A stretch of 64,000 nucleotides of DNA, taken from Begonia masoniana. Taxonomy: Eukaryota; Streptophyta; Magnoliopsida; Cucurbitales; Begoniaceae. The notes under the pieces are model-generated. The model was not told the DNA's origin, did not search any database, and saw only the letters and a program-made list of their open reading frames with translations. This document shows positions 1 to 64,000 of the stretch, piece by piece (within the stretch, counting starts at the first letter, position 1; each line of letters begins with the position of its first letter). The stretch covers positions 47,440,902 to 47,504,901 of the forward strand of contig CM039511.1 of the NCBI GenBank assembly GCA_022432975.1. The letters run 5' to 3'. The position numbers and the translations under genes are program-made.

Positions 1-2274
1 AGGATAGTTTTGACAACCCTGAAACAGCATCAACTGTATGCCAAGTTATCTAAATGTGAATTCTGGTTAAGTAAGGTCAACTTTTTAGGCCATGTCATTT
101 CTGCTGAAGGTATATCAGTAGACCCAACCAAGATTCAGGCTGTTAAGGACTGGCCACAGCCAAGGAATGTCAGTGAAGTCCGTAGTTTTCTTGGCTTGAC
201 AGGTTATTATAGGAAGTTTATTAAAGGATTTTCTATGATAGCTAAACCTTTATCTAATTTGACAAAGAAGGACACCAAATACTCTTGGACCAAAGCTTGT
301 GAAGATGGCTTCCTGACACTTAAACTAAAGTTAACGACAGCTCCACTATTGACCCTCCCAACCGAAGAAGGGAAGTTTAGTGTTTATTGTGATGCGTCCA
401 AAGTCGGACTAGGGTGTGTTTTGATGCAAGAAGGCAAAGTTATAGCGTATGCTCTAGGCAGCTAAAAAGTTACGAGCAGAACTACCCCACTCACGATTTG
501 GAATTAGCCGCAGTTGTATTTGCGCTAAAGATTTGGAGACACCATTTGTATGGACGACAGTGCGAAGTATTTTCTGACCATAAGAGCTTGAAATATCTCT
601 TCACTCAAAAAGAATTAAACATGAGACAGAGACGTTGGTTAGAATTTGTTAAAGACTATGACTTCGAAATTAAATATCATCCAGGCAAGGCTAATGCTGT
701 AGCTGATGCCTTGAGCAGAATGTCAGCAACAATGCAACCCGCAATATCAGCTGTGTCTATACCTTTGAGGACAGAGATTCAGAAATTGGAATTGGAGTTA
801 GTTCCTGAACTGTCGAGTCTACTTGCTACTTTAACTATCCAACCAACCATTTTGGAAAAGATCAAAGAAGCACAACAGAAGAACTTAGAGGAGAATAACA
901 GAATATTGATCAAGATGAAGGACGCCACCTCCGAGTTTAGTCTCTCCAAGGATGGGATCCTGAAGTTTAGAGATAGATGGTATGTCCCTAATGATGAAGG
1001 GTTACGTAAGTTAATTCTGGCTGAAGCCCATTCATCTTCCTTCTCTGTGCACCCTAGTAACACCAAGATGTATCGGGATTTAAGGTTATATTATTGGTGG
1101 CCAAATATGAGGAGGGATGTGGCTAAGTTTGTAGAATCATGTTTGGTATGCCAACAAGTTAAAGCAGAACATCAACGCCCTGGAGGTACCCTCAGCCTCT
1201 ACCTATCCCTGAATGGAAGTGGGAAAACATTACCATGGATTTTGTTGTAGGTTTGCCAAAGACAACTAAAGGACATGATAGTATTTGGGTTGTGATTGAC
1301 AGAATGACCAAGTCAGCTCACTTCTTACCTGTAAAGATGACCTACACAATGGACCAACTGGCAAACTTGTATGTTCAAGAAATTCTAAGGTTACATGGAA
1401 CACCGGTATCCATTGTCTCTGATCGTGACCCCAGGTTCACCTCACGATTTTGGAAAAGTTTGCAAGGCACGTTAGGAACAAAGTTAACCTTCAGTACTGC
1501 ATTTCATCCACAGACAGATGGCCAATCAGAGAGGACCATCAGATACTTGAGGATATGTTGAGAGCATGTGTGTTGGACTTTCAGACAACTTGGAATAGAC
1601 ATCTACCGTTAATTGAATTTTCTTACAACAACAGTTATCAGTCCACCATTGGTATGGCACCTTATGAAGCGCTTTATGGCAGGAGGTGCAGGTCACCCTT
1701 GTATTGGGATGAGGTTGGCGAAGCAAAGCTCTTGGGCACTAAGATCTTGCAGCAAATGTCAGATAAGATCGCCATTATTAGAAACAGGATGATGACTGCA
1801 CAAAGTCGACAGAAGAGTTATGCAGACCAAAGGAGGAGAGACCTCGAGTTTGCTGTTGGTGATGAAGTCTTCCTGAAGATTTCACAATTTAAAGGAATGC
1901 TAAGATTTGGCAAGAAAGGGAAGCTTAACCCACGGTTCATTGGACCATTCCTTGTTTTGGCAAAGATTGGAAACACAGCTTACAGATTACAATTACCTCC
2001 GTCATTGGAGAAGGTTCATAATGTTTTTCATGTGTCAATGCTAAGGAAATGCATACGTGATCCAACGCATGTTGTGGTGCCATCAGAAATCTAAATTGAA
2101 CCGACTTTGGAGTATGAGGAGAAACCGGTACAAATTTTGGATTCTGCAGTGAAAACTCTAAGGAACAAGGAAATCCCATTGGTGAAGGTTTTGTGGACAA
2201 ACCACGGCATTGAAGAAGCCACTTGGGAGCGGCGACAGGACATGTTGGACAATTATCCGGAGTTATTTGCTTAA
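1..2274 (+). pseudogene. Ty3/gypsy chromodomain retrotransposon pol, 3' part, frameshifted
   Basis: This is the downstream part of a gypsy polyprotein; the window opens inside reverse transcriptase. Domains in order are the RT thumb with LGHVIS and [13 protein letters not shown] (about 40-260), RNase H with [19 protein letters not shown] and NAVADALSR (about 380-720), integrase HHCC zinc finger with AEAH, SVHP and ESCLVC (about 1020-1160), integrase core with VIDRMTKSAHF, SDRDPRF and HPQTDGQSE (about 1280-1530), and a C-terminal chromodomain-like tail with VLWTNHGIEEATWE (about 2100-2270). The frame changes near 450, 1240 and 1550, and a TAA at 2092-2094 cuts off the chromodomain, so it cannot make a full polyprotein. 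Domain order RT-RH-IN places it in Ty3/gypsy, and the tail in the chromovirus (Tekay/Del-like) group. The clade is inferred. Confidence 0.93.
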
Positions 2275-2299
2275 GCAATTTTCGAGGACGAAAATTTTG

Positions 2300-2315
2300 T
2301 TTAAGGAGGGGTGGA
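2300..2315 (+). other. Polypurine tract of the first gypsy element
   Basis: A purine run (TTAAGGAGGGGTGGA) lies directly before the LTR start TGTAACACCCG, 26 bp after the pol stop codon. This is the expected position of the plus-strand priming site. The young gypsy element has a matching tract at 27669-27682. Confidence 0.85.
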
Positions 2316-4780
2316 TGTAACACCCGAGTTACGACTAGGTAATTTTCCTAACTGTATTAACGGTCATGAACATTTAATCTTCGCAGTTTAGAATTTTAAG
2401 ACAAGTGTAATTAATTACATGTGGGTTTAAACTAGGTCGAGTGGCAAAGTTGTAATAATAGAGGGCTTAGACCGATATTTAAAGGAAGTGGAAATGATTT
2501 AAACCTCATTAACTCACTGTAGCCGACATCCTCCATTCTCGGCGATTCCTTCTCTCGCAAGCTCTCGCCCTCTGCTTGCCTGTAATCCTTCCTTCGACGA
2601 CCAGTTTCCTTGCTATTTCTCGGTTACCTTACGCTCGAGGTATGAGTTAGACAATGTAGTTATCAGTTAATCGTTTAGCTCTGTTTTCAGCTTGAACCCG
2701 TAACTCAAATCCTTAAACAACAGGGTAATAATATAGTTCATTGTTAATCTGAGAGTGATAATGTCATTCCGAATCAGTTTTGGACATTTAAAAACAATCA
2801 ACCCTGAGTAACCGATAGTCGAATCTGTCTATTTCAGTTCTTGGATTTCAGATTTTGCACAGAGCGTTAGACTAAGGATTCAGGATGGCTTTGTCTATTA
2901 GACCCTAGGATGACTTGAGGTTAGAACTTATAGGACTTTGTTTTAACTACTGCAATGTGAATGTTTTAGGTGAAGAAGTTTGAAGAGAAAGAGCTCAAAG
3001 TGCTAAGGAGACCAGGTAAGTGAATGTATAGGTTTCTCGGTCAATAGGACCCTACATCAAAGGATGCTAGGTAGAAACTCGTACGATGATTAGTAGTTCT
3101 TTCATGTTACTGTCTAGCATTTATGTCGACGATTGGTTCGATAGTAAGCTTTTCATACTGGCTGAATGTTCTGTCCTACAGCTTGGACGAGTTAAAGAAC
3201 CCCATGCTCATGCATTATCAATGTTTTATGCACATGAAAATGTTTTAAAAGCATGTTCTCTCATGTACAAGATAAGATGATAAAATCCCTACAACGTGGA
3301 TGAGTGAGGGTTGGGGGCGGTTCGGCGCATGTCACAGTCCACAGTAGGACATATGAATACGACCCGCAGTAGGGACCATGATCAAACTCACTGTCGAACC
3401 CCCTTTACCGGCACAAATCCTCTCTCATCCCACGCAACGTGAACAATGATATGAATAACGAATATGGTTCAGCGATATGGACTATGATACGAACGATGAA
3501 TGTGTTTCAGCGACGTGAACTATGTTATGAATGATGAATATGGAATAATGATTATGAACAAGAAAAGACTCATGACCACATTTTTCTCTGAATTATGCAT
3601 TCATGCATTCATGTTATTGTTGCATTCCTTACTAAGCATTAGGCTTATAGTTTAAACATTTGATGTAGGTGACGAGTTTTCAGGTGAGGGATTCAAGTTA
3701 AATGAGGAAGTCTAAGTTTGGCTGTTATAGAATGCTCAGTGTGACAGTGAAGGCTGGATTGACGAATAAGTTCTCTGGTTTATGCTCTATGAACATTATT
3801 AATGATTTGAATATGGAAGTATAAGTAGAATGAAGTTATTTCATAGTACTGGGATTTGAAATTATCTGGATGCTTACTGGATAGAGGATGGTACAGTTTA
3901 TTGAATATCTTTTGTTAAGACTTCCGATATATGTACTCTGAGGGAATCATTGATTTCTGTTTACAGAAATGTTAAGTCTAGAAAGTTTGAGACTTGTTCA
4001 TGATAATGTCTATTGGGAGATGTTGTTTAGTCCTACCGGTAGGAGTGGTGTGTTTTCTATCGGTAGATGCAGGGTGTTTTCTATCGGTAGTTGTAGTATG
4101 TTATCAGTCGGTAAATATAAAGGATTTCTTTTGCTATCGGTAGAAGTAGTGAGATTTCTGTCGGTAGATACAGTGTGTTTATATCGGGTGATGTAGGAGT
4201 CTTTTTCCCTGTCGCCTAGTCATCGGTAGATGTAGTTTATATATTTTTCCTGCTGACGTCATCGGCAGATACAGTTTGTTTATCTTCCTGCTGATGTCAT
4301 CGGCAGATGTAGTTTATATACCTTCCTGCTGACGACATCGGCAGACGCGGTTTGATTATCTGCCGGCTGACATCATCGGCAGATACGGTTTGTATATCTG
4401 CCGACGAATGTTTAATGAATTGTGTGGGATACACGTGACTGTCGGTTGATGTGAGAACTTACATCTACCGATGGGTGATTAATGAATCACGTGAAATGTA
4501 CGGGATAACCGGAAGATGTAGCATTGGTTTTTCGGTAGATGTGAGCCCTCTCCAGCCTTGTCATTTAGTGATCGGCAGATGAGAGTGAAGTTTTGTCGTT
4601 GAGTTCGGCAGATGCTTTTTTTTTAACTCCCCCAGCCAAATGTCTTATTTCATTGTCCATGTCCTACATGTGACTACAGAATTAGTATTTCCGCTGCTTA
4701 GTAAAGAAAAAAATATATAAAAGAGTGAAAGGAGTGAGTAAAGTCATGAATTACGTGGCGATCCTTCCCGGGTCGTTACA
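2316..4780 (+). mobile_element. 3' LTR of gypsy element (2465 bp)
   Basis: The LTR begins TGTAACACCCGAG after the polypurine tract and ends GGGTCGTTACA, giving TGTAAC/GTTACA ends. The next base resumes the satellite (CTAAGACATAG), so the element inserted into satellite DNA; its left end lies outside the window. A TATA-like ATATTTAAAG lies near 2475. Splice-like exon blocks are 2500-2639 (donor GAG/GTATGA), 2970-3015 (46 nt, between TTTTAG and GTAAGT) and 3669 to a TAA at 3713-3715. Exons 2 and 3 together read ...KELKVLRRPGDEFSGE... . No in-frame ATG is visible in exon 1. A minisatellite occupies about 4030-4400. Confidence 0.88.
4030..4620 (+). repeat. Minisatellite with TCGGTAGATG / TCGGCAGATG motifs in the LTR
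   Basis: Imperfect units of about 30-48 bp are built on ATCGGTAGATGTAG (left part) and ATCGGCAGATACAG (right part, units beginning CTTCCTGCTGA). It lies in the distal half of the LTR. The open frame here (about 75 codons) is only the repeat read through and is not a gene. Confidence 0.75.
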
Positions 4781-7700
4781 CTAAGACATAGTAATGCGCT
4801 TGATGATGCGTTAGAAACTTCACTTGAATCGATTTGTTCTAAAGGAGTTGAACATATCAAGCAAATGAGGTTGAGTGTTACATGACTTGTTGTTAGAACC
4901 AAAGTTATCCATTACACATTCAAGGTTTTAACTTGAAGTGATGAGAACGACGTGTATTGAGGACCCAAAAACCTTCATGGACGCGTAATTAAGACTTACT
5001 AATGCGCTTGATGAAGCATTAGAAACTTCACTTCAATCGATTTGTTCCAAAAGAGTTGAACGTATCAAGCAAATGAGGTTGAGTGTTACATGACTTGTGG
5101 TTAGAACCTAAGTTATCCATTTCACATTCGAGGTTTTAACTTGAAGTAATGAGAACGACGTATATTGATGACCCAACAACCTTTATTGACGCGTGACTAA
5201 GACTTATTATTGCGCTTGATGAAGCATATGAAACTTCACTTCAATTGATTTGTTCCAGAGGAGTTGATCGTATCAAGCAAATGAGGTTGAGTGTTACATG
5301 ACTTCTGGTTAGAATCTAAGTTATCCATTTCACATTCAAGGTTTTAACTTGAAGTGATGAGAGCGACATGTATTGAGGACCCAACATTCTTCATGGACGC
5401 GAAACTAAGACTTAGTAATGCTCTTGATGAAGCATTAGAAACTTTACTTCAATCGATTTGTTCAAAAAGAGTTGAACGTATCAAGCAAATGTGGTTGAGT
5501 CTTACATGACTTCTGGTTAGAACCTAAGTTATCCATTTCACATTCAAGGTTTTAACTTGCAGTGATGAGAACTACGTGTATTGAGGACCCAACAACCTTC
5601 TTGGACGAGTAATTAAGACTTATTAATGCGTTTGATGAAGCATTTGAAACTTCACTTCAATCGATTTGTTCTAAAAGAGTTGATCGTATCAAGCAAATGA
5701 GGTTTAGTGTTACATGACTTGTGGTTAGAACCTAAGTTTTCCATTTTACATTCAAGGTTTTAACTTGAAGTGATGAGAACGACGTGTATTGAGGACCCAA
5801 CAACCTTCATGTACGCGTAATTAAGACTTATTAATGCGCTTCATGAAGCATACGAAACTTCACTTCAATCGATTTGTTCCAAAAGAGTTGATCGTATCAA
5901 GCAATTGAGGTTGTGTGTTAGATGACTTGCGGTTAGAACCTAAGTTATCTATTTCACATTCAAGGTTTTAACTTTAAGTAATAAGAACAACGTGTATTGA
6001 GGATCCAAAAACCTTCATGGACGCGTAACTAAGACTTATTATTGCGCTTGATAAAGCATAAGAAACTTCACTTCAATTGATTTGTTCCAGAGGAGTTGAT
6101 CGTATCAAGCAAATGAGGTTGAGTGTTACATGACTTCTGGTTAGAACCTAAGTTATTCATTTCACATTCAAGGTTTTAACTTGAAGTGATGAGAACGACG
6201 TGTATTGAGAACCCAACAACCTTCATGGACGCGAAACTAATACATAGTAATGCGCTTGATGAAGTATTAGAAACTTCACTTCAATCGATTTGTTCCAAAA
6301 AAGTTGAACGTATCAAGCAAATGAGGTTGAGTCTTACATGACTTGTGGTTAGAACCTAAGTTATCAATTTCACATTCAAGGTTTTAACTTGAAGTGATGA
6401 GAGCGACGTGTGTTGTGCACCCAACAACCTTCATGGACGCGTAATTAAGACTTATTAATGCACTTGATGAAGCATTAGAAATTTCACTTCATTCGATTTG
6501 TTCCAAAAGAGTTGAACGTATCAAGCAAATGAGGTTGAGTGTTACATGACTTGTGGTTAGAACCAAAGTTATCCATTTCACATTCAAGGTTTTAACTTGA
6601 AGTGATGAGAACGACGTGTATTGAGGACCCAAAAACCTTCATGGACGCGAAACTAAGACTTAATAATGCGCTTGATGAAGCATTAGAAACTTCACTTCAA
6701 TCGATTTGTTCCAAAGGAGTTGAACGTATCAAGCAAATGAGGTTGAGTGTTACATGACTTGTGGTTAGAACCTAAGTTATCCATTTTACATTCAAGGTTT
6801 TAACTTGAAGTAATGAGAACGACGTATATTGATTACCCAACAACCTTTATAGACGCGTGACTAAGACCTATTATTGCGATTGATGAAGCATATGAAACTT
6901 CACTTCAATTGATTTGTTCCAGAGGAGTTGATCGTATCAAGCAAATGAGGTTGAATGTTACTTGACTTCTGGTTAGAACCTAAGTTATCCATTTCACATT
7001 AAAGGTTTTAACATGAAGTGATGAAAGCGACGTGTATTGAGGATCCAACAACCTTCATGGACGCAAAACGAAGACTTAGTAATGCTATTGAGGAAGCATT
7101 AGAAACTTTACTTCAATCGATTTGTTCCAAAAGAGTTGAACGTATCAAGCAAATGAGATTGAGACTTACATGACTTGTGGTTAGAACCTAAGTTATCCAT
7201 TTCACATTCAAGGTTTTAACTTGAAGTGATGAGAACGACGTGTATTGAGGAACCAACAGCCTTGATGGACGCGAAACTAACACTTATTAATGCGCTTGAT
7301 GGAGCAATAAAAACTTCACTTCAATCGATTTGTTCCAAAAGAGTTGAACGTAACAAGCAAATGAGGTTGAGTGTCACATGACTTGTGGTTAGAACCTAAG
7401 TTAACCATTTCACATTCAAGGTTTTAACTTGAAGTGATTAGAACGACGTGTATTGAGGAACCAACAGCCTTGATGGACGCGAAACTAAGACTTATTAATG
7501 CGCTTGATGGAGCATTAGAAACTTCTCTTCAATCGATTTGTTCCAAAAGCGTTGAACGTAACAAGCAAATGTGGTTGAGTGTTACATGACTTGCGGTTAG
7601 AACCTAAGTTATCTATTTCACATTCAAGGTTTTAACTTTAAGTAATAAGAACAACGTGTATTGAGGATCCAAAAACCTTCATGGACGCGTAACTAAGACT

Positions 7701-9039
7701 TATTATTGCGCTTGATAAGCATAAGAAACTTCACTTCAATTGATTTGTTCCAGAGGAGTTAATCGTATCAAGCAAATGAGGTTGAGTGTTACATGACTTC
7801 TGGTTAAAACCTAAGTTATCATTCACATTCAAGGTTTTAACTTGAAGTGATGAGAACGACGTGTATTGAGGACCCAACAACCTTCATGGACGCGAACTAA
7901 GACTAGTAATGCGCTTGATGAAGTATTAGAAACTTCACTTCAATCGATTTGTTCCAAAAAGTTGAACGTATCAAGCAAATGAGGTTGAGTCTTACATGAC
8001 TTGTGGTTAGAACCTAAGTTATCAATTTCACATTCAAGGTTTTAACTTGAAGTGATGAGAGCGACATGTGTTGTGCACCCAACAACCTTCATGGACGCGT
8101 AATTAAGACTTATTAATGCACTTGATGAAGCATTAGAAACTTCACTTCAATCGATTTGTTCCAAAAGAGTTGAACGTAACAAGCAAATGAGGTTGAGTGT
8201 TACATGACTTGTGGTTAGAACCTAAGTTAACCATTTCACATTCAAGGTTTTAACTTGAAGTGATTAGAACGACGTGTATTGAGGACCCAACAACCTCATG
8301 GACGCATAATTAAGACTTAGTAATACGCTTGATGAAGCATAAGAAACTTCACTTCAATCGATTTGTATCAAAGGAGTTGATCGTATCATGCAAATGAGAT
8401 TGAGTGTTACATGACTTGTGGTTAGAACCTAAGTTATCCATTTCACATTCAAGGTTTTAACTTGAAATGATGAGAACGACGTATATTGAGGACCCAACAA
8501 CCTTTATGGACGCATAACTAAGACTTATTAATGCACTGGATTAAGCATAAAAAACTTCATTTCAATTGATTTGTTCCAAAGGTGTTGATCGTATCAAGCA
8601 AATGAGGTTGAGTGTTACATGACTTCTAGTTAGAACCTAAGTTATCCTTTTCACATTCAAGGTTTTAACTTGAAGTGATGAGAACGACGTGTATTGAGGA
8701 CCCAACAACCCTTCATGGACCTGAAACTAAGACTTAATAATGCGCTTGATGAATCATTAGAAACTTCACTTCAATCGATTTGTTCCAAAAGAGTTGATCG
8801 TATCAAGCAAATGAGGTTGAGTGTTACATGACTTGTGGTTAGAACCTAAGATATCTATTTCACATTCAATGTTTTAACTTGAAGTGATGAGAACGACGTG
8901 TATTGAGGACCCAAAAACCTTCATGGACGTGAAACTAAGACTTAGTAATGCGCTTGATGAAGCATTAGAAACTTCACTTCAATCGATATGTTCCAAAAGA
9001 GTTGAACGTATCAAGCAAATGAGGTTGAGTGTTATATGA
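4781..9039 (+). repeat. 208-bp satellite array, block 1 (about 20 monomers)
   Basis: The monomer starts CATGACTTGTGGTTAGAACC, passes through TTCAAGGTTTTAACTTGAAG, GAGAACGACGTGTATTGAGG, GCGCTTGATGAAGCATTAGA and TTCAATCGATTTGTTCC, and ends GAGGTTGAGTGTTA. Successive CATGAC starts at 5089 and 5297 give a period of 208. Variant markers recur at 832 bp (TCAATTGATT at 5241, 6073, 6905 and 7736) and at 1664 bp (5441/7105; 5981/7645), so higher-order repeats of four and eight monomers are present. No coding frame is conserved. Confidence 0.95.
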
Positions 9040-9863
9040 TGATGAGAACCACGGGTATATGAAACCCGAGACTCTTCAACAACGCGGAATTAGAAACTCA
9101 GGAACGCCTGTGAAATAAAGTATAAGGAACTTGACCCCAATCGAACCTTGCCGACGGAACCAAAGTTATCAAACAAGGAGCTTGACCCGTAACCGAACTT
9201 GTGGTTAGAACCAAAGCTATCAAGTTGATCTTTCAAGTTTTGACTTGAAGAAGATCTAGTTCTTCACAAAGAACAAAAGAGAAAATTCTCACAAAGAGTA
9301 ACTCAAAATCATGTATATTCTTTTTAATGTTGAAGCGCCTATGCCTTTAAATAGGGTACAAAATATCCTAAAAATAATTAGGAAATAAAATTTCTAAATC
9401 TAAGATTAGGAAAACTTTCTAAAACTATAATTAAGAAACTTTCTAAAACTATAATTAAGAAACTTTCTAAAACTATAATTAAGAAACTTTCTAAAACTCT
9501 AATTAGGAAAACTTTCTAAAACTACAATTAAGAAAACTTTCTAAAACTATAATTAAGAAGCTTTCTATAATTACGCGATCAACCCACTGTAGAAATCTTT
9601 GAGAAATAGTCAAATAATCTTTGAACGTGTGCTTGATCCTCTATTTATGCTTCACCTTGAAGAATGTCATAATGTTAGGGGATGCTGAATTGAAGATGTT
9701 GATCTCCGTAAAACATATTTCTCCATGAAGAATTACAATATTTTGACATTGATGTTTGTCTTTGGGCTTGAGCTTGGTCGCACCTTGATTCACATTAGGA
9801 CCTCCTTTGCTAGATGGATTATTGTCCTTGACATTGAGCTTGGACCTATCTTGGTTCGTATCA
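9040..9863 (-). repeat. Downstream (3') LTR of the minus-strand gag-only element (824 bp)
   Basis: It matches 11557-12307 over its length. It is longer because it has extra copies of an AACTATAATTAAGAAACTTT unit (about 9400-9560) and an extra stretch at about 9050-9065. The first ~210 bp on the plus strand align with the 208-bp satellite monomer: both contain TGATGAGAAC, ACTTGTGGTTAGAACC and a TTCAAG...TTGACTTGAAG-type stretch in the same order. Confidence 0.88.
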
Positions 9864-10708
9864 TTCCCTTTCCCTTCGAAGAGATTCGTCCTCGAATCTC
9901 CTGGATCATACACAAAGAAATTCATACTAGAAAAAGGATTAAGATTGTTAGAAAAAATAAAATCTTTGGAACAAGTAACAAGTGCTTGCTCCCTTGCCAA
10001 CATGACAATATTGTTCTCACTTTCTTCATCAATGTCCTTCACCTTTTGTACCTCAACTTCATAATCTTTTGGTTCATGTTTCAACAACACTTTTGCTTCT
10101 TGAATCTCGTAGATTTCTGGGACAATTTCCTCCATCGAGTAGTTATCTTTCTCTTGTTGAAATATCATAAAAATTGGATCTTGTTGAAGACAACTAACGT
10201 CCTCTTTTATGGGCTCTTTGGTAGGTGGTTCTTCGGCTGGTGGATCTTCAGTTGGTGGCTCTTCAGTCGGTTGCTCTTTGGTTGGTGGCTTGTCGTCTTT
10301 TTGTGTAACTTCTTGTTTCTTCAATATTTGTTTCTTTGCCTTTTGTTCCATCAACTCTTGGTAGTATTCAACCAAATAGTTGTCACGGCATTGTTCGAGC
10401 TTTCTCACTGAAGTTCTTACCTCCTCAGCCTCTTGTTTCTCTTTTTGTTTCTTTGCTTCTTGTTCCACCAAATCATTGTAGTAGTCGATCAAAAAGTTGT
10501 CACTTCGTTTTGTTCTAGTATGTCTCTCTCTTTTGTAATTGTCATCCTCGTAGTCGAATTCCTCATAGTAATACTCAATTGGTGATTTGCTCTTCCGTGC
10601 ATGGCTATTAGAAGGAGACTTTTTTCTTCCATATCTCATGTCTAACGCCTTAAATTGATCTAGTATAGCCTTCATGTACTTCATAGCAAGTCTTTTGTCA
10701 ATACTCAT
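9641..10708 (-). CDS. Gag-like charged protein of the non-autonomous element, 355 aa
   Basis: The frame opens with MSIDKRLAMKYMKAILDQF and is rich in Lys and Glu. It contains tandem tracts YYNDLVEQEAKKQ and YYQELMEQKAKKQ (about residues 75-130), a Pro/Thr/Glu repeat of PPTKEP type (about 145-170), and a tail with NPFSSMNFFVYDPGDSRTNL. No zinc knuckle, protease or RT motif is seen. The frame crosses the polypurine tract (FEGKGND) and runs 223 bp into the 3' LTR before stopping, so the last ~75 residues are LTR-encoded. It may act as a structural or RNA-binding protein, by analogy with gag-only elements; function is inferred. It is intact while most coding sequence in the window is broken. Confidence 0.65.
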   Translation of the reverse strand: MSIDKRLAMKYMKAILDQFKALDMRYGRKKSPSNSHARKSKSPIEYYYEEFDYEDDNYKRERHTRTKRSDNFLIDYYNDLVEQEAKKQKEKQEAEEVRTSVRKLEQCRDNYLVEYYQELMEQKAKKQILKKQEVTQKDDKPPTKEQPTEEPPTEDPPAEEPPTKEPIKEDVSCLQQDPIFMIFQQEKDNYSMEEIVPEIYEIQEAKVLLKHEPKDYEVEVQKVKDIDEESENNIVMLAREQALVTCSKDFIFSNNLNPFSSMNFFVYDPGDSRTNLFEGKGNDTNQDRSKLNVKDNNPSSKGGPNVNQGATKLKPKDKHQCQNIVILHGEICFTEINIFNSASPNIMTFFKVKHK

Positions 10709-11025
10709 AATTTCAAGAAAGAAAAATAAAAATTATTAGTGAACAAAAATAAGTATGTAAACGGAACTCACTCACTCCCTCACGTGTTTACACTCAATTA
10801 TGTGTATCTCCACTTGTGTTTACCTCAAATAATGGCTTTTATATGATAGTCTCACCCTCTTGCCTTTTACCTTTCAATTTTCTCTTTAAGCTCTTTATGT
10901 AAAAACCTAATCAAGAGAAAAATTCAACAAGCAAAAACAAGTAAGATCAATCTTTTTAACTCAAAATTCTAATTTCCAAAATCGGTTAGAATCAAACAAT
11001 TTAAAATAGGATGTAGGACTTCAAG

Positions 11026-11460
11026 AGAGTAAACTTTTCAAGAAATGAAACTTTTACGAAAGGAAATTTTTCAAGAAAGGAAACGTTTTACGAAAGGAAA
11101 CTTTTCACAAAAGGAAACTTTTCAAGAAAGGAAACGTTTTACGAAAGGAAACTTTTCAAGAAAAGAAACTTTTCACAAAAGTAAACTTTTCAAGAAAGGA
11201 AATTGAGACAATCAAAGAAAATAATTGAATAATCACACCAAAAAGCAAATAATGATGCATATAATGACGAAGAAGAAATTGATACTCATTGATACTCGAA
11301 ATATTGAGATATTTTTTTTTTTTTGAAAGAAGAAAACTTGACAAATAAAGAGAATAGTTGATTCAATGACTTTTTTTTTTTCAAATTTTCAAATTTTTTT
11401 TCTTGAATTTTTGGATTTTTTTTTTTTTTTTTTTTCAAATTTCAATTTTTTTTTTGAATT
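11026..11460. repeat. Low-complexity GGAAACTTTTCA repeats and T-rich runs
   Basis: About nine degenerate copies of a 15-20 bp unit (AAGAAAGGAAACGTTTTACG type) at 11026-11210 are followed by long T-runs at 11310-11460. They lie in the leader of the minus-strand element, between primer site and gag-like frame. I see no gene. Confidence 0.7.
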
Positions 11461-11542
11461 TTCAAAGGAAGAAATTCTAGAAGAAGAAGAAGAAGAAGAA
11501 ACAAAAATAAATATAGATAGAGACTTGAATCTAGGAGCCAAA

Positions 11543-11554
11543 GCTCTGATACCA
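11543..11554 (-). other. Primer-binding site (initiator Met tRNA) of the minus-strand element
   Basis: The plus strand reads GCTCTGATACCA, the complement of TGGTATCAGAGC, which pairs with the 3' end of plant initiator Met tRNA. It is two bases from the LTR edge at 11557 and fixes the element's orientation. Confidence 0.88.
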
Positions 11555-11556
11555 AA

Positions 11557-12307
11557 TGATGAGAACCTTCAACAACGCGGAATTAGAAACTCAAGAATGC
11601 CTGTGAAATCAAGTATAAGGAACTTGACCCCAATCGAACCTTGCCGACGGAACCAAAGTTATCAAACAAGGAGCTTGACCCGTAACCGAACTTGTGGTTA
11701 GAACCAAAGCTATCAAGTTGATCTTTCAAGTTTTGACTTGAAGAAGATCTAGTTCTTCACAAAGAACAAAAGAGAAAATTCTCACAAAGAGTAACTCAAA
11801 ATCATGTATATTCTTTTTAATGTTGAAGCGCCTATGCCTTTAAATAGGCTACAAAATATCCTAAAAGTAATTAGGAAATAAAACTTTCTAAATCTAAGAT
11901 TAGGAAAACTTTCTAAAACTATAATTAAGAAACTTTCTAAAACTCTAATTAGGAAAACTTTCTAAAACTACAATTAAGAAAACTTTCTAAAACTATAATT
12001 AAGAAACTTTTTATAATTACGCGATCCACTCACTGTAGAAATCTTTGAGAATAGTCCAATATCTTTGAACGTGTGCTTGATCCTCCATTTATGCCTCACC
12101 TTGAAGAATGTCATAATGTTAGGGGATGCTGAGTTGAAGATGTTGATCTCCGTAAAACATATTTCTCCATGAAGAATTACAATATTTTGACATTGATGTT
12201 TGTCTTTGGGCTTGAGCTTGGTCGCACCTTGATTCACATTAGGACCTCCTTTGCTAGATGGATTATTGTCCTTGACATTGAGTTTGGACCTATCTTGGTT
12301 CGTATCA
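11557..12307 (-). repeat. Upstream (5') LTR of the minus-strand gag-only element (751 bp)
   Basis: This LTR copy adjoins the primer-binding site. It ends GGTTCGTATCA on the plus strand and is followed by CATGA and in-phase satellite. A TATA-like TTTAAATA (plus-strand reading near 11840) lies mid-LTR. Confidence 0.88.
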
Positions 12308-15300
12308 CATGACTTGTGGTTAGAACCTAAGTTATCCATTTCACATTCAAGGATTTAACTTGAAGTAATGAGAACGACGTATATTGATGACCCAACAACC
12401 TTTATGGACGCGTAACTAAGACTTATTATTGCGCTTGATGAAGCATAAGAAACTTCACTTCAATTGATTTGTTCCAGAGGAGTTGATCGTATCAAGCAAA
12501 TGAGGTTGAGTGTTACATGACTTCTGGTTAGAACCTAAGTTATCCATTTCACATTCAAGGTTTTAACTTGAAGTGATGAGAACGACGTGTATTGAGGACC
12601 CAACAACCTTCATCGACGCGAAACTAAGACTTAGTAATGCGCTTGATGAAGCATGAGAAACTTCACTTTAATCGATTTGTTCCAAAAGAGTTGAACGTAT
12701 CAAGCAAATGAGGTTGAGTGTTAGATTACTTGTGGTTAGAACCTAAGTTATCCATTTCACATTCAAGGTTTTAACTTGAAGTGATGAGAACGACGTGTAT
12801 TGATGACCCAACAACCTTCATGGAGGCATAATTAAGACTTATTAATGCGCTTGATGAAGCATTAGAAACTTTCACTTCAATCGATTTGTTCGAAAAGAGT
12901 TGAACGTAATCAAGCAAATAGGTTGAGTGTTACATGACTTGTGGTTAGAACCTAAGTTATCCATTTTACATTCAAGGTTTTAACTTGAAGTGATGAGAAC
13001 GACGTGTATTGAGGAACCTAAAGCCTTCATGGACGCGAAACTAAAACTTAGTAATGCACTTGATGGAGCATCAGAAACTTCATTTCAATCGATTTGTATC
13101 AAAAGAGTTGATCGTATCAAGCAAATGAGGTTGAGTGTTACATGACTTGTGGTTAGAACCTAAGTTATCCATTTCACATTCAAGGTTTTAACTTGAAGTG
13201 ATGAGAACGACATGTATTGAGGACGCAAAAACCTTCATTGACGCGAAACTAAGACTTATTAATGCGCTTGATGAAGTATTAGAAACTTCATTTCAATGAA
13301 TTTGTTCCACAAGAGTTGAACGTAACAAGCAAATATGGTTGAGTGTTACATGACTTGTGGTTAGAACTTAAGTTAACCATTTCACATTCAAGGTTTTAAC
13401 TTGAAGTGATTAGAACGACGTGTATTGAGGACCCAACAACCTCATGAACGCATAATTAAGACTTAGTAATACGCTTGATGAAGCATAAGAAACTTCACTT
13501 CAATCGATTTGTATCAAAGGAGTTGATCGTATCTAGCAAATGAGGTTGAGTGTTACATGACTGTGGTTAGAACCTAAGTTATCCATTTACATTCAAGGTT
13601 TTAACTTGAAGTGATGAGAACGACGTGTATTGAGGACCCAACAACCTTCATGGATGCGTATAAGGATTATAATGCGCTTGATGAAGCATTAGAAACTTCA
13701 CTTCAATCGATTTGTTCCAAAAGAGTTGAACGTATCAAGCAAATGAGGTTGAGTGTTACATGACTTGTGGTTAGAACCTAAGTTATCCATTTCACATTCA
13801 AGGTTTTAACTTGAAGTGATGAGAACGACGTGTATTGAGGACCCAACAACCTTCATGGACGCGTAATTAAGACTTATTATTGCGCTTGATGAAGCATTAG
13901 AATCTTCACTTGAATCGATTTGTTCCAAAAGAGTTGATCGTATCAAGCAAATGAGGTTGAGTGTTACATGACTGTGGTTAGAACCTAAGTTATCCATTTC
14001 ACATTCAAGGTTTTAACTTGAAGTGATGAGAACGACGTGTATTGAGGACCCAACAACCTTCATGGACGCGTAATAAGACTTATTAATGCCTTGATGAGGC
14101 ATTAGAAACTTTACTTCAATCGATTTGTTCCAAAAGAGTTGAACGTATCAAGCAAATGAGGTTGAGTGTTACATGACTTGTGGTTAGAACCTAAGTTATC
14201 CATTTCACATTCAAGGTTTTAACTTGAAGTGATGAGAACGACGTGTATTGAGGACCCAACAACCTTCATGGTAGCGTAATTAAGACTTATTAATGCGCTT
14301 GATGAAGCATTAGAAACTTCACTTCAATCGATTTGTTCTAAAAGAGTTGATCGTATCAAGCAAATGAGGTTTAGTGTTACATGACTTGTGGTTAGAACCT
14401 AAGTTATCCATTTCACATTCAAGGTTTTAACTTGAAGTGATGAGAACGAATGTATTGAGGACCCAAAACCTTCATGGACGCGTAACTAAGACTTATTAAT
14501 GCGCTTGATGGAGCATTAGAAACTTCACTTCAATCGATTTGTTCCAAAAGAGTTGAACGTAACAAGCAAATGAGGTTGAGTGTTACATGACTTGTGGTTA
14601 GAACTAAGTTAACCATTTCACATTCAAGGTTTTAACTTGAAGTGATTAGAACGACGTGTATTGAGGACCCAACAACCTCATGGACGCATAATTAAGACTT
14701 AGTAATACGCTTGATGAAGCATAAGAAACTTCACTTCAATCGATTTGTATCAAAGGAGTTGATCGTATCATGCAAATGAGATTGAGTGTTACATGACTGT
14801 GGTTAGAACCTAAGTATTCACATTCAAGGTTTTAACTTGAAGTGATGAGAACGACGTATATTGAGGACCCAACAACCTTATGGACGCGTAACTAAGACTT
14901 ATATTTGCGCTTGTTTAGCATAAGAAACTTCATTCAATTGATTTGTTCCAAAAGGAGTGATCGTATCAAGCAAATAAGGTTGAGTGTTACATGACTTCTT
15001 GTTAGAACCTAAGTATCTATTTCACATTCAAGGTTTTAACTTAAAGTGATGAGAACGATGTGTATTGAGGACCCAACAACCTTCATGGACGCGAAACTAA
15101 GACATAGTAATTCGCTTGATGAAGTATTATAAACTTCACCTCAACGATTTGTTCCAAAAAGTTGAACGTATCAAGCAAATGAGGTTGAGTCTTACATGAT
15201 TGTGGTTAGAACCTAAGTTATCAAATTCACATTCAAGGTTTTAACTTGAAGTGATGAGAGCGACGTGTATTGAGGACCCAACAACCTTCATGGACGCGTA

Positions 15301-16765
15301 ATTAACACTTATTAAAGCACTTGATGAAGCATTAGAAACTTTACTTCAATCGATTTGTTCCAAAAGAGTTGAACGTATCAAGCAAATGAGGTTGAGTGTT
15401 ACATTACTTGTGGTTAGAACCTAAGTTATCCATTTCACATTCAATGTTTTAACTTGAAGTGATGAGAACGACGTGTATTGAGGACCCAACAACCTTCATG
15501 GACGCGTAATTAAGACTTATTAATGCGCTTCATGAAGCATATGAAACTTCACTTAAATCGATTTGTTCCAAAAGAGTTGATCGTATCAAGCATATGAGGT
15601 TGAGTGTTACATGACTTGTGGTTAGAACCTAAGTTATCCATTTCACATTCAAGGTTTGAACTTGAAGTGATGAGAACGACATGTATGAGGACCCAAAACA
15701 TTCATTGACGCGAAAATAAGACTTATTAATGCGCTTGATGAAGTATTAGAAGCTTCACTTGAATCGATTTGTTCCAACAGAGTTGAACGTATCAAGCAAA
15801 TGAGGTTGAGTGTTACATGACTTATCGTTAGAACCTAAGTTATCAATTTCACATTCAAGGTCTTAACTTGAAGTGATGAGAACGACGTGTATTGAGGACC
15901 CAACAACCTTCATGGACGCTAAACTAAGACTTATTAATGCGCTTGATGAAGCATTAGAAACTTCACTTCAATCGATTTGTTCTAAAAGAGTTGAACGTAT
16001 CAAGCAAATGAGGTTTAGTGTTACATGACTTGTGGTTAGAACCAAAGTTATCCATTTCACATTCAAGGTTTTAACTTGAAGTGATGAGAACGATGTGTAT
16101 TGAGGACCCAACAACCTTCATGGACGCGTAATTAAGACTTAGTAATGCGCTTTATGAAGCATAAGAAACTTTATTTCAAACGATTTGTTCCAAAAGAGTT
16201 AATCGTATCAAGCAAATGAGGTTTAGTGTTACATGACTTGTGGTTAGAACCTAAGTTATCCATTTCACATTCAAGGTTTTAACTTGAAGTGATGAGAACG
16301 ACGTGTATTGAGGAACCCAACAACCTTCATCGACGCGAAACTAAGACTTAGTAATGCGCGTGATGAAACATTAGAAACTTCACTTCAATCGATTTGTTCC
16401 AAAAGAGTTTAACGTATCAGGCAAATGAGGTTGAGTGTTACATGACTTATGGTTAGAACCAAAGTTATGCATTTCACATTCAAGGTTTTAACTTGAAGTG
16501 ATGAGAACGACGTGTATTGAGAACCCAACAACCTTCATGGACGCGTAATTAAGACCTAATAATGCGCTTGATGAAGCATAAGAAACTTCATTTCAATCGA
16601 TTTGTTCCAAAAGAGTTGATCGTATCAAGCCAATGAGGTTTAGTGTTACATGACTTGTGATTAGAACCTAAGTTATCCATTTCACATTCAAGGTTTTAAC
16701 TTGAAGTGATGAGAACGACGTGTATTGAGGAGCCAACAACCTTCATGGACGCGAAACTAAAACTT
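12308..16765 (+). repeat. 208-bp satellite array, block 2 (about 21 monomers)
   Basis: The same monomer and orientation continue in phase from block 1. A distinctive variant with ACAACCTCATGGACGCATAA and GTATCAAAGGAGTTGATCG occurs at about 8291 in block 1 and about 13433 and 14671 here, so the blocks were one array before insertion. Small deletions are commoner than in block 1 (for example about 14800-15200). Confidence 0.95.
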
Positions 16766-18798
16766 TGTAACACCCGACAATCTCTGCCAGGTGATTTTCT
16801 TAACGGAATTAACTGTCACCTTTATTATTAATACTTGAATTTAATTTTAATGCCTAAGTTTATTTGATTTCTAATTTTGGGGTGGCAAAATGGTAATTAG
16901 GAAGGATCTTATTAATATAAATATAAAATGGAAACCTTAAACCTCACTAAAACCTCACTGTAGCCGACATTCTCCCTGCGATTCTCGTTTCTTCCAGTGC
17001 TCCCTTTCAGCCAGTAATCCTTTCATCAACGACCGACTCTTCATCCTTCTCGCCGATACTCAACTTACTAGGTAAGACTTTGACAATGCAATTGTTGAGT
17101 ATCCATTTAGGTGTTGGTTTGAGTTGGAGGTTGAGATTCAGGTTTGCCTAATAATGGATAGAATCGGAGTATTATTATCTATTAACGTAGTATTTATGAT
17201 TTTGATGATGATAAGTAGGAATTATGAATGTTGGCTGAGCTTGGGTAGTTAGTGAATCCGATTTCCCTTACTGATTAACTAGTATTTCTATGCGTACAAG
17301 GTGTTCAATAAAATTTCTGAATAAGATAAGTAGATCTTAGGAATCTTCCTTGGTTAGGACCTTACTAGTTTTGAGTTTAGATTATTAGGATTTTTATTTT
17401 AACTACTACAATGTAATGTTTTAGGTAAAGAAGTCTAAAGAAAAGGAGCTCAAGTTGCTAAGGAAACCAGGTAAGTGAATGTGTAGGAATCCCGGCCATT
17501 AGGGCCATACATCATAAGGATGCTAGGTAGAAACTGATACGATGATTAGAAGTTATTTAAGCTATTGTCTGTTACTTATGTTGATGTTTATTTTAAGTTA
17601 GTAAGATGGTTTGTACTTGGATGATTTATGGATGTTTGAGAACTATGTTATGTGATGTTCTGTTAGAGCCCATGAAGTCGACTGTCTAGTATGATAATTT
17701 CCATAGTCTGATGATTTAAGAACATTCATGTCATGCATCATGATTTACTTCGCAAGCACATGAAAATGATTTATGAGCATGTTTTCTCCATGAACAAGAT
17801 ATGAGAACGAATATGAAAACGATCACATACAACATGATTAAGTGAGGGTTGGGGGCGTGTTGACGCATGCCACAGTCCAAAGAGGGACCATGAATATGAC
17901 CCAAAGGGAAAAATCACTGTCAACTCCCCTTTTACGACACAAATCCTCCTTAATCCATATGATGAAAACGCTGATCACAAACAAGATGATAAATGATCAT
18001 GAACATGTTTTCTCTCAACTGTAAATGCATAAATACATGTTAGTTTTGCATTCCTTACTAAGCATTAGGCTTATAGTTTAAACATCATGATGTAGGTGAC
18101 GAGTTTTCAGGTGAGGATCTCAAAGTTAATGAAGATGTCTGAGTTTGGTTGCTGGAAGGTGTTCAGGGAGCAATTCTGTAGCTGGATGGCGAACAAGACC
18201 CCCCCCCCTGGTTTAATGTTCTTATGATTTTAGTGATGATTACAAATATGGAAGTATAAGTAGGATGAGAATATATTTTAAATTGTTTACTCGCCAGATG
18301 ATGTAAGTAAATTGTTTACTCGCAAGATGATGTAGTAGTATAGTCGTTCGTTCACCAGATGATGTCTCCTGTCGGATGAGGTAAGTGAGTCACGTGCATT
18401 GCCACCGGTCCACTGGATGATGCCTTTGATGGATGAAGACATCATTCAGCTGGCGTCATCGGTGGATAGTGAATGATTGTTGATCACCGGGCGATGTAGG
18501 TGTTATCTTTATCGGATGATATAAGTGATGATTTGTCGCTTAATGACCGGGCGATGTAGGTGTTCTCTTTACCGGAGGATATAATTAATGTTTTTGTCGG
18601 TTAGTGAAGGGCGATATTTAATTATGCACGTGTAACGCCCGTGTCCGCGGCAGAGGTCTCAGGTATTCCGCTGCTGGGCGATGCCTAATGAATCACGTGT
18701 GATGTCTTAAACTAAGTTATGATAAAAAAAAATACAAAAAAAAAGAGAACAAAGGAAAGTTAAAGATATATGGTCAATTCTAAAAGAGTCATGTTACA
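16766..18798 (+). mobile_element. Solo gypsy LTR (2033 bp) with AACTT target duplication
   Basis: It begins TGTAACACCCGAC, ends ATGTTACA, and is flanked by AACTT at 16761-16765 and 18799-18803 inside a satellite monomer. No internal sequence remains, so it is the product of LTR-LTR recombination. It is a relative of the LTR at 2316: TATA-like ATATAAATATAAAA near 16915, CT-rich leader, donor after 17071, a 46-nt exon-like block 17425-17470 and a 47-nt block 18096-18142 ending TGA. Blocks 2 and 3 read ...KELKLLRKPGDEFSGED... . A minisatellite with CAGATGATGTA-type units lies at about 18290-18610. Confidence 0.92.
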
Positions 18799-21395
18799 AA
18801 CTTAGTAATGCGCTTGATGAAGCATTAGAGATTTAACTTCAATCGATTTGTTCCAAATGAGTTGAACGTATCAAGCAAATGAGGTTGAGTGCTACAAGAC
18901 TTGTGGTTAAAACCTAAGTTATCCATTTCACATTCAAGGTTTTAACTTGAAGTGATTAGAACGACGTGTATTGAGGACCCAACAACCTTCATGGACGCGT
19001 AACTAAGACTTAGTAATGCGCTTGATGAAGCATTAGAAACTTCACTTCAATCGATTTTTTCTAAAAGAGTATAACGTATCAAGCAAATGAGGTTGAGTGT
19101 TACATGACTTGTGGTTAGAACCTAAGTTATCCATTTCACATTCATGGTTTTAACTTGAAGTGATTAGAACGACGTGTATTGAGGACACAACAACCTTCAT
19201 GGACGCGTCACTAAGACATAGTAATGCGCTTGATGAAGCTTTAGAAACTTCACTTCAATCGATTTGTTCCAAAAGAGTTGAAAGTATCAAGCAAATGAGG
19301 TTGAGTGTTACATGACTTGTGGTTAGAACCTAAGTTATCCATTTCACATTCAAGGTTTTAACTTGAAGTGATGAGAACGACGTGTATTGAGGACCCAACA
19401 ACCTTCATGGACGCGTAACTATGACTTAGTAATGCGCTTGATGAAGCATTAGAAACATAACTTTGATCGATTTGTTCCAAAAGAGTTGAACGTATCAAGC
19501 AAATGAGGTTGAGTGTTACATGACTTGTGGTTAGAACGTACGTTATCCATTTCACATTCAAGGTTTTAACTTGAAGTGATTAGAACGACGTGTTTTGAGT
19601 ACCCAACAACCTCCATGGACGCGTAACTAAGACTTAGTAATGTGATTGATGAAGCATTAGAAACTTCACTTCAATCGATTTGTTCCAAAAGAGTTGAACG
19701 TATCAAGCAAATGAGGTTGAGTGTTACATGACTTGTGGTTAGAACCTAAGTTATCCATTTCACATTCAAGGTTTTAACTTGAAGTGATGAGAACGACTTG
19801 TATTGAGGACCCAACATCCTTCATGGATGCGTAACTAATACTTATTAATGCGCTTGATGAAGCATAAGAAACTTCACTTCAATTGATTTGTTCCAAAAGA
19901 GGTGATCGTACGAAGCAAATGAGGTTGAGAGTTACATGACTTGTGGTTAGAACCTGAGTTATCCATTTCACATTCAAGGTTTTAACTTGAAGTGATAGGA
20001 ACGACGTGTATTGAGGACCCAACAACCTTCATGGACGCGAAACTAAGACTTAGTAATGCGCTTGATCAAGCATTAGAAACTTCACTTGAATCGATTTGTT
20101 ACAAAAGAGATGAACGTATCAAGCAAATGAGTTTGAGTGTTACATGACTTGTGGTTGGAACCTAAGTTATCCATTTCACATTCAAGGTTTTAACTTGAAG
20201 TGATAAGAATGACGTGTATTGAGGACCCAACAACCATCATGGACGCGTAATTTAGACTTAGTAATATGCTTGATGAAGCATAAGAAACTTCACTTCAATC
20301 GATTTGTTCCAAAAGAGTTGAACGTATCAAGCAAATGAGGTTGAGTGTTACATGACTTGTGGTTAGAACCTAAGTTATCCATTTTTCTTTCATGGTTTTA
20401 ACTTGAAGTGATGAGAACGACTTGTATTGAGGAACCAACATCCTTCATGGAAGCGTAACTTATACTTATTAATGCGCTTGATGAAGCATAAGAAACTTCA
20501 CTTCAATTGATTTATTCCAAAAGAGTTGATCGTATGAAACAAATGAGGTTGAGTGTTACTTGACTTGTGGTTAGAACCTAAGTTATCCATTTCACATTCA
20601 TGTTTTTAACTTGAAGTGATTAGAACGACGTGTATTGAGGGCCCAACAACCTTCATGGTAGCATAACTAAGACATAGTATTGCGCTTAATGAAACATTAG
20701 AAACTTCACTTCAATCGATTTGTTCCAAAATAGTTGAACGTATCAAGCAAATGAGGTTGAGTGTCACATGACTTGTGGTTTTAACCTAAGTTATCAATTT
20801 CACATCCAAGATTTTAACTTAAAGTGACGAGAACGATGTATATTGAGGACCCAACAACCTTCATGGACGCGTAACTATGACTTAGTAATGAGCTTGATCA
20901 AGCATTAGAAACTTAACTTCGATCGATTTGTTCCAAAAGAGTTGAACGTATCAAGCAAATGAGGTTGAGTGTTACATGACTTGTGGTTAGAACCTAAGTT
21001 ATCCAATTCACATTCAAGGTTTTAACTTGAAGTGATTAGAACGACGTGTATTGAGGACCCAACAACCTCCATGGATGAGTAACTAAGACTTAGTAATGCG
21101 ATTGATGAAGCATTAGAATCTTCAGTTCAACCGATTTCTTCTAAAAGAGTTGAACGTATCAAGCAAATGAGGTTGAGTGTTACATGACTTATGGTTAGAA
21201 CCTAAGTTATCCATTTCACATTCAAGGTTTTAGCTTGAAGTGATGAGAACGACTTGTATTGAGGACCCAACATCCTTCATGGATGCGTAGCTAATACTTA
21301 TTAATGCGCTTGATAAAGCATAAGAAACTTCACTTCAATTGATTTGTTCCAAAAGAGTTGATCGTATGTAGCAAATGAGGTTGAGTGTCACATGA
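18799..21395 (+). repeat. 208-bp satellite array, block 3 (about 12.5 monomers)
   Basis: The same monomer, in phase with block 2. A variant marked by CGACTTGTATTGAGG plus CATCCTTCATGGATGCG recurs at about 19796, 20412 and 21248; the last two are about 836 bp apart, again a four-monomer spacing. Confidence 0.95.
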
Positions 21396-21842
21396 TGTAA
21401 TACCCAGCTTGTACGGATTTCGGATATAATATATTATATTATTATTTTATTTAATGGCATTTTTGGTAAATATGTCAAATCAGGTCCGTTTCACGAAAAG
21501 AAAGCGTCACTGCGATCCTAACGATTAATAGGAATTTTAAGGAAATTATGGGAATTTTCGGAGATTAAACGCTATATTCCGAGTAATTACCTTTATCGTA
21601 ATGTAAATGACGTTCTCGTAAAAATAGCAAACGAGGTCCGAATTGCGAACGGACAGTTTTATTAAATCTCAAATAATAAGTTGGGTATATTGGCAAAATA
21701 TGGAAATTTGGGAAAGTCGAATCGCTAGACGATTAACGAACCGAAGAACGAAATCTATAAAGAAAACTCAAGAAGGACAAAATGGTAATTAATACAAGAC
21801 AAAATTTAATAAAAACAGAAATACTTCTCCTCCATCGACAGA

Positions 21843-23310
21843 ATGCATTTCTTCCTCTCTGTTTCTCATTTTCTCTCGCAAACCCTCTCTGGCCGCCGAC
21901 GTTTCTCACGATCCGACCTCCGGTTCTCTTCCGTTTTTCCTCCGTTCTTCACGTTTCTTCCTCCAATCGACGTTCTAGGTATGTCTCTATAGTTTTAGAA
22001 CGTTAGATTTCGAGTTTCGTAACGTTTAAATAATTAGGGTTTCGTTTAGGTTTCGATAAAAATATCGATTTAGGATCCGAAATTAATAGTTTGAGTATGA
22101 TTGACGATATAAAAGACGTATTTGACGTTATTGGACGAAGTTATATCAATTTGTGAAAATGTTAAAATTAGGGCTTTTTGAGATTTTAGGAAAAACTCGT
22201 AAATTGAGAATTTAGGTGCTGAGCGTAAATTTATCGATTAAATAGCTCAATGAATTGGATTAGAACTTTAGGAAAGTTTCCTTAGTTAAGGTTTTGTGAA
22301 TTTGGACGATCGATAGTTTAAACTCGTTTAACGTCGATATTGTGATTTGCTTCAGACAAACAACGCTCGTGGACGGAGCTTGAGCTGCTTTGGACACGAG
22401 GTAAGTTCTCGTGATCTTCTTTGGCCGATTGGCCTACACCGTACGTCGAATGTCGTCTCGAGGAGTTTTGGAGATGCCTTTAGTTAGTTTTGCTCGGTTT
22501 GGGTAGCTAGGTCTTAGGAGCTTATAGTTTATGCTTTTACAGTCATATAGTATTGCTTGTTTACTGTAAGTTATTGAACTGTTCACGCATCACTTGTTTT
22601 AAGGTAAAGTATAAAAAAATGAATTTCCACACAGAGTTTTAAAGATAACGTAATGCATTGCATCGGCCGAAAGGCTTATCGTTCATTGGCCGCAAGGCTT
22701 ATCGTGCATCGGCCGAAAGGCTTATTGATCATTGGCCGTAAGGCTTATTGTGCATTGGCCGAAAGGCGTATTGTATTGGCCGAAAGGCGTATTGTATTGG
22801 CCGAAAGGCGTATTGAGCATAGCATTGGCCGAAAGGCGTATTGTATTGGCCGAAAGGCGTATTGAGCATAGCATTGGCCGAAAGGCGTATTGAGCATAGC
22901 ATTGGCCGAAAGGCGTATTGTATTGGCCGAAAGGCGTATTGAGCATAGTATTGGCCGAAAGGCGTATTGAGCATAGCATTGGCCGAAAGGCGTATTGAGC
23001 ATAGCATTGGCCGAAAGGCGTATTGTATTGGCCGAAAGGCATATTGAGCATAGTATTGGCCGAAAGGCGTATTGTATTGGCCGAAAGGCGTATCGTATTG
23101 GCCGAAAGGCGTATTGTATTGGCCGAAAGGCGTATTGAGCATTGCATAGTAAGATAAAAATAAAGCATGGTTTATCGAACTCATACGCACAGCATGCATT
23201 GCATTTACGTAGAGCTTACTGGGATTTCATCTCATAGTGTATTGTATGGTGTAGGTGACCTAGATATCGAGGAACCAGGTGAGGATGGGATTCCTCCTCC
23301 TGAGGCATGA
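21843..23310 (+). CDS. Candidate spliced 78-aa LTR microprotein (three exons)
   Basis: Proposed exons are 21843-21978 (ATG to CTAG/GTATGT), 22356-22400 (TTCAG/ACAAAC to CGAG/GTAAGT) and 23255-23310 (GTGTAG/GTGACC to TGA). Phases agree (136 + 45 + 56 nt = 79 codons with stop). The N-terminus starts MHFFLSVSHF and is Ser/Phe/Arg-rich; the middle reads SWTELELLWTRGDLDI; the tail reads EEPGEDGIPPPEA. The 57-aa product predicted from the LTR at 56405 shares FFTF, KQxSW, TRGDL and IPPPE. The 3' LTR copy keeps the structure (28133-28268, 28646-28690, 29575-29630) with a Ser-to-Leu change in exon 2. No known domain is recognised and the function is unknown. Splicing is inferred from consensus sites and cross-LTR conservation; the blocks could instead be untranslated leader exons. 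Confidence 0.45.
22655..23145 (+). repeat. GGCCGAAAGGC minisatellite in the 5' LTR
   Basis: More than 20 units of an 18-bp core (ATTGGCCGAAAGGCGTATTG, overlapping ends) alternate with longer 27-29-bp units that add GAGCATAGC. The first five units are variants (CATCGGCCGAAAGGCTTAT). All three minus-strand frames stay open here only because the units lack stops. The copy in the 3' LTR (28950-29457) differs in unit number and by small deletions. Confidence 0.9.
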
Positions 23311-23700
23311 TACAGTTGACGAAGGATGGCGGCGGTGGTGTGCTGGCGCAGTCGAGGCTCACCTGACCCGTGGGGATAGTATGTATAGATTTTGGGAACG
23401 TTTTGGGATAATTGATAGAATATGTATAGGATGTTTAGGTAATGATATTTGTTTTGAAATTCTAGAACTGTTTGGGTAAACTGTTTATAGAAATGTTTTG
23501 GTTTAAAACAGTTATTTGAACGTTACAGAAATGTTTTTTTAAATGTTATGGATATGCTCGGTTTTAGAGCTTTCCACGCCATTTGTTTTTAGGAAGTTTT
23601 ATCACGTATTGGAATAGTATGTTTGGTGATGATTGGGAATGAAATCGAAAGAATATTGAAGTGTTTAGGGTGCTAGAATGTGAAGGAGATGGAGGGAGTT

Positions 23701-23995
23701 GCTCTCTGGAATCGGATTCCAGAGAGCTGTTTATATGTTTTGCTCTCTGTTGTTTTGCTCTTGTTGTGAGAAAAGAAAGGAGAAGGCAAAAATACAGAAG
23801 GGGGAGGGAGTGGGTCGCTGCAAAGTGCAGCGACTGGGCGCTGCAAAGAGCAGCGCCCGATCGCTGCAAAGAGCAGCGACTGGGCGCTGCAATAGAGCAG
23901 CGCCCGATCGCTGCACAATGCAGCGATCGTGCGCTGCATGGTGCAGCGCACACGGCGACCGTGCGCTGCAAATAGCAGCGCCCGGTCGCTGCTAT
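23701..23995. repeat. LTR hairpin followed by CGCTGC palindrome cluster
   Basis: A 27-bp inverted repeat (12-bp perfect arms GCTCTCTGGAAT) at 23701-23727 is followed about 85 bp later by alternating CGCTGCAAAGAGCAGCG-type palindromes (23814-23995). Equivalent modules are at 30021-30315, 47638-47995 and 61351-61470. Confidence 0.8.
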
Positions 23996-24229
23996 TTTTC
24001 GAGGGCAGAATTCCGATTCTGCCCTCCCTTTATTTTAATTATAATTTATATTAAATATAGTTTTTATTTAATTGTTTTAAATGATTCTAAAGTTAGATTT
24101 CAATTCCGATTTCGATTTTGGTTTCGATTTCGGTTTAGGTTCCGCCTAGAGCTTAATTAAAGATATCAGTTTAAAAAAAAAAAAATAGTACAGGAAATTG
24201 CGGGTACAGTATTAGGGTCGTTACAATTA

Positions 24230-24241
24230 TGGTATCAGAGC
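24230..24241 (+). other. Primer-binding site of the young gag-only element
   Basis: TGGTATCAGAGC lies four bases after the 5' LTR end (24225) and matches the initiator Met tRNA 3' end. A donor-like CTGTAAGTATG (about 24310) and acceptor-like TTATATAG (about 24379) lie between it and the gag ATG, so the leader may also be spliced. Confidence 0.9.
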
Positions 24242-24390
24242 CCCCGGGTTTTAAAATCGGTTCTGTAGACTGCTCGACTGCACAGCTACTACGCGGACAT
24301 TCTTCATCAACTGTAAGTATGTTTATAGCTTTATTTGATTTCTAGTTTCTTAGAATATTTATTTAACTTTTATATAGGAGTTACATAATT

Positions 24391-24864
24391 ATGGTACGTC
24401 CACGAAACGATCGAGATGACAGAGACGATACGATAGACCAATTGAGAGAGTTTATAGCACAACAGTCCCAACATCTTGACCAACAGGCCCGACTTATAGA
24501 TAGCCAATCTCGTCAACTAGAGGCATTAATAAATCGAGAAAGGTCTAGGACCCAAGGGGTGGTTGCTCCTGATGACCATGGTGCAAAGAGGAAGGGCAAG
24601 GAAGAAATAGAACAAAGCCGATCGAAGCGCACACAAGGGACTTCTCGAGGACCACTGTGTCCTAATTGCGAGAGGGAGCATTATGGAAAGTGCAGATTAG
24701 GCACAGAAATGTGCTATAGATGTGGAGTGATTGGCCACTACGTCAGGAGGTGCCCGAAACTGGGTAGGGATCAGAAAAAGGCTGCACCAAGGATAATTGC
24801 CCCGAACGAGGGCGAGAATAATGGCCAACCCTCAGCTGTTTCAGGTATAGTTTTATTTCGGTAG
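24391..24864 (+). CDS. Truncated Gag (157 aa) with zinc knuckle, capsid core missing
   Basis: The N-terminus (MVRPRNDRDDRDDTIDQLRE) and a Gln-rich coiled-coil-like stretch QQSQHLDQQARLID lead directly to a basic linker (KRKGKEEIEQSRSKR), a Cys-rich half motif CPNCEREHYGKC (about residues 90-101) and an intact CCHC knuckle CYRCGVIGHYVRRC (about 109-122). A gypsy Gag usually has roughly 150-250 residues of capsid between N-terminus and knuckle; these are absent. The ATG is the first after the primer site. The frame stops shortly after SAVSGIVLF; a donor-like TTTCAG/GTATAG lies at about 24845. The role is probably RNA binding or packaging, inferred from the knuckle. A diverged relative with the same architecture is at 61885. 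Confidence 0.8.
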   Translation: MVRPRNDRDDRDDTIDQLREFIAQQSQHLDQQARLIDSQSRQLEALINRERSRTQGVVAPDDHGAKRKGKEEIEQSRSKRTQGTSRGPLCPNCEREHYGKCRLGTEMCYRCGVIGHYVRRCPKLGRDQKKAAPRIIAPNEGENNGQPSAVSGIVLFR

Positions 24865-27668
24865 TTAATGAAATAAGAAATATTAGAGTTTAAATTTTGG
24901 GAATATAATTGTGTGATAGGTTGACCTAAGCAAAAAAAAAAAAAAAAATATTTTAGTAACTTAGGTCCACGGGAAGTGGGGAACACCTGGACATGGGTGG
25001 TACTCGAAAGTTTAATTTAAGTAGATGGTTGAAGGGGTATACGATACATTGACTTCTTTTGTAAAGGGGTGGAACAACGCAACGTTGAAGACGCAAATAC
25101 GAAGGAGTGTTCGTATCGACGTGTATCGATGAAGAGAATAAGGGAATTTACTTGGAACTGTGAGGTTAATAAATCTCGAGGCAATAGAGAGATGATGGTT
25201 ATATAAAAAGGCAATGCTCGAGTTCCGAGTTCGGTCAGTCCTTAGGAAATAAGTATATAGTCATAGAAGACTAACCGACGATGATCGACTACTCAATTTG
25301 TGAGTGGAATTTTGACCAACTTTCTATAAGAAGGAGACGTACTAAAGTAGAGAGTAATTAGTAAATAGTAGACACTTCGTGCATTAGGAAGTGTTGAGTG
25401 AAGGTTATGAAGCGGAGGCCTAAGAATTTCGAAGAACTTAGGAACACAAACGTGGTAACCTACTGAAAGGAAGGTTTGGCACTCTAATCAGATGTCGTGT
25501 TTCGAGGTTTAAAGTAGTAGTAGACTGTGGAAGAGATGGCGGTTTAATTGGAGTCGGGGTATGGTTAATACGGTGAGAGTCGAGAGCCACCACAAAATGT
25601 AAGGCTTACGGCCGAGATGGAAGTAGGAACATCGGTGTACAAGGGGAAATAGAGGAGTAAGACTTGAAGATGAAAAAGATTGGAATCGAAGACGTAAACT
25701 CATTTGCAACCAGTTGCAAACCGAAAGATTGTTCGATAAGTCATGGTACGGTAGTCAAGTGGAATAATTAGAACCTTGACTAGAGGGAACGAAAGGATGT
25801 AGACCATCGGTAGCGTTGAGAGGAGTCTGTGTACGACATTTGAGTTAAGTGTGAGAGATTGTTAGATTCAGTGAAGAGTTCAAAATATATATATACTATG
25901 GCGGTTTAATTGGAGTCGGGGTATGGTTAATACGGTGAGAGTCGAGAGCCACAAAATGTAAGGCTTACGGCCGAGATGGAAGTAGGAACATCGGTGTACA
26001 AGGGGAAATAGAGGAGTAAGACTTGAAGATGAAAAAGATTGGAATCGAAGACGTAAACTCATTTTGCAACCAGTTTGCAAACCGAAAGATTGTTCGATAA
26101 GTCATGGTACGGTAGTCAAGTGGAATAATTAGAACTTGACTAGAGGGAACGAAAGGATGTAGACCATCGGGTAGCTTGAGAGGAGTCTGTGTACGACATT
26201 TGAGTTAAGTGTGAGAGATTGTTAGATTCAGTGAAGAGTTCAAAATATATATATATAAAGTTACAAGAAATAGTCTAGAGCAAACCTATAGCGAGACTTA
26301 GGAACTTGACTGTGCTCTAAGTTAATGGAAATTTAAGTTGAACAAATGAGCATATTATAGATAGTATAAGCGTTTCAGTTAGGACACGACGATGGAGCTC
26401 ACTAATGTGACGTAGGATATCATAGAAGGGATACCTTGCGAGACATTGAGAATAAAAATTCTAGTAGGGAATCTCACATTGAAATAGTTATTAGGACCCG
26501 TGAAGTGCCCAAGGAAGAATACAATTTGAATGCTATTGATGCATAAGTCGTATATAAGCATTATTTGAGAAATATAGACTCTGATGGGTGTGGTAGTGAC
26601 TAAGGTTAAAGACAACGAACTTATACGCAAGTTAGTTTGCAACTCCGATGTGTATATATATGTATATGTGTATAAATTGTTATACCCGATGGATGGATAA
26701 GGGTGTAGTGTAGTTGAGATCTAGCGTGAGAGTAAGTATTTAAGAAGACTTTGATAGCGTGAGATGGTTAGGTACGTATTTGATAGACATGAAGTTAAGA
26801 AAGTAGAAACTAAAGAAAACTCAATTCGAGGAGTTGAAGTTAAAATAGAGGGGGATTCAGATTGCAATTTGGGTGTTATGAGGAGTCATTGAACGGTAGT
26901 CAACCCAAATGACGTAGGAGGTTGAAGTTATTTCTAGGATCGAGGATAAGAGACAATCTTTAGTAGAAACAAATCAATAAGTGAGAGAGAGTTTAATGTT
27001 TGGGTGACTAAATGCAAACTAACACGTATTCGGGACGTTAAGTGTGAAGTGCACAGTTAGAGGTCGTTTGGTTAAGACCTAGAGATTTGGTAAGATTTGA
27101 TGCGCGAACTGAAAATGAGGACTACGATTAGAAAGTTTATATAGAAATTCGGTTAGTGTATATCCCGATTGTGGACAGGATCGAGGGAATTGCGTTGAGG
27201 TATGGATTTCAGCCCAGAAATTTGATGAAACTGTAGGCATTCAAATTGACTGGTGTTAGGAAACTTAGATATAGCTCTGATGTAAGGGGACAGCAAAAAG
27301 GAAGACGTCAATAAAGAGTGAATGTTGAAGTTAGTATTAGTAAGAGATTTAATCTGTGAGTGATTAAGTGAAAGTCGAAAGTGGTATACGTTTCGATTAT
27401 GGATTGAGCCAACGAGATTACAGAGAAGTTTAGGTAAATCGGGTGAAAAATTAAAGATTTGATTGTGCTCGATGCTTGAGTAAGGACGTACGCAGTTCAA
27501 TCGAGAGTAGAAAATACGAATGTAACGCTGATGTTGGAGGGTTTTGGTTTAGAATCATGAAGTATAACCGTAAGTACAGGTGATTAATCGGAGTATAAGG
27601 ACGCAAGACGTGAGACGTTAATATCAGGGACTATGAGTGACGACAAATTTTGAGGACAAAATTCTGAA
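24865..27668 (+). other. Non-coding internal region of the young gag-only element
   Basis: About 2.8 kb between the gag stop and the polypurine tract. No protease, RT, RNase H or integrase motif is seen in six frames. It contains a 362-bp tandem duplication (25536-25897 and 25898-26262). The stretch just before the tract (GAGGACAAAATTCTGAATAAGG) resembles the end of the pol-bearing element near 2280-2310, so pol may have been replaced or deleted while the 3' cis-sequences stayed. Confidence 0.7.
25536..26262 (+). repeat. Tandem duplication, two 362-bp copies
   Basis: ATGGCGGTTTAATTGGAGTC starts at 25536 and again at 25898; both copies run to GAGAGATTGTTAGATTCAGT and an AT run. They differ by a few single-base indels (for example ACCACAAAATG versus ACAAAATG). 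The second copy ends in a longer AT dinucleotide tract. Confidence 0.9.
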
Positions 27669-27682
27669 TAAGGAGGGTGGAA

Positions 27683-30544
27683 TGTAATACCCAGCTTGTA
27701 CGGATTTCGGATATAATATATTATATTATTATTTTATTAGATAATGGCATTTTTGGTAAATATGTCAAATCAGGTCCGTTTCACGAAAAGAAAGCGTCAC
27801 TGCGATCCTAACGATTAATAGGAATTTTAAGGAAATTATGGGAATTTTCGGAGATTAAACGCTATATTCCGAGTAATTACCTTTATCGTAATGTAAATGA
27901 CGTTCTCATAAAAATAGCAAACGAGGTCCGAATTGCGAACGGACAGTTTTATTAAATCTCAAATAATAAGTTGGGTATATTGGCAAAATATGGAAATTTG
28001 GGAAAGTCGAATCGCTGGACGATTAACGAACCGAAGAACGAAATCTATAAAGAAAACTCAAGAAGGACAAAATGGTAATTTTGACAAGACAAAATTTAAT
28101 AAAAACAGAAATACTTCTCCTCCATCGACAGAATGCATTTCTTCCTCTCTGTTTCTCATTTTCTCTCGCAAACCCTCTCTGGCCGCCGACGTTTCTCACG
28201 ATCCGACCTCCGGTTCTCTTCCGTTTTTCCTCCGTTCTTCACGTTTCTTCCTCCAATCGACGTTCTAGGTATGTCTCTATAGTTTTAGAACGTTAGATTT
28301 CGAGTTTCGTAACGTTTAAATAATTAGGGTTTCGTTTAGGTTTCGATAAAAATATCGATTTAGGATCCGAAATTAATAGTTTGAGTATGATTGACGATAT
28401 AAAAGACGTATTTGACGTTATTGGACGAAGTTATATCAATTTGTGAAAATGTTAAAATTAGGGCTTTTTGAGATTTTAGGAAAAACTCGTAAATTGAGAA
28501 TTTAGGTGCTGAGCGTAAATTTATCGATTAAATAGCTCAATGAATTGGATTAGAACTTTAGGAAAGTTTCCTTAGTTAAGGTTTTGTGAATTTGGACGAT
28601 CGATAGTTTAAACTCGTTTAACGTCGATATTGTGATTTGCTTCAGACAAACAACGCTTGTGGACGGAGCTTGAGCTGCTTTGGACACGAGGTAAGTTCTC
28701 GTGATTCTTGTTTTGGCCGATTGGCCTATACCGTACTTCGAATGTCGTCTCGAGGAGTTTTGGAGATGCCTTTAGTTAGTTTTGCTCGGTTTGGGTAGCT
28801 AGGTCTTAGGAGCTTATAGTTTATGCTTTTACAGTCATATAGTATTGCTTGTTTACTGTAAATTATTGAACTGTTCACGCATCACTTGTTTTAAGGTAAA
28901 GTATAAAAAAAAATGAATTTCCACACAGAGTTTTAAAGATAACGTAATGCATTGCATCGGCCGAAAGGCTTATCGTTCATTGGCCGCAAGGCTTATCGTG
29001 CATCGGCCGAAAGGCTTATTGATCATTGGCCGTAAGGCTTATTGTGCATTGGCCGTAAGGCTTATTGTGCATTGGCCGAAAGGCGTATTGTATTGGCCGA
29101 AAGGCGTATTGAGCATAGCATTGGCCGAAAGTATTGTCATTGGCCGAAAGGCGTATGAGCATAGCATTGGCCGAAAGGCGTATTGAGCATAGCATTGGCC
29201 GAAAGGCGTATTGAGCATAGCATTGGCCGAAGGCGTATTGTATTGGCCGAAAGGCGTATTGAGCATAGTATTGGCCGAAAGGCGTATTGAGCATAGCATT
29301 GGCCGAAAGGCGTATTGAGCATAGCATTGGCCGAAAGGCGTATTGTATTGGCCGAAAGGCGTATTGAGCATAGTATTGGCCGAAAGGCGTATTGTATTGG
29401 CCGAAAGGCGTATCGTATTGGCCGAAAGGCGTATTGTATTGGCCGAAAGGCGTATTGAGCATTGCATAGTAAGATAAAAATAAAGCATGGTTTATCGAAC
29501 TCATACGCACAGCATGCATTGCATTTACGTAGAGCTTACTGGGATTTCATCTCATAGTGTATTGTATGGTGTAGGTGACCTAGATATCGAGGAACCAGGT
29601 GAGGATGGGATTCCTCCTCCTGAGGCATGATACAGTTGACGAAGGATGGCGGCGGTGGTGTGCTGGCGCAGTCGAGGCTCACCTGACCCGTGGGGATAGT
29701 ATGTATAGATTTTGGGAACGTTTTGGGATAATTGATAGAATATGTATAGGATGTTTAGGTAATGATATTTGTTTTGAAATTCTAGAACTGTTTGGGTAAA
29801 CTGTTTATAGAAATGTTTTGGTTTAAAACAGTTATTTGAACGTTACAGAAATGTTTTTTTAAATGTTATGGATATGCTCGGTTTTAGAGCTTTCCACGCC
29901 ATTTGTTTTTAGGAAGTTTTATCACGTATTGGAATAGTATGTTTGGTGATGATTGGGAATGAAATCGAAAGAATATTGAAGTGTTTAGGGTGCTAGAATG
30001 TGAAGGAGAAGGAGGGAGTTGCTCTCTGGAATCGGATTCCAGAGAGCTGTTTATATGTTTTGCTCTCTGTTGTTTTGCTCTCTGTTGTGAGAAAAGAAAG
30101 GAGAAGGCAAAAATACAGAAGGGGGAGGGAGTGGGTCGCTGCAAAGTGCAGCGACTGGGCGCTGCAAAGAGCAGCGCCCGATCGCTGCAAAGAGCAGCGA
30201 CTGGGCGCTGCAAAGAGCAGCGCCCGATCGCTGCACAATGCAGCGATCGTGCGCGGCATGGTGCAGCGCACACGGCGACCGTGCGCTGCAAATAGCAGCG
30301 CCCGGTCGCTGCTATTTTTCGAGGGTAGAATTTCGATTCTTCCCTCCCTTTATTTTAATTATAATTTATATTAAATATAGTTTTTATTTAATTGTTTTAA
30401 ATGATTCTAAAGTTAGATTTCAATTCCGATTTCGATTTTGGTTTCGATTTCGGTTTAGGTTCCGCCTAGAGTTTAATTAAAGATATCAGTTTAAAAAAAA
30501 AAAAATAGTACGGGAATTGCGGGTACAGTATTAGGGTCGTTACA
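27683..30544 (+). repeat. 3' LTR of the young gag-only gypsy element (2862 bp)
   Basis: Preceded by polypurine tract AATAAGGAGGGTGGAA and followed by CATGA. Outside the minisatellite it differs from the 5' LTR at scattered sites, for example a short insertion near 27740, GTTCTCATA for GTTCTCGTA near 27905, GCTGGACG for GCTAGACG near 28015, and CGCGGCATGG for CGCTGCATGG near 30252. Minisatellite, hairpin (30021-30047) and palindrome cluster (30134-30315) are all present. Confidence 0.93.
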
Positions 30545-33034
30545 CATGACTTGTGGTTAGAACCTAAGTTATCCATTTCACATTCAAGGTTTTAACTTGA
30601 AGTGGTCAGAACGACGTGTATTGAGGACCCAACAACATTCATGGACGCGAAACTAAGACTTACTAATGCGCTTGATGAAGCATTAGAAACCTCACTTCAA
30701 TTGATTTGTTACAAAAGAGTTGAACGTATCAAGCAAATGAGGTTGAGTATTACATGACTTGTGGTTAGAACCTATGTTATCCATTTCACATTCAAGGTTT
30801 GAACTTAAAGTGATTGGAACGACGTGTTTCGAGAAGCCAACAACCTCCATGGACGCGTAACTAAGACTTAGTAATGTGATTGATGAAGCATTAGAAACTT
30901 CACTTCAATCGATTTGTTGCAAAAGAGTTGAACGTATCAAGCAAATGAGGTTGAGTGTTACATGACTTGTGGTTAGAACCTAAGTTATCTATTTCACATT
31001 CAAGGTTTTAACTTGAAGTGATGAGAACGACTTGTATTGAGGACCCAACATCCTTCATGGATGCGTAACTAATACTTATTAATGCGCTTGATGAAGCACA
31101 AGAAACTTCACTTCAATATATTTGTTCCAAAAGAGGTGATGGTATGAAGCAAATGAGGTTGAGAGTTACATGACTTGTGGTTAGAACCTAAGTTATCCAT
31201 TTCACATTCAAGGTTTTAACTTGAAGTGATGAGAACGACGTGTATTGAGGACCCAACAACCTTCATGGACGCGAAACTAAGACTTTGTAATATGCTTGAT
31301 GAAGCATAAGAAACTTCACTTCAATCGATTTGTTCCAAAAGAGTTGAACATATCAAGCAAATGAGGATGAGTTTTACATGACTTGTGGTTAGAACCTAAG
31401 TTATCCATTTCACATTCATGGTTTTAACTTGAAGTGATGAGAACGACTTGTATTGAGGACCCAAGATCCTTCATGGATGCGTAACTTATACTTATTAATG
31501 CGCTTGATGAAGCATAAGAAACTTCACTTCAATTGATTTGTTCCAAAAGAGTTGATCGTATGAAGCAAATGAGGTTGAGTGTTACATGACTTGTGGTTAG
31601 AACCTAAGTTATCCATTTCACAATAATGTTTTTAACTTGAATTGATTAGAACGACGTGTATTGAGGACCCAACAACCTTCATGGACGCGTAACTAAGACA
31701 TAGTAATGCGCTTGATGAAACATTAGAAACTTCACTTCAATCGATTTGTTCCAAAATAGTTGAACGTATCAAGCAAATGAGGTTGAGTGTTACATGACTT
31801 GTGGTTTGAACCTAAGTTATCCATTTCACATTCAAGATTTTAACTTGAAGTGATGAGAACGACGTGTATTGAGGACCCAACAACCTTCATAGACGCGTAA
31901 CTATGACTTAGTAATGCGCTTGATCAAGCATAAGAAACTTCACTTCAATTGATTTGTTCCAAAAGAGTTGATCGTATGAAGCAAATGAGGTTGAGTGTCA
32001 CATGACTTGTGGTTAGAACCTAAGTTATACAATTCACATTCAAGGTTTTAACTTGAAGTGATCAGAACGACGTGTATTGAGGACCCAACAAACTTCATGG
32101 ACGCGAAATTAAGACTTAGTAATGCGCTTGATGAAGCATTAGAAACTTCACTTCAATCGATTTGTTACAAAAGAGTTGAACGTATGAAGCAAATGAGGTT
32201 GAGTGTTACATGACTTGTGGTTAGAACCTATGTTATCTATTTCGCATTCAAGGTTTTAACTTGAAGTGATGAGAACGACTTGTATTGAGGACCCAACATC
32301 CTTCTTGGATGCGTAACTAATACTTATTAATGCGCTTGATAAAGCATAAGAAACTTAACTTCAATTGATTTGTTCCAAAAGAGTTGATCGTATGAAGCAA
32401 AAGAGGTGAGTGTTACATGACTTGTGGTTAGAACCTAAGTTATCCATTTCACATTCAAGGTTTTAACTTGAAGTGATCAGAACGACGTGTAGTGAGGACC
32501 CAACAACCTTCATGGACGCGAAACTAAGACTTAGTAATGCGCTTGGTAGCATTAGACCTTCACTTCAATCGATTTGTTACAAAAGAGTTAACGTAGCAAG
32601 CAAATGAGGTTTGAGTGTTACATGACTTGTTGTTAGAACCTAAGTTATCAATTTCACATTCAAGGTTTTAACTTTAATTGATAGAAGGACGTGTATTGAG
32701 GACCCAACAACCTTCATGGACGCGTCATAAGACTTAGTAATATGCTGATGAAGCCTAAGAACTTCACTTCAATCGATTTGTTCCAAAGAGTTGATCGTAT
32801 CAAGCAATGAGGTTGAGGTGATACTGGACTTTGTGGTTAGAACCAAAGGTTATCCATTTCACATTCAAGTTTTAACTTGAAGTGTGAGAACACGTGTATT
32901 GAGGACCCAACAACCTTCGACGAGTAACTAAGACTTAGAAATGCACTTGATGGAGCATTAGAAACTTCACTTCAATCGGTTTGTTCCAAAGAGTTTAACG
33001 TATCAGCAAATGAGGTGATGTACATGGACTTTTT
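30545..33034 (+). repeat. 208-bp satellite array, block 4 (about 12 monomers), decaying toward the gap
   Basis: Continues the array in phase after the CATGA duplication. From about 32530 to the gap, single-base insertions and deletions become frequent and monomers shorten, unlike the substitution-type variation earlier. This suggests lower base quality next to the gap, or real decay. Confidence 0.93.
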
Positions 33035-33134
33035 NNNNNNNNNNNNNNNNNNNNNNNNNNNNNNNNNNNNNNNNNNNNNNNNNNNNNNNNNNNNNNNNNN
33101 NNNNNNNNNNNNNNNNNNNNNNNNNNNNNNNNNN
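33035..33134. other. Assembly gap, 100 N
   Basis: Exactly 100 Ns, a standard placeholder of unknown true length, so distance across it is not known. Confidence 0.99.
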
Positions 33135-33964
33135 ATTTTGCATTGATGTCATTACATCTCAATCACCGCGGAGATAGCCCACTCCCATACCCCTCCTCAT
33201 CAATTAATCTAAGTTGTAAATTCTTAATATCATTTTCATCTAGATACTTGCCAGCTCTGGATTTAGTTTATTAAATTTCTGCTAATTGTACATACTAACG
33301 GTACCTCACAATCTAAACATTCCCTAGTAAGTCTTACATCTTAAACTCAACATTTATCCCGATTGCTCATATTTTAAACCCAAAAGAATTCATCATTTCT
33401 TACTTCAGTATCTTCTACCAAGTACTCACCCAAGTACGGTTCACGTTTCTTCTCCGCACACAGGTTAAATAAACCCCAAAAACATGAACTTCTAATTTTT
33501 TAGGCGGTTCAAAAACACTGTTCTAGATAGCTAGAGTATTGGGTTTTACGTTAAATCCCAACTCTGTCTAGCCGTCTCTTTAGTCGAGAAAAATTCGCAA
33601 GCCTAAGTGTTTACTCTCTTGATCGCTTTAACTTCATCATAGTCGCCTCTTATAGTAGTCGGCCGTAAATCTGGTCGTGATTAACAATCGCCTTAATTGA
33701 TTAGGTCTCTCCAAGTCGATACTGATCTCCTAAAGATCGGTCAAACTTTGTATCATGAGTCTTCCTTTCGTATGACTTAACCTTTCATTGTTATCCCCTC
33801 AATAATTAGATCTAAATTCACTTTGGAATATTCGTTTTCACCTAGGTATTCAAGCTTCACATAGATCTCACGATCTACAAGGCTCGGATATATTTTGTTT
33901 TAGTGCTTATGAGCATATGTAAACCTTGCAAATTTAGAGATCCTTCAATAGGTTTACACAAAAG
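33135..33964 (-). mobile_element. Degraded retroelement internal fragment (tentative)
   Basis: About 830 bp of non-satellite sequence with no coding frame. Read on the minus strand it has the style of the non-coding internal region of the gag-only gypsy elements, with stretches such as GAGTAAACACTTAGG comparable to AGTAGACACTTCGTGC near 25365. The assignment rests on weak visual similarity. Confidence 0.35.
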
Positions 33965-36900
33965 TTCATTTGCTTCATACGATCAAACTCTTTTGGAACA
34001 AATCCATGAAGTGATGTTTCTACGCTTCATTAAGCGCTATTAATAGTCTAGTTACGTCCATGACGCTGTTGGGTCCTCAAACAAGTCGTTCTCATCAATT
34101 CACGTTAAAACTTTGAATGTGAAATGGAAATTATGTTCTAACCACAAGGTCATGTAACCACTCAAACCTAATTTGCTGATGCCGTTCAACTCTTGGAACA
34201 AACGATTGAAGTGAAGTTTCTAAGTTCTCAAGCGCATACTAAGTCTTAGTTACGGTCATGAACTGGTTGTTGGGGCCTCAATACACGTCGTTATCACGCT
34301 TAAGTTAAAACTGTTTGAATGTGAAATGTAAAGTAGGTTCTAACAACAAATCATGTTAACAATGAACCTCACTTTTGGACAAATCGATGAAGTGAAGTGT
34401 TCTAATGCTTCATCAAGCGCATTAATAAGTCTTAGTTACTCGCCTGAAGGTTGTGGGTCCTCAATACACGTCGTTTCATAATTCAAGTTAAAAACATTTG
34501 AATGTGAAATGGATTTAACTAGGATTCTAACAATCATGTAACAATCAACCTCATTGTTGATACGTCAAAACTCTTTTGGAACAAATCGATTGAAGTGCCG
34601 TTTCTAATGCTTCATAAAGGCGCATTACATAAGTCGTAGTTACGCGTCATATAAAGGTTGTTGGGTCCTAATACACGTCGGTCAAATCACTTCAGTTAAA
34701 ACCATGAATTGGTGAAATGGAGAACTTAAGTCTAACCACAAGGCCATGTAACAGTCAACCTTATTTGCTGATACGTTCAACTCTTTGGAAACAAATCGAC
34801 TGAAGTGAAGTTTCTAATGCTTCATCAAGCGCATTACTAAGTCTTAGTTACGCGTCCATGAAGGTTGTTGGGTCCTCAATACACGTCGTTCTCAGCACTT
34901 CAAGTTAAAACCTTGAATGTGAAATGGATAACTTAGGCTCTAACCACAAATCATGAAACACTCAACCTCATTTGCTTGAAACGTTCAACACTTTTGGAAC
35001 AATCGATGAAGTGAAGTTTCTAATGCTTCATCAAGCGCATTACTAAGTTTAGTTAGTGTCCATAAAAAGTTGTTGGGTCCTCAATACATGTCGTTATCAT
35101 CACTTCAAGTTAAAACTTTGATGTGAAATGGATAACTTAGGTTCTAAAAAAAACAAAAAAAAAAAAAACCAAAAAAACAAGTCATGTAACACTCAGTCTA
35201 CTTTGCTTGATACGATCAACTCTTTTGGAACAAATTGTTTATAGTGAAGTTTCTTATGCTTCATCAAGCGTATTAATAAGTCTTAATTATGCGTCCATGA
35301 AGGTTGTTTGGTCCTCAATACACGTCGTTATCATCACTTCAAGTTAAAACTTTGACTGTGAAATGGATAACTTAGGTTCTAACCACAAGTCATGTAACAC
35401 TCAGCCTCCTTTGCTTCATACAATCAACTCTTTTGGAACAAATCGTTTGAATTGAAGTTTCTTATGCTTCATCAAGCGTATTAATAAGTCTTAATTATGC
35501 ATCCATGAAGGTTGTTCGGTACTCAATACACGTCGTTCTCATTGTTTCAAGTTAAAACCTGAATGTGAAATGGATAACTTAGGTTCTAACCACAAGTCAT
35601 GTAACACTCAACCTCATTTGCTTGAGACGTTCAACTCTTTTGGAACAAATCGATTAAAGTGAAGTTTCTAATGCTTCTTCAAGCATATTACTAAGTCTTA
35701 ATTACGCATCCATGAAGGTTGTTTGGTCCTCAATACACGTCGTTATCATCACTTCAAGTTAAAACTTTGACTGTGAAATGGATAACTTAGGTTCTAACCA
35801 CAAGTCATGTAACACTCAACCTCATTTGCTTGATATGTTCAACTCTTTTGTAACAAATCGACTGAAGTGAAGTTTCTAATGCTTCATCAAGCGCATTACT
35901 AAGTCTTAGTTTCGCATCCATGAAAGTTGTTGGGTCCTCAATACATGCCGTTCTCATCACTTCAAGTTAAAACCTGAATGTGAAATGGATAACTTAGGTT
36001 TAACCACAAGTCATGTAACACTCAACCTCATTTGCTTCATACGATCAACTCTTTTGGAACAAATCAATTGAAGTAAGGTTTCTAATACTTCATTAAACGC
36101 ATTACTAAGTCTTAATTACGCATCCATGAAGGTTGTTGGGTCCTCAATACACGTCGTTCTCATCACTTCAAGTTAAAACCTTGAATGTGAAATGGATAAC
36201 TTAGGTTCTAACCACAAGTCATGTAACACTCAACCTCATTTGCTTGATACGATCAACTCTTTTGAAACAAATCGATTGAAGTGAAGTTTCTAATGCTTCA
36301 TCAAACGCATTACTATGTCTTAGTTACGCGTCCATGAAGGTTGATGGGTCCTCAATACACGTCGTTCTCATCACTTCAAGTTAAAACCTGAATGTGAAAT
36401 GGATAACTTTGGTTCTAACCACAAGTCATGTAACACTCAATTCATTTGCTTGATACGATCAACTCTTTTGGAACAAATCGATTGAAGTGAAGTTTCTAAT
36501 GCTTCATCAAGCGCATTACTAAGTCTTAGTTACGCGTCCATGAAGGTTGTGGGTCCTCAATACACGTCGTTCTCATCACTTCAAGTTAAAACTTGAATGT
36601 GAAATGGATAACTTAGGTTCTAACCACAAGTCATGTAACACTCAACCTCATTTGCTTGATACGTTCAACTTTTTGGAACAAATCGATCAAAGTTATGTTT
36701 CTAATGCTTCATCAAGCGCATTACTAAGTCATAGTTACGCGTCCATGAAGGTTGTTGGGTCCTTAATACACGTCGTTCTCATCACTTCAAGTTAAAACCT
36801 TGAATATGAAATGGATAACTTAGGTTCTAACCACAAGACATGTAACACTCAACTCATTTGCTTGATACGTTCAACTCTTTTGAACAAATCGATTGAAGTG

Positions 36901-39900
36901 AAGTTTCTAATGCTTCATCAAGCGCATTACTAAGTCTTAGTTACGCGCCATGAAGGTTGTGGTCTCAATACACGTGTTCTAATCACTTCAAGTAAAACCT
37001 TGAATGTGAAATGGATAACTTAGGTTCTAACCACAAGTCATGTAACACTCAACCTCATTTGCTGATACGTTCAACTCTTTTGGAACAAATCGATTGAAGT
37101 GAAGTTCTAATGCTTCATCAAGCGCATTACTAAGTCTTAGTTACGCGTCCTTGAATGTTGTTTGGTCCTCAATACACGTCGTTCTCATGACTTCAAGTTA
37201 AAACCTTGAATGTGAAATGGATAACTTCATTTCTAACCACAAGTCATGTAACACTCAACCTCATTTGCTTGATACGTTCAACTCTTTTGGAACAAATGGA
37301 TTGAAGTGAAGTTTCTAATGCTTCATCAAGCGCATTACTAAGTCTTAGTTACGCGTCCATGAAGGTTTTTGGGTCCTCAATACACGTCGTTCTCATCACT
37401 CAAGTTAAAAAAATCTTGAATGTGAAATGATAACTTAGGTTCTAACCACAAGTCATGTAACACTCAACCTCATTTGCTGATACGTTCAACTCTTTTGGAA
37501 CAAATCGATTGAAGTGAAGTTCTAATGCTTCATCAAGCGCATTACTATGTCTTAGTTACGCGTCCATGAAGGTTGTTGGGTCATCAATACACGTCGTTCT
37601 AATCACTTCAAGTTAAAACCTGAATGTGAAATGGATAACTTAGGTTCTAACCACAAGTAATGTAACACACAACCTCATTTGCTTGATACGATCAACTCTT
37701 TAGAACATAGCGATTTGAAGTGAAGTTTCTAATGCTTCATCAAGCGATTTACTAAGTCTTAGTTACGCGCCATGAAGGTTGTTGGGTCCTCAATTACAAG
37801 TCCAGTTTCTTCCCTCAAGTTTAAAACCTTGAATGTGAAATGGATAACTTAGGTTCTAACCACAAGTAATGTAACACACAACCTCATTTGCTTGATACGT
37901 TCAACTCTTTTGGAACAAATCGATTGAAGTGAAGTTTCTAATGCTTCATCAAGCGATTTACTAAGTCTTAGTTACTCGTCCATGAAGGTTGTTGGGTCCT
38001 CAATACACGTCGTTCTAATCACTTCAAGTTAAAACCTTGAATGCGAAATGGATAACTTAGGTTCTAACCACAAGTCATGTAACACTCAACCTCATTGCTT
38101 GATACGTTCAACTCTTTTGGAACAAATCGATTGAAGTGAAGTTTCTAATGCTTCATCAAGCGATTTACTAAGTCTTAGTTACGCGCCATGAAGGTTGTTG
38201 GGTCCTCAATTACAAGTCCAGTTTCTTCCCTCAAGTTTAAAACCTTGAATGTGAAATGGATAACTTAGGTTCTAACCACAAGTAATGTAACACACAACCT
38301 CATTTGCTTGATACGTTCAACTCTTTTGGAACAAATCGATTGAAGTGAAGTTTCTAATGCTTCATCAAGCGATTTACTAAGTCTTAGTTACGCGTCCATG
38401 AAGGTTGTTGGGTCCTCAATACACGTCGTTCTCATCACTTCAAGTTAAAACCTTGAATGCGAAATGGATAACTTAGGTTCTAACCACAAGTCATGTAACA
38501 CTCAACCTCATTGCTTGATACGTTCAACTCTTTTGGAACAAATCGATTGAAGTGAAGTTTCTAATGCTTCATCAAGCGATTTACTAAGTCTTAATTACGC
38601 GTCCATGAAGGTTGTTGGGTCCTCAATACACGTCGTTCTGATCACTTCAAGTTAAAACCTTGAATGTGAAATTGATAACTTAGGTTCTAACCCAAGTCAT
38701 GGTGGCCACTCAACCTCATTTGCTTCATACGATCAACTCTTTTGGAACAAATCGATGAAGTGAAGTTCATGCTTTATCAAGCGCATTACTAAGTCTTAAT
38801 TACGCGTCCATGAAGGTTGTTGGGTCCTCAATACACGTCGTTCTCATCACTTCAAGCTAAAACCTTGAATGTGAAATGGATAACTTAGGTTCTAACCACA
38901 AGTCATGTAACACTCAACCTCATTTGCTTGATACGTTCAACTCTTTTGGAACAAATCGATTTAAGTGTAGTTTCTAATGCTTCATCAATCGCATTACTAA
39001 GTCTTAGTTACTCATCCATGGAGGTTGTTGGGTCCTCAATACACGTCGTTCTAATCACTTCAAGTTAAAAACTTGAATGTGAAATGGATAACTTAGGTTC
39101 TAACCACAAGTCATGTAACACTCAACCTCATTTGCTTGATACGATCAACTCTTTTGGAACAAATCGATTGAAGTGAAGTTTCTTATGCTTCATCAAGCGC
39201 ATTACTAAGTCTTAATTACGCGTCCATGAAGGTTGTTGGGTCCTCAATACACGTCGTTCTCATCACTTCAAGTTAAAACCTTGAATGCGAAATGGATAAC
39301 TTAGGTTCTAATCACAAGTCATGTAACACTCAACCTCATTTGCTTGATACGTTCAACTCTTTTGGAACAAATCGATTGAAGTGAAGTTTCTAATGCTTCA
39401 TCAAGCGCATTACTAAGTCTTAATTACGCGTCCATGAAGGTTGTTGGGTCCTCAATACACGTCGTTCTCATCACTTCAAGTTAAAACCTTGAATGTGAAA
39501 TGGATAACTTTGGTTCTAACCACAAGTCATGTAACACTCAACCTCATTTGCTTGATACGATCAACTCTTTTGGAACAAATCGATTGAAGTGAAGTTTCTT
39601 ATGCTTCATCAAGCGCATTACTAAGTCTTAATTACGCGTCCATGAAGGTTGTTGGGTCCTCAATACACGTCGTTCTCATCACTTCAAGTTAAAACCTTGA
39701 ATGTGAAATTGATAACTTAGGTTCTAACCAACAAGTCTGTAAACACTCAACCTCATTTGCTTGATACGTTCAACTCTTTTGGAACAAACCGATTGAAGTG
39801 AAGTTTCTAATGCTCCATCAATCGAAGTCAAAGTCTTAGTTCTCGTCCAGAAGGTTGTTGGGGTCCGCAATACACGTCGTTCTCCACACTTCAGTTAAAC

Positions 39901-42900
39901 TTGAATCGAAATGATCCCTGGTTCTAACCACAAGTTCCATGTCACACTCAACTCATTTGCTTGATACGATCAACTCTTTTGGAACAAATCGATTGAAGTG
40001 AAGTTCTTATGCTTCATCAGCATATTACTAAGTCTAATTATGACGCGTCCATGAAGGTTGTTGGGTCCGCTCAATACACGTCGTTCGGATCACTTCAAGT
40101 TAACCTTGATGTGAAAGGTATAACTTAGGTTCTACCACAAAGTCATGTGACACTCAACCTCATTCTTCTAACGATAACTCTTTTGGAACAAATCGATTGA
40201 AGTGAAGTTCCATGCTTATCAAGCCTCATTCATAGTATTGTTACGCATCCATTGAAGGATTTGTGGGTCCTCATAAAGTCGTTCTCATACTTCAGCCAAC
40301 CTTGACTGTGAAATGGATAACTTAGGTTCTAACCACCAGTCATGTAACCACTCGACCTCAATTTGCTTGATACGTTCCCTCTTTTGGAACAAATCGATTT
40401 AAGTGGTAGTTTCTAATGCTTCATCATCGCATTACTAATCTTAGTGTACTCACCTGGAGTTTGTTGGGTCCTCATACACTCGTTCTATCACTTCAAGTTA
40501 AAACCTTGATGTGATATGGATCACTAGGTTCACTCACAGTCCTGTAACACTCAACCTCATTTTCTTGATACGTGCAACTCTTTTGGAACAAATCATCGAA
40601 GTTCAGTTGTCTAATGCTTCATCAAGCTCATTAACTAAGTCATAGTTACGCGTCCATAAAGGTTGTGGGTCCTCAATACACGTCGTGTCTAGTCACTTCA
40701 AGTAAATCTTGAATGTGAAATTGATAACTTAGTTCACACCAAGAGTCATGTAACACTCACCTCATTGCTTGATCGTTCACCTAATTTTGGAACAAATCGA
40801 TTGAAGTGAAGTGTCTAATGTTCCATCAAGCGCATTACTAGGTCTTAGTTTTACGCGTCATGAGGTTGTTGGGTCCTCAATACACGTCGTTCTAATCACT
40901 TCAATTAAAACTGAATTGGAATGGATAACTTAGGTTCTAACCACAGTAATGTACCACACCTCCTTTTGCTTGATACGATCAACTCTTTTATAACAGAAGC
41001 GATTGAAGTGACTTTCTTTGCTTCAATCAACCGCATTACTAAATTCTTAATTACCGCTTCGCATGACGGTGTTGGGTCCTCATACAGTCGTTCTCCTTCA
41101 CTCAGTTTAAAAACCTTGATGCGAAATGATAACTTAGTTCCATCAGAAGTCGTTAACTACACCTCATTTGCTTGATACTTTAAACTCTTTGAACAAACCG
41201 ATTGAAGTGAAGTTTCTAATGCTTCACTAAAGGTGCTTACTAGTCTTAGTTACTCGTCCATGAAGGTTGTTGGGTCCTCAATACACCGTCGTTCTCATCA
41301 CTTCAGTTAAAACCTTGATGTGACATGGATTAACTTTGGTTCTAACCACAAGTCATGTATCACTCAACCTCATTTGCTTGATACGATCAACTTCTTTGGA
41401 ACAAATCGATTGAAGTGAAGTTTCTTATGCTTTCATCAGCATATTACTAAGTCTTAATACGCTTCCGATGAGGTTGGTTGGGTCCTCATCATACCGTCCT
41501 TCTCATACTTAAAGTTTAAAACCTTGAATGTGAAATTGATCACTTAGGTTCTAACAACAGGTCATGTAACACTCACCTCATTTGCGTGATACGTTCACTC
41601 TGGTTGTACCAAATCGATGAAGTGAAGTTTCTAATTCTTCACAAGCGCATTACTAAGTCTTAGTTTCGCGTCCATGAAGGTTGTTGGGTCCTCCCTACAC
41701 TCGTTCTGATCACTTCAATTAAACCTTAATGTGAAATGGATAACTTATTTCTAACCCGTCATGTACACTCACCTCTTTTGCTTCATACGTCAACTCTTTT
41801 GGAACAAATCAATTGAAATTAAGTTTCTTATGCTTTATCGCGATTAGATAGTATTGTTCTCATCCAAGAAGGATGTTGGGTCCTCAATCAAGCGTTCTCC
41901 ACATCACTTCAAGTTAAAACCTTGAATGCGAAATAGATAACATAGGTTTCTACCCACAAGTCCATGTAACCTCAACCTCATTTGCTTCATCCTTTCAACT
42001 CTTTTGTAACAAATCGTTGATGAAGTTTTAATGCTTTCATCAAGCGCATTACTAGCTAATTTTTCGCGTCCATGAGTTGTTGGGTCCTCAATACACGTCT
42101 TTTCTGATCACTTCAAGTTAAAACTCTTGAATGGGAATTGTATAACTTTAGGTTCTCAACCCCAAGTCATGTACCGCACCTCATTTGCTTCATACTCAAC
42201 TCTGTTGGAACAAATCATTGAAGTGAAGTTTCTTATGCTTTGATCAGCGCTTACTAAGTCATCGTTACGCGCCTTGAAGTTGTTTGGGTCCTCACTACAC
42301 GTCGTTCTCTCACTTCAGTTAACATCTGTGATGTGAAATGGATACTTAGGTTCAAACCACAAGGCCTGTACCCCTCAACCTCATTTGCTTGTACTTCAAC
42401 TATTTTGGAACAATCATTGAAGGGAGTTTTCTAATTTTTCATCAAGCCATTACTATGTCTTAGTTAACAGCGTCATGAGGTTTGTTGGATCCCATACACA
42501 TCGTTCTATCAATTCAAGTTTAAAACATTATTGTGAAATGGATACTAGGTTCGAACCACAGTCCTGTTACACTCACCTCATTTTCTTCATACGATCAACC
42601 CCTCCCCCCTTTTTTTTTTGTGTTTTTGTACAATCATTGAAGTGAAGTTTCTTAGGCTTCATCAAGCGCATTATACGTATAAGTTCCGCCTCCGAAGGGC
42701 TTGGTCCTCATATTACAGTCGTTCTCATCATCTTCAAGTTTAAACCTGAATGTGAAATGGATAACTTAGGTTCTACCACAATCTGCACACTCACCTCATT
42801 TGCTTGATATGTTTCCAAGCTCTTTGGAACAAATCGATTGAAGTGAAGTTCTTATTGCTTCAATCAAGCATATTACAAAGTCTTAGTTTCGCGTCCATTA

Positions 42901-43167
42901 AGGTTGTTGTTCCTCAATACACTTCGTTCTCATCACTTCAGTTTAAAACCTTGATGGAAAGGATAACTTAGGTCTAACCACATTCTGTAACTCCTCACCT
43001 CTATTGCTTCATACCATCACCTCTTTTGGAACAAATATATTGAAGTGAAGTTTCGTGTGCTTCATCAGGCGCCGGTAACTAATTATATTACGCATCCATG
43101 ATGATGTTGTTCTCAATACAATCTTTCCTCATCACTCAATTAAAAAAACCTTGAATGTGAAATACTC
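33965..43167 (-). repeat. 208-bp satellite array in inverted orientation (about 44 monomers)
   Basis: The same monomer as 4781-33034, but complementary: it reads GGTTCTAACCACAAGTCATG and AACGTGTATT-complement motifs. The centre (about 35200-39700) is well preserved; both ends, 33965-34900 and especially 39830-43167, are full of single-base indels. A marker (CAATTACAAGTCCAGTTTC) recurs at 37791 and 38207, 416 bp apart, so a dimeric higher-order repeat is present. A poly-A/C interruption lies at about 35145-35180. Confidence 0.93.
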
Positions 43168-43267
43168 NNNNNNNNNNNNNNNNNNNNNNNNNNNNNNNNN
43201 NNNNNNNNNNNNNNNNNNNNNNNNNNNNNNNNNNNNNNNNNNNNNNNNNNNNNNNNNNNNNNNNNNN
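43168..43267. other. Assembly gap, 100 N
   Basis: A second 100-N placeholder. The satellite stops at its left edge and LTR fragments start at its right edge, so the true end of the array is not seen. Confidence 0.99.
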
Positions 43268-43533
43268 AAAAAAAAAAAATCATAGGGTTCTAACGAAACT
43301 TCCCGTTTGTAAACGGACATAATGTACTATTTTTACGCATTAAAACGCTATAGGGCTAAAACGGAATTTGGCGTTACGCTATCAATTTGGATTTTCTAAA
43401 AATTTACTTATTTCCTAAAAACCCCCTTAAATTACTAGGATCCTAATAAAACATTTTGCTCACAAAAACGGGCATATATTTCTTATTTACGAAAATACCC
43501 TTGGAGCGGAACCCGAAAAACTCGGGTATTACA
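43268..43533 (-). mobile_element. U3 end of a gypsy LTR, inverted, truncated by the gap
   Basis: Ends CTCGGGTATTACA on the plus strand, the complement of a TGTAATACCCGAG LTR start. Its minus-strand sequence has the same run of short motifs as the LTR at 21396 (CCGTTTAC, AAAAATAG, AAACGGG), so it belongs to a related family. It lies inside the older LTR fragment that follows. Confidence 0.65.
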
Positions 43534-43802
43534 GCTGGGGAGGAGAAGAAAGAGGGGTTGTGTTATTTTAATGGATTTTGACATGCAAAATTACTATTTC
43601 ACCTTTAAGCTTAATAACCTTTTATTTCATTATCTAATCATCGATTCGGTTACTCCAAATATCCTTATTTCACCAGTAATTCTGATTTACTTCTGAGGCT
43701 CTAATAAAACTCTCTGTTCGTAAAACCAGCTAAATTCCTTATATTTACGCAATTGCCATCATATAGAGGAATTTCTAAAATCCTGTAAAGTCGGGTGTTA
43801 CA
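43534..43802 (-). mobile_element. Second inverted gypsy LTR start, interrupted by the first
   Basis: Ends GTCGGGTGTTACA on the plus strand, the complement of TGTAACACCCGAC. The piece at 43268-43533 interrupts it, giving LTR-in-LTR nesting. The rest would lie beyond the gap. 43803-43952 holds nothing I recognise. Confidence 0.6.
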
Positions 43803-43952
43803 AATATACATTTTTTTATTCCGATAACACAGTTTACAATAATAAAATTGTATCTGTAATCAAAACAATCAGGCCAATCCAGGTAGTCCAGGAAGCCGAT
43901 CACACCTTTGAAAATTTAGAATTTTTGTCTTTGCATTGCAACACCATGACTT

Positions 43953-44277
43953 TGTTGAAACTATAAACTTAATTCAATTAATATGTTTTTTGTTAGAGTT
44001 TATGTATTTGTGTAGAGTCATCTAGAAGTTTCTTATTCATGTGTATGTAGGTACATTAGTACATGTACTTACTAGATTCATTATGTACTAGTACGTGTAT
44101 GTGATTAATTAGGTGGTTCATGTACGATGTTATACATGTACCACAGAGTCTTATAAATAGGATATAAGTTTAGGCATTTTATATCAAGCAATAGCCAAAA
44201 GCATTTCAACAAAAAAGTTTCTCTCAAGTTCTTTCCTCTTCACTTTTTTCTCCTTCTCCCTTTTCCACATTCCAACA
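43953..44277 (+). mobile_element. Ty1/copia LTR (325 bp) with adjacent primer site
   Basis: Starts TGTTGAAACTATAAAC and ends TTCCAACA (TGTTG/CAACA ends). It has a TATA-like CTTATAAATAG at about 44151. TGGTATCAGATC at 44281-44292 is an initiator-Met primer site with one change, so this is a 5' LTR with the start of its internal region. It matches the inverted LTR at 51368-51729, apart from about 29 bp missing near 43990. No copia coding sequence follows; the 5S array begins 350 bp downstream. Confidence 0.85.
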
Positions 44278-44628
44278 AATTGGTATCAGATCTCAATTTT
44301 TGATCTTGGTATAACCGTCCATTCTACCGTTCCATTTCACTTCCACTCAACTCACAACGATAATTACGATAATTGATGTATTTAATGAAGTTTTGCTCGG
44401 CTATCAAGACATATGTAGATTTTGATAAGGCTAGAATAGTCTCGGATGATTCCTGTCAAGACTCTTACCCAACTTGAAACGATTTGGGTCCCGCTACTTG
44501 CACTCTCTTGATCCAAGTGACAACCAAAAAATAAAACACAATTAACAAACTGATGGCAGCGGAATAAGCAACATAAACAGAGGAAGCTAGGCAAAAAATA
44601 AGAAACTTGAACAGCAAAGATTGCTCTC
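44278..44628. other. Copia leader and unassigned sequence left of the 5S array
   Basis: Primer site and leader to about 44380, then AT-rich sequence without a coding frame up to the CTCTC duplication at 44624-44628. It is the left flank of the 5S-array insertion; the right flank resumes at 49559. I do not recognise the host sequence. Confidence 0.5.
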
Positions 44629-45083
44629 TGTAACGACCAGCCGCGCGTAACGTTTTGGCACGTCACCCGTTCTAGATCTCCCCATACGCGGGATCAAGTC
44701 TTGCAGGTCCCACGAGGGGTAGCTGTCCGTGTTCCCTCAGGGTGTCCAGGGGTAATCACGCTCTTCCCTCCCCGCAGAGGGTATTTTGCCTTCCCCCCCA
44801 CTCGAACCCAGTACCTCCGGGACTAGTACCTGGGCTACAAGTGAGAGTACCCACTTGGAGCTAGTACACAGAGGAACTTCCCAGTCTGTCACCAACCTGG
44901 TACTACTCTCGCCGAAGTACGCTTAACTTCGGAGTTCTGATGGCATCCGTGCCGGATCGCTACTAGCTCCAGTGGTACTCCTCACTTGTAGCCCAGGTCT
45001 CAAGTCCCTGAGGTAATTGGTTCGAGTGGGGAAGGCAAAAACCCTCTGCCGGGGAGGGGTATCGTGAGTACCCGTGGACTGCC
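44629..45083 (-). mobile_element. 5S-core palindromic element, copy A (right arm truncated)
   Basis: Left arm 44629-44866, core 44867-44960 with 5S on the minus strand, inner part of the right arm 44961-45083. It is the most diverged copy, with several indels (for example GGCATCCGTGCC in the core), and is joined to B through TTATTTG. Confidence 0.75.
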
Positions 45084-45088
45084 TTATT

Positions 45089-45560
45089 TGTAACGACCGC
45101 CTAGCTGTACGTTTGCGCACTCACCCCCCGTGTCTAGATCCTCACCCTACGCTTGGTTCCCGTCGTGCAGGTCCCACTGATTGCTATCTGCCACGTGTGT
45201 CCCCTCAGGGATGTCCAAACCTGTACTCACGATTCCCTCCCCCTGCAGAGGGTTTTTGCCTTCCCCTCCACTCGCAACCAGTACCTCATGTACAGAGACC
45301 TGGGCTACAAGTGAGGAGTACCACTTGAGCTAGTACACAGGAGGACTTCCCAGTCGGTCACCCAACCTGGTACTACTCTCGCCGAAGTACGCTTAACTTC
45401 GGAGTTCTGATGGAATCCGGTGCCGTATCGCTACTAGCTCAAGTGGTACTCCTCACTTGTAGCCCAGGTACTAGTCCCTGAGGTACTGGGTTCGAGTGGG
45501 GGGGAAGGCAAAAACCCTCTGCAGGGAGAGGGAAGATCGTGAGTACACGTGGACGGCCTT
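45089..45560 (-). mobile_element. 5S-core palindromic element, copy B (right arm truncated)
   Basis: Left arm 45089-45335, a 96-bp core 45336-45431 (5S on the minus strand) and about 128 bp of right arm ending ACACGTGGACGGCC before a T-run. It breaks at the same place as A, so A-B-C looks like a tandem repeat of about 460-475 bp. Confidence 0.78.
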
Positions 45561-45563
45561 TTT

Positions 45564-48361
45564 TGTAACGACCGCCTAGCTGTACGTTGCTGGCACGTCA
45601 CCCCGTTCTAGATCTCACCATACGCGGGGTCAAGTCGTGCAGGTCCCACTGATGGGCTAGCTGCCACGTGTGTCCCCTCAGGGCTGTCCACGTGTACTCA
45701 CGATCTTCCCTCTCCCTGCAGAGGGTTTTTGCCTTCCCCCCCACTCGAACCCAGTACCTCAGGGACTTGTTGTAATATCCAGCTTTTCTGGATATTATTA
45801 TTTTAATATATAATGGTATTTTTGTAAATATGTCAAAACAAGCTCGTTTCTCAAGAAGAAAGCGTCATTACGATCCTAACGATTAATAGGAATTTTAAGG
45901 AAATTATGAGAATTTTCGGAGTTTAAACGCTATATTCCGAGTAGATACATTTATCGAAATGTAAAAGACGTTCTCGTAAAAATAGCAAACGAGGTCCGTT
46001 TTGCGAACGGATAGTTTTGTTAGATCCTAAATAATAAGTTAGACATATTGTTAAAATAAGGAAATTTGGTGAACCCAAATAGTTGGACGATTAACGAACC
46101 GAATGACGAAACGAATATAAAAACTATGGAAGGGCATTTTAGTAATTTTCCAAATCAATTTATAAAATAGCCTAAAAACCTTTCTTCTTCATTTTGTTTC
46201 CTTCTGCGATTTCCAGAGAAGAAGCTCGCGGCCTCCTCCCTGCCCGCGCGACGTTTTCCTCCAATCTGACCTCCGTTCGTTCCGATTTCTTCACGGTTTC
46301 TCCTCCTCTCGCTATCCTAGGTATGAGTCCACGTTCTTAGTGCGTTTATTTCGAGTTTTACGGAGATGTAGTTAATTAGGGTTTCGATTGATTTTCGTTA
46401 AAAACGCGAATTAGGGTTCGTAATTAATAGGTTAGCCTTGATTAAGTATATATTAAACGTATTTGACGTTATTGGACGAAGTTAAATTGAATTGTGGAAA
46501 AACGTTAAATTCGAGAATTTAGGGATTTTCGAGAAAGGTTCGTGAATTGTGATTTTGAACCATCGAGCGTGAATTGGTCATTTAAACGTCTCGATTAATT
46601 AAGTTAGAACTTTAGGAAAGTTCCTTAGTTAAGAATTTTATTAAATTGGACAATTGGGAGTTCTGATGTGTCATATAATATTGTAAATTTGCCTCAGACG
46701 AACGACGCTCGTGGACGGAGCTTGAGCTGCTTTGGACACGAGGTAAGTTCTCGTGATCTTTCCTGGCCGATTGGCCTACACCGTACTTCGATGTAGCGTT
46801 GAGGATCTTGTGGATTGTTTGTTTTAAATTGCTTTGGTGGGTAGTTAGGGTTTAAATTGTTATGGGTTATTTTATTTCGGTCTCGATGGTACATATGCTT
46901 GGTTGTTTATTTTATGTTAATATCTGTTCATGCATCACGTGTTTTTAAAGATCATGAAAACGAGTTATGCACGATGTTTTAAAGCAAATGCAAAGAAAAG
47001 ATGACCCTTCGGTATATAGTTTACATGGCCCTTCGGTATACAGTTTATAGCAAAGCAAAGCATAGCAAAGCAAAGTAAAGTAAAGCAAAGCAAAGTAAAG
47101 TAAAGAAAACAAAGCATGATTTACAGATTCATATGCACAGCACGCATTTGCATTTACTAGAGCTTACTGAGATTTTTATCTCATAGATGTCTGTATGGTG
47201 TAGGTGACATAGATCCAGGTGAGGACGACGTTCCTCCTTCCGATGTCTGAGGCAGTTGATGGATGATGGCCCGTGGGAGTGCGCTGAGTAGTCGAGACGC
47301 GTTTTGACCCGTGGGGATGTACGTATGGACTCTGGAGTTATTTAGGGATATTTTGAATTGATAATTGTATAGAGTATATTAGGTTGTTTGGATCTGGATA
47401 GGGGTTAAAAATGTTTGGTAACTGTATGTAAAAGGCTTTGATTAAACTGTTTTGTTAAACGTTATGAAATGTTTTGATTCGTTTTGGGATTGGTACGGGT
47501 AAGCTCGGTTTTTAGAGCTATTCACGCAGTTGGACTTCGCAAAGTCTGCTGTAAGCTAATTGAGTTTTGAATACATTTAATTGGGTGGATGAGTAATAAG
47601 TTTATTGAGATTTTAGATGTAAAACAATAGAAGTTTTGCTCTCTGGAAATCGGATTCCAGAGAGCTAATTGAAGTGTTTGATGCATAGAGTGTTGAAGGA
47701 TTTGAAGGAACTGGAACAGGTGTGAAGGAAATGGTCGCTGCTTGCTGTGAAGCAATGCAGCGATCGATCTCTGCTGCAGAGCAGAGATCGATCGCTGCTG
47801 CTATAAAGCAATGCAGCGATCGATCTCTGCTGTGCAGCAGAGATCGATCGCTGCTGCTATAAGGCAATGCAGAGATCGATCGCTGCTGCTATAAGGCAAT
47901 GCAACGATCGATCTCTGCTGCAGCAGAGATCGATCGCTGCCACAGCTTAGTGATGCAGCGCTCAGTCGCTGCATGTAGCAGCGACTGGTCGCTACCTCAA
48001 TTGTTTCAGGGCGGACCGTTTTGCCCTTTCCTTCTTCTGATTTGTTTTTAAGTTATTTTTATTAAATGGTTTAAATGTTATTTAGTTATTAAATGTTTTG
48101 TTTTAAATGATTTCAAGGTTTGATTTCAATTCCGTTTTCAGTTCTGATTTCAACTTCAGTTTAAATTCCGCATTAAGTTTTAATTAAAGTACGGGAAAGT
48201 ATAAAGTGTAAAATAAAAATGAAAAATTCATACGGGTAAATGGGTACAGTATTAGGGGTGTTACACTTGTACCTGGGCTACAAGTGAGGAGTACCACTTG
48301 AGCTAGTACAGAGGAGGACTTCTCAGTTGGTCACCCAATCTGGTACTACTCTCGCCGACCC
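45564..48361 (-). mobile_element. 5S-core palindromic element, copy C, split by a solo LTR
   Basis: Left arm 45564-45770 continues at 48271 after the nested LTR. The core starts at about 48308 and stops at CTCGCCGA near 48356, so half the core and the whole right arm are missing. The next copy starts after CCCTTTTT. Confidence 0.75.
45771..48265 (+). mobile_element. Solo gypsy LTR (2495 bp) with CTTGT target duplication
   Basis: Begins TGTAATATCCAGC, ends GTGTTACA, and is flanked by CTTGT (45766-45770 and 48266-48270). It is a relative of the LTR at 21396: TATA-like AATATAAAAAC near 46112, donor at 46320 (CCTAG/GTATGA), a 45-nt block 46698-46742, a 47-nt block 47204-47250 ending TGA, an AAAGCAAAG simple repeat (47045-47115), hairpin 47638-47665 and a GATCGATCGCTGCTGC palindrome cluster (47731-47995). 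Blocks 2-3 read SWTELELLWTRGDIDPGEDD then VPPSDV. Exon 1 is open in the matching phase but has no ATG. Confidence 0.92.
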
Positions 48362-48366
48362 TTTTT

Positions 48367-48951
48367 TGTAACGACCGCCCAGCTGTACGTTGCTAGCACG
48401 TCACCCCGTTCTAGATCTCACCATACGCGGGGTCAAGTCGTGCAGGTCCCACTGATGGGCTAGCTGCCACGTGTGTCCCCTCAGGGCCGTCCACGTGTAC
48501 TCACGATCTTCCCTCTCCCTGCAGAGGGTTTTTGCCTTCCCCCCCACTCGAACCCAGTACCTCAGGGACTTGTACCTGGGCTACAAGTGAGGAGTACCAC
48601 TTGAGCTAGTACAGAGGAGGACTTCCTAGTTGGTCACCCAACCTGGTACTACTCTCGCCGAAGTACGCTTAACTTTGGAGTTCTGATGGGATCCGGTGCC
48701 GTAGCACTATTAGCTCAAGTGGTACTCCTCACTTGTAGCCCAGGTACTAGTCCCTGAGGTACTGGGTTCGAGTGGGGGGAAGGCAAAAACCCTCTGCAGG
48801 GAGAGGGAAGATCTTGAGTACACGTGGACGGCCATGAGGGGACACACGTGGCAGCTAGCCCATCGGTGGGACCTGCACGACTTGACCCCGCGTATGGTGA
48901 GATCTAGAACGTAGTGACATGCCAGCAACGTAAAGCTGGGCGGTCGTTACA
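48367..48951 (-). mobile_element. 5S-core palindromic element, copy D (complete, 585 bp)
   Basis: Left arm 48367-48611 (245 bp), core 48612-48707 (96 bp, 5S on the minus strand), right arm 48708-48951 (244 bp), ends TGTAACGACC/GGTCGTTACA. The 16 bp to copy E, AAAAAGGTGCCTTTTT, is itself a palindrome. D and E therefore sit head to head, their cores on opposite strands. Confidence 0.85.
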
Positions 48952-48967
48952 AAAAAGGTGCCTTTTT

Positions 48968-49553
48968 TGTAACGACCGCCCAGCTATACGTTGCTGGCAC
49001 GTCACCCCGTTCTAGATCTCACCATACGCGGGGTCAAGTCGTGCAGGTCCCACCGATGGGCTAGCTGCCACGTGTGTCCCCTCAGGGCTGTCCACGTGTA
49101 CTCACGATCTTCCCTCCCCCTGCAGAGGGTTTTTGCCTTCCCCCCCACTCGAACCCAGTACCTCAGGGACTAGTACCTGGGCTACAAGTGAGGAGTACCA
49201 CTTGAGCTAGTAGCGCTACGGCACCGGATCCCATCAGAACTCCGAAGTTAAGCGTACTTCGGCGAGAGTAGTACCAGGTTGGGTGACCGACCGGGAAGTC
49301 CTCCTGTGTACTAGCTCAAGTGGTACTCCTCACTTGTAGCCCAGGTACTAGTCCCTGAGGTACTGGGTTCGAGTGGGGAGGAAGGCAAAAACCCTCTGCA
49401 GGGAGAGGGAAGATCGTGAGTACACGTGGACGGCCCTGAGGGGACACACGTGGCAGCTAGCCTACCGGTGGGACCTGCACGACTTGACCCCGCGTATGGT
49501 GAGATCTAGAACGGGGTGACGTGCCAGCAACGTACAGCTGGGCAGTCGTTACA
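48968..49553 (+). mobile_element. 5S-core palindromic element, copy E (complete, 586 bp)
   Basis: Left arm 48968-49212 (245 bp) and right arm 49309-49553 (245 bp) are complementary with only a handful of mismatches by eye. The 96-bp core 49213-49308 reads GCACCGGATCCCATCAGAAC, then AGTTAAGCG (box A region), GAGAGTAGTACCAGG and TGGGTGACC (box C region), and GGGAAGTCCTCC. It covers roughly nt 25-110 of plant 5S rRNA and lacks both termini. The internal Pol III promoter region is kept with few changes. It is not a functional 5S gene. Confidence 0.88.
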
Positions 49554-49558
49554 CTCTC

Positions 49559-51367
49559 AATGAACAGGCTCAAAGAGTCTCCCAAACATGCTCTGAACAG
49601 AACAAAAATTAAGGTGGAAGATTACTCAAATGCAATGGGACTTGATGGAGTTGAAGAAAGTCTCCAGAGAGCCAAAGCTTGGAGACAATCGGTGCTCTGA
49701 ATTTCGGATATTACACACCAAATTCAAGAACCACCTTGAAGCTTACCTTCTAGATATTATGCACAAAAGGAAGAGGCCTCGAATGGGAGCTTTGAATCGA
49801 ATATTACTCACCGATTGAGAATTACCCAAAAAATAGAAAAATGGAGGAACACTCCAACGAAGAAGATGAACTTTTGTAATTTAAAAATTGGCCAAAGACC
49901 ATTACAAAGCATTCAGAACAATGTTATATAGCCCTCTGAATGATCGACAAAAGATAGTTGTTGGCGACCATATAGCCGTTGGAGCATCGACACTCTCAGC
50001 CATGTAGGAGCAACCTTGCTGCCCGGTTCACTTAGTTGCTGCCTAGTTTAGTGATGTTTAGGTTCTTTGTTGCTTCCTGGTTTATTTTTTTAACTTGGTT
50101 CATTGCTGACCGGTTCAGCTGTTGTTTGGTCTTTTGATGCCCGATTCTCTTCTAGTTGTTTGCGTCATTTTCTCGGTCGGTGCTACACTCTCTTTTAGCC
50201 CGTTGCTTTCTCTTGTCAAGCTTCTTCTCCATGCTTTAAGATGGTATTTTCCTACAAAAATAACAAATTTGTAAATCCATGTACGACATCTTAACTCATG
50301 GTTTCGAAAAGAAAAATCAAAACCACTTTTACAAGCATTGAATTTAGTTGAAGTTTTCTACATCATTAGTTACTCACCTCAACCACCTCCTCACTTTCAA
50401 AGCAAGGACAAGACCGGTTAGTAGCTTAAGTTCGGTGACAGTTTCGTTTTTTCTTATTTCTTTGTTTGAGTATTATTTAATTTCTTGGTGAAGATTTTAA
50501 CTCTATTTGTGTCTGTATAAAAATACTTAGAATGGTGTTGGATATTTGTTTGAATTGAACTGTTATTTAAATTCTTTACACTATTATTTTCATAATCACT
50601 ATGTGAATCAAAGTCCATCTTGTGTGGACTATGACTTTGAATTTTGTTCAAGTGTTCCACTATGACTCGGGCCTTGAGTTGGGATCTGCTCTTGTCTGAG
50701 GATCGATTCGTTCGACCTAGAATTTTTGTTAGTCCAGCCTCTGGGTCATAACAATCACCTACCGTGATTAGATTTAGAAAACATACCTTGATTCATAGTT
50801 TTCATTGTTGTAAATCTAAAATTATTGGGCATAAAAAACTATAGAATTTTGATTTCCCTCTCTTGACCATGATAGTTGTAACATCGAGGGAAAAAATAAT
50901 AATATAATATTTTTTTTCAAAGTTCCTTTGTCAGGAGTTAGTTACCGAGAGAAGCGGAGTCATCTCTCCTATTTTCACAAGTGGTAGCATAATCCATCTT
51001 CCTCTTGCAAAACCCTCTTCTTCCCTCTCCAATTTTCTTCTCTTAGAGCTGAGTCAGGGGAAGACCAAAGAAGGAGAATATTTTTCTATGATAGAAATAA
51101 CTTTCATTCAACAACCCATTAAGGAAGGATGTCTCTCATTTGTTTCCATTATCTGCTGTATGAAAGGTTAATGTTGGTCTGAGGTTTCAGTCACAACTAG
51201 AAAAGGAAGCAAAAGTTTGTAGCAGCCAATCGAAAGAGGAGTAGAGTTTTTAAGTAAGAAAGAAATTGAGGAGCTTTCTTTAAGGATCTGTTTTAGGGAA
51301 TGGTTTTCTCTTTTACATTGAAAATCTATTCTTTGTTTTAGAACATTAAAATCGAACATGGAGGACC
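49559..51367. other. Unassigned AT-rich sequence between 5S array and copia element
   Basis: About 1.8 kb without a convincing gene. Short open stretches (for example 49630-49818) have no recognisable domain. CT-rich TCTTCCTCTTGC-type sequence at about 50990-51045 resembles LTR leaders. It continues the host sequence interrupted at 44628 and may be a decayed retroelement; I see nothing definite. Confidence 0.4.
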
Positions 51368-51729
51368 TATTGGAATGAGAAAGATGGATTTTGGAGAAGA
51401 ATAAATAAAATTGGAGATGAGAGAACTTGAGAGAAACTTTTTTATTGAAAATATTTTTGGCTATTGCTTGATATAAAATGACTAAACTAAGATCCTATTT
51501 ATATGTCTATATGGTACATGTATAACACTATACATGAACCACCTAATTAATCACATACATGTACTAGTAAATGATGAATCTCCTAAGTACATGTGCTAAT
51601 GTACATATATATACATGAATAAGAAACTTCTAAATAACTCTTCATAATACATAGACTCTAACAAAAAGTACATTTAAAACATACATTAACCAAAAACATA
51701 TTAATTGAATTAAACTTATAATTTCAACG
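51368..51729 (-). repeat. 3' LTR of the minus-strand copia element (362 bp)
   Basis: Complement of the LTR at 43953-44277: it shares CTTGAGAGAAACTTTTTT-type, TTGGCTATTGCTTGATATA and TAATTAATCACATACATG stretches. On the minus strand it starts CGTTGAAATTATAAG (first T of TG mutated) next to the purine tract TTAAGGGTGGA (51730-51740). Its outer end reads TATTGGAATG instead of TGTTGGAATG. Confidence 0.85.
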
Positions 51730-54700
51730 TCCACCCTTAAGTTTAATCCATTGTACCTTCGAGCATCATCTTTAGTTTGCTAAAAGTGTCATACTTGAGA
51801 AGCTTCGTAATATCAACAACTTGATCATCGGTCTTCATATACTTCACTCTTTGCAATGCAGTTACGAAGGAAATGATACCTCGTATCTACATGTTTTCTT
51901 CTATCATGAAATACATGATTCTTTGCCAACGCAATAGCTGACTTATTGTCAACAAAAATCTCTGTAGCTTCTTCTTGTGGAATTTATAGCTTCTTTATAG
52001 TGTTCTCACGCATTTAACATGACATACAAAAAATGTAGCTGCAAAAAACAAAACATGCTGTGCTCTTTCGATAATCTATATCTCCACCTCAATTGCTATT
52101 GCTATATTCGACAAGTTTAAGTTCATTAGAAAATGAATAAAGCAGGCCAAAATTAATTATACCTTTGATATATTGAAGAATTTTTTTTGTCACTTAGAAA
52201 TGTGTCATGGTTGGTGACTCCATGAATCTACTTACCAGTCCAATTACAAAAAGTATATATAGTCTTGTGCAAGTTAAATATTTCAAACTTTCAACAAGAC
52301 TCTTGAAAGTTATAAAATCATTCTTCGATAATTTTACTCCACATGGCATAGGAGTATTTATAGGCTGAAAATTCTCCATCTTAAACTTCTTTAGAATCTC
52401 TCTTGCAAAACCTTCTTGAGATATCAAAATACCATTATCTCCTTGATGGATCTCCATACCAAGATAGTATGGCATTAGACCAATTTAAGTCATCTCAAAC
52501 TCCTTGGTCATTGTTTGCTTGAATTCTTCTTACATACTCAGATTATACCTCGTAAAGATCAATTCATCAATATACAAGCAAACAAATAAGACATCTCCAT
52601 TTTTATGCACCTTAGCATATAGAGAGTGTTCATATGGACATTTAATAAACCTATTTTAGGGAAGTACTTGTCAATTCGACTACTCCAAGCTCTTGGAGCT
52701 TGCTTCGGGCCATACAATGCTTTTTTCAACTTCAATACTTTGTCTTCATAACCCTTTACAACATAGCCTTGAGGTTGTTCGACATAAACTTCTTCTTTGA
52801 GAACTCCTTTCAAGAATGCCGATTTGACATCTATTTGATAAATTTTCCATCTCTTATGAGCTGCTAGTGAAATAATCAGCCTTATAGTTTCCAAACAAGC
52901 AACGAGAGCAAATACTTCACCATAATTGATACCTGGACGTTGACTATATCCTTTTGCCACTAATCTACCTTTGTATTTCTCCACTTCTCCCTTTGAATTC
53001 TTCTTTTATTTGAAAACTCACTTCCCACCAATGGGCTTCTGGCCTTTCCAGAATGGTTGCTAGTTCTCATGTCTCATTCTTCTCAATTGATCCAATCTCT
53101 TCATCCAGGCAATCTTCCACTTTTCATCTTTCACGATTTTTCAAATACTAAGGGCTCACAATTGACAAAGTGACAAAAGAGAGTTAGATCTTCATTTCAA
53201 TTTTGTGTTACCTCATAAAGATCTTGAAGACTTCTCATATAAGACTCTCTTTACTTAAGCTTCCACTTGAAGAAGATGAAGGTGTATTTAATATTGTTGG
53301 TGATCTTGGAAGTGTAGTGTGCTCTTGAACTTTGCTTCTTTGCTCCTCATCAAAGAAAAAAAAGAATGCATACCTCCTTTTGTTTTCATCACTCCAATCC
53401 CAAGAATCTTCTTCATTAAACTTCAGGTCTCCGCTAATAATTTTCATCCCAAGACTTGGATCGTAAATCTTGTAGTCTTTGGAGTGTTGATCATAATCGA
53501 TGAAGATTTACTTCTTGCATCAAGCTTCGATCTTTCTTGATTTGGGACATGTACATAACCGATGCTTCCAAATACTCTCAAATGGGAAGCACTTGGTTTT
53601 CTTCCACTCCATGCTCTTGAGGTGTTTTGGCCCACAAACTTCTCGTTGGGCACCAATTGGATATGTACGCAACATAATTAACGGCTTCTGCCCAAAACTC
53701 TTTTGGCATCTTCTTGGTTTTCAACATACTTCTTGCCATATTGAGAATGGTTCGATTCTTCTTTTCAGCAACACCGTTTTGTTGAGGAGATTTTGGAACG
53801 GTTAGGAATCATTGGATGGCATGTGCTTCACAAAACTCATAAACTCATTGAAGTAAACTCACCTCCTCTATCTGATCTCAAAGCTTTAATGAAAATACCC
53901 GCTTTGCCTTCTAAATATGCTTTAAACTTTCAGAAAATGCCAAAAAACTTGAGATTTTTTCTTTAAAAAATAAACTCAAGTTTTTTTTTTTTTGCTAAAG
54001 TCATTGATGAAGAGGAGAAAATACCAATTTTTACTAAATGATAGAGGCTTAATTGGTCCGCATATATCAGCATGACCAAGTTGAAGCGGTTTACTTGCTC
54101 TTGATGTCGTCTCCTTCGGAAAACTCTTTCAAAATTATTTGCCGATAAGATACCATTCGTATAACTGATTTGGTTGATCTATGGACGACAAACCTTTCAA
54201 CATCATTTTCTTGCCTAATACCTTCAAGTCATCGAAATTGAGATGGGCAAGTCTCAAGTGCCAAAGCCATGACGTGTCCTTCACACAAGCCTTCAGAAAT
54301 CGAGCAACTTCGACTTGAATATCCAGCAAGAACATTCTGTTTTTCGTCATCAATACCTTTGCAATCACATTTCTTCTATCATCTTGAAGTAGGAGACTAC
54401 GATCTTTCATGTGAACTTTGTATTTTTTCTCCAAGAGTTGTCCCAAGCTCAAAATGTTACTCTCCATACTCGGAACACAGTAAACATTGAAGTCGTACAT
54501 TTGCCTTCTATTTGAACTTTGGAGTTATCTCCAAACTTGACTAGTCTGGTCACCGAGTTGTCGATCTCCATAAATTGGCTTTTGTCGCCACATATTTGAT
54601 TACTTTCTGCGTTGTAAAGATACCACATGTTGCTCTTACTTCCTTCTCCTCCTTTGTAAGCAAGAAACAAATTTTCCTCTACCTCTTCATTTTGAACATA

Positions 54701-55400
54701 ATTCGCTGTTTCTTTGACATTTTGAGGACTCCAACAATTGCGAGCATAATGTCTGTGCTTTTGGTAATTGTAGCATTGAATACCTGATCGATCATTTTGT
54801 CTTGAGTGGCTTACTCTACCGCGCTCTTTCACCAAATGGCTTTTCTCTTCATTGTCAAGATTTTGTCGTTCTCGACCTCTTCCTCTACTTTGTCCACGTC
54901 CTTGTCTGTATCCTCTTCCTCAATAGTTTCGATCAAGTTCATTCTCTTTTTATTCACCAAGAGCTTGGTAGCCAAAACTTGCTCGATCGGCTCCTCTATT
55001 GGTTCTCTCTTCATGAGCTTGTAAAAAAACCTAGGTCAACTATCATGGTAGCTAAATCTTTGGATTCCTCGATAGCTACAATCACATAATCAAACTTTGA
55101 ATGCAACTAGTGAAAAACCTTTTCATTGAAACGAACATCTTCCGCTCTTTCTCTATATCTCTGCATTTGATTTACGATCGTAAAACCCTAAAAAAGAAAT
55201 CCGCTATGGACTCGAATTCTCATATTTGCAATGCTTCAAATTCTTCTCGTAGGATTTGAAGACGTACCTTCTTTACCTTATCAAATCCTTGATAAGAATT
55301 TTGTATAATCTCTCATGCTCGCTTGGCGGTGGTCGCATTTAATACTCTCTCAAAACAAGGCTTCATCTAAACATTGATAAATAAGAATAAAAGTTTGTTA
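51730..55400 (-). pseudogene. Ty1/copia gag-pol, 5'-truncated and inactivated
   Basis: Order along the minus strand is copia-type. Remnant gag lies at about 55400-54840, then a zinc knuckle near 54770 reading CYNYQKHRHYARNC (second Cys replaced by Tyr), protease WYLYNAESNQICG near 54610 (catalytic Asp lost), GAG-pre-integrase WLWHLRLAHLNFDDL near 54260, a broken integrase core, the integrase C-terminus SHLRVFGSIGYVHVP near 53590, RT with GRLVAKGYSQ and QIDVKSAFLKG (52984-52660), the active site at 52563-52574 reading YIDE instead of YVDD, and the RT tail MPYYLGMEIHQ (52475). RNase H is mostly decayed. Several frame breaks and missing gag start, leader and 5' LTR show a dead 5'-truncated copy. 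Protease-integrase-RT order places it in copia. Confidence 0.9.
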
Positions 55401-55808
55401 ATCTCTCTGACATTTGATTAAATTTTTGACCCTTGTTGCTCTCAAATTTTGGCAGGGGTTGACACCTTGACTAAAGTATCGACCCTTCAAGATGTCGAAT
55501 GGCCTCCCTATGTGTCATTGACACTTGATTGGCTCTATTTCCAGCAAAGTTTGACCCTTGCTCAGCAAAGTAAAGTCGCGAAACTCACCTCCTTTCATTG
55601 TTTCTCACATTAAATCGGACAAACAACTTACATAAACCTCTATCTACTCAGATAACCCAGCAATAGCAAAAGGATTCAAATTTCCATGCTCCAATTTGAA
55701 CTCTACATTAACCCTAAATTTCAAACTCAAAAACGGAGGTCTTGAATTCACTTACACGCGAAGTCCCTTCACATAAATCAATGCTTAGAGTCCCACGAAC
55801 AAGATTCT
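55401..55808. other. Unassigned sequence upstream of the truncated copia gag
   Basis: About 400 bp with no frame or motif I recognise. The copia leader and 5' LTR that should lie here are absent, so this is the truncation junction or foreign sequence. Confidence 0.5.

Positions 55809-55872
<64 letters not shown>
55809..55872. repeat. (CT)n microsatellite, about 32 repeats
   Basis: A perfect TC dinucleotide run of about 64 bp, bounded by GATTCTGC on the left and GTCTCGTGAGC on the right. Confidence 0.97.
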
Positions 55873-55877
<5 letters not shown>

Positions 55878-56404
55878 GTGAGCACAAAAAGAAAGGGTTT
55901 CCCCCTTAGAACTATTCCCCTTCTTAATAATATTTTCTTTCTATTTTAATTATTTAATATACATAATAATACATCAATATATTATATATATTAAATAAAA
56001 ATCTTTAAGTTCCCAAATCGACCAAACCCTAATATTATCCATAACCTCACTCGAGGAAACATCCAGATTACCTAAAAAATCATTTTCTCCGAATTTTAAC
56101 CATACGGTAACATTCCAAATTTTATCAAAAAATCCTACGAGGTCATGACATAACAAAACAAGTTAATGCATGACACATTGCCTGTCAACAATGCGATAAA
56201 TTTACTCAAAAATTAGTAAACATTCCAGGTTTTACAGTGACAATTTTCTTTTGTTTTATGCATAATATTCATTGGTTTGTTATTTGCATATTAGATTATA
56301 GTTTTTCTAAACTAAAGTTTGCATGTGATATCAAGTCATGAATTAAAACATATAATTATCCATTAAAGTTTACTTGCTGCAAATAAAAATAACACTTTTA
56401 TGGT
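55873..56404. other. AT-rich sequence, no gene seen
   Basis: AT-rich stretch with no supported feature. It ends where similarity to the gypsy LTR family begins, near 56405. Confidence 0.5.
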
Positions 56405-56622
56405 TACGATAATTCATAAGTATATGGGTGAAATAAGAAAATTTGGAGAAGCCGGATCGTTAACTAATTAACGAAACAAATGACGAAACAAATAGAAAAT
56501 CAAACGAAGGGCAAAAATGGTAATTTGTCAAGTCAAAATATTAATTAAAAACAATCTTCTTCTTCCTCCTTCACCATTTTCACGCCAGAACTCTCTCCTT
56601 TGCGATTCTCTCTCTGCCCTCG

Positions 56623-57771
56623 ATGGTTCCTCAACATTCCAACGCCGATTTCTCCTCCGTTCGTCCTCCGTTCTTCACGTTTTCTTCCCCAAACTCGATT
56701 CTAGGTAAGGTTCTATGGTTTTGAAAAGTTTATTCAAAGTTTTCGGGTTGTTTAACGGTTAGGGTTTCGTTTAGGGTTTTGTTAAAAATGTGATTTAGGA
56801 TTTGAAATTTATAGATTTATCGTATTTGAGAATATTATGGACGTATTGAACGTTATTGGACGAAGTTAAACAGATTTATGAGAAATGTTAAAATTTGATG
56901 AATTTCGGGTTTTTGGAAAAACTCGTTATTGGTGATTTTGAGGTATCGAGCGTTAAGTATTTGTTAATATACCTCGATTAGTTAAGTTAGGAATTTTAGG
57001 AAAATTTCCTTAGTTAAGGTTTTGTTAAATACGGACGTTTAACGGTTTAAATTCGTTTTAACGACAATGTTGTGAAATTGCCTTAGGTAAACAAAGCTCG
57101 TGGATGGGGTTTGAGCTGCAACGGACGCGAGGTAAGTTCTCATGACTTATTCTGGCCGATTGGCCTACACCGTACGTCGAAGTCGTCTCGATGAGTTTTG
57201 GTGACGTATATGTTTAAATTGTTTTGGCTGAGTAGTTAGGATTAGTTCAGCATAGGTTATGCTCTTATTGTCTCGATGGTACTAATCATGTATGTTTACT
57301 TTATGTCATATTGAACTGTTCACGCATCACGTGTTTTAGAAGAGCATGAAAAATGAATTTCCACGTGATGTTTTAAAGAAAATGGCGATGTGGCCTGGAA
57401 AGGGGCTATTGATCTATTGTGAAGATCGACTACGGGTTTGTCACAATACCACATCTATTATGTACTCATATAGTTATAGGTCATGTGAGATGGGGCTCAG
57501 GCACGGCTGTACATGTTATAAGCATGTACCCCCCTCCTCTAGCTGGAAAGAGTAGTCCGATCGCTGGATGTGCTCTCTCCGGTTAGTGGGCTGAGATCTC
57601 GGTGACACCCACAGAGTAAAATAAAGAAAATGCTGCATGATTTATGAACTCATATGCACAACATGCATTTACATTTACGAGAGCTTGCTGAGATTTTTAT
57701 CTCATAGATGTCTGTATGGTGTAGGTGACCTCGAAATAGGTGAAGACGAGATCCCTCCACCTGAGGAGTGA
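56623..57771 (+). CDS. Candidate spliced 57-aa LTR microprotein (three exons)
   Basis: Exons 56623-56704 (ATG to TTCTAG/GTAAGG), 57087-57131 (CCTTAG/GTAAAC to CGAG/GTAAGT) and 57725-57771 (GTGTAG/GTGACC to TGA) total 174 nt and stay in phase. It begins MVPQHSNADF; the exon 1 end reads PPFFTFSSPNSIL, comparable with PPFFTFLPPIDVL in the LTR at 21396. Exon 2 reads KQSSWMGFELQRTRGDLEI, and the tail GEDEIPPPEE. Three separate segments agree between two diverged LTRs in the same phase, which supports coding. No known domain; expression unproven. Confidence 0.45.
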
Positions 57772-58763
57772 TACAGTTGACGGAGGATGGCTTGCGGTGG
57801 TGTGCTGCGAAGTCGATGCTTAACCAGACCCGTGGGGAAGTATGTATGTGTTTTGAGGGTATCGGGGCGTTTTGGGCTGATGGTAGATTAGAAAAAGTAA
57901 TTGTACAGTTAGAACATTTTAGGATGTTTGAGAACTGATAGTTGATAGGTTTATGTTTACATGTTTTAAACGTTTTGAAAACCTGTTTTTATAAACTGCT
58001 TGGACCTTTTAAAACAAGAGGAAAAGTATAGTTTTAAATATATCCACGCGGTTTGTTTTTTGGAAAACTAGTTATGTTTAAAATGGGGTTGAAGTGTTGA
58101 AGAAAATTGTTAATTTGTGAAGTGGGTGTACAGAAAATGTAACACCCGAGAATTTCCTGTAACGCACATATGTCTTAGGGTAGACGGTTAGAATCGTTTA
58201 ATGATAGGTGTTGAGAAATGGATTTGGAATTAAGGCAAGCAAAAAGGAGAAAATGAGGTTTGACTATTCAAACCATTAAGTGGAAAAGTCAAAGACTTTA
58301 AACAACCAATAGTATTTTACATGCATTAATTGAATGAGAAAAGAAAAATGGAATTTTATGCTTTTGGCGTTGGAAGACAAAAGAGAAAAGGTGAAGGTTA
58401 AAGTAAAATTTTAGAGAAATGAGTTGCAAAAACAAAAAGTAGGAAAAGTGGTTGTTTAAAAAGGTAAAATTGGTAAGTTGTCTTCATTTTTTCCCTTGCC
58501 CTCCACGATTTCTCCTTGGCAGCCATTGAAGCTCCATCTTCTTCTTTTCATCAAGAGATTTTAAGATATTAAGGTAAGCTTTTGTTGGGGTTTTAGTTTA
58601 ATGTTTGTTAGGGGTTGTTTTTAGAGGTTTTTAGGGTGTTTTTGGGGAGTTTGGTTAAGGTTTGGAAAACCCTAACCTTAGATTCCGAAAATTGAGTTTA
58701 GATGTTAGATTTCTTTCCTATTTTAATGGTTTAGTTGTTGAATGGATTGATTTAGGTTGTTAG

Positions 58764-59174
58764 TGTAACGACCCCTCATCCCAGCAAGATATTGTCCGCT
58801 CCAGGGATTGGGCCGCAGCCCAATATCCTCCCCTCACGGCTTTGTTTGGCGAGAGCACTTCCCGGAAGGTCACCCAACCTGGAATTACTCTCGCCGAAGC
58901 ACGCTTAACTTCGGAGTTCTTATGGGATCCGTTGTCAATTGAGCTCCAAAACGCGTCTTGCTATCTTGAGAGGGATCTCTTACATATGTTTCATTTCCAT
59001 GTACTTCCCCAAGCGATGTGGGATTGTGACAACCCCCTCATTACGACCCGGGATTCGCCTATACTCGAGTCCGGGATTCGCCTATACTCGGTTTAGGTCC
59101 CGAGGTTTGCCCCGCAACCCGAGGTTTGCCCCGCAGTCGTACAGATACGTGCACAGAACAGTCGGGTCATCACA
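58764..59174 (-). mobile_element. Cassandra-type solo LTR (411 bp) with 5S rRNA core
   Basis: TGTAACGACCCCTC...GTCATCACA, flanked by GTTAG (58759-58763 and 59175-59179). At about 58855-58932 it carries a 5S rRNA-like segment on the minus strand (GGTCACCCAACCTGG, ATTACTCTCGCC, CACGCTTAACTTCGGAGTTC, TATGGGATCC), followed by CAAGCGATGTGGGATTGTGA, an arrangement typical of Cassandra TRIM LTRs. The distal part has duplicated GGGATTCGCCTATACTCG and CCCGAGGTTTGCCCCGCA units. It has no long arms, unlike the palindromic elements at 44629-49553. Confidence 0.9.
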
Positions 59175-59794
59175 GTTAGAGTGGTTAGATGGAAGATTGA
59201 AGGAGTGTTACACAAAAACGGTTTAAGAACACTTTAGGGCCAATTCTGTTTTTGGGAATTTCGGGCTGGCCAAATTGTTTGTTTGATTAATTTGAGTGAT
59301 TCAATGGATAGTAGACGTGTAGAGGTTTCCGAGTTGGGGTGGCACGTCGAAATCCGTTGAAAAACGAGAAAGTTTTGGCCGTTTAAAGTTGGACGTCGGT
59401 AATTTGTATAAAAATCGGGTTTAGTATTTTAAGTGTAAAGTGTGTTTTAGGTATTGTTAAGTTTTAATTAGAAAATCTTTTAGAATTTATTGATAGCTTG
59501 TCAAACCAAGTTTACGTTGTTTTAGGTCATCGAGTGTGTGAATTGGCCGAGTTAAGTGAACAAGTGGAAAACCGAGCGTCCAGGTAAGTAGTGGTATCTA
59601 TTCCTTCGCCTTCGGGCCTACACCATAGAACGGTAGGGTTATTTATTTCGTGTTATGTTTTGTTGAGTTTGGTTGCATAATGATTGACGTGCATCATGGT
59701 TTTCAGTAACGAAAATACGAGTTGTTTTGCATGGTTGGTTGTGAGTGTGAACGTAATCAGATAAAGTGAATTGTAATGAATCTCAAATAGTGAG

Positions 59795-60110
59795 CTTTGT
59801 CGGGATACGGTGCTGGCAGTAGCACCCTGAAGGGAACTCTATGAGAGACCGGCTAAAATACGAGATCTGGAATAGTGTGCCTTGTCGGGATACGGTGCTG
59901 GTAGTAGCACCCCGAAGGGAACTCTATGAAGGATGATTGGCTAAAATACGTAAAGGTCGTGAGTATGAATTCCTAGACGGTTATAGGATTCTACGATCGA
60001 CGAGGGAGATTATGCATGGCCATCCTAGACGGTTATGGGATGTGAGCTATCTGGTCTTGCTCTGGTGATTCTGAGTTTGGCCGTCCTAGACGGTTATAGG
60101 ATGTGTGCCT
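59795..60110 (+). repeat. Tandem repeats inside the solo LTR
   Basis: Two ~90-bp copies containing TGTCGGGATACGGTGCTGG and AGGGAACTCTATGA, then three spaced copies of TCCTAGACGGTTATAGGAT (about 59970, 60025 and 60085). They occupy the slot between exon-like blocks 2 and 3, where the LTR at 21396 has its GGCCGAAAGGC minisatellite. Confidence 0.8.
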
Positions 60111-61723
60111 ACTCAAATCATACGGCTTATGAAACGAATAATGTAATGAACAGCAACGAATAGCAAATAAATACAACTGAGTGGTAGAAACTGCATGTAT
60201 TAAGTTGCTTGCATTGTGTTGTAGTCTCATTCGTTATTCCCTACTTGCTAAGCATTAGGCTTACGTTTTGTGTTCTGTGGTGTAGGTGACGAATTCTGGT
60301 CAGGTGAGGTTGATGAGACAGATGAGGTTTAGGCTGCAGTTGGAGGAGTACGGAGTTCGCTGGTGCACGCTATTGTCGGGGCGTCTCGATTACTATCGTC
60401 CTCGGGTATTTTGTGGGAATGTTATAGATGGTCTGGTAAGAGTTTTGTAAGGCTTTTTGTTTAAAACTACTTCGAATTATTGGGTGTAGTATGAATATTT
60501 ACAACAATGTTTTTGTGTAGTGAAGTTTAATGTTTTTGAGTTGGGGTATTGTATCTACTGGTTGTAGTATTTGGGAAGTTGAAAACATATATTTTTGTGT
60601 GTTTTGGTTTCAGATTTCGGTTTAAAGAAATTTAGGTGTTACGCCGTCCGTTTTGGTTTTTAAATAATTAACGTCGGGTTATGTTTGCTATTTTTTTTAT
60701 TAACCGTTTGAAGCCGGTTTTCTACAAAATTTACGGGATTTGAAGATTTATGTGTCGGGAGTGTATGGTAAAAATTTCGAGATTTTTGGAGGTGTCGGGC
60801 ATATAGAAAAGTGTAGAAAGTTTGGGAAGGTCAAGAAAAGTCAAAACGGGGTGTTTTGGGACGTTTTTGGCTGGAAAAACCCGAGCCGGCCCGATCAATC
60901 GGGCATGGGTCATGACCGATCGCGGCCGGGGTCAATTTTGGTAAAAATAGCCCGAGCGGGCCTGATCAAAACGCGACCGATCGCGGTTGGGCACGCACGG
61001 GGCGTGCCCAGCGCGCGCGCGCACAGCGCTGCACACAGCGCACCGCGCGCGCTGTCTGGGCGCGTGCGGCTCCCAGCGCGCGCCCAACAGTGGTTTTTTT
61101 TTTAAAAAAAAAATTTTAAAAAATACTATTCTACTTTGTTTTAACCCGACTTTTTCCAACATATTTTAAACGTATTTTGGCACGTTTTCCAACAAAAATC
61201 AAGGGTTTGAAAAACTCAAAAACCGAGTCGAAAAATTTACGAAAAAGCATTTTAAACATGGTTTTAAAACGGAATTTGTTTGCAATGTGACGTACCGAGC
61301 CGGGGTGGGTTCGGGGCGTTACAGAAAAGGTAAAAGAAACATGGTGTTTTGCTCTCTGGAATTTCAGATTCCAGAGAGCATTTGTAAAAAAAAAGAGAAG
61401 AGAAAGGGGATCGATCGCTGTGATCGATCGCTGCTGCAGCGATCTGATCGCCGCGATCGATCCTCGGCAGAAAGTCGATTCTGCCCTTCCTGTTTTAAAT
61501 TATTTTAGTTTTAATTGTTTTTACTATAAATTGTTTTAAGTTTATTAATGATTTTGTTTTTAATGGTTTAAAACATAGATTTCATTTCCGCTTAAGGTTA
61601 GGTTTAAAGTTTATAATGATAAGTTTATTGGGATAAAAAAAAATGTACGGAAAATTGGGTACGGTTAATGGTCGCTACAGTTAGGCCGTGGCGGCCCTGA
61701 CCGGGTTGGGGTCGTCACAGTTA

Positions 61724-61735
61724 TGGTATCAGAGC
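61724..61735 (+). other. Primer-binding site of the second gag-only element
   Basis: TGGTATCAGAGC, a match to the initiator Met tRNA 3' end, a few bases after GTCGTCACA. A donor-like CTGTAAGTG (about 61808) and acceptor-like GTTTCTAG (about 61874) precede the gag ATG, as in the other gag-only element. Confidence 0.88.
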
Positions 61736-61884
61736 GATTGAGTTTTAAAAGCGATTCTGTGGACTGCCTGCCAAACACGAACCGCCGCACGAGGACTCTC
61801 TATCGACTGTAAGTGTTTAAGTTTAAGTATGATTTTTAATTGATTATTATGTGTGTGTTCTTTAATGTTTCTAGAAACAAGAAT

Positions 61885-62451
61885 ATGCCGAAAGCACCTA
61901 GACAATCCGAGGAATATCTTATTAGCCGGCTTATAGACTTAGCACTCCAACAATCAGAACAGATAGGGATTTTACTCAACCGAGATAGAAATGATAACGG
62001 ACAAGGTAATACTTCATGGAACCGGGATAGAGAACAAACTAGGCAATTCCAACCTCCAATGTTCGATGTACGAGTTATAGATCCGATACAGGTTGAGGGG
62101 TCCCTAAGTGATTTTCTGCCACCCCCAGTTGATGAGAGGCCACAACCAGTGAGAGGCATTAAGAAGCCCAACGATTCATCCATGGTGCAGGGCAAGAGCA
62201 AACAACCCCGTGGAGCTCGTCAAGCTCCTCTGTACCCTACATGTCTGAAGGGTCATTTTAGGGAGTGTCAATTGTATTCAGAGCAATGTTTTAGGTGCGA
62301 TAAAAGGGGTCACAAAGCCAGGGATTGTCTAGGGCAGAGCAAGAAGCGACCGAGTGGTCCTTCGAGGATAACTGCTATGACCGAAGATAGGGAAGCGGCC
62401 CAACCACTTGTGGTTCCAGGTATAATTTCATTTCAGCAGTTATTAGGATAA
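61885..62451 (+). CDS. Truncated Gag (188 aa) with zinc knuckle, second gag-only element
   Basis: Starts MPKAPRQSEEYLISRLIDLA, followed by QQSEQIGILLNRDR, an acidic/Pro middle (FLPPPVDERPQPVRG), a half motif YPTCLKGHFREC and an intact CCHC knuckle CFRCDKRGHKARDC, then a basic Ser/Pro tail ending VPGIISFQQLLG. An upstream in-frame ATG at 61840 lies before the acceptor-like site, so I prefer 61885. As in the 157-aa protein at 24391, the capsid core between N-terminus and knuckle is missing and the frame ends just past a donor-like CCAG/GTATAA. The two are homologous in architecture but share few residues outside the knuckle region. Probably an RNA-binding remnant Gag; function inferred. Confidence 0.78.
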   Translation: MPKAPRQSEEYLISRLIDLALQQSEQIGILLNRDRNDNGQGNTSWNRDREQTRQFQPPMFDVRVIDPIQVEGSLSDFLPPPVDERPQPVRGIKKPNDSSMVQGKSKQPRGARQAPLYPTCLKGHFRECQLYSEQCFRCDKRGHKARDCLGQSKKRPSGPSRITAMTEDREAAQPLVVPGIISFQQLLG

Positions 62452-63580
62452 AAAAAATATTAGATTACAGGTGTAGTTTGGAGTAAGGATTTAATGATAC
62501 GATGTGTAAAATAGATAGGAGTAAACTTGAAAAATAATAGAGGGTTGGAAAATATTAGGAAGGAGAGTTACTAGATGAATTAGATAAAAAGGGCAATAGG
62601 TTAAATACAGAACCACGTGAACATTGGAGGGAAATAGTTATGCATTAAGATAGGTAACTTGGCTTTGATACCACTAGTACGTCTAGGTGAATAAGGGGAC
62701 ATAGTAGAAACACGTATACTTTAAACTCGAGTTAAGTTGGAAGTATTTTGATGAAAACATTCTTTCGAGTGTTCAGCTTAATTAAACTGTGGAGGGGTTA
62801 AGGGATGTGTTGATTACTTTGTAAGGAGGATGGGATTGATTGATACGAAATTTAAGGTGCATGATCTAGGGGTACCGTAATGATTAGGATTGATGAGGGA
62901 ATTCAAAAGATCTAAGCAAGGTTAGATAATTAACAAATTTAGAAACAATAAAAGATTACGGTTATACAAAAACGTGATACTCAAGTTATATGATTTGGCT
63001 GTTCTCTAGAAGATAGGTACCATCTTAAATAACTAACCAATAAGGACAGTTGCAGATGTGCGGAAATATCATGACCGACCCTATATCGAAAAGAAGACTT
63101 AGTAAGGTTAAAGGTGACCAATAAATAGTAGACGCGTTAGGCAATTAGATGCTACTTAACCTAGGAACATAAGGTAAAGTATAAGAGTTAGAAATTAACT
63201 TGAAGTGCCTAAAAAGTGTAACTAATCAAAGGAGAGTTAGCGCCATAGATTGAAAATCATGTTTAGAGGTTTGGTGTATCGCATGCAATGTTAGAAGGGA
63301 TGGTGAATTGACAAGAGTGAGTGTCAATTATAGAAATTGTAGCGAGGATAATAGATTTTGAATTCTTTGAGTTATGAGTGTCGAGTCTATAGTTGATATT
63401 GTTGAATTAACTAGAGTTTAAGTCTAAATATGTTTTTGATGATGTGCTTATATGATGAGTAATATATTTGATTATGTTTATTAAATGAGAATAATGAGTT
63501 TTGCATATAAAATTAATCGTTTTGGAGATACCCTTGGAAAGGGTATTTTAGTTTTCCAACAATTGTGGTTAAGTGTACAG
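62452..63580 (+). other. Non-coding internal region of the second gag-only element
   Basis: AT-rich and purine-biased, with no pol motif on either strand. Short stretches (GTAGACGCGTTAGGCAATTAG near 63130) recall GTAGACACTTCGTGCATTAGG near 25369, so it seems homologous to the internal region of the 21396-30544 element. Confidence 0.55.
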
Positions 63581-63589
63581 GGCTGAAAC

Positions 63590-64000
63590 TGTATAAAATG
63601 TTCACATTAACCGATAGCTAAAAGACAAAGAAGACATCCACCGGTTGAAGAAAAGAATGGCATCCACCGATAGGTAAACGACAAAAACAGTGGAGTTTAA
63701 AGAATCACTCATGCCGATCGCTAAACGACAAAAGGCGAAGTCGTTCAAGGTTACACATTCCGATGCCGGTTCAGCCTCTTAGAGTTACACATACCAATGC
63801 CGGTTCAGCCCCTTAGAGCAACACATACCTATGGCGGTTCAGCGCTTATAATATTACATATGCCGATGGAGTTCAAGGCTTGCATCTGCCGATGGCGTTT
63901 GAAGATACATCTGCCGATGGCGTTTTCAAGTTGCTTCTGCCGATGACATTTGAAGCTACTCCTGCCGATACCGGTTCAAGCGTTGAAGTGTTGCATCATC
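63590..64000 (+). repeat. Minisatellite of GCCGATGGCGTT / GCCGGTTCAGCC units at the window end
   Basis: About ten degenerate units of 30-45 bp with CCGATGCCGGTTCAGCC (left) grading to CATCTGCCGATGGCGTT (right). CATCTGCCGA is the complement of the TCGGCAGATG core of the LTR minisatellite at 4030-4620. It runs past the window edge. Confidence 0.7.

Follow-up and report, generated by a model that had tools for sequence, protein, structure and literature searches.

A splice-delimited exon under codon-like selection in the LTRs of Begonia masoniana Ty3/gypsy elements, and its possible use as a coding tail for Gag

In this report we describe three short blocks within the long terminal repeats (LTRs) of Ty3/gypsy elements of Begonia masoniana which, judging from their splice signals, are very probably spliced exons, and the last of which, block 3, looks like a conserved protein tail under codon-like selection. 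The reading that we prefer, to which we give a probability of roughly 0.38, is that these are leader exons with a second role in the 3' LTR, that of a coding tail exon whose likeliest partner is Gag. An earlier note on the window (the whole stretch of 64,000 nucleotides analysed here) had proposed a conserved spliced microprotein encoded by the LTRs; the splice-delimited blocks are indeed shared by many LTR families, and a codon bias is present in block 3, but no general ATG start was found in block 1.

Gag and Pol are often encoded in a single open reading frame (ORF), though Gag must be made in large excess for the life cycle to proceed. To our knowledge, the route to this excess is unsettled for most plant Ty3/gypsy clades. 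Two routes are set out in the part of a recent review available to us, ribosomal frameshifting and short spliced GAG RNAs, and plant LTR elements are said there to be generally intron-less, with few exceptions (PMC12786077). If our reading is true, LTR exons could splice into host transcripts, and the annotation of LTRs as non-coding would be incomplete.

RESULTS

Host elements and copies compared

The plant DNA of the window contains a 208-bp satellite, which appears to be centromere-like, and carries Ty3/gypsy elements. The six LTRs that carry the blocks are named here A (2316), B (16766), C (21396), D (45771), E (56405) and F (58138); C and its 3' partner at 27683 are the pair of one element, which gives seven copies of six LTRs in the window. 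Downstream of E lie a primer-binding site and then gag, and F is nested within E. C, D and E are about 68-79% related across most of the LTR, introns included, with 80-96% identity between C and D over the first ~310 nt, A and B match piecewise at 72-82%, and in the same comparisons F has one short match to B only, 5S-like sequence aside. Upstream of LTR A we found RT_RNaseH, RT_RNaseH_2, Integrase_H2C2 and SH3_Tf2-1 domains, as in a Ty3/gypsy pol; the gag-pol of this element was taken from an additional 3.5 kb of sequence, the ORF tested ends at 2091 and the remainder of pol, to ~2274, was inspected by eye. We provisionally take the host elements to be chromoviruses of the Tekay/Del clade, and it is only tentatively that we describe the blocks as exons within the LTRs of Tekay-like Ty3/gypsy elements.

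The window also holds five 5S-rRNA-like matches (Rfam 5S_rRNA; 44859-49316 and 58844-58950), apparently within presumably Cassandra-like repeats that surround D and are inserted into intron 1 of F. In the most conserved part of U3, C (21472-21528) and D (45830-45886) have short ATG-started frames that run to a stop, MSNQVRFTKRKRHCDPND and MSKQARFSRRKRHYDPND; three related copies lie elsewhere (L036, L037 and L047), the one in L047 being shifted by a 1-nt deletion.

A search of the 795-Mb genome with block 3 of C gave 3681 first-look candidates, 40 of which were scored, and the 30 C-like loci retrieved were 95-100% identical to C across the 171-nt query. A further 22 block-3 sites, on ten contigs and in several divergent families, came from twenty 10-kb stretches of this genome. 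Six of the stretches (L036, L037, L047-L050) include places among the matches already listed for C; the other 14 were chosen at round coordinates and yielded 10 of the 22 sites. The occurrence of these additional sites in divergent families indicates a widespread trait of a large LTR group, not one peculiar to six copies, and exon-bearing LTRs probably number thousands in the genome. The site filter required TGTAG[GA]T[GA]A and, upstream of it, a second motif; it fixes the first codons of block 3. For the comparisons of the block-3 frame, the upstream frame and the sequence past the stop, 25 of 61 sites (45 unique sequences, among them an unrelated one, L006+521) were used, near-identical copies of C being dropped.

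Splice signals

The exons 1 and 2 and the further splice features are as follows.

21790..21978, forward strand: exon 1 (block 1) of C in the 5' LTR, a CT-rich leader with donor AG/GTATG, its start estimated from a TATA-like motif at ~21756; strongly divergent, coding by no test
22356..22400, forward strand: exon 2 of C, 45 nt, CAG/.../GTAAGT; no codon periodicity across families
2970..3015, forward strand: exon 2 of A, 46 nt; window block comparison
17425..17470, forward strand: exon 2 of B, 46 nt, the frame shut just upstream by the TAG that ends exon 1; window block comparison
46698..46742, forward strand: exon 2 of D, 45 nt; window block comparison
57087..57131, forward strand: exon 2 of E, 45 nt, with an in-frame ATG; window block comparison
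59526..59583, forward strand: exon 2 of F, 58 nt, with an in-frame TAA; window block comparison
23220..23234, forward strand: hairpin of C between the branch-site-like TTACT and the intron 2 acceptor; covariation across sites
23311..23378, forward strand: exon 3 of C after the stop, up to donor GTATGT; conservation falls at the donor
24313..24377, forward strand: candidate leader intron of C between primer-binding site and gag ATG, CT/GTAAGT...ATATAG/G; also in elements A and E

The block lengths given in the earlier note for A to F (46, 46, 45, 45, 45 and 58 nt for block 2; 47, 47, 56, 47, 47 and 47 nt for block 3) were confirmed, as were the splice dinucleotides: in the six LTRs of the window AG precedes each block 2 and each block 3, and GTAAGT follows each block 2. 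Exon 2 was recognized at 16 of the 22 extra sites and not at three, and the donors that the script assigned at L036+61, L037+149 and L037-110, all at locus ends, are spurious. Most of these further copies are likewise bounded by AG and GTAAGT, L033+1969 having AT instead of AG.

Intron 2 ends in a branch-site-like TTACT or TTGCT, directly followed by a 5-bp hairpin and then by 20-27 nt to the AG (20-23 nt in 23 of 25 sites). Of 26 sites supplied, one lay too near a locus end; among the 25 usable ones the stem is perfect in 23, G-U being allowed, and the stem scores total 122, where 200 shuffles gave 92 on average and 102 at most, the site filter overlapping the 5' arm of the hairpin and not the 3' arm. 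Two pairs show two-sided exchanges, pair 2 being G-C in 11 and A-T in 13 sites and pair 5 being A-T in nine and C-G in 14, counts which represent few events because the sites are related: the change at pair 2 sets the C/D/E group apart from all other sites, and variation at pair 5 is seen inside C/D/E too. That the hairpin is kept through compensatory changes on both sides is, in our view, good evidence that the acceptor works in RNA. Spliced retrocopies were not seen, neither of the C-family exon 2/3 junction in the whole genome (at up to 3 mismatches) nor of five junction types in 363 kb.

In the C/D/E group, 11 of 13 sites have a donor (GTATGT, GTAAGT or GTACGT) ~68 nt downstream of the block-3 stop, with identity dropping beyond it; for the A/B and F groups the site alignment revealed no counterpart of this donor. 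Intron 2 is likewise conserved at its two ends, and in the C/D/E alignment these ends and U3, none of them exonic, are conserved at least as well as the exons. The 5' end of intron 2 (22400-22450 and equivalents) has a conserved hairpin of the GGCC-loop-GGCC type followed by CTACACC in C, D and E, and similar sequences occur in A, B and F. A minisatellite of TTGGCCGAAAGGCGTA-type units occupies 22655-23147 in intron 2 of C; it is not equally long in the two LTRs and varies from copy to copy, with the result that intron 2 spans 595 to 1336 nt among C-like loci.

Coding evidence in block 3

Block 3 and the exon 3 to which it belongs were located at the following positions.

23255..23310, forward strand: block 3 of C, the coding part of exon 3, GDLDIEEPGEDGIPPPEA then stop; codon-position bias, in-frame indels
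29575..29630, forward strand: block 3 of C in the 3' LTR, the copy proposed as tail exon; same element as the 5' copy
3669..3715, forward strand: block 3 of A, GDEFSGEGFKLNEEV then stop; window block comparison
18096..18142, forward strand: block 3 of B, GDEFSGEDLKVNEDV then stop; window block comparison
47204..47319, forward strand: exon 3 of D, coding to 47250 (GDIDPGEDDVPPSDV then stop), then to donor GTACGT; window and site alignment
57725..57839, forward strand: exon 3 of E, coding to 57771 (GDLEIGEDEIPPPEE then stop), then to donor GTATGT; window and site alignment
60286..60332, forward strand: block 3 of F, GDEFWSGEVDETDEV then stop; window block comparison

The joined tail readings reported earlier hold in all six LTRs; the tails are acidic, of the type GDxxxGEDxVPPPE before the stop in one group and GDEFSGED... 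in another. Within the window, the signs of coding that had been put forward are modest, with pN/pS over blocks 2 and 3 of 0.33 for A-B (column-shuffle p=0.04) and of 0.82, 0.47 and 0.79 for C-D, C-E and D-E, the last three being non-significant, and the codon signal of block 3 is firm only with the copies from elsewhere in the genome. In nine non-overlapping pairs, picked by eye as closest relatives and with filter-fixed bases excluded, block 3 differs at 20, 14 and 37 of 123 sites each at the three codon positions (p=4e-4). A separate pooled estimate of pN/pS for block 3 is 0.43. The bias persists when sequences are re-paired (21/119, 13/120 and 42/120, p=1e-5) and in a subset of seven pairs from which two with decayed members had been dropped (p=3e-4), and the 60 nt past the stop are flat in the nine pairs (47/179, 49/178 and 49/179).

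The frame is kept to the shared stop, or to a stop three codons later (L036+4114 and L045), in 22 of 25 divergent sites. The fixed stop position that had been noted in the window is upheld in these sites, the homologous codon being TAA, TGA or TAG. Each length of block 3 in the 22 frame-intact sites (29, 32, 47, 56 or 59 nt) is 2 mod 3, and the pre-stop indels that the multiple alignment gives for them are multiples of three; the few 1-nt gaps of the pairwise alignments fall at or just past the stop codon, or against L039, in which the block-3 stop is lost. L033-6464 and L050+7952, related copies at different places, have lost the same 1 nt, so that a long new tail takes the place of the end of the frame. 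The earlier proposal of coding selection on all the blocks stands for block 3, which is probably translated by some route; block 2 is flat and block 1 strongly divergent.

A weak excess at third positions (18/170, 19/175 and 30/168, p=0.035) is seen over the 58 nt upstream of block 3, which we leave uninterpreted because the unspliced frame there is open for 4-17 codons in 20 of the 25 sites. It is open for 26-33 codons in the other five, with an in-frame ATG in 6 of 25, and unspliced translation of block 3 was rejected. Antisense coding was rejected as well, since its codon bias would extend past the stop, where the sequence is flat. A protein database search with the 78-aa product of C gave one word-sharing candidate and none at E<=10, and viral contigs searched by integrase held no relatives. 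Matches of a pattern scan in viral contigs (31) and in contigs of prokaryote-titled GTDB genomes (58) were taken as chance, a stricter pattern being found in 2 of the 89.

Exons 1 and 2

The lengths of block 2 across copies (45, 46, 47, 48 and 58 nt) are off three, so that the claim of indels in multiples of three holds for block 3 and fails here. By codon position, differences number 16, 17 and 20 of 63 in the last 27 nt (p=0.49) and 12/36, 13/41 and 16/41 before them (p=0.54), in a test of 14 of 20 sequences whose power is limited by the 53 differences in the last 27 nt; the start of exon 2 in L033-6464 is uncertain. Stops in frame with block 3 occur in exon 2 of six of 20 copies (L031, L032, L033+1969, L036+4114, L039 and F). 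On these three grounds we rejected exon 2 as coding. Because block 2 is flat, it is probably not the coding partner of block 3, and its lack of periodicity together with its stops suggests that the tail is joined to another coding start, or that translation begins at a non-AUG codon.

Block 1 belongs to the most poorly conserved stretches of the LTR: identities for C-D, C-E and D-E are 0.24-0.56 in two 45-column windows over its first two thirds and 0.64-0.73 in the window that follows. The products of 78 aa (C) and 57 aa (E) described earlier both exist but do not agree in all blocks, given these identities, and the ATGs of C and E are non-homologous. Exon 1 was recognized at 16 of the 22 sites tried. 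The leaders examined are mostly AUG-poor: in 14 of 16, including A, B, D, L035, L045 and L046, exon 2 and the final 130 nt of exon 1 are free of ATG (L033+1969 was counted on exon 1 only, as the script found no exon 2), which implies that an ATG-started microprotein is not a general product. An in-frame ATG in exon 1 or 2 is found in five of 16 leaders, namely C, L037-7248 and L047, which are one family, E and L039; in four of 16, three being C-type, it lies within exon 1. L048 and L049, close relatives of C, are without the ATG of C, the frame is shut by a TAG at the exon 1/2 junction in B and L037-3358, and the exon 1/2 phase varies between families. A complete ATG-started frame is present in at least five of 30 close C-like loci examined with 1.5 kb flanks, two of these being the window's own copies.

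Gag as the proposed partner

Since block 3 appears as a start-less coding exon in phase 1, and the LTR is present twice in an element, the second copy suggests itself as the coding one. Under the reading that we prefer, the CT-rich exon 1, the short exon 2 and exon 3 of the 5' LTR would form a spliced leader upstream of gag, with exon 3 terminating ~68 nt past the block-3 stop in C/D/E, and the first ~47 nt of exon 3 would encode a protein tail under codon-like selection. The copy of exon 3 in the 3' LTR may then act as a terminal coding exon, to which the end of gag would be spliced in phase 1 from an xCA/G/GT site at the Gag/protease junction. The predicted product is Gag only, with its own stop and an acidic tail, in excess over Gag-Pol. 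The candidate gag ends in the window are these.

24391..24844 (ORF to 24861), forward strand: gag-like ORF of C with a CCHC knuckle and a candidate phase-1 donor TCAG/GTATAG at 24845, its use presumed; domain search
61885..62419 (ORF to 62448), forward strand: gag-like ORF of E up to a candidate phase-1 donor CCAG/GTATAA; CCHC knuckle below the Pfam cut-off

The Gag/protease junction reads NCA GGT, that is AG/GT in the same phase 1 as block 3, in five lineages: A-like (L031, L051), L042/L044, L047, C/L046 and E. Decayed A-like copies have ACA GAT (L032) and ATA GGT (L038) at this place, and L049 is unreadable. The protein motif (VxGT/I) in part dictates this GGT, and GGT accounts for 10 of the 29 Gly codons of element A. 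In autonomous copies the candidate donors at the end of gag are weak (GTACAA, GTACTA), and L047 has GGT TAC. In C and E the gag-like ORF ends 5 and 9 codons, respectively, past the GGT, and the domain search gave no capsid domain in either, for which reasons these two are apparently non-autonomous relatives.

That Gag is the partner of block 3 is accordingly offered as a tentative suggestion, the idea having been formed post hoc and the junction being read from sequence. It is conceivable, although we consider it doubtful, that a plant Ty3/gypsy lineage uses its two LTR copies differently, the 5' copy as an AUG-poor spliced leader and the 3' copy as a coding exon that would give Gag a conserved acidic tail and a stop, setting the ratio of Gag to Gag-Pol by splicing.

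DISCUSSION

An internal leader exon would account better than a terminal one for the exon 3 donor found in most sites of the C/D/E group. It is rather unlikely, in our estimate, that the function of the blocks is that of a leader peptide (uORF), in which exons 1, 2 and 3 stand ahead of gag in one spliced mRNA and a short peptide, started at an AUG or near-cognate codon in exon 2 and ended in block 3, tunes the translation of gag. Apart from the donor, it would be in keeping with a leader intron acceptor just ahead of the gag ATG in A, C and E, and with the ninth codon before the end of exon 2, for which E and L039 have ATG, and C, D, L011, L012, L046, L036b and L043 have ACG (9 of 20 copies). 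The same codon, however, is AAA or AAG in six copies of the A/B group and TCG, GAA, GAG or GTG in the other five, exon 2 has no periodicity from it onwards or before it, L036+4114 has a stop as the last full codon of exon 2, and the scarcity of in-frame AUGs in exons 1 and 2 also speaks against such a peptide. That scarcity would be expected if the exons were non-coding and conserved for splicing and RNA structure only, the codon pattern of block 3 being chance or a by-product; conservation that reaches into the introns and beyond the stop, and the frame-breaking deletion common to two related copies, agree with this too. We nevertheless regard a purely non-coding leader as unlikely, because the codon bias of block 3 is robust to re-pairing and absent past the stop, and the frame-intact sites have their pre-stop indels in threes and all three stop codons at a homologous site.

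If block 3 is coding, it might also be the tail exon of an upstream coding exon other than Gag, for example at another site of the polyprotein or in an adjacent host gene. The constraint on the codons of block 3, set against its absence in exon 2, would suit this, but the last 74 nt of pol in element A (2201-2274) contain no AGGT, and no partner emerged, the other AGGT sites of gag-pol having been compared within the Gag/protease-junction copies; we consider it improbable. The least probable of the readings, and a very improbable one, is the free LTR microprotein of about 57-78 aa, started at an ATG in block 1 and encoded by three exons. Its frame is complete in C and E and in a minority of the close C-like loci, yet the start codons of C and E are non-homologous and in-frame ATGs in exon 1 are nearly confined to the C type, and a divergent block 1, a variable exon 1/2 phase and the junctions closed in B and L037-3358 stand against it. 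We therefore retain, with the probability given above, the leader exons that double as a coding tail exon in the 3' LTR.

In animal retroviruses the splice donor lies within the LTR, and the elements described here are like them in that splice signals are tied to LTR structure; no relation is claimed. In BARE1, a Ty1/copia element of barley, a CAG/GTAT donor at the end of gag leads to a Gag-only RNA (PMC3735527). It resembles the system proposed here in being an LTR element of a plant whose gag and pol share one ORF, and in that splicing gives an early stop and a short new C-terminus; it differs in that BARE1 removes a 104-nt intron in the internal region (PMC3735527), whereas the acceptor proposed here would lie in the 3' LTR of a Ty3/gypsy element and add a conserved tail. 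EVADE, with its spliced shGAG RNA as reported in the excerpted review, is grouped with BARE1 as the closest spliced-Gag systems (PMC12786077). In Drosophila copia an RNA for Gag arises when almost the whole of pol is spliced out, but the superfamily and the host are different and the portion of the source available does not describe the acceptor as lying within the LTR (PMC3735527). The sunflower elements Tyran and Varan produce spliced short RNAs that code for a GAG with an RNA-binding motif and no capsid, which recalls the capsid-less gag-like ORFs of C and E; no LTR-coded tail is reported in the accessible part of that study, and Tekay elements are absent from its expressed set (PMC7730604).

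The claim of the earlier note that no LTR-encoded protein of this kind had been described needs care, since in CRM group A chromoviruses the coding region extends into the 3' LTR, as stated in the part of the source at hand (PMC3059260). CRM coding simply runs into the LTR, however, and encodes the CR motif, whereas the tail described here is acidic and splice-delimited (PMC3059260). The pol of element A ends before the LTR, as judged by eye, so that an unspliced run into the 3' LTR of the CRM type was not found in it. In the portions of the open-licence literature available to us we found no splice-delimited, codon-selected exon in the LTRs of Ty3/gypsy elements. Both LTR-coded protein ends (CRM group A) and spliced Gag RNAs (BARE1, EVADE and the sunflower elements) are already known; what is new, within that literature, is the presence of such an exon inside Ty3/gypsy LTRs.
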